NCBI RefSeq assembly: GCF_029227915.1
Contig: NC_079882.1
Coordinates: 17,930,501 to 17,994,500 of the forward strand
From: Hydractinia symbiolongicarpus
Taxonomy: Eukaryota > Cnidaria > Hydrozoa > Anthoathecata > Hydractiniidae
DNA: 64,000 nt
Direction of reading: 5' to 3'
Shown here: one piece after another, positions 1 to 64,000 of the stretch
How positions within the stretch are numbered: the first letter of the stretch is position 1
How the letters are laid out: each line of letters begins with the position of its first letter
Program-made: the position numbers and the translations under genes
The notes under the pieces: model-generated
Databases searched by the model: none
Seen by the model: only the letters and a program-made list of their open reading frames with translations
Told to the model about the DNA's origin: nothing

Positions 1-122
1 GTAAGATTTGGTCAAGCTTGGTAAACAACTCACAGATAAATTAAAATGTCCTCTAAAGCGATTAGTCACATTGTTCGATTTAAACTCGGGGTTTCCGCTG
101 AGTAATTCGTTCGCGTCTAAGA

Positions 123-428
123 TTTAAAGAGGGATTTTCACGAAGCAAATTGAACGGCAAATTCGACGGCGAATTCGCTTTTTAATTTTCACGTTCTGAT
201 TGGTCAAAAACTAGCAGCGAAACCTTTAGCCGCGAAAAAGTAGGAACTGTTTCTACTTTTCAGCGAAGCGAATATTTCGATGCAAAATCTAAATAAACAA
301 AACTGCCCATGCTCAGATACAATTCGGCGACGAATTGTATCTGAGCATGCAAAGTTTTGTTTGTTTTGATTATGCATCGAACTGCGCATGCTCAGATACA
401 ATTCGCTTCGTGAAAATCCCCCTTTAGC
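123..428. mobile_element. Palindromic MITE with ~22-bp terminal inverted repeats
   Basis: The left end (123-146) and the right end (405-428) are inverted copies reading TAAAG(A/G)GGGATTTTCACG. Inside, 308-350 is a perfect palindrome with 19-bp arms around GCGA (arm starts CATGCTCAGATAC), and the same arm sequence recurs near 386. No coding capacity is seen. A partial copy of the right half lies near 10723-10800. This is a non-autonomous DNA element of unknown superfamily; the target duplication is unclear. Confidence 0.7.
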
Positions 429-680
429 TTGAGAGAAACTCATTTTATCAACTCGAAGAAGAAAGCTTAGTTAACTAGGCTACATTGCAGGTTAGTTACA
501 AAAATAGTTGAGAATTGTGACACTCGTGATTTGTTTACCCCATAATTCTCCGTTTTCAAGGTCTACTTTAAATTTCAAAATCCTTTAGGCTAATGACGGA
601 AATCTTAAAGCCGCAGGGCTTCTTGTTTAAATTGCTACTATCTGCTTAAAATTAAATTACTTTAGTTCCAGACCGCATTT

Positions 681-760
681 TTGCGAAGCAATAGAGTTTC
701 GCGAGCGAAGCGAAGCGAAATTGTGGAGCACGTTTGCTACACGCGAGGTATACCAAGAGA
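681..760 (+). repeat. Dispersed repeat, inverted copy at 20516-20591
   Basis: This stretch holds GCGAAGC-rich sequence followed by a segment ending ACACGCGAGGTATACC. The same block occurs on the opposite strand at 20516-20591. The HIRAN-carrying element begins only a few bases after it. No coding content is seen. Confidence 0.6.
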
Positions 761-1015
761 ATACCTTAAGGGAACTAATTTTCGCGTGAACTAATTTTCG
801 CGGAACTTATTTTCGCGCTCGGAGGGCATTGAATTAGAATATTTCGCGGAACTAATTTTCGCGCTCGGAGGGTTTCTGAAAAATTTCGCGGAACTAATTT
901 TCGCGTTGGGTACCTTCAAGCAAGATTTCAGAAAAGAGATATTTGGATTTTTCGTATGAGCTTTTAACACATATGTATATTTTAAGCACAGATATTAAAG
1001 AAAAAAAAAGAAAAA

Positions 1016-1320
1016 TTAATTTTCTTCCTCCTCATCATCTTCAAGGATATCAAAAATGTTTCTCATCTCGTCACCGGTTTCTTCTTCAATTCATTACTCG
1101 TTTGATTCGTTGTCATCTTCGATTTGGTGAAGAAATCGAAAGCATCTACAAGCCAATTCGCATGCAATGGCTTCAAAATGGACAATTTCAGCTTGACATC
1201 GATATCCTCTAATGGTGTTCCTTTTTCTAGTTCTTCGGTTACTTCTTTGCTATATCATTCAGTAAATTTTCGCTTCATCATAGCTTTAAACGACCGGTTA
1301 ACCGTGAGATCAAGGGGCTA
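1016..1320 (-). pseudogene. C-terminal remnant of a pogo/Tigger-like DDE transposase
   Basis: The minus strand reads PLDLTVN at its start, which matches the region of the third catalytic aspartate in DDE_1 transposases (QPLDxxVN/QPMDQGV). It then reads an FK..MKRKF helix and LKPLHANWLVDAF, a C-terminal block I recognise from invertebrate pogo/jerky-like transposases. An in-frame TGA sits where the family has tryptophan, and a frameshift precedes a short acidic tail (EDDEEEEN). Everything upstream of the catalytic motif is missing. It lies antisense to the HIRAN gene, the same relative arrangement as in the 46790-49568 element. Assignment rests on remembered motifs. Confidence 0.6.
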
Positions 1321-1449
1321 GAATAAATTGGTTGTCATGAAAAAAAAAAAAAACATTTAATCTCTCGTGATAAGTGAAAAATAAAAACATTGTCTCGGTG
1401 ACCTTTTATCGAAGGAAAAAAGTATCAAATTTTTGACCAACATTCAACA

Positions 1450-1938
1450 ATGGCAGTCAAACTTTACGAATTCAAATCTGCTGTTAGAGGCTATCATTAC
1501 TACATGAAATTCTGGTCACCAGTAGAAAATCAAGTTTTAGATTGTGTGCATGAGGTCGACAATCCTTGTGATTTCTTTGCCATCAAAACAATGGAAAAAC
1601 GTACGGGAAGAATCGCTGGACACCTCCCGTTCGAAGTTGCTCCCTGTATAAAATTTCTATTTCAACGTGGAGCAATAATCGACGCTCAGCTGTCAACTAC
1701 AAATTACAGAAGGTCTCCTCTAATTCAGGGAGGGCTTGAAATACCGTGTAATGTAACCGTAATGATGCCACGAACAGTAATCAACAAGAAAATCATCGAG
1801 AAACTCGAAGTGTTATTGGATTTACTTTATATCGACATATCTACCCCGAAGTCAAAGCGATCAAAAATCGTGAGAAAAGGAAAGAAACGAAAAAGCGCGG
1901 GTGAAGAAGAAAATCAAGAGCCCGAGAAACAATGTTAA
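1450..1938 (+). CDS. HIRAN-domain-like protein carried by a transposon
   Basis: This is an intact 162-residue ORF with ATG start and no internal defect. Residues ~10-100 resemble a HIRAN domain: RGYHYYMKFWSPV, an acidic pair, NPCDFFAIKT, then GRIAGHLPFE, a long insert and a final strand IPCNVTVMM. HIRAN domains, known from HLTF/Rad5 helicases, bind 3' ends of single-stranded DNA. The C-terminus (~130-162) is strongly basic (KSKRSKIVRKGKKRKS) and looks like a nuclear-localisation or DNA-binding tail. There is no helicase or nuclease domain, so it is a stand-alone HIRAN protein. It is homologous to the broken gene at 48343-48772 (shared RGYH/KGYH, W(S/T)PV, NP.D..A, GHLP, VPC). A role at transposon ends is inference. 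Confidence 0.65.
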   Translation: MAVKLYEFKSAVRGYHYYMKFWSPVENQVLDCVHEVDNPCDFFAIKTMEKRTGRIAGHLPFEVAPCIKFLFQRGAIIDAQLSTTNYRRSPLIQGGLEIPCNVTVMMPRTVINKKIIEKLEVLLDLLYIDISTPKSKRSKIVRKGKKRKSAGEEENQEPEKQC

Positions 1939-2399
1939 AAAACTGTGAAAGATATAAGAACATAATTTACTGGAAATAAAAGTTCATCAACAAAAAATAA
2001 AAATAAAACATCAAAACCGTAGGAATTAATTAGAAAGAAGATTCCTTATTTTTTTTGTATTTATGATAAGTACTTTAGAACGTTTGTTATCATTTTTAGA
2101 TAAATATATAAAGAAAAAAACGTTCCACATGCATTAGATGGTAGTTTTTAAGAAAACAAACCTCGTATTTGTCTTCACTTCATCAAAACATACCTAAATT
2201 TCGACATTAAAGTGAAAATCAAGAGAGAAAAACATTATTTGTGCGGGAACTAATTTTCGCGCTCAGGCCCTTTAAGTTTTTTCACTGGAACTAATTTTCG
2301 CGCTTAACACCCCAAAACGCGAAAATTAGTTCCAGCGAAAATTAGTTCCTCGAAAATTAGTTCCCGCAAAAATTAGTTGCCTTAAGGTATTTTTTCTAG

Positions 2400-3060
2400 C
2401 CTTTCAAGTTCGTACTCTTTTCTTGGGATGCGACCACCACCTTTTACCCAGATCTATGTGATGTCATCCTCTATAATATTTTTACATTCTTGCTTTGTGT
2501 CTATGTACCACTGATCAAAGAGATGCACCTTTGCCTTGTTTTGGTGTTGATACCATCTGCAAAACCGCTTTCCAAATCGCTGGGTTAATATCTCTCTATA
2601 TCCCAGTTTGTGTTGGTTTTAAAATAACACGTAAAAGATCATTTTTAGATATCGTTTGTGAGATGTATTTTAAATCCCATGGGGCACCAATACATCGATT
2701 CATCCACTTATAATTAAGGTTTGGATGCTTTGATAGTATAGAGCAGTTGTAGTTCGGGCTGGCTCAACTTTCGAACCACCCATGATATATATTTTTTGAT
2801 TTGGAAATAGCATCCCAATCCCATTCATGATGTCAAAGAAGCGAATCTACCCAGCATAAGTCAAAATTGGGGTGATAAGATAATTTTTTTGAATTCCGAG
2901 GGGCTTCTCTGTAATTCCAAAACACATCGTCTGTAATCTCAGCATGCTCAGATAAAGAGTCGAAAAATGATTCTAACAAACTTTCCAGGTTTTTCTTCTT
3001 CTAACTTTTATGTAATTTTTTTTTGTTCTGGGACTGCTGTGAAAAAAAATTCGGATTCTT
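2400..3060. other. Polinton flank, no recognised gene
   Basis: The minus strand contains short open stretches broken by stops and frameshifts (for example around 2640-2860), suggesting an eroded Polinton gene. I do not recognise the product and saw no terminal repeat. Confidence 0.3.
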
Positions 3061-3458
3061 GTGATGGTTGATTATTTCCAGGAAATACAAGTCCGATCCT
3101 TTTATATCCAGGATAATGGTCAATATATCGTTGCCTCTGATGTTTGGAGATCCGTAGAATATGAACGAAAGGCTGGGCTAAAAGCAATAAAGCGATATGT
3201 TCCTGACAAGTATATAATGCGGTTAGGCGACGCTATTACTGATCTCGGTGGTGTCCCCAAATCTGAGTACACCCAACCAAAGACAATTTTGCCGGTCTCT
3301 ATAACTTTTTCTTGAGGGATAGAGATACTCAAGCTGCATCTCTGCGCCAGGAGATCGAGAAACTCCAACCGCGCTCTGTTCCACTCCGATTTCAAATGGA
3401 CACCGTGCTATGTGTGGTGGATAAGAACTATCCTCACGAGCATGGAATCTGGGATTAG
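3061..3458 (+). pseudogene. Bro-N/KilA-N-like protein, frameshifted
   Basis: The first frame contains IRSFYI-like and YIVASDVWRSVEY followed by KAIKRYVPDKYIMRLGD, the pattern of a Bro-N DNA-binding domain from large DNA viruses and phages (short strand, 'DV' helix, then K(Y)..RL). About 3300 the reading shifts into another frame that continues with FFLRDRDTQAASLRQEIEKL and ends at TAG 3456-3458. The gene runs opposite to the neighbouring integrase and polymerase fragments. Bro-type genes occur in some Polinton-like elements. The GTG/TTG-like beginning is uncertain, so the true start may lie upstream. Confidence 0.5.
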
Positions 3459-3551
3459 CATAAATTCTTCTGAGACGAAACTACGTTCGGGTCCGTCTTT
3501 CAAACAATACAACACCCGACCATTTGGTTCTGCTACAATGCGATCAAGTCT

Positions 3552-4912
3552 CTATGTTTTCTTACTCCACCATGCATCCGTTGCACGTCTTTTTTGGTCT
3601 CCATGCTCCTCCCCCGGCTGTAACAAATATAAATACAACCCATCCTCTGGTAGTGGCTTTTCATCAGCAAACTCTTTACTTTTTACAAGTGGTACATCCT
3701 TCAGCTTAAAAGCCTTTGACGGTTTCATATTAATCATCGCAGTCTTGCTATTGTTTAAATTCTTCACTATGGCGTACAGGTGTTTAACCCATGTACGACT
3801 AGTCTCCTCGGTGGCCAACTCTTGCGCATCATGGGGCTAGAATAATCTCTGTGCAAGGATCTTGTTGTACGACTCGACGAACGCTGTAAAGGTATAGCGA
3901 CATTTGGTGATAGCTCGTTTAATCTCCACCCCTTTACCTTCCAAAAGTTTTGCTACGTCTGATTTAAATTCTGAACCATTATCACATCATATCAAATTGT
4001 AGGGTAGTGCAGAGGACCAGTCTTGTAAATATCCTTGATCATGTCTGCAACCTCGCTGGCTTTTCTCGTACGTAGTGGGCTCGCCACCTTATATCTTGAG
4101 GCTACATCGATCCCCGTCAGGATATATTTGTATGTGTTGCCATAAACTTTATCATGAGGCATATACAATAGATCAAACTGGTGCATTTCATTCGGTTTTG
4201 TTATGGTAAAGTGGGGATAATCAATCTTTTTTGGTGCTCGAATATGCCTTATATCTTGAGGCTACATCGATCCCCGTCAGGATATATTTGTATGTGTTGC
4301 CATAAACTTTATCATGAGGCATATACAACAGATCAAACTGGTGCATTTCATTCGGTTTTGTTATAGTAAAGTAGGGATAATCAATCTTTTTTGGTGCTCA
4401 AAGATGCCGAAGAAAAAGTAGTTGGCGGGATAACCGGTGTACGATATGGTAATTTACTTTTCTCAGTCAATAGTTTAGTGGCTTTTCGTCCAACCCAAAG
4501 ATGTTTTTGGTTGTAGTAAATTCTGCTCAGTTTTGTTGCATCCTCTTCCGTAACAATATGTTGTTTTGACATGTTTATTACATGTTAAAACGTGTATTTT
4601 TTTATTACAAATATTTATACAAAGCAAGGCATACAAAAGCTAGGGATGACACAATGAAGACAAGTTCACAATTCTTTGCTCTTGGGATGGTTCGTAGAAA
4701 TCTGAAAGCTTTGGAGCCCTATCGAGCGTACAAATGTTGTATTCTTGCTTGTGCTGGCGAGACAACCAATGTACGACTTGCTTTTTAGAGAGTCCACTCT
4801 CCTCAGCCAGTAGTTTTATGGCTTCCCTTCCACTCCAAAGATGTTCTGGGTTGTAATAAATACTACTCAATATTTCTGCTTCTTTTTCTGTAATAATATG
4901 TTGTGTTGACAT
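3552..4912 (-). pseudogene. Polinton integrase (rve family), broken and partly duplicated
   Basis: From the 5' side, 4640-4912 reads an N-terminal region (LSSIYYNPEHLWSG, then a helix ending VVHWLSRQ). 3992-4186 holds the core with QFDLLYMPHDK and LTGIDVASRYKVASPLRT, including the first catalytic aspartate. About 3850-3990 contains CDNGSEF (second aspartate) and AFVESYNK (glutamate) in a shifted frame. 3552-3818 carries the C-terminal part (SRTWVKHLYAIVK, EDGLYLYLL). The D-D-E triad is therefore present but split between frames. A 160-bp tandem duplication (4087-4406) and a second N-terminal copy (4381-4572) interrupt it. It would have integrated the element; it is dead here. Confidence 0.75.
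4087..4406. repeat. 160-bp tandem duplication inside the integrase
   Basis: 4087-4246 and 4247-4406 are nearly identical, with only a few substitutions (for example near 4149/4309 and 4205/4365). The unit covers the integrase core around the first catalytic aspartate. The high identity suggests a recent duplication in an otherwise old sequence. Confidence 0.85.
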
Positions 4913-5001
4913 ATTTATTATGTATCAAAACATGTGTGTTTTATAAATATGTATAAGCTCCATATCCTAGAAGTGCAAGCGATCCTAAAATGAACGTAAT
5001 T

Positions 5002-5307
5002 TCACCATTTCTTTGTTCTGGGGAGGTACATAATAGTCAGACAATTTTGGTTCCTTATCGATCGTTGCAATGTAGTATTGCGCATACTTTCATCGATTTC
5101 CTTCAAATCCTCCGCCGCTTGCCTTTTTAACTCTCGTTGTTTATTATTATACCATTCGATTTTTGCCTGACGATCACGAACCCATTGCGCTTGCGTAGCT
5201 TTTAGTTGTTCGATAACTTTATCATGTCTTTTCCGTTCCTCCTCGCCATGTCCTGAAAGTTTGCTGAATAAAAAATTACTGAATTCTTTATAGGTTTGCC
5301 TTTTCAT
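5002..5307 (-). CDS. Small charged coiled-coil protein of the Polinton
   Basis: This 101-residue ORF begins MKRQTYKEFSNFLF and is rich in K, E, R and Q between residues 20 and 80 (HDKVIEQLKATQAQW, KQRELKRQAAEDLKE), consistent with one long coiled coil. I do not recognise the family. Its start codon sits only four bases from the 5311-5592 hairpin, so its native upstream region has been replaced or interrupted. It may be a structural or accessory protein of the element, but that is a guess. The C-terminal ~20 residues look less conserved in composition and could be a frameshift tail. Confidence 0.4.
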   Translation of the reverse strand: MKRQTYKEFSNFLFSKLSGHGEEERKRHDKVIEQLKATQAQWVRDRQAKIEWYNNKQRELKRQAAEDLKEIDESMRNTTLQRSIRNQNCLTIMYLPRTKKW

Positions 5308-5310
5308 AGT

Positions 5311-5592
5311 TAATTAGCAAATATTTCTTGGGTTTAAGGCAATAAATAACAAATTAAATTTTGATAAATTTTCTCCCTGATCTTTGTCAGAGCATCTTCA
5401 GATCACAAGTAAAAACGTCTTTCAACATGCATGTACAAAATGTTATGTTTTTTTTTTTAACATTTTGTACATGCATGTTGAAAGACGTTTTTACTTGTGA
5501 TCTGAAGATGCTCTGACAAAGATCAGGGAGAAAATTTATCAAAATTTAATTTGTTATTTTTTGCCTTAAACCCAAGAAATATTTGCTAATTA
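5311..5592. repeat. Near-perfect 135-bp-arm hairpin
   Basis: 5311-5445 and 5458-5592 are inverted copies with about one mismatch, separated by a 12-base T-rich loop. The hairpin lies between the start of the coiled-coil ORF and the HNH ORF. It has no coding content. Such identity in a decayed element suggests a recent fold-back event or a foldback transposon. Confidence 0.9.
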
Positions 5593-5668
5593 AAAAATTA
5601 CTGCCGGAAAAAGCTAATGCGTTGATCGCGGCTCCTGCTGCCATCGCTGCTAAAGTTGCCATTTTTAT

Positions 5669-5887
5669 TTATTCAGATATGTAACGATTACCCATATTTT
5701 CGCTTGCCCACATTGGTTGAATATTTGTATAGTGGAGCCTTCTCGCCACTTCTACAAGCAATGGAGCATCGTCATCTTCTCTATACTTGATAGGGATTTT
5801 GTGATCAATGTGCCACTCCTTTCCGTAGTTATCCCAGCTCATACCTTCCGTGAATTGTGCTTCTATATGAGCTCGCAGTGTAGTCAT
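5669..5887 (-). CDS. HNH endonuclease-like protein
   Basis: This 72-residue ORF contains LRAHIEAQFTEGMSWDNYG, then EWHIDHKIPIKY and later RLHYTNIQPMWASENMGN. The HIDH...N...N arrangement is the core of HNH endonucleases, and the MSWDNYG-WHIDH spacing is typical of phage and giant-virus HNH proteins. It is short, so either a minimal stand-alone HNH or the surviving C-terminal part of a longer one. Frame is open to the TGA/TAA end. It is co-oriented with the Polinton polymerase and integrase. Function in the element is unknown; homing-type or replication-linked nicking are possibilities. Confidence 0.6.
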   Translation of the reverse strand: MTTLRAHIEAQFTEGMSWDNYGKEWHIDHKIPIKYREDDDAPLLVEVARRLHYTNIQPMWASENMGNRYISE

Positions 5888-5974
5888 ATTACAGCCTAAA
5901 AAATCTTGAGAACTGAGATCCTCATTTCCTTGTAAGCATCGTGTGCTCGACTACGTACAACAGCCCCGAGGCAT

Positions 5975-6160
5975 TTATTTAGGAGGCATTAGAGAACGTT
6001 TGTACCATCCTTGTTTTATAACATATTCATCGAACAATATAGCTCCCGTCATATATTTACCAAGCTTCAGACCATCCTCAAGGTCCATTTTGGCTCCAGG
6101 TCTAGAAACTTCCAGCGGCTTTTTTGCCCCCAGTGCTAGAAGTATAGTGTACGATACCAA
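5975..6160 (-). CDS. Unrecognised small Polinton ORF
   Basis: This ~61-residue ORF (MVSYTILLALGAKKPLEV..., later LKLGKYMTGAILFDEYVI) has a hydrophobic N-terminus and alternating charged segments. I do not recognise it. Open sequence extends upstream without an obvious start, so it may be the 3' part of a longer broken gene. Same strand as the other Polinton fragments. Confidence 0.3.
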   Translation of the reverse strand: MVSYTILLALGAKKPLEVSRPGAKMDLEDGLKLGKYMTGAILFDEYVIKQGWYKRSLMPPK

Positions 6161-6325
6161 GCGAGCAGCTTTCCATAGGGAATCGACGACTTCTTACTGT
6201 TACGGTGATATGTTTGAACTCATTTATTATTTACGGTTAATGCATTGGAAAAATGTCATGTTGAACTTTTTTTTCAACGGGAGGCGGTTGCTCTGATGAT
6301 TTGTTGCCATGCAGTTGCTGTTTTT

Positions 6326-6587
6326 TTAAAAAAAATTATAATACACGACACCAATGCCTACTATCGCAATACCAACCGTTACTGCCGTGGCCCCTAAAAC
6401 TGCGGTAGAACTTGATGTACTTGCTGTACTTGGCACAGTACTTGATATTGAACTGTCACCAGAAGAGTGCTTAATTTTTTTCTGTCCTCTTCTTCATCAG
6501 TGCAGCTAACTTGTGGCCTTGTGGGACTCTCCCTGGATTTTTTGTTATTATGTGCTGTTCTGTACCTTGTTGTGTGCTGTCGCTCAT
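6326..6587 (-). pseudogene. Ser/Thr-rich membrane protein, one frameshift
   Basis: From ATG 6587 the minus strand encodes a basic N-terminal segment (KNPGRVPQGHKLAALMKKR). It then shifts frame in a run of A about 6477 and continues as a Ser/Thr-rich spacer followed by a strongly hydrophobic segment (AVTVGIAIVGIGVVYY) ending at TAA 6326. That is the layout of a small single-pass membrane protein. Similar basic-plus-transmembrane small proteins occur in Polinton-like elements as I recall, but I cannot name the family. Confidence 0.4.
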
Positions 6588-6650
6588 TTTACTTAGCATT
6601 ATTTTATAGAGGATGACCTCTATAAAGTTTGAATATAAATTATACAACCC

Positions 6651-6887
6651 TCATTTCTCATAAACATATTTCGAATAGTATTTACCTAATTTCAAATCAC
6701 AGAAATGGAGTGGAAATCTACCTGCCGGTGGAATGAGTATGATTTGTCGATTCACATCAAAACCATGGCCGAGCCATGCACCAAAGCTTGTATTCAATCG
6801 ATGCTTGACCGTCAAGCGCAAGTTTGCCCTGTCTCGATCATATATTTCATGTAAGCCTACAACTTGTTTTGACAGATTATTCACCAT
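6651..6887 (-). CDS. Unrecognised Polinton ORF
   Basis: A 78-residue ORF (MVNNLSKQVVGLHEIYDRDR..., FGAWLGHGFDVNRQIILIPP) that overlaps the end of the next upstream ORF (6877-7329) by about 11 bases. I do not recognise a domain. Overlap and co-orientation suggest both derive from one transcript or one frameshifted gene. Confidence 0.3.
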   Translation of the reverse strand: MVNNLSKQVVGLHEIYDRDRANLRLTVKHRLNTSFGAWLGHGFDVNRQIILIPPAGRFPLHFCDLKLGKYYSKYVYEK

Positions 6888-7329
6888 TATCTTTTTCTTC
6901 TCGATCTTTTTCGTTTTTATTTATTTTTTGATTGCACAGCTGAGTATGGTTGACATGATTATAATTTACAGTGTGCGCCAACACCAGTAACGGTGCTAAA
7001 AACTTACCGAGCGCAGAGTGCATGAGGATACCCAAATCAGCCATATTGTCCTTGATAATCGGATCATCCTTGATATTTCGCTTTAATTCCTCAGCATTAT
7101 CGAGTTGAACAACATTACTCATAACATTTGTGTACATACTAATGGTATGAAAGACAGTGCCTTGGCTGTTTTTTCCCCTTTTCATGGATTTCACGTTGAA
7201 CATAGTCGGAATAGGTCTTTTCGATCGCGTCGTTTGGGCCTTGTCCACGAAGCCCCCAGTACACTTTTTTGATAAAAGGGGCCCTTTACCTTTACGCAGA
7301 ACATCCTTCAAAGCTTGACGCTTATCCAC
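6877..7329 (-). CDS. Unrecognised basic Polinton ORF
   Basis: A 150-residue ORF starting MDKRQALKDVLRKGKGPLL with a basic N-terminal third (SKKCTGGFVDKAQTTRSKRP) and a middle helix-rich part (SNVVQLDNAEELKRNIKDD). The C-terminus is N/K/E rich and probably out of its ancestral frame. No family recognised. It lies directly downstream of the polymerase remnant on the same strand. Confidence 0.35.
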   Translation of the reverse strand: MDKRQALKDVLRKGKGPLLSKKCTGGFVDKAQTTRSKRPIPTMFNVKSMKRGKNSQGTVFHTISMYTNVMSNVVQLDNAEELKRNIKDDPIIKDNMADLGILMHSALGKFLAPLLVLAHTVNYNHVNHTQLCNQKINKNEKDREEKDNGE

Positions 7330-7509
7330 TACTTTTGCAAGGATTAAGCAGGAGTATCAACAACATCAAAAATATTAACAAGTTCAGTCATTTTGTTTAT
7401 TATACGTCGAAAGCGTAAAAAAATAGTAGTACTATTATATACGGTATAATTATCACAATATATAGCATCAACAACAACATCAATATCCCATCCATGTTTA
7501 TTTACCGAT

Positions 7510-10037
7510 TTATACTGATGAGTAGTCGTAACCACGAAATGAAATAAAATCATCTTGCGCAAGTCTTTTATCATCGTCGCGATAAAGGGCAATTTTGGTG
7601 CTTTTTACAGTGTACAGTTCATGATTTTTATTCTGGATAAGGACCTGACTTTTATATAGATTTATACCGTCATCTAAACATTTTTTATAATCATCAAAGG
7701 TGATTGATTTTTTAAACACGCATTTTTTAACACCCTTGCATCGTTTGTCTTCATTTACCAATGTTTTTAATGCATACAATTTTGCTCTCAATGCAATGAA
7801 TTCTGTCATGATTTTTCCAGCTAATTCATCTTTCATTAAGCTCACAACCTTTTTATCCATTCCAATTGGAAGTGGTCTACCATCTTCCTTTGTATCGAAG
7901 GGTTTCTCTACATCACCCGCGATATCCCGGTAAAAATCTTCGCTCTTGATGTAAAACACAGAACTATCCGTATTCATATAGCAGAGTTGGATTTTACTCC
8001 CATAATTTGGTTGCATGTAATCGTAATGAAATTCATACATGACAAGTTTGCTCAGATCTAATATGGCCTGCCCAAGATATACCGGTTTATTCATTTTTAT
8101 CTCTGTTTTACCCATTTCAACACCCATTAATTTTTTACTAAATGCATGAGCATCCTTAGAGTTGGGCTTCATCACATATTTTTGGTATGCTTTTTCGCTT
8201 GTAACAAGTTTTATATGGCGATGGTTGCGGATATTTTCCATCGTTTTTCCAAACACGGAGAGGTTAAAAAAGTCCTTTTCGAAATCGTTTTTAGCAGCAG
8301 TCCTCAATATGGTGTTTATATCAATGTAAGGCCACGGACTCTGCTTTTTCTGGATGCATTTTTTTTAGGATTGGGCCATGCTTTATGGCTTCGTTGAGTG
8401 CTTTGATATGCACCACATGCTTCTTTTTATTTCGCAGGTTTGGCACCAATATTTCCACCTTGGCAAACGTCATCCGCTCTGACAAAAATGGCACTTCGTT
8501 ATGCTTTTTTATGCAGCTCCCCTCCCATCAACCTCCAATATGTAGCCGTGCTTATTTTTCTTTACCAGTTTTGCGATCACATTTGGGTGTAAACATATCG
8601 ACATTACTGACCCATTTAAAATCATGGGTTGGTAAATTCTCCCGCATGGCCCAACCGTAAAGATTGTTGGCATCGAGGTATTGCAAGTACGACGATTCTT
8701 CATCAGGATTATATTGATCGCCCATATATTTATTGTTGGTGTTGGTATAGCAATGAACAGCTTGCACAATACCACTTCGAATACCCTTTTCAAACATTAA
8801 ATGCATGTCAGGATCCGCTAGGAGCTCTAATTCTATCCCAGCGCATTTTTATGAAGCCTTCCAAGCCAGTCCCGGTGCACTGTAAAAGTGTGCAGAATCC
8901 AACTTATAATTTAGAAGACACAAACCCCGAAAATTTTCAAAGATATCTGCTAGAAGGAGCACGTCGGTGGTGAGGTATAAATTATGGTAGTCAGCGAGCG
9001 TCACTTGATCACCCTCTGGTGTGATACAATTCCATACCTTTTTAGCATACTTATAATCGAGGTCGAAGATGCAAACCACATTCAGTTGACTATAAAATGA
9101 TTCCTTTGCTGGTAATTCCGACTCTTCAAATCGTTCCCATCCATTCATATATTCATACGGGTAGACCCCTTTCGAAGCATTAATCGAAACATATCATCCT
9201 TATCGAAGAATTGTGCCATTGAGGGTAGGTTCGCCTTTAATTTTTCTTGACTTAATTGCTTTGGAGTCTCTAATTTACAATTTTTACATAAAGATCTTGC
9301 AATATAATCATCGTTTTTACCCAGAAATTCTAAACAATCTTGTGCACAATTTTGACATTTCATACCGCAAGCATTTGTTCTGATAAGATAACTCGATAAT
9401 TTATTCAGGCCTGATGCCATAAATCGAAAACTATCGATAAATCGTAGGCTGATTTTTTTTATCACCTGCTCTCCGCTAGAATTAGTAACCCCGTGAGAGG
9501 CACAGGTACCTTGACGCTGAAACTTATATATTTTCCTTGTTTTCCGCAATACATCCTATATCCTGCGCGGTGTGTTTTTTTCCAAGATCGTCTTTATCGT
9601 CTTCTTCTATGAGCTCTGTTGGTTGTACTAGGAAGGGCTTCATAGAAATGTGACATTCTGTTGCCATGGTAATTTAATATAGGAGAAACCTCGTGTAAGC
9701 TGCAATTTATGAAAATCGATATCCAGGTGCATGATTCGATCGATTGTAAAATCACTCTGCGGTAGCGCTGGATTTTCCACATGAATCCTTATTTGTGCAA
9801 ACATATTATCCAGCATTTCATTTACATCACTCCCTTGATATACTTGTATGTTTCTGCTGTTAAATACCTTTCAACCCTTGCATAAGGATCAATGTTTGCA
9901 TACATATCGTGCAAATCATCCGCTCCTTCATCGAAATCTTTTGCATCAGATTGAACAGCAAGCATGATCTTTTTTCCACATGATCCACATTGGCAGCTGC
10001 ATTTTGGAGGATTCCATTTCTTCCACCTGTTCAACAA
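7510..10037 (-). pseudogene. Polinton DNA polymerase B (DNA_pol_B_2 type), multiply broken
   Basis: In order along the minus strand: 9822-10037, a Cys-rich N-terminal segment (CSCQCGSCGKK) and ARVERYL; about 9640-9830, a segment reading TIDRIMHLDIDFHKLQLTRG; 9145-9549, with CC-type zinc motifs and FIDSFRFMASGLNKL (exonuclease-region motif); 8849-9148, with YHNLYLTTDVLLLADIFENF and HFYSAPGLAW; 8552-8806, with YLQYLDANNLYGWAM (polymerase motif A, SLYP-like); and 7510-8307, with YMNTDSSVFYIKS (motif C, DTDS) and the C-terminal KKxxxFDDYK region. Stops and frameshifts separate these pieces, so the enzyme is dead. It would have replicated the element by protein priming. Confidence 0.85.
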
Positions 10038-10239
10038 TCAATTGTGAGGTCTCACTAGTGCTAAATAACTATCAACATTATTACATCTTATTTATCACTA
10101 CCGATCGATTCTTTGCCATCTCCTGTTTTTCAAAGATATCCATGACCATATTTCTTGATCCTGGTGATCTTCGCGGCCTCTGTGGTGTTTATATATTAAT
10201 GAGATCAGATCAGCCTTGAGTAGCCTATTTAATCACGGC

Positions 10240-10720
10240 TTGTGGAAAGCCACATTTCTTAAAACAATGCTTTATGGTGTCAGATGTAATGTGTTATCTC
10301 AAACTTGTGGGGTTCTTTTTTCTAGCCTGTCTGGTACTGGAAGGTAACAGATAAATATTTCAATTGGAGTATGTATCTGTGTCCGTTATTTGGAAGTGTC
10401 CGCTATTCGGACTGTCCACTAATTGGAGGAGATGTTTGAGTTATAGAGAGTCCACTCTAGCTATTTATAAATACAAAACGTATAAAGATATTGAAATTAA
10501 AAAACGACAGAAAAATAGAAATTGAGTGTGAAGCGCAAATTCTTCTTTTTAAATGCGGATTTCCGTTTCAAATTGGTAATATAATAAAATAATATAATAA
10601 TTTCTAAGAATAAACACTGAAGATAATTGGTTAAAAATTTACAGCTAAATATATCGCCGCTAAAAGTAAACACGGTCTCTGCTTTTGGACTAACCAAATT
10701 TTTTTAAATGAAATCAAAAC
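10240..10720. other. Intergenic; possible pogo-type terminus at 10375-10455
   Basis: 10375-10455 repeats a GTCC(G/A)(C/T)TATT-like motif about three times and ends GAGAGTCCACTCT. This resembles the repeated subterminal motifs of Tigger/pogo elements such as the one at 46790. No partner terminus was found nearby. The rest shows no gene. Confidence 0.35.
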
Positions 10721-10722
10721 AA

Positions 10723-10800
10723 ACGAAACTGCGCATGATCAGATATATTTCGCTGGCGAATTTGCCGTTTAATTCGCATCGTAAAAATCCCCCTTAACTT
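10723..10800. mobile_element. Remnant of the 123-428 MITE family
   Basis: This piece carries GCGCATGATCAGATA, CGAATTTGCCGTTTAATTCG and the terminal AAAATCCCCCTTAA, matching the end region of the MITE at 123-428. The other half is missing. Confidence 0.5.
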
Positions 10801-11208
10801 CTGAGCCTTTTATTCGCTCTATTTAACAGGGTCAATCTATTTTTCCGCTGTTACGTGTAACATGGTTGTGATTAATTGTCTGTGCAAGATCGCTCGGTAA
10901 GCACTCCCAAATGACCTCTTTATCGCAGGCTGTGTTTCTCTTTAATCACATTTCCAGCCGTTATCTTTTAGAATTCTCAACTAAAACATTGTGGTGTTTA
11001 AAAAAAGCTATAGCTTTCATAGTATAGCCTGCTGTTATACAAAGTCTGGTTTACCTATGGAGCAGCAAGCAAAACTTTCCAAATAGTAAAATTGTAAAAT
11101 ATTTAACGCGTAGCTAATTGAAAAATTAAAAGAAAGCTAATGTGTCGCACATTGCAAGCATGTTTTGTCAACCGTACTAGGTTGATAAAAACAGAAAAAC
11201 ACTTGAAT

Positions 11209-12008
11209 CAACCTCGTCCCCAAGGTCTTGTGGGCCCTGAGCCGTTTATCAACTTCGTCAACATGGCAAAATTCCCTGGGAACGAGGTTGCATTTTTATA
11301 TCATATTTAAAAAATGTAAACAAACATATCCAAACTTTGTATTAATCGGTCAAAAAGTCGGTAGAGATGGGTTGGTCGGTAAGAAAGAAGACGGTAAAAT
11401 GTTTTCGTCTGTACAAAATATTAGTCATAGTACCAAAGATTCGGTTACTTCTTACCGACCTTTTACAACAACAATCGATAATGTAAAGACTGCGGGCTGT
11501 TGCGCCCCCATGACGCGGTTACGTGCAGCAAAAGAAACAAAAACACGGAGCGTCTGCCTTTCTGATAATTCATTGCTGCCAGTGCTGTTGTTTTATCACT
11601 TTCTTTACAACACAATACGGTAAAAAATCACAGTTCTAGTTTGACCTTGCTTTTAAAAGCGTATCAGTGATAAGTAACACAGAGTGGATAGGGGATTACG
11701 AGTGCAAGTTCAAAAGAACAACAAGTTATGCGTGCAAATTGAAACGCATCGCATTAAACATTTGCTTTCACAAATACACATGCCTGTGTAACGACTTCAT
11801 GGTAAAAAAATAATTTTAAACACGTGCACTTATTGGGAGATATAAGAGAAAGATAACGTTGATCTACAAGATAAAAAAGAAAGATTTATTGATTTAACAG
11901 ATGATATAGACGATGCCAACCTCGTTCCCAGGGCATTTTGCCTTGTTGATAAAGCTGATCACTCCGTAATAACAGCTCAGGGGCCATAAGACCCTGGGGA
12001 CGAGGTTG
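11209..12008. mobile_element. Composite MITE: two inverted AACCTCGT palindrome units
   Basis: 11209-11290 and 11917-12008 are related 82-92-bp units in opposite orientation. Each starts CAACCTCGT(C/T)CC and ends GG(A/G)ACGAGGTTG, so each is itself palindromic at its ends. The ~630 bp between them has no convincing gene. The structure fits a non-autonomous element with long inverted ends. Related short units are at 14489-14575 and 45304-45378. Confidence 0.6.
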
Positions 12009-12009
12009 A

Positions 12010-12895
12010 GACGATGTAGTTGAACTAGTCAAAGTCGTCCGCCCAAAATTCGAAACTTTAAAAAAAAGAGCTGAAGTGCTATTATTTGCCCTTTTGGCAG
12101 GAAAAATAATTAATTATGCGAAGTTCCGCAACAATAATTCCTATTTATTCGTAGATTGCAAACAAACAGGATAGCCTGCAAAAGTAAGCAAAGAATAAAA
12201 ATTACAAGAAAGCTTTTCCACAGATGACTTATTCAAACGAAAACGCGATTTGCAAACATGATTTGGATATCTGAAATAGAAATAACTAGAATTAAAATTA
12301 ATCAACTTTAACCATCAAAAAGACCATCATGTAAAATAAGTACCTTGGTATTCTGTTTTGAAAAAACCATTAATTCGCACTCCCTTCTCTCTCTCCTTTG
12401 TATAGATATTCAAAATTGAAACTATTACAAAAATATCATCATCTTCAAAAACATGTGTAATTTCCTCATCGACATCACATACTTTTAACATCGCAGTTAC
12501 CACTTTCGCTTTTGCCGACGCCAAAATTTAATACACCGTATTACAATCTCGCCGGGGCCGTCGGAATTTAATTTCGGGCGGTCACAGAAATTTTCAGCTA
12601 TCAGGACCTTAAGTCGGAGAACTGCTTATTGTTGGTTTGTCATGGTTAGTAATTCAAGTTGCGAGCCAGTTTTACTTAGCAAGCTTACGTTAAATAATTT
12701 TAACTTATGGTTTCATCTGGCACTCACAAAATTTCTTTCCATCCGAAAAAACAAGTTGTTTGGAGTGATGAAGAGCTTGCAGCCAAGTACTAGCAACAAA
12801 CTACTGCATGGATAATTTTATTGGGTTAAATTTTTTGAAAACAATATCCTGGTATATGCTTAGGCCATGCTAATTAAGATACAACAGATAATATT
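12010..12895. other. No gene seen
   Basis: AT-rich sequence with no supported coding region, repeat unit or element terminus. Confidence 0.5.
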
Positions 12896-14380
12896 TAACA
12901 TAATTAAAGATTAATAAAAGTGCAGGGATTGATGAAATCGACGTAAATGTTGTAAAAAGTATTTTCGATATCATCGAGGACTCTTTTTCACATTTTTGAT
13001 TTATCTCTAAAAAAGGGTAGATTTCCTGACGAATTAAAAATTGCCGAAGTAACACCTATTTCCAAAGCGGGTGATGAATCTGAAGTTTCTAACTATAGAC
13101 CAATTTCTGTTCTGCCATGCTTCTCAAAATTGTTAGAACGAATTATGTATAACTAAATATACAAACATTTTACTGACAATAACATTCTATATGCTAAACA
13201 ATTTGGTTTTTAAGAAAAACATTCCACAGATCACGCTGTATTGGAACTAGTAAATAAGATCACAAATGGCTTTAATAAAAATTTATTTACACTCGGAATA
13301 TTCATCGATCTTTCTAAGGCTTTTGACACAGTAAAACATGATATTTACTATCAAAACTTAAATTCTATGGAATTCGAAATAACGAACTCGATTGGTTTAA
13401 AGATTACTTAAACAACAGAAAACAATGTATATCGTATGGAACTGAATCTACTGACCTGAAACTTATAAAATGTGGCGTTTCGCAAGGCTCTATTCTGGGA
13501 CCACTTCTTTTCTTAATTTATATTAACGATAAACATTGTTCGCCACAAGTTCTTAATTTCATTTTATTCGCTGATGATACTAACTTATCTTATTCGCATA
13601 GCAACATAAAAATTCTCTATATACAGTAAACCAAGAGCTAAAATATATTGAAGAATGGTTTAAAGCAAATAAACTTTCCCTGAATATAAATAAAACTAAT
13701 TACACTCTTTTTTCTAAGCCATCTAAAATCGATAATCTCCCCCTGAAGTTGCCATGTTTAAAACTGAATGGCAATAATGTGAAAAGAACATGTAAAATAA
13801 AATTCTTGGGAGTCTATCTTGATGAAACTTTATCATGGAAAGATCATATCAACATTTTAGAAAATAAAATAGCAAAAAATAATTGGAGTCCTATATAAAG
13901 CGAACATTCGTTGCTTACGTGATTTGCATTTTTCATTCATACATAGCTATCTAACTTATTGTAACATTGCATGGGGTAGCACTAACCAAACTAAACTACA
14001 TCAATTATATAATAAACAAAAACATGCTTGTAGAATAATATTCGGAGTGAACAGATACACACCTTCGCAACCAAATTTCCATAAACTTGGAGTACTGAAT
14101 ATTTTTTTAATTGAAAGTTAAACATGGATTTGTACCTACAATTTTCACAAATCAATTTTCCAATATCGAGCATAGGTACAATACCAGGTATGCAAAATTA
14201 ATTTTATTATTCCAAAAGTCATTCTTAAATCTACTACTTTGTCCATTCGACACAGAGGTCCTGTTATATGGAATTCATTCTTAAATGAAAATACGAAGCA
14301 TATTGATACTTTTATCTCTTTTAAAAAAGTAACAAAAGATAAGTTACTTGGAACAATTATTAAAAGAAAGTATTTTTAGG
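12896..14380 (+). pseudogene. LINE reverse transcriptase (Jockey/CR1-like), dead
   Basis: Frames in turn read NKSAGIDEI, NYRPISVLPCFSKLLERI, LFTLGIFIDLSKAFDTVKH, GVSQGSILGPLLFLIYIND-like, FADDTNLSYSH, KIKFLGVYLDETLSW and LTYCNIAWGSTNQTKLHQLYNKQ. These are the ordered motifs of a non-LTR reverse transcriptase with an FADD catalytic box. The frame is broken by several stops and indels, and the start (endonuclease, ORF1) is missing, so this is a 5'-truncated dead copy. The 3' end (~14380) carries the usual FK..-K ending but no clear poly(A) tail. The catalytic FADD is preserved in sequence only. Confidence 0.8.
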
Positions 14381-14488
14381 ATAGATATTGTAACACATAG
14401 AAAACTAGTGTGTAAAAAAATAGTGTGAGAAAACATTATTCTTGTAAATATAGGAAAGTATACTTTATAAGTATTATTATAGAAGCTC

Positions 14489-14575
14489 AACACTAGCAGC
14501 CTCGATCCCAGGGCCTGTAGCGTTTTTTGATATGAGGATAAAACGCGTACGAGGCCCTGGTACAACAGACTTACT
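14489..14575. repeat. Short dispersed palindromic repeat (copy at 45304-45378)
   Basis: The unit reads CCTCGATCCCAGGGCC at one side and GAGGCCCTGGTAC at the other, and the whole ~75 bp recurs inverted at 45304-45378. It is related to the AACCTCGT family at 11209-12008. Confidence 0.6.
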
Positions 14576-15768
14576 CAACCAATGAGATTTGATGTGCGTG
14601 GGATATTATTTTCAAAATGTGCAAGAATATTAGATTACGCGAAACTAACAAAAACGAATAACTCGTGTTAAAATTTTGTACCGCCTTTTCCTACAGAATG
14701 ATAAAAGTAAAGAGCGCAATACAAAATTACACTTTTAGCAGTATTCCGAAAGATATGTAATACATCGAGTTGTACAACCCGCAGAAGTTGGTCCTAACGT
14801 TAACGATTTCGTAAATGACCTTGCAACACAACAGTACTTTTTTCACGTAAAAATACCGGCACTAGAAGCCACAGAATCTGCTGGAACGAATTTCGAAAAC
14901 TCACGGGAAACAATTAAAACAAAAACAAACAAATCAAAACAGTTTTTTTAACTTTATCAAGATTTATTAAATAGCTTCAATTTTGGGCAGAAAAACAATA
15001 ACGGTTTCGCCTTCTTTTCACCACACGCATTGGAAGATTACATCACTCACTACCATTGTACACAATCTAAAAAAAAAAGAAAACATTTTTATATAGTGAA
15101 GCTTCCAGTGCCTTTAAGGGATGGCCAAGTCAATGGAATTGAAAGCGCTGTTTTTCATCTCATAAATAATTAAGGCTAATTCGGAAAAGTATAAAAGAAA
15201 AAACTAAACAATTTGGCAACTTTACTAATTTTATATGCAAAGTTCCAACCATACCAACAGTTTCCAAATCTGACAAAATCATTTTAGAAGTGTTTATTTT
15301 TTTTAGAATTTGATTGATGCAAGGCCAAGGGAAATTAAATAAGTTTATTGTCCTAGACCTATTTAAAAACACATGTTTTTTTTTCAACCAACATTAATGT
15401 AATCACCCAGAGGAAATTATAATGTCTCTTGTCTGTGTTTTAGAAGCTGAGTACACAAATACACAAATATTACAAGTGCTGAACTTTGGCAATCATATTT
15501 TGCAATCAGACCCTTTTAAAAACTATGCTGAATCATGTCAATTATTAAATTCAGCACTAATAGAAAAGTACCTTGGATAGGATTCTTTGTTGGATGAATA
15601 AAATGACTGACAAATGGTTTATCGTGAATGAAATAGTAATTTTTACACAAATAATTAAAAAAATAATGAACTTTTTTATGTTGGTTGTTCTCAAACACAC
15701 GTGGGCGGTGGACAAGAAACTGTGATGTAATTTCTCTTGGTCCATTATTCCTGAGAATATTCTAAAAT
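14576..15768. other. No gene seen
   Basis: AT-rich sequence with long A and T runs. No supported ORF, RNA gene or repeat copy was found. Confidence 0.5.
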
Positions 15769-16163
15769 AAGAGGGTGTCAATAAGCTGCAAATGGCCACA
15801 TATACAAGGGCGAGTTCGGGCAACTTTGAATTAAATTAGTGGTCGTCTTCCAAAACTGCCCGCATTTTCCCGAACTTGCTTAGAGCATTTCCAAAATTCA
15901 ATTCCTTGAAACATGCCTTGTGGACGATAGTTGGAAAAAGATGCTTTAAGAGAAAGGAGTTAATAAAGTTTAAAAGTTATTTATCAAGTAAATTTTATCA
16001 AAAATCATCAAAAACAGTTCTTTTAAGAACTTTGCTACCACATAGTTTATTTTATGGTCTATGCTGGTTTTTTCGGGTGAATACTTCAATTTTTTTCTAA
16101 ACGCTAAACTTGCCCAAAAACGCCTGCACGTTTTACGGCGTATGCAGCTTATCAGCACCCTTG
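15769..16163. mobile_element. MITE with 9-10-bp target duplication, MULE-like (copy 1)
   Basis: Inverted ends read GAGGGTG(T/C)C(A/G)ATAAG at 15771 and the reverse complement near 16145-16161. TTCTAAAAT flanks both sides (15760-15768 and 16164-16172). The interior shares long stretches with 42933-43174 (for example AACAGTTCTTTTAAGAACTT and the ACGGCGTATGC region). A 9-10-bp duplication fits Mutator-like elements. Confidence 0.7.
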
Positions 16164-16803
16164 TTCTAAAATTACAAGCAGTTTCGAAGATGCCCACGCC
16201 GTTTAGAGGACATGTGCGGCTTGGGCATCCTTGGAGTTCTCTGTTTAATGACAGTTTTAATGTTTTAATGTCATTTTAAACCTTGTTCTCAGGGAGGGTG
16301 TACGGACAACTAATTTTTATTGACAATTACATTGCTGTTGGTTTGATAGCAAAAGTGGATATTTTATTTAATTACTGTAACAGGTTACTTATATTATAAA
16401 TAAAAAACTGTGATAAAAAACGGTTGGTCGGCTCACTCTAGCACCCAGAGCTATTTGTTTTGTCTGCGCCCTAGCTAAAGATTTTCCTATATCTGGCTAT
16501 CAGTTAGGCAGTAATACAGCTTCTCCATATGTATTCTACATATTACTTTCAATTCTTTTATACAAAACAGAGCTCTAGCTAGCTACCTTTCGTGTGATTA
16601 AGCCTTACCTTGATTTGGATAAAACCAATTAAAATTGATAATTTACATCTTTTTAGAAACAATAAAATAAAACACAGCTCGGCGCGTTATAATTGTACAA
16701 ATTACTTCTATATTTCTTTAGAAAAGGGTACCTTACACAGGAGCTTTCTAATCCAACTCAAATCTCCAGAATTAGCACAGCAACAAAAAAGCTTAAAATA
16801 CAC
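16164..16803. other. No gene seen
   Basis: AT-rich sequence upstream of the LINE insertion. No supported feature apart from the target-site copy at its end. Confidence 0.5.
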
Positions 16804-16869
16804 AAGTAAAGTCGATTATTTTTAAAGATACGAACAATAATGCAGAAAAGATTCAGAAGTCGGCAGTTA

Positions 16870-17640
16870 ATATAGGCATCTTTAATAGGACCTGTAATAG
16901 TTGTGGACGAATATTAAAGAGCGTGTCTGGACTTAAAAACCACCAGAGAAGTTGCACTGTTTTTAATTTAAAACAGAATTTGGAAGATAACGGAAACGAC
17001 AGTGAAGCCACTACAGCGCTTTACAACGGTGATGATTTGACGAAAGCAGTGCCATCATCTTTACGTTTTAAAGGAATTTGGGGTCATCATACGATCCATG
17101 ATTTGACAGTTATCCTAAATGCTACGTACAAATGAAGTGGTCAAATGGAGACGGAATATGTTTATTTTGCCGAGCGGCTCTGCTGGAAAGAAATTCATTG
17201 CTGAATGCACGAGACTTATCGACTCATGGAACAACAACAGCGCATTACGGAATGTGGCTATTAAAGCGCTGATGGTCATGCCTTCCCTTCTTTTACAGCA
17301 ACCAAGCAGGTCATCAAAATCAAAAGAACACTCTAATTGCTTGAATATTCGTTTGCAATCATGGATAGATGGCGATTTTGATGCACTTGTGAGAGAGTCC
17401 AGAGCGATTCAAAAAAATCTAATAGCTGGCAGAAATCAAAGATCGACAGAATCTCTAGCAAAGTCTTTTAGAGATTTGATGTTTTAAGGAAAAGTGAACG
17501 CGGCATTGAAGCTACTATCATGTGAAGGAAAACAGGGCATATTGCAAATTAATGATGATACTGAAAGAATTTTGAAAATGAAACACCCTGCGGCGAAAGA
17601 ACGTTTTGATGAATTTTTTCTTCAAGGACCTGTGAATTGA
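16870..17640 (+). pseudogene. 5' part of LINE ORF: zinc finger and linker
   Basis: A C2H2-type finger (CNSCGRILKSVSGLKNHQRSC region, 16897-16961) opens the protein, as in R2/NeSL-type LINEs. It is followed by WGHHTIHDL and, in a second frame from 17119, WRRNMFILPSGSAGKKFI and LMVMPSLLLQQPSRSSK, which form the conserved region before the reverse transcriptase. At about 17485 a TAA replaces a likely glutamine codon (family LMFQGK), and a frameshift near 17636 separates this part from the RT frame. So at least one frameshift near 17118, one stop and one further frameshift break the N-terminal half. Confidence 0.75.
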
Positions 17641-19885
17641 TTGATAGTGCTGCATTTAATGAATTAACCGGTGATGCGATACGAAAAGCTGCCTTGAGAA
17701 CGAAAGGTGCTGCTGGACCATCAAATCTGGACGCTGATGGGTGGAGAAGAATATTGGTGTCGAAATCATTTGGTTCATACTCTACAGATTTATGCAATGC
17801 TATCGCTAAAATGACTAGAACCTTGTGTATGGAAGAAATTAGTGAGAGATACAATTCTCTAGAATGCTATACCGCTTGTCGCCTCATACCCTTGGACAAA
17901 TCACCTGGTGTGCGCCCCATTGGTATTGGGGATGTATTAAGACGAATCATTGGCAAATCCATAATGTGTCTTGTTAAAAGCGACGTTATCGATGCAGCTG
18001 GAAATCTCCAACTATGTGCTGGACAAGACTCCGGGTGCGAAGCAGCGGTTCATGCAATGAAGGATATATTCGAAGATAAAGAAACTGATGGTGTACTTTT
18101 AGTAGACGCATCAAATGCTTTTAATAGTTTGAACAGAAGAGTTTTATTGCACAATCTGAAAATTATTTGTCCGAAACTAGCTATTTATGTTACCAACTGC
18201 TATCAGACTCAAGCGAGATTATTTGTTACTGGTGGACTGGAGATATCATCTTGTGAGGGAAACACTCAGGAAGATCCTACAGCGATGGCAATATATGCAC
18301 TTGGTATTCGCCCACTGCTAGAACTTTTGATGATACACAAGGTAAAACATGTAGCTTATGCTGATGATATCAGTGCTGGGGGCGAGCTAGACCGCTTAAA
18401 AAATTGGTGGCAAATGCTTATCGAAAAGGGCCCGTTAATTGGCTACTATCCAGAAGCGTCCAAATCATGGCTAATAGTTAAAGCTGACAAGGAGGAGCTG
18501 GCTAGTAAGGTATTCAAAAGCTTTAACATCAACATAACATCGGGAGGAAGAAAACATCTAGGCGCCTCAATTGGTTCCCTTAAATACAAGAAACGTTACG
18601 TAGAAGACTTGGTCAATACATGGGTGAACGAACTGCTGAGTTTATCAGCAATTGCAGAAGTTCAACCTCAAGCTGCTTATTCTGCCTTTATATCTGGATA
18701 CAGGCATAAATTTAACTATTATATTCGTACAATACCTGGTATTTCGGAGTTGTTGCAACCAGTAGAAAATGTAATTCGCACAAAATTGATCCCATCCTTA
18801 TGTGATGGAAGGGCATGTAGCGATGACGAGAGAGTATTGTTGTCTCTTCTGGTGAAAATGGGAGGCCTTGGTTTGATAAATGTTGTTGAGATCTCGAAAA
18901 TGGAATGTGCATTTTTAAAACTTGTCACCAACGAATTCACGAAAGAGATAAAGCATCAAAACTTGATGGTGACAACAAGTGCTTTGACGAGCAAACAAAT
19001 TAAGTCAAAGGTTTCCAGGGAAAGAAATGTATTCTATTTAAACAAGCTAAAAGATGTGACGACACGATTATCCCAAGATGAAGCAAAATTAAACAAAATT
19101 GCAAGGTCGACTGGTGCTTCTAGTTGGTTAACAACTCTACCATTAAAAGACCATGGATTTTGCCTGAATAAGCGTGAATTTCTTGACAGTATTTCTTTAC
19201 GTTACGGATGGAGCATTAAAGGATTGCCACTAGTTTGTGCTTGTGGCAAACAAAATTCTATTGAGCATGCATTGTCATGTCATGTTGATGGTTTCGTGAA
19301 TATTTGACACAACGAACTGCGCAATCTGATGGTTACCTTATTGCAGGAGGTATGCAGGGACATACACTGTGAACCTCCCCTGATTCCCCTGACCACTGAA
19401 GCAACTGATTTTCCCCGTTCTGCAGTTACAGACGCAGAAGCAAGAGCTGACATAAGTGTAAGAAGTTTTTGGCAGAGAGGACAACGAGCATTTTTAGATG
19501 TAAGGATTTTTAATCACATTGCTCCAAGTTATCGACGCCAAACAATGTCATCATTATTTACTTCTCAAGAAAAAGAGAAAAAAAGATCTTATAACAGACG
19601 CATCATAGACGTCGAACATGGGACGTTTACACCTCTAATATTTAGCATCAATGGGGTATGAGTCGAGAAACAAGTGTTTTCGTATCCAGACTAGCCGACA
19701 TGATCGCGAAAAAAAGAGATGAAACAAAGGGAGAAGTTGTAGCGTGGCTGAGACGCAAAATTTCGTTTAGTTTGGTGCGTTCGGCAATTCTATGTCTGCG
19801 TGGTTCCAGAAACTATTCCGTCCGTAGCATGTGCGACGACGACGTGCGGATTACAAATGAGTTAGCAATAATCCGAGAAAGTTGA
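17637..19885 (+). pseudogene. LINE reverse transcriptase plus restriction-like endonuclease
   Basis: An open 556-residue stretch (17637-19307) holds the RT: CRLIPLDKSPGVRPIGIGD, LLVDASNAFNSLNR, QEDPTAMAIYALG and VAYADDISAGG (YADD catalytic box), then GRKHLGASIG and a thumb. The conserved QGDP reads QEDP here. After it come the zinc knuckle CACGKQNSIEHALSC and, past an in-frame TGA at 19303-19305 (likely CGA arginine to TGA), the endonuclease region with ARADISVRSFW and AFLDVRIFN, which fits a PD-(D/E)xK restriction-like nuclease. A one-base frameshift near 19658 precedes the final WLRRKISFSLVRSAI block. C-terminal RLE plus N-terminal finger places it among R2/R4/Hero/NeSL-type LINEs; the exact clade is unresolved. 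Confidence 0.8.
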
Positions 19886-20043
19886 ACTGTTAAATCGATA
19901 TTATAGTTTATGTTGTGTCGTCCAGTAATGTTAACTATCAATGTTTTTTGTTATCTTGCCACGTATAACGTCTACGTCCTTTAGTGTTGTATTGCAAAAA
20001 AATTATTTAGTTAAAAAAAAAAAAAAAAAAGTAAAGTCGATTA

Positions 20044-21297
20044 GAAACAGGACTAGCAATAAATTATTTCAAAAGAAGAAAACCGTTTTAATACTATTAT
20101 TTTTCATTAAAATACAACTATAATAGTATTAGAAGCAAAATTGCAAAATAATTAATTAATTATTTATACAATAATTAGCTATAATACAAAGAAATAAGGC
20201 ATATTTTGGGTCTGTAAAATATACGTGTCTAAAATTCCGACTACCGTTTCTTGTTCACGGCATACTGATCTTTGTGTGTTCAAGTTCGGCGGACGTATAA
20301 CCTGGACCAAAAGACGGGGGGGGGGTCAAAATCCGGGGGTACGAGCCGTATTTATTGCATTTTTTACTAGACTTATACTTTAACCCCTCGGTCCAAACTT
20401 ATTTGTTTTATTAGAAAAAAAAATATCCTAGCTTTATGTGCAAAAATATCAGTCCTATTTCTTTACGCTGATTTTATATGATTTTTTTTCTATCGAAATT
20501 TTGAGAATCTCAATAATTCTCTTGGTATACCTCGCGTGTAGTAAACGTGCTCCACAATTTCGCTTCGCTTGCAAAGCTCAATTGCTTCGCAATAATTACA
20601 GTTGCGTAGCTATAGATATTGGAACATATGTAGCTAGCTAGCTAGCTAGCTAGAAATTTCAATGCAGAGTGGGTTATTTTTAAAGTTGTTGTTGTTGACC
20701 AAAAACGTAGAGAGTTCTGCAATTGCTTTATGTTAAGAAGATAATTCTTTATTATTCTTGTTATCTTAAACACTTGTAATATATAGCTAATAAAAGCATG
20801 CACCATCTAACTTTCATATGAAAAATCTTTTTTATACCAATTTTTAATTTTCCCGAAATAGGCCCGGAGCACACGTAGACTGATAATAACTTCCTGCAGA
20901 TGTTAATAGCTTACTACTAGGATATGTCATCTGAGGAATTTTGATATTAATTTTTGTTTATCTTATTTCATTTATAGATTTTTTGTTTGTTTTTCTTGTG
21001 TTTTTTTGTTTGTTTTGTCTTTGTCTTCTAATTTATTTCTACCACGTATATATATATATATATATATATATATGTCTATCTTATTTTTTTTGTTGACAGG
21101 GGGTTGATTAGATTTATCTATTTGACTAGCTCTCCTGTTAGGTTAGATTATTGCATTATTTATACTCTAGACAATTTTTTTTTTTTTAAAAAAAAGTTAT
21201 TTTTTGTAATATAACTTAACAAATAAATGTATTTACTTTACTTACTTACTATTAATACAAATCTGTCAATTTTTAAAAAAAGTTAATTCCTAACCAA
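20044..21297. other. No gene; microsatellites and one dispersed repeat
   Basis: Contains the inverted copy of the 681-760 repeat at 20516-20591, a GCTA tetranucleotide run at 20631-20654 and a TA run at 21050-21073. No supported gene. Confidence 0.6.
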
Positions 21298-21299
21298 TA

Positions 21300-21359
21300 G
21301 ATGGCTTCCGTGTGTTTTGATTTTGCGAACTAATTGCGCATGCGCAAAGTGCTGGCAGT
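21300..21359 (+). repeat. Left terminal inverted repeat with NRF1-like palindrome
   Basis: The 60-bp TIR contains TTGCGCATGCGCAA (about 21335-21348), which matches the consensus palindrome bound by the host factor NRF1 (YGCGCAYGCGCR). The plus-strand gene starts 90 bp inside, so the TIR probably contains its promoter. Confidence 0.7.
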
Positions 21360-21449
21360 AAAAACATTGAGCGCCTGCCAGTGAAACGCTTTACAAGTTG
21401 AGATAACGAACTATAAACATCAAACCACACGACAGCTACTAAAAACGAA

Positions 21450-23421
21450 ATGACTTCAAATTCCGATACATGGCAAGCATCTAAATATTTTTCTGCTTTA
21501 GAAAACATCGATAAGCAGAAGTATAAAGGAAAGTTAGCACTTAAAAATAGTACAATACTACCAGACCCATATGCGTTGGTTGACTCGTCTTGGAAAGATG
21601 ACATGAAGCTTTTACCAAATATTCAATGGGGCGACTTGTATATGTACCTGATCAATACTCCAAGCGAATATACCCACGAAAGTTTCAAGGCATTTAAATC
21701 TATGGAAGCATACAACTTTTTTGTATGTGGACATGTGCAAGACGTTTTCATACATAATGTCACAGAGAATTCAGAGTTTTGCTTCCTAAAGTCAAAGGTA
21801 ACTAAGTTAAATTTTGTCAAACATTTAAATGTTGCTATGAAATTTGTTTGCTCTATAATAACATTTTTTTACTGATAGATGCTAAGTAGGTATATATTTG
21901 TTTTTAGGTACTTCCGAGCCAAAGGCAAGGTCAGAAGACAAAACTGTATGATGTTTGGGTATGCCTACATAAAGTCAAGGGACATGTACTAACTGGAAAT
22001 TGCACATGCATGGCTGGGTATGTAAAACATTAGCTGCATGTCATACAATTTTGAAGAAGTTGTAATGCTTTATGTTAAATTTTCTTTTAGCTTGGGATTA
22101 GCATGCAGTCATGTTGCTGCACTTCTTTTTAAATTGGAAGCTTGTATAAGAATTGGAGGAAATAAGGTGGCAGTTACAAGTGAACTGTGTGCTTGGAACA
22201 GATGTCGAAAAAATGCTGTGCCAACATTATTACAAAACATTAACTTCCAAAGGCCACGCAAAGATCAACTACCTGAAGAAAATGAACCAAAGGAAAATCC
22301 TGTTCTGCATTATTCTGCAAAAGAAAATTGGTCATATTCTTTTAAACTTAAAAGTGCAGATTTGGCTAAGCTACGAGAGATTGCTCCAGAAGCTGCATTT
22401 TTTACTAGTTTAACGAATGTTAGTAACGATAATGTGTCTGACAGGGATACTGCTACAGCAGATGAAAATGAAGAAAATTTTTTACCAGAACCCATAACAA
22501 GCATTTTCGATTACGAAGCTGTAAATTTGCAAGATTTAACTCTTATGGAACATTATAATGAATTTAAAAAATCATATTGTCAGGAAAATTACGAAACATT
22601 TGCTAGTGTAACTAGCGATCAAAGCCTTTCAAAAGCCTGGAAGTTGCATAGATTTGGACGAGTAACAGCTTCAAACTTCCATGAGGTTTTACATAGGAGA
22701 GCGAGCAACACCTCCAATAGCCTTTTATTCAAAATAATGGGTTATACCAATCCACCTACTTTGCCAGCTATGACATATGGTCGAGAAAAAGAAGATATTG
22801 CAAGAAATTATTACTTGGAGGTTATGAAAAAGGAACATTTAAATTTTACATTAAAAACATCAGGCCTTTATATTGATGCAGAGCATCCACATTTAGGTGC
22901 ATCACCTGATGGGTTAGTAAAAAGTGACTGTCATGGTGAAGGGTTAATCGAGATAAAAGTGCCCATACAAATACCGTTTTGGATTTGTTGAATGGCAAAG
23001 TGATGCACAATTTCCAATCGACGAGAATGGTAAACTTAAAAATACTCACAAGTATTTCACTCAAGTACAGGGACAAATGTTAGTTTTAAAGAAACCGTAT
23101 TGCGATTTTTTAGTATGGTCACCAGCTGGAAATAATTTTCTAGTACGCATTACTAGGGATCTAAATTTCATTCAGGAAATGAAAACAAAATTAGATCTGT
23201 ACTATTTTAACACTGTCCTGAAGGAAACAGTAATCCGGGAAAATGACATTTGTTTAGACAATAAACAAAAAAACTATTGCCTATGCCGTCGACCATGTTT
23301 TGAGCCAATGATTGCTTGTGACCATCCAGGATGTAAAGTAGAATGGTACCATTATGCTTGTGTTAATGTAACTCGCGCACCAAAAGGAAAGTAGGTTTGC
23401 CCTAATTGTTTGAAAGAGTAA
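21450..23421 (+). pseudogene. SWIM zinc finger - YqaJ nuclease - PHD finger protein (transposon accessory)
   Basis: Three exons: 21450-21797, 21908-22017 and 22091 onward, with GT-AG introns and matching phases (0, then 2). The exon 2/3 junction assembles a SWIM finger (CTCMAG then LGLACSHVAAL; CxCx(n)CxH). Exon 3 carries a YqaJ/lambda-exonuclease-like domain: RFGRVTASNFHEVL, MTYGREKEDIARNYY, HLGASPDGLV (catalytic D) and GLIEIKVP (ExK). A one-base insertion about 22965 shifts the frame; the continuation includes YFTQVQGQMLVLKKPYCDFL. The C-terminus is a PHD finger (YCLCRRPCFEPMIACDHPGC...WYHYACV) cut by TAG at 23392-23394 where tryptophan is expected. The nuclease is thought to help process element DNA; this is inference. 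Confidence 0.75.
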
Positions 23422-23564
23422 TTAATAAACTGTATATGTTATGTATATATATATATATATTTTACTAAAAAATATTTACAAAAAACTTCTTTGGTATATT
23501 TTGTACATTTTTTATTTTACCAAAGAAATATATTTACAAAACATTTTTGCTATATATTCTAAGT

Positions 23565-25110
23565 TTATTTGCTCACAACACTTAAATTTAAATTTACAAG
23601 ACCTGCAATTGACACCATAACATCGTCAATTAAATCCACTTGTGAAATTGGTATTGTGGAAGATAAAATTAAAAATTTTTTTAAACGTCCAATGACTCTT
23701 TCTACATGTATTAGGACATGTGCTATTTGGCGCGATATGTCGACATCTTTGGCAGACATTTGGTTTTTTTCTCTAGTAAAAGCTGATATGCGCAAAACAG
23801 CCCCTCTCGTAGCAAGTTTTTCTTCCACCAAAAAGCCTCGATCTGCAAGAACACAGTCACCATGTGTTAAAAAATTTAAAAAACCTGATTCAATTGTAAT
23901 TACTTTATTCGAAGCTTTTCCACCCCAACCTGACGAAAGAAAACTAACAGCACCAGCTGGAGTAATTCCAATTAAATACTTTATTGTATTGTGCGATTTA
24001 TAATTTGAATAAGTTTGTGCTCTGGCATTTAGGTTTAACGGCCTTTCAATAAAAATCTCTGTACAGTCGATTATACTAACACAATTTTTAAAACTTTTAA
24101 AGCAGCTAGGGAGATTTGCTCTCAGAGCTTCCCTTTCTGGCCAAACAATTAAATTTTTTAAAATATCTGAAATTTCAGGAAGCCAAGTTCTATAAATTGT
24201 GGACACTTGACCTTCACTTATATTGAAATGAAGAGCAAGTTCTTTGTTTATATTACCAAGTTTCAATTTCATTAATACAAGTAAAAGGTGATTTTCGGCT
24301 GAGAAAGTAATTAAAACTTTCTTGGCTGTTCGAGATACAATTTCTAGTAACCATTCAAATAATGCAGGTTTTCGAATTCCTGTCAAGAAGTTTAACCTTT
24401 TTTCTTTGATATTATCATAGTCTAACAATTTACGCTTCACAGCTTTCAATTTTGCTTGCGTTTGTTGCAGTTGAACTTTCAGTTTATTTTCTCTAAATTT
24501 ACTTTTACACAGCTCCGATTTTAGCATCTTTTCTCGTGCAGATACTTTGTTTTCTGTTTGTGTTGCTAAAAATAATAAATTCAGTACGTAAATAAAAGCA
24601 AGCCAGCAAACATTGGGAGGAAGAAATTAGCTAGCTATACTTACCAGCATCTACTAGAGTAGAAGTCGTTTCATCTTCCACCATCATATCCTCTACTTCT
24701 TGTTCATCACTTTCTGGTTCAACTCGCTGCCTTTTTTGTAACCTTTCATATCGTCCCAACGACTCTCTGATTCTTTTCTCTGGGGTTTTTGAGAAGGAAA
24801 ATAATGTTGGCACATAATCTATGTGGTTTGGGTCATCCGATTTTTTTCCTTAATAAAAAAATGTTTTTAAAGTAAAAAGAAGCTAAACTAGCTAGCTAGC
24901 TAGCTACAGATCAAAAAAATAAAAAGCCTTGATACCTGTGGTGAAATGCTCACTGCATAAACGTGCATTATTTATCTGACTTTCTGGCCATTTGTCTCTA
25001 CGAATCGCTGCTACCCATTGTTTTCTTCTGTGTGCACTAGCTTGCGTCTTATCTGAAGTTATTCTGTAAAAACTGAGGTTTGTATTCTCCTTTGTCCTTC
25101 GGTCAGGCAT
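23565..25110 (-). CDS. THAP-domain DDE transposase (DDE_Tnp_4/Harbinger-like)
   Basis: Three exons: 25110-24936, 24848-24645 and 24565-23565, all joined in phase 1 with canonical splice sites. Exon 1 encodes a THAP domain (LSFYRITSD, RRKQWVAAIRRDKWPES, ARLCSEHFTTG). Exon 2 links GKKSDD and HIDYVPTLF (the AVPTIF-like THAP end) to an acidic stretch. Exon 3 has a coiled coil (residues 10-45 of the exon), an HTH (KELALHFNISEGQVSTIY) and the catalytic core: IIDCTEIFI (D), VLADRGF (D) and IHVERVIGRLK (E). The DDE triad is intact and the exon is fully open. Oddly, the first THAP cysteine pair appears to be missing (NYLRFGNMPDRR where the family has C...C). The start is therefore uncertain and an upstream start in the same frame is possible. 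Confidence 0.8.
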
Positions 25111-25225
25111 ATTTCCAAATCTTAAATAATTGTAGGTAAAATGTTTATAAATGGATGTTAGATGTTTATAGTTCGTTGTCGCAACTGGAATGGTGCTAAA
25201 AGCGCGGTGGAGAGAGTTTGTTTTG

Positions 25226-25285
25226 ACTGCCAGCACTTTGCGCATGCGCAATTAGTTCGCAAAATCAAAACACACGGAAGCCATC
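25226..25285 (-). repeat. Right terminal inverted repeat
   Basis: This is the perfect reverse complement of 21300-21359, including the NRF1-like palindrome. The transposase reads leftward from just inside it. Confidence 0.85.
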
Positions 25286-25289
25286 TATT

Positions 25290-26830
25290 AGTCAAAGTGG
25301 CAATTTTATGTGGGTAGTGTAAAAAAGCATACTTTTCGCTAATGGTAAAAGTCCAATAACTTGTGCAAAAATTAAAACAATGGCTTAAAACTTGATATGG
25401 TATAGTTTTAGACCAGATCGATGAAAGAGAGCTCAATATACATTGACCTATCATTGTAGTTCTTAAGTTTTTTAATTTAGGAATTTTCGGGGACGCAGAT
25501 AAGGAATTTTTTACAGCATATCTGTTTTAACACAGATACAAGTACAAAAACCATGAAAATCAATTTTTCTGATTGAAAAAAGTCAGATAAGAATTGATAA
25601 AACTAGTTTAAGCCCAAATTTTTTAACCAGTCCAAAGAAATTGAAAAGTACCGGAATGTTCAACTTAAATTATGTTGGTACAAAAGCTTAATCATGATTA
25701 CGACTACGGTTTAAGTGATAAAATTTTTGTTTGTCCTTTATTTATTATGTTATCAATTGAATAATATTTGAGCAAACGCATTTTGCAAAATAGGCAGTGA
25801 CCAACCAAAAGGGTGCATATATGTTTTATTCTGTAGTGCTACATCCAACATGTTGTATAATACAGAAGTTAGTTTCGACAATTTACTTATTTCCTGGGAT
25901 AATTATTTTTAGCTCTTAAAGTCACTGGAGATTTGTTTGTACAGCTACATGTCCTAGCTACATGTTGGTGACAATACACTGGTTGACGTGCTGCAACATT
26001 CCATCATTAGGGTTTTTCCTTTACCCTGAGGTATATATATAGTAAGAATTCTGTTTTACTTTTTTGCTAAGAAAAACATCAAGGTAAGTCATTTATGTAT
26101 TTCATCTTACATATGATCATGACGCTTTGTACAATTAAACTGGTGTAACACAATAGAATTTGTGGGGAATGAAGCTGTTTTTACTTGTACTATCAGGCTT
26201 GGTTTAGTTTGTTTTGGTAGACTAGTTGCGATAGGATGGTTAGTACTCTGAGCACAGAAAATTTTTGCCACCTTTCGCCAAATGCTTTAATTTCCTAGTG
26301 GTAAGAAAAATTATGCTGTGCCTCCAGACTGTACAGATACATCAAAAACCAAAAACCAAATTTCTTATTTTCTTAACTGTGGTGCGAAGTGCAACGTTGA
26401 ACCTATATTTACATCATTAAGTGCTAAAAATACCTATGCTCAAGTTCATATTCTGTTTTGTCTGCAAGGTGTTGATGAAGGATGTGATAATAATTTTAAG
26501 GCCAACCATTTTTGTAATTCTGGTTAAAACAATTCAGTTTCCCCTAGTTAAGCCTACTTTAGCATATAGCAGACTGTCCATGTCTGCAATAGCTAACATT
26601 ACGTTATTAGCCATTTCCTAGACATGCTGACGAGCCCTGATATTGGGCGAAACAGTCTTAAAATATTTGAATTTAAACTGTTGTTTTTAATTTTCATACA
26701 CTTTTTTGAAACCCTTTAAAAGATTTGTTATTTTCTTGTCCATTCAAAACTTTACCCATGACCCCTAGCTGTTTTGGGCGCAGCAAATTGCTGCGCATTT
26801 TTTTTTCATTCAACTTTTCTTTTATTTCTT
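25290..26830. other. No gene seen
   Basis: AT-rich sequence without a supported ORF, RNA gene or repeat copy. It separates the ISL2EU-like element from the (TA)n tract. Confidence 0.5.
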
Positions 26831-26832
26831 CG

Positions 26833-26935
<103 letters not shown>

Positions 26936-26999
26936 ACGCTATATCAACCTTAGGTGGACACTCTGAAAATTCGAACTAAAAGTGGACATATAAAAACCA

Positions 27000-28380
27000 T
27001 GTTTTTTCGCAAACCCTTACCCCCTATAACCTTTATTTTTGTATAAGGAGTATTCTTTTTGTCTGCGTATGCGCCCTGTATGCCTTTTTGCCTCTTAAAA
27101 AAAATTTGAAATTTTTGTGTCTACATAACGATTCCATATGATTTGTGTCTACTTTAAGAAAATTTTTACATTAGATCGACTAAATGTAGACAGATATATA
27201 TTTTATATACATGAGCGTTAAACCCGATCATCTGATAATTATTAATATTGAACTGCAATATTGTCTTTTTAAAGACATTTGTCTCATTGTTGTAAGTGAT
27301 ATTTTTTATAATCTGTATGAAAACAAAAAAGAAGCACACGTTAGCAGCTGTCCAGTTCGGAGAAAAAATATAAAGGAAAAAACACAAATTATAGCATCCT
27401 TAACATGTATTTAAGAGTATGTGAATTTGTACCAAAAGTTTGGTTACAATTTAAGAACTAGCTTAATGAAGCAGCAAAATGCGTGGAAGTGGTTTATGTG
27501 GGTACAAAACCAACAAACAACGAATGCAACAATTGCGCTTTGTAAAGAGGATCTTAAGCAACATTAAGGGCATTAAAACTGTTGCTTTTGCATGTATTCG
27601 ATCCGATACGTTTTTTACAGGGTTCACATACAGCTTTTAAACCAAATTTTTCCCTGACTTTTCATTGAATTCTATATTCTTTGCCCTGAGTCACTGAGTG
27701 GAAAGGCCATGATTTCCCAGCATACAATCAGTAAAAAAAACCCTTTCAAGACATTTTGTAGTTTGCAAACGAACACAACTTATACTGTTTTTGCTATGAT
27801 GTAGTAACTACGGGTTATAAATTTTCCTTAAATTTTTTTAAGATTTTGAGGTTTTTAAGGCTGCTGGGTTTGTTTAAAAAGATACAAAACTAAGAGTGTC
27901 AAAATAAAAGTGTATTCCTGAAACTTCCAAACACATGACATGCGTAGTAATAGACTCCTTTGAACATAACAAAAATCAAAAAAGAAAGAAGAACACCTAA
28001 ATCTATAATATGCGTTATTAAAAACAACAGAACAAGGGTAAAAATGAAAAAAAAGGGTAAACACATAAAATTCAGTATTTTCATACATTTTTATATGCAA
28101 ACAAAAAAACAAAAAACGATTAATCATTTGCTGCTTCTTCGAATTTAAATAAACGAACCTGGATAACCAAGCAGTTATATCTTACTAATTCCACAGAAAT
28201 TAACTTCCTTTTCCTTTTTCTCATTTGACACTAGTTATATAATGGGGCTGCGTAAGGAAGGACTGAGAAATCAAGAAACGTACGCTAAATGATAATCTGT
28301 TTAACGCCTTAAACCTTCCTAAATGTATCACCTTGTACGAACTATATCACGAATAAACGAGAAATAACTGTGTAAACAAG
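27000..28380. other. 3' part of the large element, no gene seen
   Basis: AT-rich sequence downstream of the recombinase gene. Two TGTCTAC-type motifs (27119, 27153) may be decayed copies of the terminal GTGGACA motif in inverse orientation. Nothing else supported. Confidence 0.4.
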
Positions 28381-28757
28381 ATACCTTCAGGGAATTAATT
28401 TTCGCGGGGACTTATTTTCGCAGAATTTTTTTTTACTAGAATTTGGCGGGAAAAAAGGGAATTTATTTTCACAAATTTAGTGTTGAAGAAAATTTCGCGG
28501 TAACTTATTTTTGCGAATTATGCAAATTTGGAAAAACAACTATTCCGGTGAGTTATTTCGAAACAACATACAGAAGAGAAAGGAAAATGTCCCAGAGAAA
28601 GTTATACATCCTTGTCTTTTGTATCAGGCCGATTTGGAAATTTCCCAGATCAGGGATATTTAAACTTTTCGCGGCGACGTATTTTCGCGTTTTTGGAAAA
28701 ACTCCGAAAAAACCGCGAAACTTAATACCCGCGAAAATTAATCCCCTTAAAAGATAT
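28381..28757. mobile_element. Non-autonomous element with TTCGCG subterminal motifs
   Basis: The left end (ATACCTTCAGGGAATTAA) and right end (reverse complement of TTAATCCCCTTAAAAGATAT) are inverted and related to the ends of the 764-2387 HIRAN element. The interior repeats (G/C)AACTTATTTTCGC-like motifs in direct orientation, then inverted ones (28715-28740). No ORF is recognisable as HIRAN or transposase. It is a short MITE relative nested in the large element. Confidence 0.65.
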
Positions 28758-29174
28758 ACTTCACTTATGAGAGCCAGTTTTCTTATCACATACAGTTATG
28801 AAAACCACACAGTTCAAAATATTTTTCATGGGAGAGGGGGGAGAGTTGAATTAAATTATCGTTGATCATACATTTTGATTGTTAAAACATGATTGAAACC
28901 TGTATAGAAATTATCCTCGTGACTTTAACACTTTTTCTTGCCTTTCTCCCCGTCTAAGGGGTGACGGAGTGATGTGTTGTTTAGACTTGAATTTTTTAGA
29001 GTATACTCAAGAAAATTTGATGATGATAAAAGCTGTCACATTATTTATAAAAACATGTATAGTGTACATGTTTTTATAAATGTACTTTTGTAAACATAAT
29101 AAATAATTATAAACATGTACTTTTATGGTAACGTAAAAATAATAAAAATAAAAGAAACCAAAGCTCTATCACAA

Positions 29175-29484
29175 TTAAACAATGTTCATTTTCTTTTTTT
29201 TCGCTTCCGCTTGTCGTGCTATTTTTCCTCTTTCATTGTTAATTTTATTTCGAACAGTTCCAACAGTAATTCCTTCCTCGTTGGCGAATTTTTTCAGATC
29301 ATCAGAGCCTACACATACACAAATATTAGATATTCAAAAACATGTTTTCATAATTAGTGCAAAACATACATGTCATACATACAAGGCCATCCATTTTTTT
29401 TATTTTTTATATGTCTTGCAAATTTTTTGTATAGTTTATCCTCTTGCTCTGACGACCATTGAATGTATTTTCTTTCTTGTTGAC
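29175..29484 (-). other. C-terminal SANT/Myb-like exons
   Basis: Two exons (29484-29383 and 29308-29175) encode YIQWSSEQEDKLYKKFARHI followed by LKKFANEEGITVGTVRNKIN and a basic tail ending at TAA. The W...E...L..F spacing and the second helix-turn-helix-like block fit a SANT/Myb-type DNA-binding domain, also seen at the end of related recombinase genes as I recall. It probably helps recognise element ends. Confidence 0.55.
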
Positions 29485-32400
29485 CTGTAAAAGAAAACAT
29501 TACAAGATTAATTTATACACGAAAAGGGCATACAAATTTCAATGATTTCATTCTTATTTCGTCCTCCAATAGAAGAGAAGAAATTGTCGCGGAAGCAATT
29601 TTTGCGGATGGATGCTTTCAAAAATTGTATGAAATATGCGAAATAAAAAAGTTACGAATAGTCTCATTTAGTTGCAATTGAAAATCTTTAATCAGATTGT
29701 TGGAATCTCAACTTTGCGGATGTCCGCCCTTGTCTGGTAATTTGTGGAATTTTGGTTTGTGAAAACAAATTCGCAAACATTAATTCCGCCATCTTTATTA
29801 TCATTTTCATTTCTTTATTTCAGTATTTCTTTAATGAATTTTTTTCCATATTTTAAAAAGGTTAATTATCTATATTATAATACCCGTTTACGTCTGTCTG
29901 TCTGTCTGTCACGCAAAATGGTAGCTTAGCTGCGCAATAGCGAGAAGCACGCAATGCGGTATAAAAAGGACGGGCGAACCCGTGGATTTTCCACGGGCTA
30001 ACGACGAATAGCGAATTAATAATTATTAAGTATTATAGGGATTAAGATAATCTATTTCTTTTTATTAGTTTCTGTATATTTTCGGACTCCAATTTCAAGA
30101 ATATGGAAATAAATATTGTGAAAACGGATACGATGATTTCGGATCTAAGCTGTCTGCGAGTTGTATCAAATAAACTTTCGTGTTCAAGTACAATAATTTC
30201 ATTTATTTGACGCAAAATATTCCACTTTAGCAATATTTTCATTTTCGGCAATTACGCAGCAATTTTTAAGATATTATTCTTTTTAGCTGTTGTTTATCAC
30301 CGGTAAGTACAATCAACTAATTTTTGCAATTTCATATACTATATATAGACAGACCAAGAAATTAAAAAATATGGTACTTTTTGATTTTTCTTAGTAAGGA
30401 GTTATACAGTATTGTTGATTAACAAAACCTCACCAGTGCATTTTACAGAATTCTCGAGTTCGCTATCTTCACTTGATTCAGACCATTCAGAAGGTTCATC
30501 ATCGTTCACATTTGTAAAATGTTTGGATTCTTCAGATGTTTCTAAACCGTTAAAAACATTGTAACTTTATTGAAAAATCAGGAAAAAATTAGGGAAAATC
30601 AGAATATAAAGCATCACTTTGCAAACAACCAGTAACTTGTTTATAAAGAAGTTAAATGCTGACAAAAAACAAACAACACAGGATATCATTTTGAAAACAC
30701 AAAATCATGGAAATCAAGACATACTTTGAGAAACGTTCTTTTCTTTTCTAAGTGCATACTTTCTCGTGGGTGCTAAAAGGAAAACGGCTTTCAGTCATTT
30801 TGCAATCAGGTATTGTAACAAAGTTAACTTACACAACAGAAATACTAAAAAAATTGACTATTTATACTGTCCTTCCCTAGTAACAAATATTATGTGTGAT
30901 GTTTTATGACGTCACTATAAATCTGAGATCGTGTTTTCGCTATTGACCATCTAAGTCGAATAGGTTGGTTTTTCACGTAAATTTTGTTTACATAGGGGCT
31001 TTTATTCGAAGCCCTGTTCTGAAAACAAACATTTTATTTGCAACGTAAGGCTCTAATGATTCAAAAACGAAAATGTTTCCAATAATACATAATATTTTGT
31101 GAATAAAATCTTATTGTTACGCAATGAACTAACCGCAAGTTTTCTCTTTTTTAAATGTATCGTTTCGATGAGTTTGTCTTTTTTCTCCCACTTGTACACT
31201 TTTCTTCATTTTCTTTTTATTCGGTAATTTTACAGTGTTCGCTTTACTTGTGTCTTTTTCAGCATTTTCATCTACAAAATACATTTACAACGTAATTCAA
31301 GCCTGTATGTAGGTAATTACGAACAAGTTAGACCTGAATAGAATGAAGAGTCAAAAGAACTTACTTTGGAAGAATTTCAAAATTAAATTTCTTGTTTGAC
31401 TGCTCACAAGGAAAAGAAGTATGCCAATATGAACAGCCATAATTCTAAGTTTTACCTCTAAATTTTTTTTCATTTTCTTCAACTAAGTTAGGACCCTTTT
31501 TCTCGAAGTTATTGTCATTCTTTATACTTTGCGCTATAAGAAGATATGCGTTTGTTTCACTTTTAAAAAATTGATACACAAGAATAGACTACAGAAAAAC
31601 AGCTCACCATTATCAAGGACAGATAGATGTTTCCCAGTTGACAATAGTTGTCGATGAGCAGCTGGTGCTTGGTATATCGTTTTGTTAATTCTCTCACTGT
31701 GCCCAAAATGATCATAGGCCAAACTCATATCGGACTCTGATAGACCTAAACCAGCAATTAAGGTACTAAGGCGATGTCGGTTACTTGTACCACTAATTCT
31801 TTCTCTGTTGGCAATTGGAAGTTTTGCACAAACATTATCTAAGCTATGCCATCCAGAGCAATGATTATCAGAACCTTGGGTACTGGGAAATATGTATGAG
31901 TTTTCTTCAAGGACACCAGCATCTTTCCTTACTTGCTCGTTAGCCAACAACTTCATTGCAGCAACAGTATCTTTAGGAATAAAAACAGGAACTAAATGGT
32001 TGACTCCTTTTCCCGATTGAAATGTGATCTTTGTCCCACTGCTTAAGTTAGTTTCTTTTGCAATATCCTGTATCCGCTGTTTGTCTAACCATTCATCCTT
32101 TTCAGCTTCAATCCACTGCGTAACGGTTAGACGCGATGGTTCTCCACCTCTTCGGCCATTATACAGCACAAGACGAGTGCAAGCACAATCACGTAGTTCA
32201 ACAAACGTATGTCTGTCCATGATGATAAATGGATCTGATGATAAGTGGCGTATCCTTTCAATCACATAATCTCGAATTAGTTGGACATCGCCTTCGTTTG
32301 GAAGTTGTGCAGGTTTTTTAGTTTTTACATTCCTTCTCATGTTTAAATCATACGTTGCGTCAGCGAATATTTCATCTTTGCGTAATTTCAGCAATACCAA

Positions 32401-35400
32401 AAAGTTTTTAATTTTTTCTGCATCAACATCATTATTTTTACCAAGGTAATAACCAATTAGTTTTTCGGCGGCGTCTTTCAACACGTAGTACAAGGCTGCC
32501 TTAAGTCCTGACTTTTGAACTTCCAAATCAGAATGAGTGTAGGATTCAATAGAATATTTCAGCACCTCAAAATTTTCCCTCAGAAACATGTCACCAGCAT
32601 TGTTTTTGTCATTACAACAATCTCTTGGTACTTCCAACACCCTATCTTTAAATCTGGAATAAACATGTGCCAGACGACGCATGTCGCTTCGAACAGACCG
32701 TTCAACTTCCATCTTTTTGTTTAGTCTTCTTTTTATTTTGCCATAGAGGCGATGACCAACCATCAAAATAACGGGATCCGATTTGGCAAGAGTACCAACG
32801 GCATCGTCTCTGATGATGTTCAAAATTCTCTGCTTAAATTGATCATCCGATAGCTTCCATGACTCATCACTAGTACAATCCAGAGCAATTGTAACAGGAA
32901 ATTGACAGGAGTTCTTTGAGCAGTCTGCCTTGTGCCTAGCTTTAAAGGTTTTGGCATAAAATCCTTTGCAGGTGGTGCACATAACAAGTGGGTCATCTGA
33001 ATCGTTTTGCTTTTCACGCAACAAATTTCTACCGCCCTCCTCAATTTCTTTAACATTATGATTATATATGCCAATTTTTCGAAAGTTAGCGAAGGCTCTC
33101 AGTCTTTCTTTTCGAGGCATGTTCAAAGCATCCTTTACATCTGGATGATGCTTATGACATAAAGTGATGTGTCTATTTAATTTCGAATGCTTGATCTTTT
33201 TATCGCAAACAAAACAGGGTCTCAATGGTCTTGAGTTTATCTACGAATAAACATCACGCCTAAGCTACTTAACCGTTTATTCTTACAAAATGTTTAGCAT
33301 CAGATTTATCAGATTTGTCGGAGACAAAGGGGTTCAAATAAGCAATTTAGGAAAGAAGCCAATATTACAAAAAGAAGCTCTTGAGCATCAGTTATTCTTG
33401 TTTCAGCAAAGAGTCTGGATTCAACTTTTAAATGCAGTGACTTAACGGCGTCAACGAAACACACAAAAAATAAAATTACCTGTTTGGCTTCTTTTTCCTC
33501 AGATTTTCCCACTTTCTAGTAAAAAAAGCAAAAGGTTATAAAAGTTAATATATCAAGTGCAAAACATAAGAATACATTTTTAGCATCCAGTGAAGTTATG
33601 GATTATCTTGTCAAGATCTTTTAAAATAAACAAAAAATAAACACTACCTCGTTGGCGCTTTTCTTTACAGATGTTTCTTTCTTCTAATAAAGATACAAAT
33701 CAGGCTATAGGAAAGATGTCAATCGCAACATTATGTACATACATTATGTTCAATTCTTATTTGATTCGATTGCTACGGCATGTCATATCCTTCCAATGTC
33801 AAATGAAACGCCGCCTTTAGTTCGTTTGATGTAAATTCTAGGCCTTATTATAATATATAAAATAGAGTCGCTTTTTATAACTAGAACAAACTAATAGTTA
33901 CACAACATCGGGTATTTTAGAAGGCTAAAGAGGTACATACTTAAAAATATGATTAATACTTTCGACATAAAATACCAATAAACCCTATAATTAGAAGGAA
34001 CCTAACTTTAACTTTGGATTTTAAAGATTGCGTAAAAAAAGTCAGGGATTAAGAAAGAGAAATGACACTATGCGTAAAAAAATGATAACGTCAAAGATTG
34101 TAGTTATGCAAACCGAACATTCTCCTTATAGGACCACGGAACATTACCTCTATAGCAATACTGTTCTCCACTTTTCCTTCCTCGTCTGTATCAATGATTT
34201 CCATATCGTCTTCAACATTTAATCCGGAATCATTTTTCACAGAAATCTGAAAGAATCGGCATTAAACAATTTATTTTAGTAGGGTAATTTTATAGCATAA
34301 CGTGTTATTTACCATAAATCTTCTTTAAATACTTATGATCAATTAAGATAAAAACCTTTTGATTTTTACGTATCCATTTACACTTTCCTCGTTTGCATAA
34401 CAAAGTATTGTATGGAATTTCGGAATATCATACACTAAGCTGCTATCAAGTTACCTCACATATGGATGGACTGTCCGTAGTAAAATCAACCTCAAGATTG
34501 TCTAAAAAAATTAAACCTATTTGAAACCAAAATAACAAAGGACACTTTTTAGCCAATGGACCAATTAAAATAAATACTTAAAACAGACACAGTATGGCTT
34601 TTTTAAAACAGATAAAAACAGTTTATAAAATGGGACTTGATAAAGGTGAGCGGGTTAGTATTTACGAATAAAAGCGAGCAGGTTATGAGTTCTAAGTTAC
34701 AACAACAGAGTCCTTTTTGGAAATCCAGTTATATATCATATGAGAACATGCTTTATTCAGAAGGATTTTTTGAAGGCCCAGAATTCGAATAACAACTTAA
34801 AATCATTGCACTAAATGCAAAAAGAATCAGTCACATTGGAGCTTAATAGAAAATTAATTTAATGTAGATGGCAGCTTTACCTTTATCAATACTTGTTTGC
34901 ACACCTGAAGCCTATGAACAAGACAAATGTGACTTTTACTTTTAAGTTAAATTAAATTAAAGAAGGGAAGAGAATAAATTTAGTTAGCAGAATTTTTTCA
35001 TGGCATACAATTAATATTTATGCTATCTTTATACTTCCTAGATTATGGCAAACAAGCGTCTAGAGACTTTCAATTTAAAAACGAACACGCGAGATTATAA
35101 ACTTAGAGAATTGACCACTGAATTATAAAATAGCAGTTGTTTGGTATCTTTGACGGCAATAAACAAATCACTCAATCTATTTATGGCGTTATGATTTATA
35201 ATGAAAAATGTTACACCATGAAAATTTTACAGCGTTCATTTTCACAATTTTAATGAATTAAAATTGTGGAAGTTGTTTTGAAGTTCCTATCATACCTTAT
35301 ACTGAACTGATAGTTTTCTAGTCTGTATCGGAGTTGAAACTGTGACCTAAGAGCATTTAAATTTATATAATTGATAGTAATTTTAAATGCAATTATGTCT

Positions 35401-38400
35401 AGGAAGCATGACATTCAACAAAGTATGTATTACAAAAGCCTATACCAGTCCGATTTCCTCATATGGACAAAGGTTTAGGTTTAATTTCTTGAATACGCAA
35501 AATTATAAATTACTTACAGACGAAATATGATTCAAAGTATCCAACTCTGAAATATCTTCTGCCTCTTCAGAATCTTCAACCATGGACTAAAAGGAGAACA
35601 AACATTTTTATTGTTATCAGCAATTATGCTAACACAAACAAATTATGATTTAAATTAATTTAACATTAGTGCCGTAATTTCTGTTATGTAAACCGTCAAT
35701 GTAATCATAGAAATATATATGACCACAACAATAATAAAGCAAAACTAAAAAGTCCATGAATAGTGCACCAAACTCAAATAGGCTTACCATAAAGGGAAGT
35801 AAATTTATTAACCTAGTAAATAAAGACGTAAAGAATTTAAATAATATTAAACTTTATAACACCAAGACTCTCCATTGCCAGCACTGTGACATTAAGAAAA
35901 AAGAAACAAAAATTATACATGTTGCCACTTGATTTTAGTCCCTCATCTTCACTGTCTGAAAAATCTGGCACCATATTTTCCATCTTAAAAATAAAGAATG
36001 TTAAATTTAACAAGAACTAGTTTAAGATTTGGCACACTCAATTTACAACATTTTTTAAAAAAGTTTGTCTTATTCCTATGCTAGAACAGATTGTGTGCTA
36101 TGTTTCATAAAGCTTGTATTTCTTAGCAGCCACTCTGAAAACGAGTCTTAGAAGCTTTGAATCAAAAATAACAATTTTAAAAGAACCAGGTATGTAAAGA
36201 TTCAATTCTCTAATAAAAAAAATCATTTTTACTTGGCAGCCCATGGCTCAACTGGGATTTTGTACCTGGCCTTTAAAAAATAATAAGGTGATGCTTTTCC
36301 TTAAACAGCAAAATGTAGTAGCTTTACCACTTTACATACTTCAATTTACATTGAATTTTTTATAAAATTAGAAAATATAACAAGTTTATCACCTGAGTTG
36401 CCACCACATCATCAAGCAATTTTTTGAGAATATCTGTAATGATACCCACATTTTCGTCATTATCCTCCTTCTAAGAAGATATTATCAGTGTTCACATTTC
36501 AAAAAACAACATTCGTTTTGCTATATCAACTGTGTCTTATTTTTTATCACGTTTACCTTTTTTGCAATGACATCAGAGGTCAAGTTATTCTTGCCTTGGA
36601 CCAAGGTCAAGTTCTTACTCAACACCTGAAACAACAAATATCATAGAAAAGGAAGATCCCAAGAAACTAGAAAATGGATAAAACATATTGCTAATGGACG
36701 ACCTTATTATATGCACACTTACTATTTATTACATGTAATATAAAAACTTACTAGCCTATCTGAAACTAGGTCTTCTAAATTGAATGGTATATTATGTGTT
36801 GGATCCTACAAGAAACAAACAGTTTTATTTGACTGTTCTTTCATATATGTATATATCTTTTATCCTAGAAGTTTTTTTTAAAACATGTCCGAAAGCTGTG
36901 TTCAAAATAAAAGCTGTTTGACATACAACATACTTGCAGACAACAAGCTTAGGCATACTCAAAAGAGGAAAATATAAATTTTGTTAATTGTGTGCTACCT
37001 TTTGCCATTCTAGCCCTGAAATTCCATAATTGTATCGCAGTTCAGTTCCTAAAGGAATGTCATAGGAAGCAAACAAACATATGAATGCATTTCCACCCTC
37101 CTCGATCAATTTTGGATAACAATTCAAATATTTCCGATGACTTGAATGGTTCACATATTTTCCCAGCCTGGTCTCATTTGTAGCATCAACACTAAAAATT
37201 TAAAAAATATATTAAGACATAGAGAACTATAGAAGGGAACTGTTTGTAGTTTCGTTTTTATCTTTACCATAAGATGTTTTAAATCAAATTGCAAAAAATC
37301 CAAAACAGAAATTGTTTATGTCTATATGTAATTTGATGTAAAAGCTAAGTAGTCTTAACTTCCTGGTGCTACTTTGGTACGTCAAGCTTACATAAAACAC
37401 ATCTACACTCCAATTCCTAAATAAGACCTTCTATTTTCACCTTAGCTATTAGGTGAATGTGATCCAACTTCAAGTGCCTCCCCAAATGAAACTGAAAACA
37501 AAAGGCATTCTCAATTCGACATACCACTTTTTGTCCATAAAGAAAATAAATGATCCACAGGAAGTTGGATACTCTAGCTCTAATCTCTCTCCTTCCTTTC
37601 TTGTGAGAACTTTTCCAGGATATTGCAGGACAAACTGGTGATGTTTCAGGGGCAATGTTGTAAACACACCATATCCTACAAATATATGTTTACCACACAT
37701 CTATTCTGTAATCATTAAGAAGTTAAGTTATAACAGTTATTCAAAAAAATAACAAATTTACCAATGTGATCATTAATCCATTTCTTTACAAATGATTTTG
37801 GATCAGTTCCCCTTTTACAATAATATAGTGCAGTTTGTCTTGGCGATTTAACATCATTAGCTCTACTTCTTTTCGTTCTCTAAAGAGAATTAAGTAATAC
37901 AAGTGAGTCAGTAAAATAATGCCGAAATTATCATTTGAAATTGGACATATCAAAAACATAAATTTTAAAACTTAAAGTGGACATATACATGGATATTTCC
38001 TTTATACATATTTTTGAATAGTTGAAACTAATATGTCGAAATTGTCATCCTAAAGTGGACATATCAAAAACATAAATTTTAAAACTCAAAGTGGACATAT
38101 ACATAAACATTTCCTTTTTAAATATTTTTGAATAGTTGAAACTAATATGTCGAAATTATCATCCTAAAGTGGACATAACAAAAACATAAATTTTAAAACT
38201 CAAAGTGGAAATATACATACACATTTCTTTTTTAAATATTTTTGAATAGTTAAAATAATTTTATCTCAAAATTATCATGCTAAAGTGGACATGTCAAAAA
38301 CATAAATTTTAAAACTCAAAGTGGAGATATACATAAACATTTCCTTTTTACATATTTTTGAATAGTTAAAACTAATATGTCAAAATTATCATCCTACAGT

Positions 38401-41400
38401 GGACATATCAAAAACATAAATTTTAAAACTCAAAGTGGACATATACATAAACATTTCCTTTTTACATATTTTTGAATAGTTAAAACTAATATGTCGAAAT
38501 TATCATCCTAAAGTGGACATAACAAAAACATAAATTTTAAAACTCAAAGTGGACATATACATAGACATTTCCTTTTTAAATATTTTTGAATAGTTGAAAC
38601 TAATATGTCGAAATTATCATCCTAAAGTGGACATAACAAAAACATAAATTTTAAAACTCAAAGTGGAAATATACATACACATTTCTTTTTTAAATATTTT
38701 TGAATAGTTAAAACTAGTCGAAATTTTTCTTTACATATTCTTGAATATTAAAAATAATTTTATCTCGAAATTATCATGCTAAAGTGGACATATCGAAAAC
38801 ATAAATTTTAAAACTTAAAGTGGACATATACATTTTCTTTTTACATATTTTAAATAGTTAAAACTAATATGTCGAAATTATCATCCTAAAGTGGACATGT
38901 CAAAAACATAAATTTTAAAACTCAAAGTGGACATATACATAAACATTTCCTTTTTACATATTTTTGAATAGTTAAAACTAATATGTCGAAATTATCATCC
39001 TAAAGTGGACATATCAAAAACATAAATTTTAAAACTCAAAGTGGAAATATACATACACATTTCTTTTTTAAATATTTTTGAATAGTTAAAACTAGTCGAA
39101 ATTTTTCTTTACATATTCTTGAATATTTAAAATAATTTTATCTCGAAATTATCATGCTAAAGTGGACATATCGAAAACATAAATTTTAAAACTCAAAGTG
39201 GACATATACATAGACATTTCCTTTTTACATATTTTTGAATAGTTAAAACTAATATGTCGAAATTATCATCCTAAAGTGGACATATCAAAAACATAAATTT
39301 TAAAACTCAAAGTGGACATATACATAAACATTTCCTTTTTACATATTTTTGAATAGTTGAAACTAATATGTCGAAATTGTCATCCTAAAGTGGACATATC
39401 AAAAACATAAATTTTAAAACTCAAAGTGGACATATACATAAACATTTCCTTTTTACATATTTTTGAATAGTTAAAACTAATATGTCGAAATTATCATCCA
39501 AAGTGGACATATCAAAAACATAAATTTTAAAACTCAAAGTGGACATATACATAGACATTTCCTTTTTACATATTTTTGAATAGTTAAAACTAATATGTCG
39601 AAATTATCATCCAAAGTGGACATATCAAAAACATAAATTTTAAAACTCAAAGTGGACATATACATAAACATTTCCTTTTTACATATTTTTGAATAGTTAA
39701 AACTAATATGTCGAAATTATCATCCTAAAGTGGACATATCAAAAACATAAATTTTAAAACACAAAGTGGACATATACATAGACATTTCCTTTTTACATAT
39801 TTTTGAATAGTTGAAACTAATATGTCGAAATTATCATCCTAAAGTGGACATGTCAAAAACATAAATTTTAAAACTCAAAGTGGAAATATACATAGACATT
39901 TCCTTTTTACATATTTTTGAATAGTTGAAACTAATATGTCGAAATTATCATCCTAAAGTGGACATATCAAAAACATAAATTTTAAAACTCAAAGTGGACA
40001 TATACATAGACATTTCCTTTTTACATATTTTTGAATAGTTGAAACTAATATGTCGAAATTATCATCCAAAGTGGACATATCAAAAACATAAATTTTAAAA
40101 CTCAAAGTGGACATATACATAGACATTTCTTTTTTAAATATTTTCGAATAGTTAAAACTAGTCGAAATTATCATCCTAAAGTGGACATGTCAAAAAAATA
40201 AATTTTAAAACTCAAAGTGGACATATACATAAACATTTCCTTTTTACATATTTTTGAATAGTTAAAACTAATATGTCGAAATTATCATCCAAAGTGGACA
40301 TATCAAAAACATAAATTTTAAAACTCAAAGTGGACATATACATAAACATTTCCTTTTTACATATTTTTGAATAGTTAAAACTAATATGTCGAAATTATCA
40401 TCCTAAAGTGGACATATCAAAAACATAAATTTTAAAACTCAAAGTGGACATATACATAGACATTTCCTTTTTACATATTTTTGAATAGTTAAAATAATTT
40501 TATCTCAAAATTATCATGCTAAAGTGGACATATCGAAAACATAAATTTTAAAACTCAAAGTGGACATATACATACACATTTCTTTTTTAAATATTTTCGA
40601 ATAGTTAAAACTAGTCGAAATTATCATCCTAAAGTGGACATGTCAAAAAAATAAATTTTAAAACTCAAAGTGGACATATACATAAACATTTCCTTTTTAC
40701 ATATTTTTGAATAGTTAAAACTAATATGTCGAAATTATCATCCAAAGTGGACATATCAAAAACATAAATTTTAAAACTCAAAGTGGACATATACATAGAC
40801 ATTTCCTTTTTAAATATTTTTGAATAGTTGAAACTAATATGTCGAAATTATCATCCTAAAGTGGACATGTCAAAAAAATAAATTTTAAAACTTAAAGTGG
40901 ACATATACATAGACATTTCCTTTACATATTCTTGAATATTTAAAATAATTTTATCTCAAAATTATCATCCTAAAGTGGACATACCAAATACATAAATTTT
41001 TAAACTTAAAGTGGACACATACATAGAAATTCCTTTACATATTCTTGAATATTTAAAATAATTTTATCTCGAAATTATCATGCTAAAGTGGACATATCAA
41101 AAACATAAATTTTAAAACTTAAGGTGGACATATACATTTTCTTTTTACATATTTGAAATAGTTAAAACTAATATGTCGACATTTTCATCCTAAAGTGGAC
41201 ATATCAAAAACATAAGTTTTAAAACTCAAAGTGGACATATACATAAACGTTTCCTTTATACATATTCTTGAACTAATATGTCCCAATTATCATCCTAACA
41301 TGGACATATCAAAAACATAAATTTTAAAACTCAAAGTGGACATTCATATTTCTTTTTAGATATTCTTAAAGAAAGTTAAATTTATATGCCAAAACTATAT

Positions 41401-43502
41401 ATTAAAGTAGATATGTCAAAGTCATAACTCGTAAAACTTAAAATGACCATATACATAGGCATCTCTTTTGATATTACATGTCTTTTTTGATAAGAAAATG
41501 AGCCTCAACAACCTTAAAATCTTAGGAAAGTTTTAAGAAAATCCCCGTCCTCCACGTGTCAAGATGCAATTTTTTAGACCACTTACAGTTACCAAATCAC
41601 CACAGTTTCAAAAAAATACAATCAAGTTTCTTTCTTTTAGTCAAATATACATCCTAATAAAGTTTTATCCTAAAAGTAACAAAATAAATCTTTTTTTTAT
41701 TAAAAATGTCTTCAATAAAATACATAAATAAAAGCATTCAACTAGTTCAATTTGGGAAAGTCAAAATAAGGGTACGTCTCAGTAAACGGTCACCACTCAC
41801 ACACCACAAAAGTCATCTCTGGCGTACCACAAGGAAGTGCGCTTGTACCGCTCATCTTCCTGATCTTTCTGTAAAGGACGCATCTCTCTCAAGCTTTGCA
41901 GATGATACAAGACTTACAATGAAGGTTAGCTCTGAAAGTGACATTGAAAATGTGCAAGCAGACCTAAACTTAGTCTACGAATGGAGCAAACAAAACAACA
42001 AAGAAAAAAGTGACTGACGTCCGTCGTCCACAACTTCAAAAGTTAACATAAGTAACATAAGTAATGATAAACATCATAAAGTGCACACATTGTAAAAGTT
42101 GAGTCAGTGGACACGCAGACATTTCTCTTACATATCCCTAAAAATTTTAGAACTGTTATGTCGAAATTATCATTGTAAAACTCAAAGTGAACATATATAT
42201 GCATAAATATTTCGTTTATATGTTCTTGAATACTTAAAACTTATGTATTGAAAATATCATCCTAAAGTGGACATATCAAAAATATAAATATTAAAAATCA
42301 AGGTGGACACATATATAGAGATTTCCTTTACATATCCTTAAATACTTAAAACTAATATGTTGAAATTTTCATCCCAAATGCGAGTCAACAATTACAACTT
42401 CACACACAACAATCTGGAAAATGTGCCTTGAAACAAGCAAAATTCCACCCATTTTTAAAACTGCTACCATCACCCCACAGCACAAAGGTGTCAATGCTCA
42501 ACATAAAGCATGAGATAATTGGAAAACAACAACATGGGTAGCAAGTTTTCATATTCGAAGCATGTACATTTGTAAATATACTGGCATATAAAAGTACTTA
42601 TTTCACTTAACAGAAATAATTTTACACCCAATTAAGAAAAAAATAAATTTACTTTTCGTTTTGAATGTATAGTTGTGACATGTTTATCACTTTGCACAAG
42701 ATTAGAAAGTCGTACATTTGAATCTAATAGCTATATAATAGCCTCATTTGAATGTGAATCTTACGGGATGGTTTGCACTCACTCGCACTCACTTACTAAG
42801 CATGAATAATATATAAGCATTTAATTTCTGATTAAATTTAAAGTATATATATATATATATATATACCTGAGTTCATGTTAAAAAAATCAGAGGCAAAGAA
42901 GGGTATATAATTACTTGGTCTGTAGAATAAAAAGAGGGTGCCGATAAGAACCATCAAAAACAGTTCTTTTAAGAACTTCGCTACCACATAGTAAGTTTAT
43001 TTTAATTTTTATAGTTTTTATGAATCATATCAGTGTCTGTTTCCTTTTGTTTTTCGGGCATTGTTCGGGCCTATGCGGGTTTTTTCGGGCGAATACCGAA
43101 TTTCTTACAAAACGCCGAACTAGCCGGAAAACGCCCGCACTTTTTACGGCGTATGCGGCTTATCGGCACCCTCGTAGAATAAAACACTACTAACATGTTT
43201 TCAATTAAGTCATGCAAAACTGAAAATTCAATCCTGTTGATTAGTGGCCACCAAAAAGTTTTGTATCCTAGATGTAAAGCTCCGGATATCATGTCATATA
43301 TAGCTATTCTGTGTTGCCTGGTGAAAGAGAAAGTTACCAAGAAAAATGAAATCACAGAATTAAAATGTTCAGGTGACACACAGCAGTTTCCTAAAGAGCT
43401 TTCACTAAGTGGCAAGAATTAGAAATGCTGAACACATAGTCCAACAACAAAATTTAAATTCCTACTTACAGTATTGTATTGAACTTGAGCTACCTTGGCC
43501 AT
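29175..43502 (-). CDS. KMT5A-like SET methyltransferase - tyrosine recombinase - SANT-like fusion gene
   Basis: My exon model (minus strand) is 43502-43470 (ATGGCC start), 37879-37762, 37675-37525, 37191-36999, 36805-36752, 36625-36557, 36470-36393, 35586-35518, [uncertain 34904-34881], 34501-34455, 34246-34148, 33683-33648, 33515-33480, 33240-31608, 31533-31456, 31271-31134, 30772-30725, 30541-30434, 29484-29383, 29308-29175 (TAA). Splice sites are GT-AG and phases agree throughout except around 34881-34904, where an exon is missing or misplaced. A further acidic exon-like piece at 35993 lacks a fitting donor. The order is SET domain, acidic linker exons, two zinc fingers, tyrosine recombinase, charged linkers, C-terminal SANT-like helices. 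No inactivating change was seen in the domain exons. Predicted nuclear. The model needs transcript support. Confidence 0.7.
29879..30011 (+). mobile_element. Short Helitron-like element
   Basis: Starts TCTATATTATAATACCCG, contains TCTG repeats, and ends after a hairpin (CCCGTGGATTTTCCACGGG) followed by CTAACGACGAATAG. A close copy with an intact CTAG end is at 56631-56780. No target duplication, as expected for Helitrons. Confidence 0.7.
31608..33240 (-). other. Zinc-finger and tyrosine-recombinase exon
   Basis: This single 1633-nt exon is fully open. Numbering from position 33225: two CxxC...H/C fingers at residues 4-26 (CFVCDKK) and 83-102 (CTTCKGFYAKTF...C); a helical core-binding region about 150-290; and the catalytic domain from about 310. 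Catalytic residues visible are R358/359 (LYNGRRGGEPSRL), R-H-R at 483-485 (SNRHRLSTL), H509 (HFGHSERI) and the candidate nucleophile Y518 (NKTIYQ). H-to-Y spacing of nine matches tyrosine recombinases. The architecture resembles multicopy animal recombinase-like genes I recall; affinity to Cryptons is possible but unproven. The set appears complete. Confidence 0.75.
36999..37879 (-). other. SET-domain exons (H4K20 methyltransferase KMT5A-like)
   Basis: Three exons (37879-37762, 37675-37525, 37191-36999) join in phases 1 and 2. They read KRSRANDVKSPRQTA, then GYGVFTTLPLKHHQFVLQYPG (SET-N, the GxG cofactor loop), SCGSFIFFMDKK, C-VDATNETRLGKYVNHS (the NHS cofactor motif) and IPLGTELRYNYG (catalytic tyrosine region). 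VDATNE...NHS and the final YNYG are the hallmark of KMT5A/PR-Set7 enzymes, which monomethylate histone H4 lysine 20. All key motifs are present, so the domain may be active. The donor at 37524 is GTATGT. The substrate is inferred from family resemblance. Confidence 0.75.
37900..41400 (+). repeat. ~115-bp satellite array (about 30 units) in intron 1
   Basis: Tandem units of about 114-117 bp, each with two copies of AAAGTGGACATAT-type motif separated by CAAAAACATAAATTTTAAAA, then TTTTTACATATTTTTGAATAG and ATGTCGAAATTATCATCC. Units differ by single bases and short indels. Diverged units continue at 42170-42380 beyond a LINE fragment. The array lies in the first intron of the SET/recombinase gene. 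The motif GTGGACA is the one at the ends of the surrounding element. Confidence 0.9.
41775..42015 (+). pseudogene. LINE reverse-transcriptase fragment
   Basis: Frames read VISGVPQGSALVPLIFLIF and, after a shift, SFADDTRLTMKV and LNLVYEWSKQNNKE, i.e. RT motifs around the FADD box. A second small piece at 42398-42540 reads IWKMCLETSKIPPIFKTATI, which is the earlier RT motif, so the two pieces are in permuted order. Both interrupt the satellite array. Confidence 0.6.
42933..43174. mobile_element. MITE with 10-bp target duplication, MULE-like (copy 2)
   Basis: Ends read GAGGGTGCCGATAAG (42934) and CTTATCGGCACCCTC (43159-43173). TAGAATAAAA flanks both sides. It shares its interior with 15769-16163. 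It sits in intron 1 of the SET/recombinase gene. Confidence 0.75.
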
Positions 43503-46504
<3,002 letters not shown>

Positions 46505-47110
46505 CTTATGCTCTTAACTTTCGTGACAAATACTATTTTTATTGTTCTTAATATATTTTTAGCAAGGCTATGGCTTCAATATATATATATAATGACTTAA
46601 TATAATAAAGCTCGCTATAAGTTGCTATAGGTAAAATTCTGCTACATGTAACGGTCCATTGCTTTGGAGAGAAAAACGTTCAGTTTGTGAGATATATACG
46701 CAATAAAAAAGGAAAATTTATTAAATTTGTGCATTATACAAATTTTTATATTAGAACAAACAATCGAGTTTAGACATATTCTTAGGATACAGTTGACTCT
46801 CTCTATCTCGAACTCGCAAGGGACCAGAAAATTTGTTCGAGATAGAGAAAGTTCGAGATAGAGAAAAATTGACAAAAATTGGATTTTTTCGTAAAAAACG
46901 TATTTTTAACCTTCAGTGTATCGGGAGTTGATAGAGGTCAATGAGAGATGTTAAAATGTTAATATTCAATGCACAAGACTTCTTTTAAAATAAATACATA
47001 AAATAAATTTACAGCTTCATTTAAAGAAATCGGTTATGTCTTTTTGTTTAAGTGATGCCACTCTGACTTCATTATACATTTTTTCGAATTTGGAGATAAG
47101 CATTTGCATT

Positions 47111-49226
47111 TCATTGCCTTTTTCGGCAACACATTGCTAGATCTTTCAAAAGATCAATACTACACTCGACTTTTGATCTTGATGGTTTTTCGACAACTAT
47201 ATCAAATGAATCATCCTCCATGTCACTGCCATCGTCTTCAGCTTCGTCGTCCTGAGATTTCCGAAATTCATCAATGATATCCTCATTAGAGATTTGAGGG
47301 GCGGTTGCGATAACCTCATCATCCAAGGTCACAAGATCATTAGCACTGAGATCATTTGGTACCAATGATGGATCAGCCTCTCTTAAATCATCCAAACTTT
47401 CTTGAAGATCTTTAAATGGGTCATCCGAATCAGCAATAGCATCCTGTTGTCCTGTAGAAGAGATTCCAGATTTCTTAAAACAATTGATGATGGTTTGTTT
47501 AGTTACAGCCTCCCAAGGATCAGCCAGTATCTTCATTCCGCTTAAAATTGAAATCTTTGGCAAAGGTTTGTTGTTCTCCAAAGCACTGCACAGCAAACGT
47601 ACAACTCTCCTTCGGTAATGCGCTTTTAGACTTCGTACGACACCTTGGTCCATCGGTTGCAACACAGACGTTGTGTTAGGGGGCAAAAAAACGAGATGAA
47701 TGTTTGTTAAGTTCGAGATCGATGGGTGTGCTGGACAGTTGTCGATTATAAGAACGATTTTTCTCCCGTCTACACGAAACTTTTGGTCCAGTTTCCGGAC
47801 CCAGTTTTCAAATATTTCACTATCCATCCAACTTTTCTTTTGTGATGTGTATTGGCAAGGGAGATGTTTGATGTTATTAAAGCAGCGAGGTCTTTTTGAT
47901 TTGCCAATGACGAACATTGGCAACTTTTCTCCAGTAGCACTTGCTGCGGCCATTCCAGTGAATCTCAACTTGCTCTTCTTCCCCCCAGAACACTTTTCTC
48001 CTTTGAGGTGGTATGTTTTCTCGGGAAGACATTGGTAAAACAAACCAAATTCGTCTGCGTTGAAAGTGTCCTCCAATTTGTAATTCGACAGAATGGTTGG
48101 GAGCGTGGTTTCGTTCCAGGAGCTTGTCATTTGATTTGTAACTGACTTACATTCACCACCGATAACTTTCAAGGAAATGCTGTGCCTGAAAAAGTAAATA
48201 AATAAAAATGTTTCGTGTAAACCAGCCCTTAATATTAATCGAACATAACACAATCGAACATAAATTTTAAGATTGGTTCGATTCGATTCTTATCTGTTTA
48301 CAAATTATATTGTTGAACACGTGGAGTGTAGTAGAATCTGTAATGAACAATATGGCTATAAATTTACTGGGACAAGAAATTGAATTAACTGAAAATATGC
48401 CACTCGTCGTTTTGTCTTCCACTGACATTACATCTTACATAAAAGGGTACCATGTTTACAAAAGTTTATGGACACCAGTCCAACAAGAAAAACTACAAGG
48501 AGAAATGGAACCTCACAACCCTGTCGACAAATACGCTGTAGCCGTTGAAAAAGATGGGAAAATAGTCGGACATTTGCCGTTAGGAGAAAATGGAAAGTTT
48601 GCTAAAACCATATTTTATTTTCCTTCGTGCTGATCAATTTGGGAGATGTGATATAACTGTTACTGGAAAGGCAGTTAATCTTGGAGATGGTGATGGAATG
48701 CAGGTCCCCTGTGTTCTAAGCTTATCCGGGCAAAAGTCAATGGTAGAGATTTTGAAAAAACAGAAGCTGTAATTTTAGTGTTTGATATGTAATCACGTTG
48801 TTTTTATACACGAAATGAAAATTATAACTATGTTATTTACCTTTTTTTCCATTTGTCCAGCCAACCATCGGAAGCCTTGAAACTTGAACAATCAAAGTTT
48901 TTAGCAAAACTGAGTGCCTTTTCTTTTATCAAATTGCCATCGATCGGAATGTTTTGGCTTCTTTGAACAGTAAACCATTTGAAAACAGCCTTGTCTATCT
49001 GCTCATAATCACAGCCTCGAACCTTTTTCGAACCAGACGCGGTTTTTTGTTCTTCCAAGCTTTGTAGGATCTTATGTTTTTTTTTCATCCAAGTTGAAAT
49101 TGTATTTTTGGGGATCCCGTATTTTTCTGCTGCCTCCTTGTTTGACATTCCTTTCTCGATTTCCCGAATTATTTGACATTTTTGAATTAAAGAAACGTTA
49201 TTGAGTTTTCTTTTTAAAGCCGACAT
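47111..49226 (-). CDS. Tigger/pogo transposase (CENP-B-like HTH plus DDE_1)
   Basis: Exon 1 (49226-48841) starts MSALKRKLNNVSLIQKCQII and has a pipsqueak/CENP-B HTH (NKEAAEKYGIPKNTISTWMK), then the CENPB-type second HTH ending SDGWLDKWKKR. The donor is GTAAAT. Exon 2 (48185-47111) follows a TTTTCAG acceptor and continues HSISLKVIGGE. The catalytic residues are visible as FNADEFGLFY (D), LIIDNCPAHP (D) and LQPMDQGVVRSLK (D), the DDD form typical of Tigger/pogo. The C-terminus is acidic (DDEAEDDGSDMEDDSFD). The frame is intact, so the enzyme may be functional. The 655-bp intron hosts an antisense HIRAN gene. Confidence 0.85.
48343..48772 (+). pseudogene. HIRAN-domain protein, one frameshift, nested in transposase intron
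   Basis: From ATG 48343 (MNNMAINLLGQEIEL) the plus strand encodes YIKGYHVYKSLWTPV, NPVDKYAVAVEKDGK and IVGHLPLGENGKFAK. Near 48605-48625 the frame shifts by one base and continues as FGRCDITVTGKAVN and VPCVLSLSG, ending at TAA 48770-48772. The pattern matches the HIRAN gene at 1450-1938 position for position, including the final VPC/IPC strand, but lacks its basic tail. It is entirely within the intron (48840-48186) of the opposite-strand transposase. A single indel is the only obvious defect. Confidence 0.65.
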
Positions 49227-49829
49227 CTTCACCTCAAGAAGGTTTCTGGTTCAAAACACTGTAAACAATGCTTTGTGAGTGACTTTAGAATTCGAACGTC
49301 AAACATTTTCGTTCGAAAATGGAACATTTTAATTCGATTTTTAGTGTAAATAGGTTCTTAAATCCGGAAAAGTTCGAGATAGAGAGAGAAACAGTCAGAC
49401 GGGACCGAGATTTTGGTTCGAGATAGAGAGGTATTCGAGATAGAGAGGTTCGAGATAAAGAGAGGAAAATAGCTTAGAGCCTACACAAATGTCCAAGGGA
49501 CCGAGACTTTGGTTCGAGATAGAGAGATGTTCGAGATAGAGGGTAGTCGAGATAGAGAGAGTCAACTGTATTCTGACCCATTGATTAAAGTATATAAATT
49601 CTTACAAAAAAGTTCTCAACTTTCTTGACAAATACTATTCTTGTTATTCTTAGTTATATTCTTAGCATGTCTATGTCCTGAAAATATATAAAGCCTTAAT
49701 AAAATAAAGCTTGCTATAAGTTGCTATAGCTATTGGCAAATTCTGTTATTTTAGAACAAACAATCGAGGTTGGACATATTCTTAAGATATCCCTAACTGA
49801 CCCTGTGTATATTCTTACAAAAAAATATG

Positions 49830-51860
49830 TTCAGGCTTAAAACACAACATATTTAACTTCATATTTAAGGGAAAGTTTAGCTGGAAGCGTGTAAACGGCC
49901 TAAAAACGTTATTCACCTAAATTACATTTCTCCATCAGATAATCTAAACAACACACCTGGTTTTCTTTCGCTTTCTAAGTAGGATGCTAGCTAGCGTTCT
50001 CTGGATAAAAGTACAAACAGTTTTTTACTTCGACTACTAAACTTCGTTTCATCGCAAAGAAAACAAATTGAAAATGTATAGCTAGCTACAATTTTCTGAT
50101 ACATTTCCAATCAATTCTCTTTTTGGCGGTATATCATCGTGTGTTTTTCTTCTTTATAACAAATATTTCTGACCACAACATAAACTTTTTTTATTCTCGC
50201 TTGAGAAGAACTGTCGCTCTACAACATTTGAGATTCGAATTACATTCATATTCGAATGCAATACAACCTCGGTTCCAGAACACAAAAATGGAAAATATAG
50301 AAAAAACAAATAAGCTTTAATCTAACCTCATGATGAGTAAACATTGTTTGAATAAACTTTTTCAGGATTACTTTGGAAAAGAGACCACCTTCTTCGCTTC
50401 GGTTTCCTTTTTTTAGTTGATAAGCAACTTGTTTCCGGGAGATACGGCGCGCATATGGTAAACCGGGGGTAAAATCAAATTATTATAATTATAACGACTC
50501 CGTGGGGCTTTTAAAATAAAAACAAAACAAATAAAAACGTTTAAAATAAAATAAAAATAGTTTTAATAAAATAAAGTTTTCAGTAAAATAGAGTTTTATT
50601 TTTTAAGGTAAGAAGAAAGAAGAAAAACTATTTAAAGGAAAGTTTAGCTGGAAGTGTGTAAACGGCTTAAAAACGTCGCTCTACAACAATAGTTTTGTGT
50701 TTTACATTTTAGATTCTTATAAAAATTGTGTCTAAAGAAAACGCGTAAGCTCAAGACGCAACAAGAAAATAAAAATTTAAAGGAAAAGCTGAGCTCTGAA
50801 AGTTAAAACGGTTAAAAAATCGTTACACACCTAAACTTATCTCTTTACCAGATAAACTAAACAACACACCTGTTTTCTTTCGCTTTCTCAGTAGTAGCTA
50901 ACGTTCTCTGGATAAAAGTCCAATCAGTTTTTTACTTAGATTACTAAACTTCGCTTCATCCCGAAGAAAAAAAATTGAAAATGTATAGCTAGCTACAATT
51001 GTCTAATACATTTCCAATCAGTTCTCTTTTTGACGTTATATCATCGTACGTTTTTCTTCTTTATAACAAATATTTCTGGCGACAACATAAACTAGCTCGA
51101 CACAACAGTCGCTCTACAACAACAGTTTTGTTCTTTACATCTTAGATTCGAATTATCATTCGAATTCGATAGTTTTTTTTAAAAAAAAAGAAAGCAACCT
51201 CGGTACCAGAACACCAAAATGACAGAAGAAACAAATAAACTTTTTTTATTCTCGCTCGACATCAACAGTCGCTCTACAACAACAGTTTTGTTCTTTACAT
51301 CTTAGATTCGAATTATCATTCGAATTCGATAGTTTTTTTAAAAAAAAAGAAAGCAACCTCGGTACCAGAACACCAAAATGATAGAAGAAACAAATAAACT
51401 TTTTTTTATTCTCGCTCGACATCAACAGTCGCTCTACAACAACAGTTTTGTTCTTTACATCTTAGATTCGAATTATCATTCGAATTCGATAGTTTTTTTT
51501 TAAAAAAAAGAAAGCAACCTCGGTACCAGAACACCAAAATGATAGAAGAAGCAAATAAGCTTTGTTCTAACGTCATGATGAGTAAACATTGCTTGAAATA
51601 ACTTTTTTCAGGATTACTTTGAAAAAGAGACAACTTTCTTCGCTGCGCTTTTCCTTTTTCAGTTGATAAACTTTGTTTCCGTGAGATACGACGCGCACAT
51701 GGTAAACCGTTGGTAAAATTAAATTATATTCTATCTATAACGCCCAGTGGGGCTTTACAACAAAAAAACAAATAAAAACATTTAAAAATAAAATAAAAAT
51801 TAGCTTTAATAAAATAAGGAAAAAGAGTTTTATTTTTTAAAGAAATAAGAAAAGAGAATT
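49830..51860. repeat. ~0.9-kb segmental tandem duplication
   Basis: Two long units are recognisable: 49850-50520 and 50760-51760 share, in order, AAACGG, AAACAACACACCTG, TTTCGCTTTCT, GTTCTCTGGATAAAAGT, AAATTGAAAATGTATAGCTA, then, further on, GATTACTTTG, GAGATACG.CGCGCA and TGGTAAACCG. The second unit is longer because of the internal 160-bp triplication. No coding content supported. Confidence 0.7.
51111..51590 (+). repeat. 160-bp tandem repeat, three copies
   Basis: GCTCTACAACAACAG recurs at 51111, 51271 and 51431, exactly 160 bp apart. Each unit holds a palindromic GAATTATCATTCGAATTCG segment, a T/A run and AAGCAACCTCGGTACCAG. Units differ by only a few bases. Confidence 0.9.
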
Positions 51861-51884
51861 AAATACTTATATATTAACCCTCTG

Positions 51885-52006
51885 ATTAGCGTTTTTTTAA
51901 CATAGTAAGTTTTAGCGTAACGCCACGTCGTAAGAAAGTGACCCGTGATTTGTGTGACATGGCCTCACCGTGCGCACACACACACACAAGGCGTATTAAT
52001 ATATAG
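51885..52006 (-). mobile_element. Helitron-like copy abutting another Helitron
   Basis: The minus strand starts TCTATATATTAATACGCC at 52006, immediately before the 3' CTAG end of the 52008-52899 copy. Its own 3' end is not clear. Head-to-tail stacking is typical of Helitrons. Confidence 0.45.
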
Positions 52007-52007
52007 A

Positions 52008-52899
52008 CTAGTCGATAAAGCCCGTGGAAAAATCCACTGAGGCAGAATAAAAATTTTGATGACGTCAGCAACCCATCCACAAAAAAAAATCAGAACTGTG
52101 TTTCCACGTTGCCTCTATTGTGTAGAGCTTAAACTGCTGATCAAGAAAATGTATATGATCATGTGCTTTTGATGAGCGGTTAATGAGATATAAGGGTTTT
52201 AAAATTTTGCTGACGTCAGCAATGGCCAGTCAAACCCCCAAAACTTTTTTTTAGAAATTTGTATACCTGTTGCCTTCATCGTATAGATCTTGAAACGCTG
52301 ATCAAGAAAATGTATAGTATCCTATGTTTTTGACAAACGCCTAAGGAGATTTAAGGGCTTTAAAATTTTGCTGACGTCAGCAAAGTCCCTACCAAAAGTT
52401 CAAAAAAAAATTTCTTCACAAATTCGTACACCCGTTGCATTCATCATATAGATCTTGAAATGCTGATCAAGAAAATGTATAGGAACGTGCACTTTTGACA
52501 AACGGTTGCAGAAATATTGGGATTTGAAGGTTTTGTGATGACGTCATCAACCCGTCCATTCCGAAACGGATTCGGGGATCCAGGTTTGGGAAACTTACCC
52601 AAATTGGTCCCAGGTGGTCCCTAGTTACCCACGCAGTGAAAAATCATTGACGTCACCACCTCGTTTTCAGGTTATTTGGCCTCAAAGTTTTAAGTGCACT
52701 GTAACGGCTTCATTAATTTAATATAGGATATTGACGTTAAAGTGGTGTTATTGACGTCGCGCCGTACCGTCAGAAAATTTAGCATATTAGACATGCATTT
52801 TTCGGTTACTTCAAAGAAAATTTCGGTAAGATTAAAGGAAAATGAACATATCCACTTTGTCTGTTACAGACACACGGAACTGGCGTATTATTATATAGA
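52008..52899 (-). mobile_element. Non-autonomous Helitron-like element
   Basis: The minus strand begins TCTATATAATAATACGCC at 52899 and ends with a hairpin (GTGGATTTTTCCAC), GGGC and CGACTAG at 52008, the TC...hairpin...CTAG form of Helitrons. The interior repeats a ~170-bp module several times (TTGCTGACGTCAGCAA; GATCAAGAAAATGTATA; AGATCTTGAAACGCTG). No Rep/helicase ORF. Confidence 0.7.
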
Positions 52900-53460
52900 T
52901 TAATAAAGCCATTACAGTGCACTTAAAAATTTGAGGCCAAATAACTTGGAAACGAGGTGGTGACGTCAATAATGTTTCACCGCATGGGTAACCAGGGACG
53001 AACTGGGACCAATTTGGATAAGTTTCCCAAACCTGGGTTCCCAAATCTGTTTTGGAATAGACGAGTTGATGACGTCAGAAAGCTCCAAACCCTAATAGCT
53101 ATCTCTGCAACTGTTTGTCAAAAATACATGATCCTATAAATTTTCTTGACCAGCGTTTCAAGATCTATATGATAAAGGCAACGGGCATAAAAATAAAAAT
53201 AAAAATTGTGTTTCGACAGGACTTTGATGACATCAGCAAAATTTTTAAACCCCTATATCTTAAGCATTCGCCAAAAGCAGACATTATACATTATTTTGAC
53301 CAGCGTTCCAACAGCCACTAATTACAGGCAACGAATAAAACAACCTATTTTTCCATTGCTATTTTGCCAAAGTGGATTTTTCCACGGCATGAAAGTGGAT
53401 GTGTTCATTTTGCTTTGATGTCGCCGAAAAATGCATGTCTAATAAGCTAAATTTTGTGAC
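52900..53460 (+). mobile_element. Inverted Helitron-like copy
   Basis: Plus-strand sequence from ATTACAGTGCACTT to about 53400 (GGATTTTTCCACGGC) is the same module series as 52008-52899 in inverse orientation. The two form a large imperfect inverted repeat. Confidence 0.6.
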
Positions 53461-53930
53461 TGTGATATTGTTTAATGGAGATCTACGATGGAGATCATTG
53501 GCTATACTTTACTTGTACAGAATATTTGATGTTAGAATATATAGAGACGAAAACGATAATCAAAACAATCATCATCACTTTATGTCGTAACATCTTCCCC
53601 TGAGACAATAAAGGAACCAAAACAAAGAATCTGGTGTTAGCATTGTATCTTGCCAAACTGTCTATCTATAAGTATCTACAAGTATCTGTTTAGCTATGTT
53701 AATATTTTCTCGAATGTTCGAGTGGGCGTCGGGTGCGTCGTGGGTAAGTATTGCGCGGTGGTGATAGTGCTGCGGTTGCTTCTTGTTCTTGTGACGGTGT
53801 GTGTTGGTGGTAAGTTCTGAGAGTTTTCAACTTCAGGGTTTAGGCGGATCACTCCTTGGGTTCCTACATCATCCTCCTCCTCAATGTCTGTTTTTAAGTG
53901 TTTCTCCAGTGCTGTCTCTGATAGTTTTTT
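53460..53930. other. No gene; ~100-bp inverted repeat partner
   Basis: 53470-53560 matches 57215-57310 on the opposite strand (GTACAGAATATTTGATG, GAGACGAAAACGATAA, TGGAGATCATTG). It could be an LTR-edge remnant of the Ty3 element or Helitron cargo. A GT-rich stretch follows. Confidence 0.4.
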
Positions 53931-54475
53931 AGAATGGGTTATATTGCGATTATTGAAATTTTGCTGACGTCAACAATAACCTGTGAAAACCCCAAATTTT
54001 TTTTTATATAAATTTGTTTATCTGTTGCCTTCATTGCATAGATATTAAAACGCTGATCAAGAAAATGTATAGGATGGTTTACTTTTGACAAACGGTTGCA
54101 GAGATATTAGGATTTGAAGGTTTTATGATGACGTCATTAACCCGCCCATTTCGAAACGGATTCGGGGACCCAGGTTTGGGAAACTTACCCAAATTGGTCC
54201 TAGGTGGTCCTTAGTTACCCACATGGTCAAAAATCATTGACGTCACCACCTCGTTTCGAAGTTATTTGCCTCAAAGTTTTAGGTGCACTGTAATGGTTTC
54301 ATTAATTTAATATAGGATATTGACGTTAAAAAAGTGTTCTTGACGTCGCGCCTTAACATCAGAATATTTGCCATATTAAATATGCATTCTTCGGCAACAT
54401 TAAAGAAAAAACAACACATTTTTTTTTGCCTGTCACAGAGACAGGGAATTGGAGATCTTTGATCGATCATGACTA
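53930..54475 (-). mobile_element. Helitron-like copy truncating the Ty3 element
   Basis: Same modules (GACGTCA, GATCAAGAAAATGTATAGGA, GGGACCCAGGTTTGGGAAAC) in the same orientation as 52008-52899, ending in a TCACAGAGACAGGG-type 5' part. The Ty3 pol begins immediately to its right. Confidence 0.6.
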
Positions 54476-54479
54476 GGGC

Positions 54480-57110
54480 TTATTTGCTATCTGGTAGTGG
54501 TCCAAGATACTCAGTGTTGATTGTTTGCCATACATGGTCTGGAATCTCAGTTGGTTGTAAAGGTGTTTTACTGTTTGTCTTTACTGTTGCTTGACACGGT
54601 ATACAGTTTTTGATTTCTTCCTCTATTAGTTTGTCCATACCTATGAAGCATTTTTTGCTTCGCAAAAGTACTTTTGTTTTAGCAACTCCTTGATGTCCGA
54701 TATGACCAACTTTTACCGATATTCGATGGTAAATTCTAGGTAGTATAAAGCGTTTATCTTTTAGGATGATGTTGTTCTCTTCGTTTACGGTAAGTGTATC
54801 TTTAAATTTTCTGTAATGCTTTAACATTTTTGTTTTTTCTGAGTATGGTAATTGATCTAACCTGTGCCAGGTGTTCAATATGGTTATGTCGATGAGTTTT
54901 TGTAAGAACGGGTCAATTTGTGTAGCAAGCTTTATATCGTCTAATGTTAATGCTCTGAGGCTTGCGTAGGCGGATACGAAGTTGACGTGATTTTCAATGT
55001 ATTTTACGTTTTTGACATTTGAAGTTGGGTGTCGGCTTAGGTAATCTGCGACGTTGTCTCCTGATTTTATGTATTCGGTGGTAAAGGTGTATCCTTGTAT
55101 TCGGAGTAACATCCTTTCTATACGTGGAGGCGGTACTGACTTAGGGTTGTTAAGAATGTTTGTCAAAACTTTATTGTCATTGTAAAGTGCGAAAGGTCTT
55201 TCTAATAAGTAAAGATGATTTTTCTAACATGCATATGTTACTGCTAATGTTTCTCTTTTTATTTGGGAATATCTCATTTCTGCTTTGGTTAGCGATCTTG
55301 AGGAATAAGCTACAACTTTTATGTCAGCTTTTCCCTTCGTTCTCTGTAACAAAATAACGGAAATGCCTACTGGACTGGTATCACAATAAATCAATGTTTC
55401 TCTATTCTCGTCCAAGTAGGAAATGCATGAATCTTCTTACAGTGACGTTTTCAGGGTTTGGAATGCAGTTTCACACTCTGGACTCCATTCCTACTTCGTA
55501 TCTTTTTGTGTTAGGCATCTAAGTGGGTGAGTGATTGTGCTGTATTGTGGAATGAATCTCTTCAGGTAATTTGTCATTCCAAGGAAACTGCGAAGTGATA
55601 TCAGATCCTCTGGACGGTTTGCATTCTTTAATGTCTTTTCTGGGCTCGGTTTGATTCCATCAGCTGAGAAGATATAACCAAAATACTCGAGGTTATTTTT
55701 ATCGAATATACATTTCTTTAAATTTAAGGTTAGTCCCTTTTCAGCTAACCTTTTGAAGACTTTTGCCAATATCTTATCATGGTCTTTTGTTGTCTTAGCG
55801 TAGATCAGTATGTCGTCAGCTATATTTGCTGTTCCTTCAATGTCCATAAGGATGGATTGAAGGTCGTGTTGGAGTTCTTCAGTAGCACTGTTTGCTCCAA
55901 AAATTAACCTTTTGTATTGCATGATTCTCTTTTCGGTTCTGAAGTCAGTAATATATCTGCATGAGGGATCTAATTCTAGCTGATGAAATGCAGAGTTTAA
56001 ACCTAACTTTGTAAAATGTTTACTGTCTTTTAGTTTTATCAATAGATCGCCAATAACTGGTGTGTGGTATCGAGTTCTCGTAATCCCCTTGTTTGCTGCA
56101 CGCATATCTAAACAAATTCTAATGTCACTTTTTTCCATTTGGGACGACAACTATAGGGTTCAACCAAGGTGTAGGTTTCCCTTTCACTTCTTTTAGTATT
56201 CCCAGGGATTCAAGTTTATCCACTGTCTGTTTGACTTTTTGTCTAAGAGCAAACGGAATTCTGCGTTCTGGTTGAGTGACTGGGGTACTTTTTCATCTAT
56301 ATGTAACTTTACTTGATAATCTGTAAACTTGCCTATATTTTCTTCAAAGATTTTTTTTTTTTATAACTATCGATTAGCGGCTTTAATATAAGGGGCTGTG
56401 CGTTTATCTTTTCAGCACTATTCTGGTTTATACTGGGTACTTTATTCTCCTGCTCGGGTCCTTTTTTTGTTTTATTTATCTGCTTTTTGAGTATTTTTTG
56501 AGTAACGTGTTTGTTGATCTCAGGCGTGTTTAAGCTAAGCAATCTTAAATCAATTGCCGCTGTACTGTTCAGAAGATTTTTATGATTTGTATCGATGACG
56601 TAAAACTCTTTTAGTGTTATTGTTTTATCATCTATATTATAATACCCGTATACGTCTGTCCGTCCGTCCGTCTGTCTGTCACGCAAAATGGTAGCTTAGC
56701 TGCGTATGTAACGAGACGCACGCAATGCGGTATAAAAAGGACGGGCAAACCCGTGGATTTTTCTACGGGCTAACGACTAGTTTTTAACTAATAATGAAAC
56801 AACGCTAAGAATTTTTAAGGAGGTTGGTTTTTCTAGACCATACGTATGACTTTTGTTGAAGTTTTTTTAAGCTTCAAACTTCCTTTGCAATTTTTGTTAA
56901 TTTATCGAATGCTTTTTTATTTAAAATGTTCAAGAATGAGCCTGTATCAATAAGGAATCGCACAGCGGTACTTCCTTCCACTTTAACTTCGGCAAGAAAT
57001 CTAGTTATAGAATTAACAGGCGCGAGTTCTCTTTTTGTACTTCTCCCATCTCGTGGAGATAGTATTGTAATCATCCAGGTCGAACTTTGGAAAACTCGGT
57101 ATCGTTAAGG
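54480..57110 (-). pseudogene. Ty3/gypsy pol remnant (protease-RT-RNase H-integrase)
   Basis: In transcription order: 57074-56874, protease (VRFLIDTGSFLNIL, DTGS box); 56150-55491, reverse transcriptase (RICLDMRAANKGI, FTKLGLNSAFHQLEL, NIADDILIYA catalytic box, LEYFGYIFSADGI); 55415-55224, RNase H (LIYCDTSPVGISVIL, MRYSQIKRETLAV); 55166-54480, RNase H end, the integrase HHCC zinc region (HIGHQGVAKTKVLL, CIPCQ) and the start of the integrase core. Stops and frameshifts separate the parts, the integrase core is cut off at 54480, gag is absent and no LTR pair is visible. A Helitron (56631-56780) is inserted between protease and RT. Dead. Confidence 0.85.
56631..56780 (+). mobile_element. Short Helitron inside Ty3 pol
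   Basis: 150 bp from TCTATATTATAATACCCG to CTAACGACTAG with the terminal hairpin (CCGTGGATTTTTCTACGG) and insertion before T. Closely related to 29879-30011. Confidence 0.8.
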
Positions 57111-57199
57111 CAACAGCCATAGAAACTATAATGTTCTTCTTTTTTTCGTTTAACTTTATTTAAACAAATTAATCCTTTTTCTCGTCGCCAATGTGATAT

Positions 57200-57890
57200 T
57201 CATAAGACACGTGTTTATCGTTTTCGTCTCTATTTATTCTATCATCAAATATTCTGTACAAGTGAAGTATAGGCAATGATCTCCATCGTACATCTCCATC
57301 ATAGATGTTCTGTATCTCGTAACAGTGACGTTACAGCGCGACCTCAATCACACTATTTTAGTATCAATATCTGATATTAAATTAATGAAGCCATTACAGT
57401 GCACCTAAAATTTTAAGGGCAAATAACTTGGAAACGAGGTGGTCACATCAATGATTTTTTATCGCGTGGACCAATAGGGACCACCCAGGACCAATTTGGG
57501 TAAGTTTCCCAAACCTGGGTCCCCAAATCCGTTTCGGATTGGACGGGTTCATGACGTCATCTAAAAACATTCAAACCCTACAATCTCTGTAACCGTTTTT
57601 CAAAAGCACTTGATCCTATGCGTTTTCTTGATTAGCGCTTCAAGATCTATACGATGAAGGCAAAAGGTATACAAGTTTCTAAAAAAAAGATTTTGGAGTT
57701 TTGACGGGCCATTGCTGACGTAAGCAAAATTTTAAAATCCTTATATCTCATTAACCGCTCATCAAAAGCACATGATCATATACATTTTATTGATTAGCGC
57801 TTTAAGCTCTACACAATAGATGCAACGAGAAAACAAGGTTCTGAATTATTTTTTTTTTGTGAAGAGGTTGTTGTCGTCATCAAACTTCAA
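57200..57890 (+). mobile_element. Helitron-like copy
   Basis: From about 57370 the plus strand repeats the module series of 52900-53460 (ATTACAGTGCACCT, AACTTGGAAACGAGGTGGT, AAGTTTCCCAAACCTGGG, GCAAAATTTTAAAAT). The stretch before it (57215-57310) is the inverted partner of 53470-53560. Confidence 0.6.
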
Positions 57891-58420
57891 ATGACGTTTC
57901 TTTTTCACTTTTATCCTGCGTCAGTGATTTTTCATGGGGTTTGTCGACTGGTATATATTTAATATACAAAGCAATGGACGCTACATCGTTCTCAACAATA
58001 AATGCCTGGTGAACGGACTGAGAAGAACGCAAAACGAATACTAAAAAGAAAGACCCTACTGCCAATAGGCAGTGTCTTTAAACATTCAACAATTTTTTTA
58101 AATAAATTATGTATATATGTGTGGTGTATATTCGGGAAAAAATTGTTTGTTTTAAATTCTTCTAGACTTTATTATATATTTTTATAGTCTTAGAATCTTA
58201 GTTTCGGTCTTATTGGTTAATGATTCACATTCGGCATATGAAGTGGTTCCTTAATCGTTGCTGGTGTCAGTGTTGTCGTATTCACTTTGATCGACTAGCT
58301 CATGGTTTATCAATTCTTCATCTGGTATAAGCACAAAGATTGTTGTTGAAATATTTAGGTTTTTGTAAGCTATTGTTATTTCAATTTTTCGTGATGGGAT
58401 TGTCATATCTTTCCCTGATT
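57891..58420. other. No gene seen
   Basis: AT-rich sequence between the Helitron-like copy and the Harbinger remnant; degraded upstream transposase sequence may start about 58330. Confidence 0.4.
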
Positions 58421-58422
58421 AT

Positions 58423-58620
58423 ATGTATTTTCAATGTAGCGTAGAAACAGCAGATTTGATAGTCAAAGCAGCGTTGTGTTTGCACAACTTTCTTTGTCAA
58501 ACAAACAGCGCTGGTTACTGTCCTACTGGTTTTGTCGATTCTTATAATGAGACAGGGAAAATAAAGGATGGTGAATGGAGCAGTATTACTTCCATACGTA
58601 ACGATAGAGGAGCTTTTTAA
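58423..58620 (+). pseudogene. PIF/Harbinger transposase, C-terminal fragment
   Basis: The reading VETADLIVKAALCLHNFL, then GYCPTGFVDSYNETG and KDGEWSSI is the C-terminal end of HARBI1/PIF-type DDE transposases (the IVKA...LHNFL helix follows the catalytic glutamate). Sequence upstream is too decayed to show the catalytic residues. It converges with the MADF/BESS gene remnant on the other strand, matching the two-gene PIF/Harbinger layout. Confidence 0.6.
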
Positions 58621-58905
58621 CTGATATTCCTTCATTACGAGGATCTAGGGTATCACAATCAGCAATAGAAGTACGAAATGCTACAAAACCTACGTAAACT
58701 TAATGGAAGGCTCGGTACCATGGCAGTGGAACCACGTATGCAGCAGAGGAGACATACTACAGTGACATATTTTCATATTAAAGTTGTCTTTTCTGTTGGA
58801 ATATTAAATACAACCTATTGCATGCAAAATCTTAAAATTATTATTGCCTTTGTCCTGCGTGGTATTGCTGAAATAAGTTCCCAGGCAAATATTCATTTCG
58901 CCATT

Positions 58906-59867
58906 TTAAAGAAGCTGTGTAAACGACATTTGTCGATTAAAAACTGGACTTCCAGTGTTGATTTCTCCTTGAGGGGATACTTTAGGTGTGGTAGGTGTCT
59001 TCGAACAACTCTGTATATACGGTGTTGATGGCTGTATGGTGGGTACAGGTGTGGAAGGTAGAAATCCAGCGGGAGATTCTTCTTGCCGTTGTTCGAGCAA
59101 GAATTTAAACATTATGTTGTCAATCTCATGTTTCGCCAATAGCTTCCTGTTACCTGATAGCTTGCTGTTAGAAGCTCCAAGTGCGTCGGATTTGCTGGGT
59201 TATATAATATTTTTTCAATTGTCCTCATTAGTTGTTTATCGCAATCATCGTTAGCCTCGCGGGATGATCTTCTGTGAAGAGAATTAATGTTTTACAAAAT
59301 TATTTTACATCAAAAATAATATTAATACTTAATATAGTTTTGCGCTTTACCTTGACTTCCTCCTATATTTATTTCTGCCTGTAACAGATGAAACATCTAA
59401 AGCTGCCAGTGACACGACGGAGGCGCTGTCAGCGATATTATCATCATCGTCGTCATTAAGTTGCTCCATCATCATCTCTTGTTCATCCCTGTTCTCATTT
59501 CAAAATTTGTTGAAGTTCTTCGTTCTGAATAATGAGGTTCAAGCCAAGCCAAGTATGGAAACATTTCTGACATCTTCCTTTCCAGCGCCACTTCGCATCG
59601 TTTCTTTTACTTCGCGTCGTTCACGACCATACTTATTTCTAAGGTTTCTAAAAGCTACCTCGGCAGTTTTAGCTATAAAAACAAAACAAATGCTCACAGT
59701 ATGTTAGCTATAAAAATAAGATTTCTCAACTTACCATTCTGTAAATCTAACTCGGTCGCAACATCATTACAAGCTCGGAATCTTTTGTTTTGAATCTTTG
59801 TGGTCTTTATCGGATTTATCATACAAAATTGTATATTTCCTGACAACTTCGGTTTTTCATCTGCCAT
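58906..59867 (-). pseudogene. MADF/BESS-type DNA-binding partner of PIF/Harbinger
   Basis: Exon 1 (59867-59735) starts MADEKPKLSG and contains NKRFRACNDVATEL, ending at a GTAAGT donor. A second exon from about 59671 reads AEVAFRNLRNKYGRERREVK, the second half of a MADF (Myb/SANT-like) domain, but then stops early at a TGA. An acidic exon (about 59490-59353) and a final exon with KHEIDNIMFKFLLEQRQEES (BESS-like motif) follow. PIF/Harbinger elements encode such a DNA-binding helper next to the transposase. Broken by stops; GT-AG sites still recognisable. Confidence 0.55.
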
Positions 59868-59962
59868 ATTTGTTGTTATGAAAAGTTCTGCTATTTTGTT
59901 TTTGTTTTTTACCATTTGCTTCCCTTGTACACTTGCATTACCTGCTCACACCATAAAAAATC

Positions 59963-60061
59963 ATGAAGCAAGCGTGAAACAGATGCAGCAATTAAGCAAG
60001 AATATCAAAATTTTGTGATATTCTTGCTTCAACGTTGGCTTCATGCTTCACGCTTGCTTCA
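59963..60061. repeat. Nested hairpin
   Basis: Inner arms AAGCAAGAATATCA/TGATATTCTTGCTT (59995-60029) and outer arms TGAAGCAAGCGTGAA/TTCACGCTTGCTTCA form a two-step hairpin. A CATCTGC-type minisatellite follows (60089-60129). Function unknown. Confidence 0.7.
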
Positions 60062-60129
60062 CTTGCCTCAATCATGCTCACAATAACTTGCTTCTGCATC
60101 TGCCTCTGCATCAGCATCTCCATCTGCTT

Positions 60130-60880
60130 CATAGGTGTGACACAGGCTTTACATACTAATTATGTTACATACGCAGCAAGCATAAATTATACAATAATTA
60201 TTTTAAACATGGCAACTTTTTGCGAATAAATTACTACGAATGCCCCATTTTATCAAAATAAAAAGGGGCAACTCACGGACAGTCCCTAACAGGACAATGT
60301 AGTGATCTCACTTTGGGGAAAGAACTTTTCAGGTCGATTTTTTGGCTAAAACGTAGCTTTTAATGGACTGTTCTTAAAAAAGCTGTTAAAATATTATAAA
60401 CGAAAAGATGACGTCACAGTCTCGATTTCAAGTTTCCTTGCCGGTTCGTTTTGATTGAATTTATTCAAAAATACGGCCACCGGTAACTTTTAACAGCTTT
60501 TTTGTTAGTCACCAACATATTAGGTACAAATTGCAACAGATAAAATATTTACAGGTTGCGCGCGCATAGTGAGAACACCGTTTTCCGTCATTTTATCAAA
60601 TATTTCGTCAAAATCGGGCATTTTCTTTAACATTTGACGACAGTGTCGGGAACACGTCAAGCTTTCCCGTGATGTTAGCAGAAGCGCGAAAATTATAAAT
60701 GGTAGCTTACGGCGGTAAAATAGAAACAAGCAAACAAAGAACTAAGGGAATATTTAAAGTATAAATAATAAACAAACCAAACAAACAAACAAATATAATT
60801 GCTGCATTAACATCTTATTGGGAATAAAGTAATCACTAGAATCTCAAATACACCAATCAAGAAAAAAGCATAGCCCAGGC
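60130..60880. other. No gene seen
   Basis: No supported gene. An ACAA/AAAC-rich run lies at 60772-60792. Confidence 0.5.
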
Positions 60881-61234
60881 CTAAGGGGCTATTTATATGG
60901 ATACGGGGTGGCTCGTCAAACAGAGCTGGCTCACTTGCCAGGCTGACATTTGACTTGTGTTTATACGTAAAAAACTACTTCGGTTAGGCGGCTGGCTCTG
61001 AACAATAAAAACTTTCAATAATGTAACAAAAGATTTTAATTAGTTGAGCATAATAACCCTCTTTGTTACTGTTTATATGAGAAAATGTTTATCCCGCCTA
61101 CCAGGATCCCGCCTCTGAGAAACGAGATCTCGCCTACCAAGCCAGCCCGTTTAACCATATGAACAGATGGGCAAAAATATCAGGAAAATGAGGAACAAGC
61201 AAGATCAACGGGGCTCATATAACCAGCCCCTAAG
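60881..61234. mobile_element. MITE with CTTAGGGGCTG-type inverted ends
   Basis: 60881-60900 (CTAAGGGGCTATTTATATGG) and 61214-61234 (reverse complement of CTTAGGGGCTGGTTATATGA) are inverted. Internal CCCGCCT and CATATGA motifs repeat in both orientations. No ORF. Superfamily unknown. Confidence 0.6.
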
Positions 61235-62150
61235 TAAAATTAATTTTAACAAAAATGCACTATTAGAAAAAGTAAAACATATGGAACATGGTTCGTAGAT
61301 AACTATTTGAAGTAAACAATATTAGCACATGGATAGTTTTATAAGTTTCAGATAAATTTTTCTGAGTTGGCACGAAAGTACGGCATTCTTAACAACACTG
61401 TAAACGTACATCGATAATTCACCAACAACTTTGTTAATTCAAGGCCAACACATCGTAAATGCAAAAACTTTGAATCTAAAGAATAATATTTCACGACATT
61501 TCATAAACCAAACAACAGCTCTCCTCATTTGTATCCAAACTTGGAAAAAAAAGTTTCTATACAAAAATTTGAAGGTGTCAAGTCTAAATAACTTGCAGTT
61601 AAATGACACATACAAAAACATTTTAAAATAATAACATTGCTTAGAAGTTTTTAGACCGGTGGAAAACATGTAAAGTGTTTGTTTTTCAGTATTTTTAACC
61701 ACTGCTACTTTTTTTTGGTGAATCAGTTTAAAAATTTTGGCGACAATACTTTTAAAAAAGGTTCAAATGTCACAAACCGACAATCTGCATTTTATTGCCT
61801 ATCGATTTTTTAAATTTCTTCCGCACACCGCCTGGTAAAACGTAAACAAATTAAAACTTGTGTATATATACACATATTATTTTTAATAGTTTTGTTAAAT
61901 AGCTTGTGTATATATATACTTTACTAGCTAGCTATTTAATTTATTTGACAATAAACTGAAAAAAAATTTAAATACCACTAAGGGATTTACAGACATCCAC
62001 ATACGAAACAAGTTCAAATGACTTTTGGAATAGAACAACACAATTTTTTCTAAAAGCTCTAAAGAACTTTTACCTATAAGGTCCATTATGTGGTGCGTAT
62101 ATCCGCACCCTACTAATGCAACGTACATACTAGAAAGGGTAACACCCTAG
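61235..62150. other. No gene seen
   Basis: AT-rich sequence without supported features. Confidence 0.5.
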
Positions 62151-64000
62151 AACAATTAATTGGTTTGTAGGGTCAGTACTAATGGACCTTTCTAAAGCTT
62201 ATGACTGCCTATCACACGATCTCCTGATTGCAAAGCTTGCTGCTTACGGTATCAGCACAAATAGTCTAAAATTACTTTTAAATTATCTCACGTCCCGTAA
62301 ACAAAGAGTTAACCCTATTCGGTCCGGGGTTTTTCGAACATACTATGACCAGGGGGCGGCCCTCCATAACTTTTTATAGGGTTGTTCAAATTGAATCAAA
62401 CTTGGCACACTTATAGTACGTCATAAAAGGAACAAAATAACGCCAAAAAAAATTTGCTTGCGTCAGCACATTTTCTGTGACGTCATCAAAAGCTTGAAAA
62501 TTGTTAAAAATGTCACTATCTGCTTAAAATATAATTACTTTTGTTCTAGAGCGAATTTTTACATTCTGTTTGAAGTTTCTGAAAGCTAAATAAAATTTAT
62601 TTAACATATTTTCCGGTTTTTACATGGATCGGATGAAAAATTGCCAAAAATTGCCCGAAAATCCGTTTTTTCCGATTTTCGGGTAAAATCCGACAAAATC
62701 GGGAAATTGGATTAGTCACGTGCTCAAATTATTCAAAATGGTTCTTCTTGATAAAACAAAGTTGTGTTGCAAGTTTCAAGTTCAAAGGATAATCCTAACA
62801 GGAGTTATTATATTTTCCCCATTATAAGGATTTCATAGAGATTTTTAGGGGTAGTTTTGAGTAATGGCCAATATCAAAGCCTCTGAAAGGTATGGGACCT
62901 AAAAAATTAGCATGCAGGTGTCTAATAGATAAATGTTGAAACTCAGTAAGTATCATAGCCATATAACAAAGCAATCAGGAGTTATTAAAAAAAAACCGTC
63001 AGGGGGGCGGAATCCGCCCCCCCCCCCGGACCGAATAGGGTTAAAATAGGCTCATCATTTAGTGAATGGCTTGAGATTATTTGTGGTGTTCCCCAAGGTT
63101 CCATTTTAGGACCACTCCTATTTAACATCTTTATTAATGACTTGTTTTTTGTTATTGTAGAATCAGAGGTATGTAATTTTGCCGACGACAATACATTGTA
63201 TGCATGTGGTTTGAAGTTGGCTACTGTACTAAATTCATTAACTGTTGATACACAAAATATGCTACATTGGTTTAAAATCAACTCACTAAAAGCCAACCCA
63301 ACCAAATTTCAATTTATAATACTAGGTAAAAAAACAAGAGATAAAATCACTCTACCACTTGAATCAGTTACTTTAAATGAGTCTGACCACGTTACACTCC
63401 TAGGTATTCAAATTGACAATAAATTAAACTTCAATCAACATATAAACAACTTGTACTCGAAGGCAAATTTTAAACTTCATGCATTACGAAGACTACGACC
63501 TTATTTATCGCAACCCAAAGCAAAAATACTCAGCTCAAGCTTTATACAGAGTCAATTTAACTATGCACCCCTTATTTGGATGTTCTGCAGTAAAACTGCA
63601 TATAGTAAAATAGAGCGAGTACATTATAAAACATTGAGGGTTGTATACGATATAGTGAAAGCTGACTATATTGACATTTTAGAAAAATACAAGGACAAAT
63701 CCATCCACCAACGCCACTTAAAAACTTTAGCAATAGAGGTGTTTAAAAGCATTGAATCTGAACCCTGAATTCATGTGGTGCTTATTTAGTTTTAACACAT
63801 ACCAATGTGAGCATAACCTCCGGAGAGGCCCTTCTTTGACTTTACCTAAAGCTAAAACCACTACCTATGGTACAAATTCCATCTTGTCACAAAGTTGTTG
63901 GATATGGAATAATCTTCCCCGTGAAATTAAAAATAGTTCAACCATTGAAGAGTTTACGGTTAAATTAGCCTGCCAGGATTCTATTTTATGTAATTGTAAA
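62150..64000 (+). pseudogene. LINE reverse transcriptase (Jockey/CR1-like), 5' truncated, split by a MITE
   Basis: 62182-62312 reads LMDLSKAYDCLSHDLLIAKL and LLNYLTSRKQRV. After the 62313-63040 insertion the frame continues with GSSFSEW, GVPQGSILGPLLFNIFIND, NFADDNTLYACG (catalytic FADD), LLGIQIDNKLNF and APLIWMFCSKTAYSKIE. A frameshift near 63766 is followed by CEHNLRRGP, YGTNSILSQSCWIWNNLPRE and continues to the window end. The 5' half (endonuclease, ORF1) is missing. Apart from the insertion and one or two indels the RT is well preserved. Confidence 0.85.
62313..63040. mobile_element. piggyBac-like MITE with TTAA target duplication
   Basis: Ends read CCCTATTCGGTCCGGGG and the reverse complement, and TTAA flanks both sides (62309-62312, 63041-63044). 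CCC ends plus TTAA are the piggyBac signature. The 728-bp interior has no transposase. Confidence 0.85.

Follow-up and report, generated by a model that had tools for sequence, protein, structure and literature searches.

The SET-YR gene of the colonial hydroid Hydractinia symbiolongicarpus, which couples a KMT5A-like SET domain to a predicted tyrosine recombinase (YR), belongs to a recently mobile, multi-copy element residing in TA microsatellites. It was analysed in a 64,000-nt stretch of DNA (GCF_029227915.1, contig NC_079882.1, positions 17,930,501-17,994,500, forward strand), hereafter the window (Table 1). The best explanation is that SET-YR is the only recognisable gene of a 17.5-kb, intron-bearing DNA transposon that uses the tyrosine recombinase for its movement. 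A single protein of a recently mobile element thus joins the predicted fold of a DNA-cutting and -rejoining enzyme to that of a histone-modifying enzyme.

Table 1. Features of the element, its gene and its surroundings, in window coordinates
Feature	Position	Strand	Basis
Complete mobile element, 17,487 bp	26937..44423	gene orientation minus	copy alignment
SET-YR gene, 22 coding exons, 1105 aa	29175..43502	-	equal to P0001 letter by letter
Exon 1 with start codon	43470..43502	-	P0001 match
SET domain exons 37879-37762, 37675-37525 and 37191-36999	36999..37879	-	PF00856, E 3.9e-12; SETD8-like predicted fold
Linker exons, including micro-exon 35812-35788	33480..36805	-	P0001 match and structure model
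Exon with two zinc-knuckle-like motifs and a predicted whole tyrosine recombinase (core-binding and catalytic)	31608..33240	-	alignments, fold comparison
Optional exon, skipped in P0001	31456..31533	-	splice signals
Last two exons, C-terminal helical domain	29175..29484	-	structure prediction, Pfam of tails
Tandem array in intron 1, unit about 114 bp, 53 TGTCCAC motifs in a single orientation	37919..41343	.	motif count, copy alignment
5' subterminal region: GTGGACA at element positions 17, 50 and 67; TGTCCAC at 81	44337..44423	.	
3' subterminal region: motif inverted, 18 and 46 bp from end	26937..26988	.	
(TA)n microsatellite, target site, gene's 5' side	44424..44546	.	TA-tract junction
(TA)n microsatellite, target site, gene's 3' side	26834..26936	.	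TA-tract junction
Paralogous empty site	20937..21256	.	relatives of the left and right flanks of the C4 copy around a short TA tract, without element

Gene model and predicted protein

The protein encoded by the 22 spliced exons matches P0001 exactly; in this NCBI gene model SET and YR are fused in one polypeptide. The initial annotation had described one gene, and the fusion is supported by the independent gene model, by structure predictions, two in number, and by its recurrence in several phyla, but the gene belongs to a multi-copy mobile element. The SET, linker, recombinase and C-terminal exons that the annotation had proposed are all present; their phases agree and their splice sites are GT/AG. 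Its exon chain held overall, except that the stretch 35983-35518 requires a 25-nt micro-exon; the optional exon has the splice signals and yet is absent from P0001. The linker exons were mostly predicted with low confidence, as expected for disordered regions.

The identity of the recombinase was decided by fold comparison, after the exon alone had given no integrase match in Pfam and only chance-looking matches in a sequence search of the PDB; among 57 relatives, PF00589 was matched in 6. The predicted structure contains the recombinase fold proposed earlier, with core-binding and catalytic parts, which supports the assignment of the exon to a tyrosine recombinase fold. Tyrosine recombinases carry the catalytic set R-K-(H)xxR-H/W-Y, in this order. 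The set is present, in order, and departs at the HxxR histidine site alone, which is Thr in the SET-YR protein and in 114 of the 123 rows of an alignment of relatives. In the same alignment, R748 and R749 are found in all 123 rows, K796 in 122, R873 in 121, and H899 and Y908 in 120 each, the remaining 3 rows being gapped. The residues first listed as R358, RHR483-485, H509 and Y518 correspond, with an offset of 5, to R363 or R364, R488-H489-R490, H514 and Y523 in exon numbering, and are conserved in the relatives. As for the zinc fingers, the ligand-like positions C9/C12..H24/H29 and C88/C91..H103/C107 either do not vary or reach at least 90% conservation across 89 aligned rows. The "SANT-like end", however, was not recovered: Pfam results for four homologous tails include no SANT/Myb match, and the tail is predicted with high confidence to form a helical domain.

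The SET domain matches PF00856, and it is KMT5A-like in that SETD8 is its closest structure by predicted fold. Alignment by eye indicated that the SET-YR protein retains the NH motif, the GxG loop and the final active-site Tyr. Across the 13 SETs covering the AdoMet-side "NH" site, again by eye, NH is found in 2, the SET-YR protein included, and ND in 9, a change that could weaken methylation in the relatives. This raises an alternative that we regard as unlikely but worth weighing: the element may be driven by its YR, with the SET domain acting not as a methyltransferase but as a nucleosome dock through which the recombinase reaches chromatin. The prevalence of ND speaks for docking, and binding to the H4 tail alone could steer integration, whereas the motifs retained in the SET-YR protein and its SETD8-like predicted fold argue against it. 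Methylation of nucleosomes on the element's chromatin, at H4K20 by family resemblance, is a tentative assignment for the SET domain, to which we give somewhat less than even weight. The initial annotation had already suggested chromatin marking by the SET part where recombination takes place, which is a plausible hypothesis; H4K20 methylation that would conceal an insertion, its example, is speculative.

Copies, ends and target sites

The YR exon is present in full length at 10 places in the genome, the window included; besides these, one copy is divided over two contigs and one older copy, on C11, is 96% identical and decayed, with an in-frame stop and gaps. Over 5.2 kb, 10 copies compared with the window differ from it by 0-2 substitutions each; one of them has 14 gap positions and another is interrupted by an insert. 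In one copy the recombinase exon differs by one base in length. When 10 copies were fetched and compared, 6 were colinear with the window, at 99.96-99.98% identity over 12.1-17.5 kb, and in the other 4 the array, an insert or Ns interrupted the colinearity. A contig end truncates the C6/C41 copy, the C19 copy lies on a 20-kb contig, and the fetched stretch of C6a includes 6,489 Ns. Similarity among the copies ends at both element boundaries, where ...(TA)n is followed by GCTAAATCGCCCTAATGTGGACA on one side and TGTCCACCTAAGGTTGATATAGCG is followed by TTATATA... on the other. The left-end 400 bp occur at 10 genomic places, every one within the listed copies.

For copies with the respective end present, the right junctions (10/10) and the left junctions (9/9) all lie in TA tracts that alternate perfectly, over 28-404 bp on the right and 41-360 bp on the left; outside the element, (TA)8+ tracts occupy 60 of 46,288 bp of the window. 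Because the insertion sites are TA tracts, any target-site duplication is masked. The flanks of different copies show no relationship to one another, with the exception of one pair of left flanks; the two C15 copies have a 243-bp left-flank stretch in common.

These features bear on whether the gene could be a host chromatin regulator, namely a supernumerary H4K20 methyltransferase whose recombinase tail is a fossil and whose copies arose by gene duplication. The published account of the KMT5A-like expansion implies as much, and describes many such genes as embryonically activated and conserved in Hydractinia and sea urchin (PMC10368294); in addition, the catalytic SET residues are partly conserved, and some family members may have been domesticated. 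Nevertheless, this reading is made quite improbable by an empty site and by the roughly twelve units whose fixed ends lie in TA-tract sites and whose flanks, that one pair apart, are unrelated. Moreover, nearly all 123 relatives keep the recombinase residues intact, whereas PMC3212892 reports their loss in domesticated Crypton-derived genes. A gene family formed by host duplication was set aside on the same grounds of fixed ends, TA-tract junctions and empty site.

Another enzyme, for example a DDE transposase acting in trans, might instead move the element, with the SET-YR gene merely carried along. DDE-driven elements also insert into (AT/TA)n, a Ginger2-like DDE enzyme being held responsible for the insertion of a crab nimavirus into such tracts (PMC10871703); therefore, target choice alone is no proof that the YR is the mover. 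The ends of the element also form an imperfect terminal inverted repeat. Against this, the YR active-site residues are kept, and positions 26937-44423 contain no stop-to-stop frame longer than 141 codons besides the YR exon, a search that a spliced DDE gene might escape, Pfam having been run on the SET-YR protein only; we judge a passenger role very improbable. An assembly artefact or chance joining of exons, which the copies with contig ends and Ns might suggest, is largely refuted by the exact agreement with the independent annotation P0001, by the same architecture in other phyla and by chromosomal copies with different flanks, and its probability is negligible.

We thus consider it very probable that the mobile element both encodes, and is moved by, the SET-YR protein. 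TGTCCAC occurs 68 times in the window, where 4.0 occurrences are expected. With its N-terminal KMT5A-like SET domain, zinc knuckles, recombinase and helical tail, the protein would bind the GTGGACA motifs that lie inverted near the two ends. The recombinase would then join the element ends into a putative circle, which would enter a (TA)n microsatellite by recombination and end up flanked by TA on either side. If both domains are catalytically active, the SET domain would methylate nucleosomes where the protein sits, presumably at H4K20, and perhaps also at the 53-motif array of intron 1. The methylation may benefit the element, which would thereby stay expressible in the early embryo or have its movement coupled to DNA replication.

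Relatives and the KMT5A-like expansions

The SET-YR fusion recurs in several phyla. With a profile built from the SET-YR family itself, a SET domain was found N-terminal to the YR in 15 of the 123 relatives, and is partial in 5 of those; the 108 relatives in which none was detected include many that resemble fragments or single exons, and some that may truly lack SET. A tree of relatives covered 28 of the 123 proteins. The SET part alone, used as the query, returned 4 proteins: the query, 2 others also with a YR and a Babesia protein without one. No relative of the YR was confirmed among 29 pattern matches from a two-motif scan of IMG/VR, nor among 40 prokaryotic pattern matches.

In the Hydractinia genome, 16 of 23 YR loci have a same-strand SET match no more than 20 kb upstream, as against an average of 0.05 of 19 (maximum 2) under random placement, in which C17, C18, C19 and C60 were left out and several contig extents are rough guesses. 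The 23 loci derive from 33 rows, themselves scored out of 667 candidates, after six kinase-part rows and four second pieces of counted loci were dropped. The other 7 loci have no upstream SET match. Because 108 of the relatives and these 7 loci have no detected SET, the domain appears dispensable for some YRs of the family. A second family, SET-kinase-YR (P0061), is also present in the genome. Its ends were not reached, as one side runs into Ns and on the other two copies are alike across all 7 kb compared; the copies on C14 and C17 may partly be assembly or segmental duplicates.

Expanded KMT5A/SETD8-like genes have been reported in Hydractinia, Hydra and sea urchin, numbering 65, 24 and 61, respectively (PMC10368294). 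They include genes of the same species and resemble SET-YR in their N-terminal SETD8-like SET and conserved C-terminal region; they are described as predicted H4K20 methyltransferases, in a main text that does not use the words recombinase, integrase or transposase (PMC10368294). The SET-YR element may help to explain the dozens of "extra" KMT5A genes in some animals, and offers a testable explanation for at least part of the expansions in these three lineages. It also cautions against reading all KMT5A-like genes as host chromatin regulators. A broader reading is that SET-YR represents an ancient class of animal transposons writing their own chromatin, that the hydrozoan and echinoderm KMT5A-like genes are mostly transposon genes, and that the "wave of H4K20 methyltransferases" published for embryonic genome activation is transposon expression, with H4K20 methylation deposited at recombination sites and possibly coupling to replication origins. 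We place this just short of an even chance, lowered from even because just 18 of the genome's 112 SET hits precede one of the YR loci listed, a listing cut off at a limit; split exons and SETs from further families are among the 112.

Comparison with known systems

Searches of the openly licensed PMC literature gave no paper that combines KMT5A or SETD8 with a tyrosine recombinase, and no match for a Crypton-type transposable element in Hydractinia; a description may exist elsewhere, for example in Repbase Reports. SETMAR (Metnase) is a single primate host gene in which SET is fused to a mariner transposase. SET-YR likewise fuses SET to a transposon enzyme in one protein, but exists in about a dozen copies and the fused enzyme has a predicted YR fold. 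HarbingerS and MuDR are DDE transposons. In Phytophthora, members of both carry a SET histone methyltransferase gene (PMC12730594, citing Kojima and Jurka 2014); in contrast to these oomycete elements, the SET described here is KMT5A-like, is found in animals and shares a protein with a tyrosine recombinase.

Endogenous nimaviruses with tyrosine recombinases (majanivirus and others) are similar in combining a zinc-binding part with a YR and in inserting into microsatellites, but are large viral genomes that enter telomere-type repeats (PMC10871703). The SET-YR element points to a natural animal recombinase with a microsatellite target. Cryptons, including animal CryptonA and CryptonI, are also eukaryotic DNA transposons encoding a tyrosine recombinase (PMC3212892). 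DUF3504, the CryptonA-type YR, was not matched at E 0.1 among 57 relatives. Animal Cryptons are described in PMC3212892 as having neither terminal repeats nor a C-terminal domain, whereas the SET-YR element has inverted terminal motifs and a C-terminal helical domain. It further differs from Cryptons in its N-terminal SET, its 22 exons and its TA-microsatellite target.

A SET–recombinase gene within a mobile element

The initial annotation had proposed minus-strand exons linking a KMT5A-like SET domain to a tyrosine recombinase (YR). These exons are present: 22 of them, from 43502 to 29175, have GT/AG borders and agreeing phases and splice to a 1105-residue protein that is, letter for letter, P0001, the NCBI model of the gene (uncharacterized protein LOC130657627 isoform X3, Hydractinia symbiolongicarpus). 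That the SET and recombinase exons share one transcript, as also claimed, is borne out by this independent annotation, as a transcript model. The SET–recombinase fusion is thus established as a gene model, and with it we count the predicted folds of the protein and its catalytic residues.

In the species' own genome (481 Mb, 76 contigs), a SET search found the SET exons of the window at ten other places, with equal score and stop counts. The recombinase exon is full length at 10 places, the window counted, one of them a base shorter; in one further case it is divided, one part closing contig C6 and the other opening C41, which we infer to be one copy, and an older copy stands at 96%. Six of the ten fetched copies are colinear with the window, at 99.96-99.98% over 12.1-17.5 kb, the remaining four being interrupted at the tandem array, an insert or Ns. 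Ten copies compared with the window over 5.2 kb show 0-2 substitutions each; C6a has 14 gap positions besides, and C15b is broken by a 3.5-kb insert. All 23 exons, the optional one included, recur letter for letter in five of the ten fetched copies; one or two exons differ in C4, C6b and C15a, C6a is without exon 1 in a stretch holding 6,489 Ns, and C6d is cut off by the contig end. Because identity among the copies stops at the same two points, we place the ends of the element there (see table). The SET–YR gene belongs to a mobile element. Besides the YR exon, a scan of the element for further frames gave no stop-to-stop frame above 141 codons. The left-end 400 bp occurs at 10 places, every one among the listed copies, so that no shortened derivatives were detected by this end.

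The copy at C15:7402258-7422257 (L025, L026) is itself interrupted by an insert of 3,474 bp that contains a frame of 540 codons and, on the opposite strand, a HIRAN-like frame (by eye), which the HIRAN-like frames of the window resemble.

Features of the window and carriers of the SET–YR fusion
Feature	Position or locus	Strand	Remark
Mobile element	26937-44423	-	17,487 bp
Micro-exon	35812-35788	-	25 nt, part of gene model
Optional exon	31533-31456	-	
Frame in intron 1	41688-42017	+	109 codons, resembles reverse-transcriptase remnant (by eye)
YqaJ-type exonuclease (PF09588) adjoining DDE_Tnp_4 transposase with HTH_Tnp_4	22026-24626	+ / -	pair taken to be perhaps an ISL2EU-type Harbinger relative
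Pogo/Tigger-like transposase	47111-49250	-	DDE_1, E 1.6e-42; HTH-like frame upstream (by eye)
Reverse-transcriptase-like frame	17613-19307		weak RVT_1 match
Reverse-transcriptase-like frames	54480-56150, 62989-63768		gypsy-like and non-LTR-like (by eye)
Frames resembling type-B DNA polymerase of Polinton-like elements	6877-8364	-	by eye; Pfam on 7513-8364 found nothing
HIRAN-like frame	1402-1938		PF08797 E 0.0064, below its cut-off
HIRAN-like frame	48271-48633		by eye
Hydractinia carriers	LOC130657627, LOC130612732, LOC130629325, LOC130649644		LOC130629325 also has a protein kinase domain
Hydra carrier	LOC124810008		
Anneissia carriers	LOC117104801, LOC117115204		
Strongylocentrotus carrier	LOC105437092		
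Diadema carrier			
Apostichopus carrier	BSL78_12013		
Haliotis carrier	LOC124124735		
Styela carrier	LOC120330366		

Element ends and their TA-repeat targets

Right junctions lie within (TA)n tracts of 28-404 bp in 10 of 10 copies read (C6d has no right junction), and left junctions within tracts of 41-360 bp in all nine copies with the end present; in C9 the element is missing its first 133 bp, and for C6a, whose fetched stretch starts with Ns, no left end was found. Outside the element the window comprises 46,288 bp, of which tracts of at least eight TA units make up 60. At E 1e-5 the 500-bp left flanks show no relation to one another apart from 243 bp that the two C15 copies have in common at 99%; right flanks gave no match among copies. 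Matches to both flanks of the C4 copy stand on either side of a short TA tract at window 20937-21256, a paralogous empty site. A TA-repeat target masks any target duplication. The right tract of the window copy (26834-26936) has ACATA interruptions, most other copies' tracts being purer.

Counted from the left end, GTGGACA occurs at positions 17, 50 and 67 and, counted from the right, in inverted form at 18 and 46 bp, inside an imperfect inverted repeat. A tandem array in intron 1 adds 53 TGTCCAC, the same heptamer in a single orientation, and the window as a whole, both strands counted, has 68 vs 4.0 expected from shuffles. GTGGACA is a putative binding site of the SET–YR protein.

Spread of the fusion and state of the SET domain

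Of 8000 candidates scored in a protein search centred on the YR, 179 were identified as relatives. Among 123 aligned proteins (the 120 of the 179 that were listed and three more), 15 carry SET, always N-terminal to YR (see table) and partial in five (P0066, P0087, P0099, P0101, P0115). A YR tree of 28 proteins places all nine of its hydrozoan members in a single supported group (100/99), with SET-bearing proteins both inside and outside it. A SET-only search with P0002, covering proteins 0.55 to 1.75 times its length (181 candidates scored), returned four: the query, P0125 (139 bits, divergent) and P0126 (541 bits), both with YR, and a Babesia protein without YR.

By eye, the final active-site Tyr is conserved in 14/14 SETs covering it and the GxG loop in 11/11. 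The AdoMet-binding NH motif, covered in 13, reads NH in two (the window protein and P0049), ND in nine and otherwise in two; these departures would speak against an active methyltransferase across the whole family.

In the window's genome, 16 of the 23 YR loci listed have a SET match upstream, on the same strand and within 20 kb; seven have none in that range. The window's element accounts for nine of the 16, the P0061 family for four and single loci for the other three. Among 112 SET matches, some of them split exons or members of other SET families, at least 18 lie upstream of a YR locus, as counted among the YR loci listed. In view of this count, we put at slightly under even the chance that SET–YR elements are an ancient animal transposon class behind most of the KMT5A-like genes of hydrozoans and echinoderms, writing H4K20 methylation.

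P0061, found at several near-identical places (C14, C17, C18, C60), joins SET, protein kinase (Pkinase E 2.8e-28) and YR in one protein. Another multi-copy family (L004, L005, L006; 3.3-kb loci) has a 517-518-codon frame that opens with a KMT5A-like SET, after which comes a part that by eye is zinc-finger-like. KMT5A-like SET may sit on more than one element type in this genome.

Possible mechanism and known systems

Beyond the fusion, copies, ends and target established here, the protein would bind GTGGACA near both ends; the YR would form a circle and then integrate it into TA repeats, with the TA core as the probable crossover site. The SET domain might methylate nucleosomes on the element, the gain being either expression in early embryos or coupling to replication. 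The latter is possible because KMT5A methylation favours replication licensing, and a copy-neutral recombinase would need such coupling to multiply.

Up to 65 KMT5A-like genes are reported in Hydractinia, 24 in Hydra, 61 in sea urchin and a single one in Nematostella, and in most the SET domain is N-terminal; 22 predicted H4K20 methyltransferases are switched on in the Hydractinia embryo, and the longer Hydractinia and urchin genes have a C-terminal end in common (PMC10368294). The main text of that paper names no recombinase, integrase or transposase; its figures and tables may name further domains. On our reading, this common end may be the YR, and the expansion would be at least partly, perhaps mostly, transposon-borne, as judged from the YR and SET loci of the window's genome rather than from the paper's gene models.

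SETMAR is a known fusion of a SET domain and a transposon enzyme. SET genes are also reported in Phytophthora HarbingerS and MuDR transposons (stated in PMC12730594). Crustacean nimaviruses are described as using YRs for entry into microsatellites or rDNA, and those of sesarmid crabs a DDE enzyme for entry into (AT/TA)n (PMC10871703). Animal Cryptons are YR transposons (PMC3212892).
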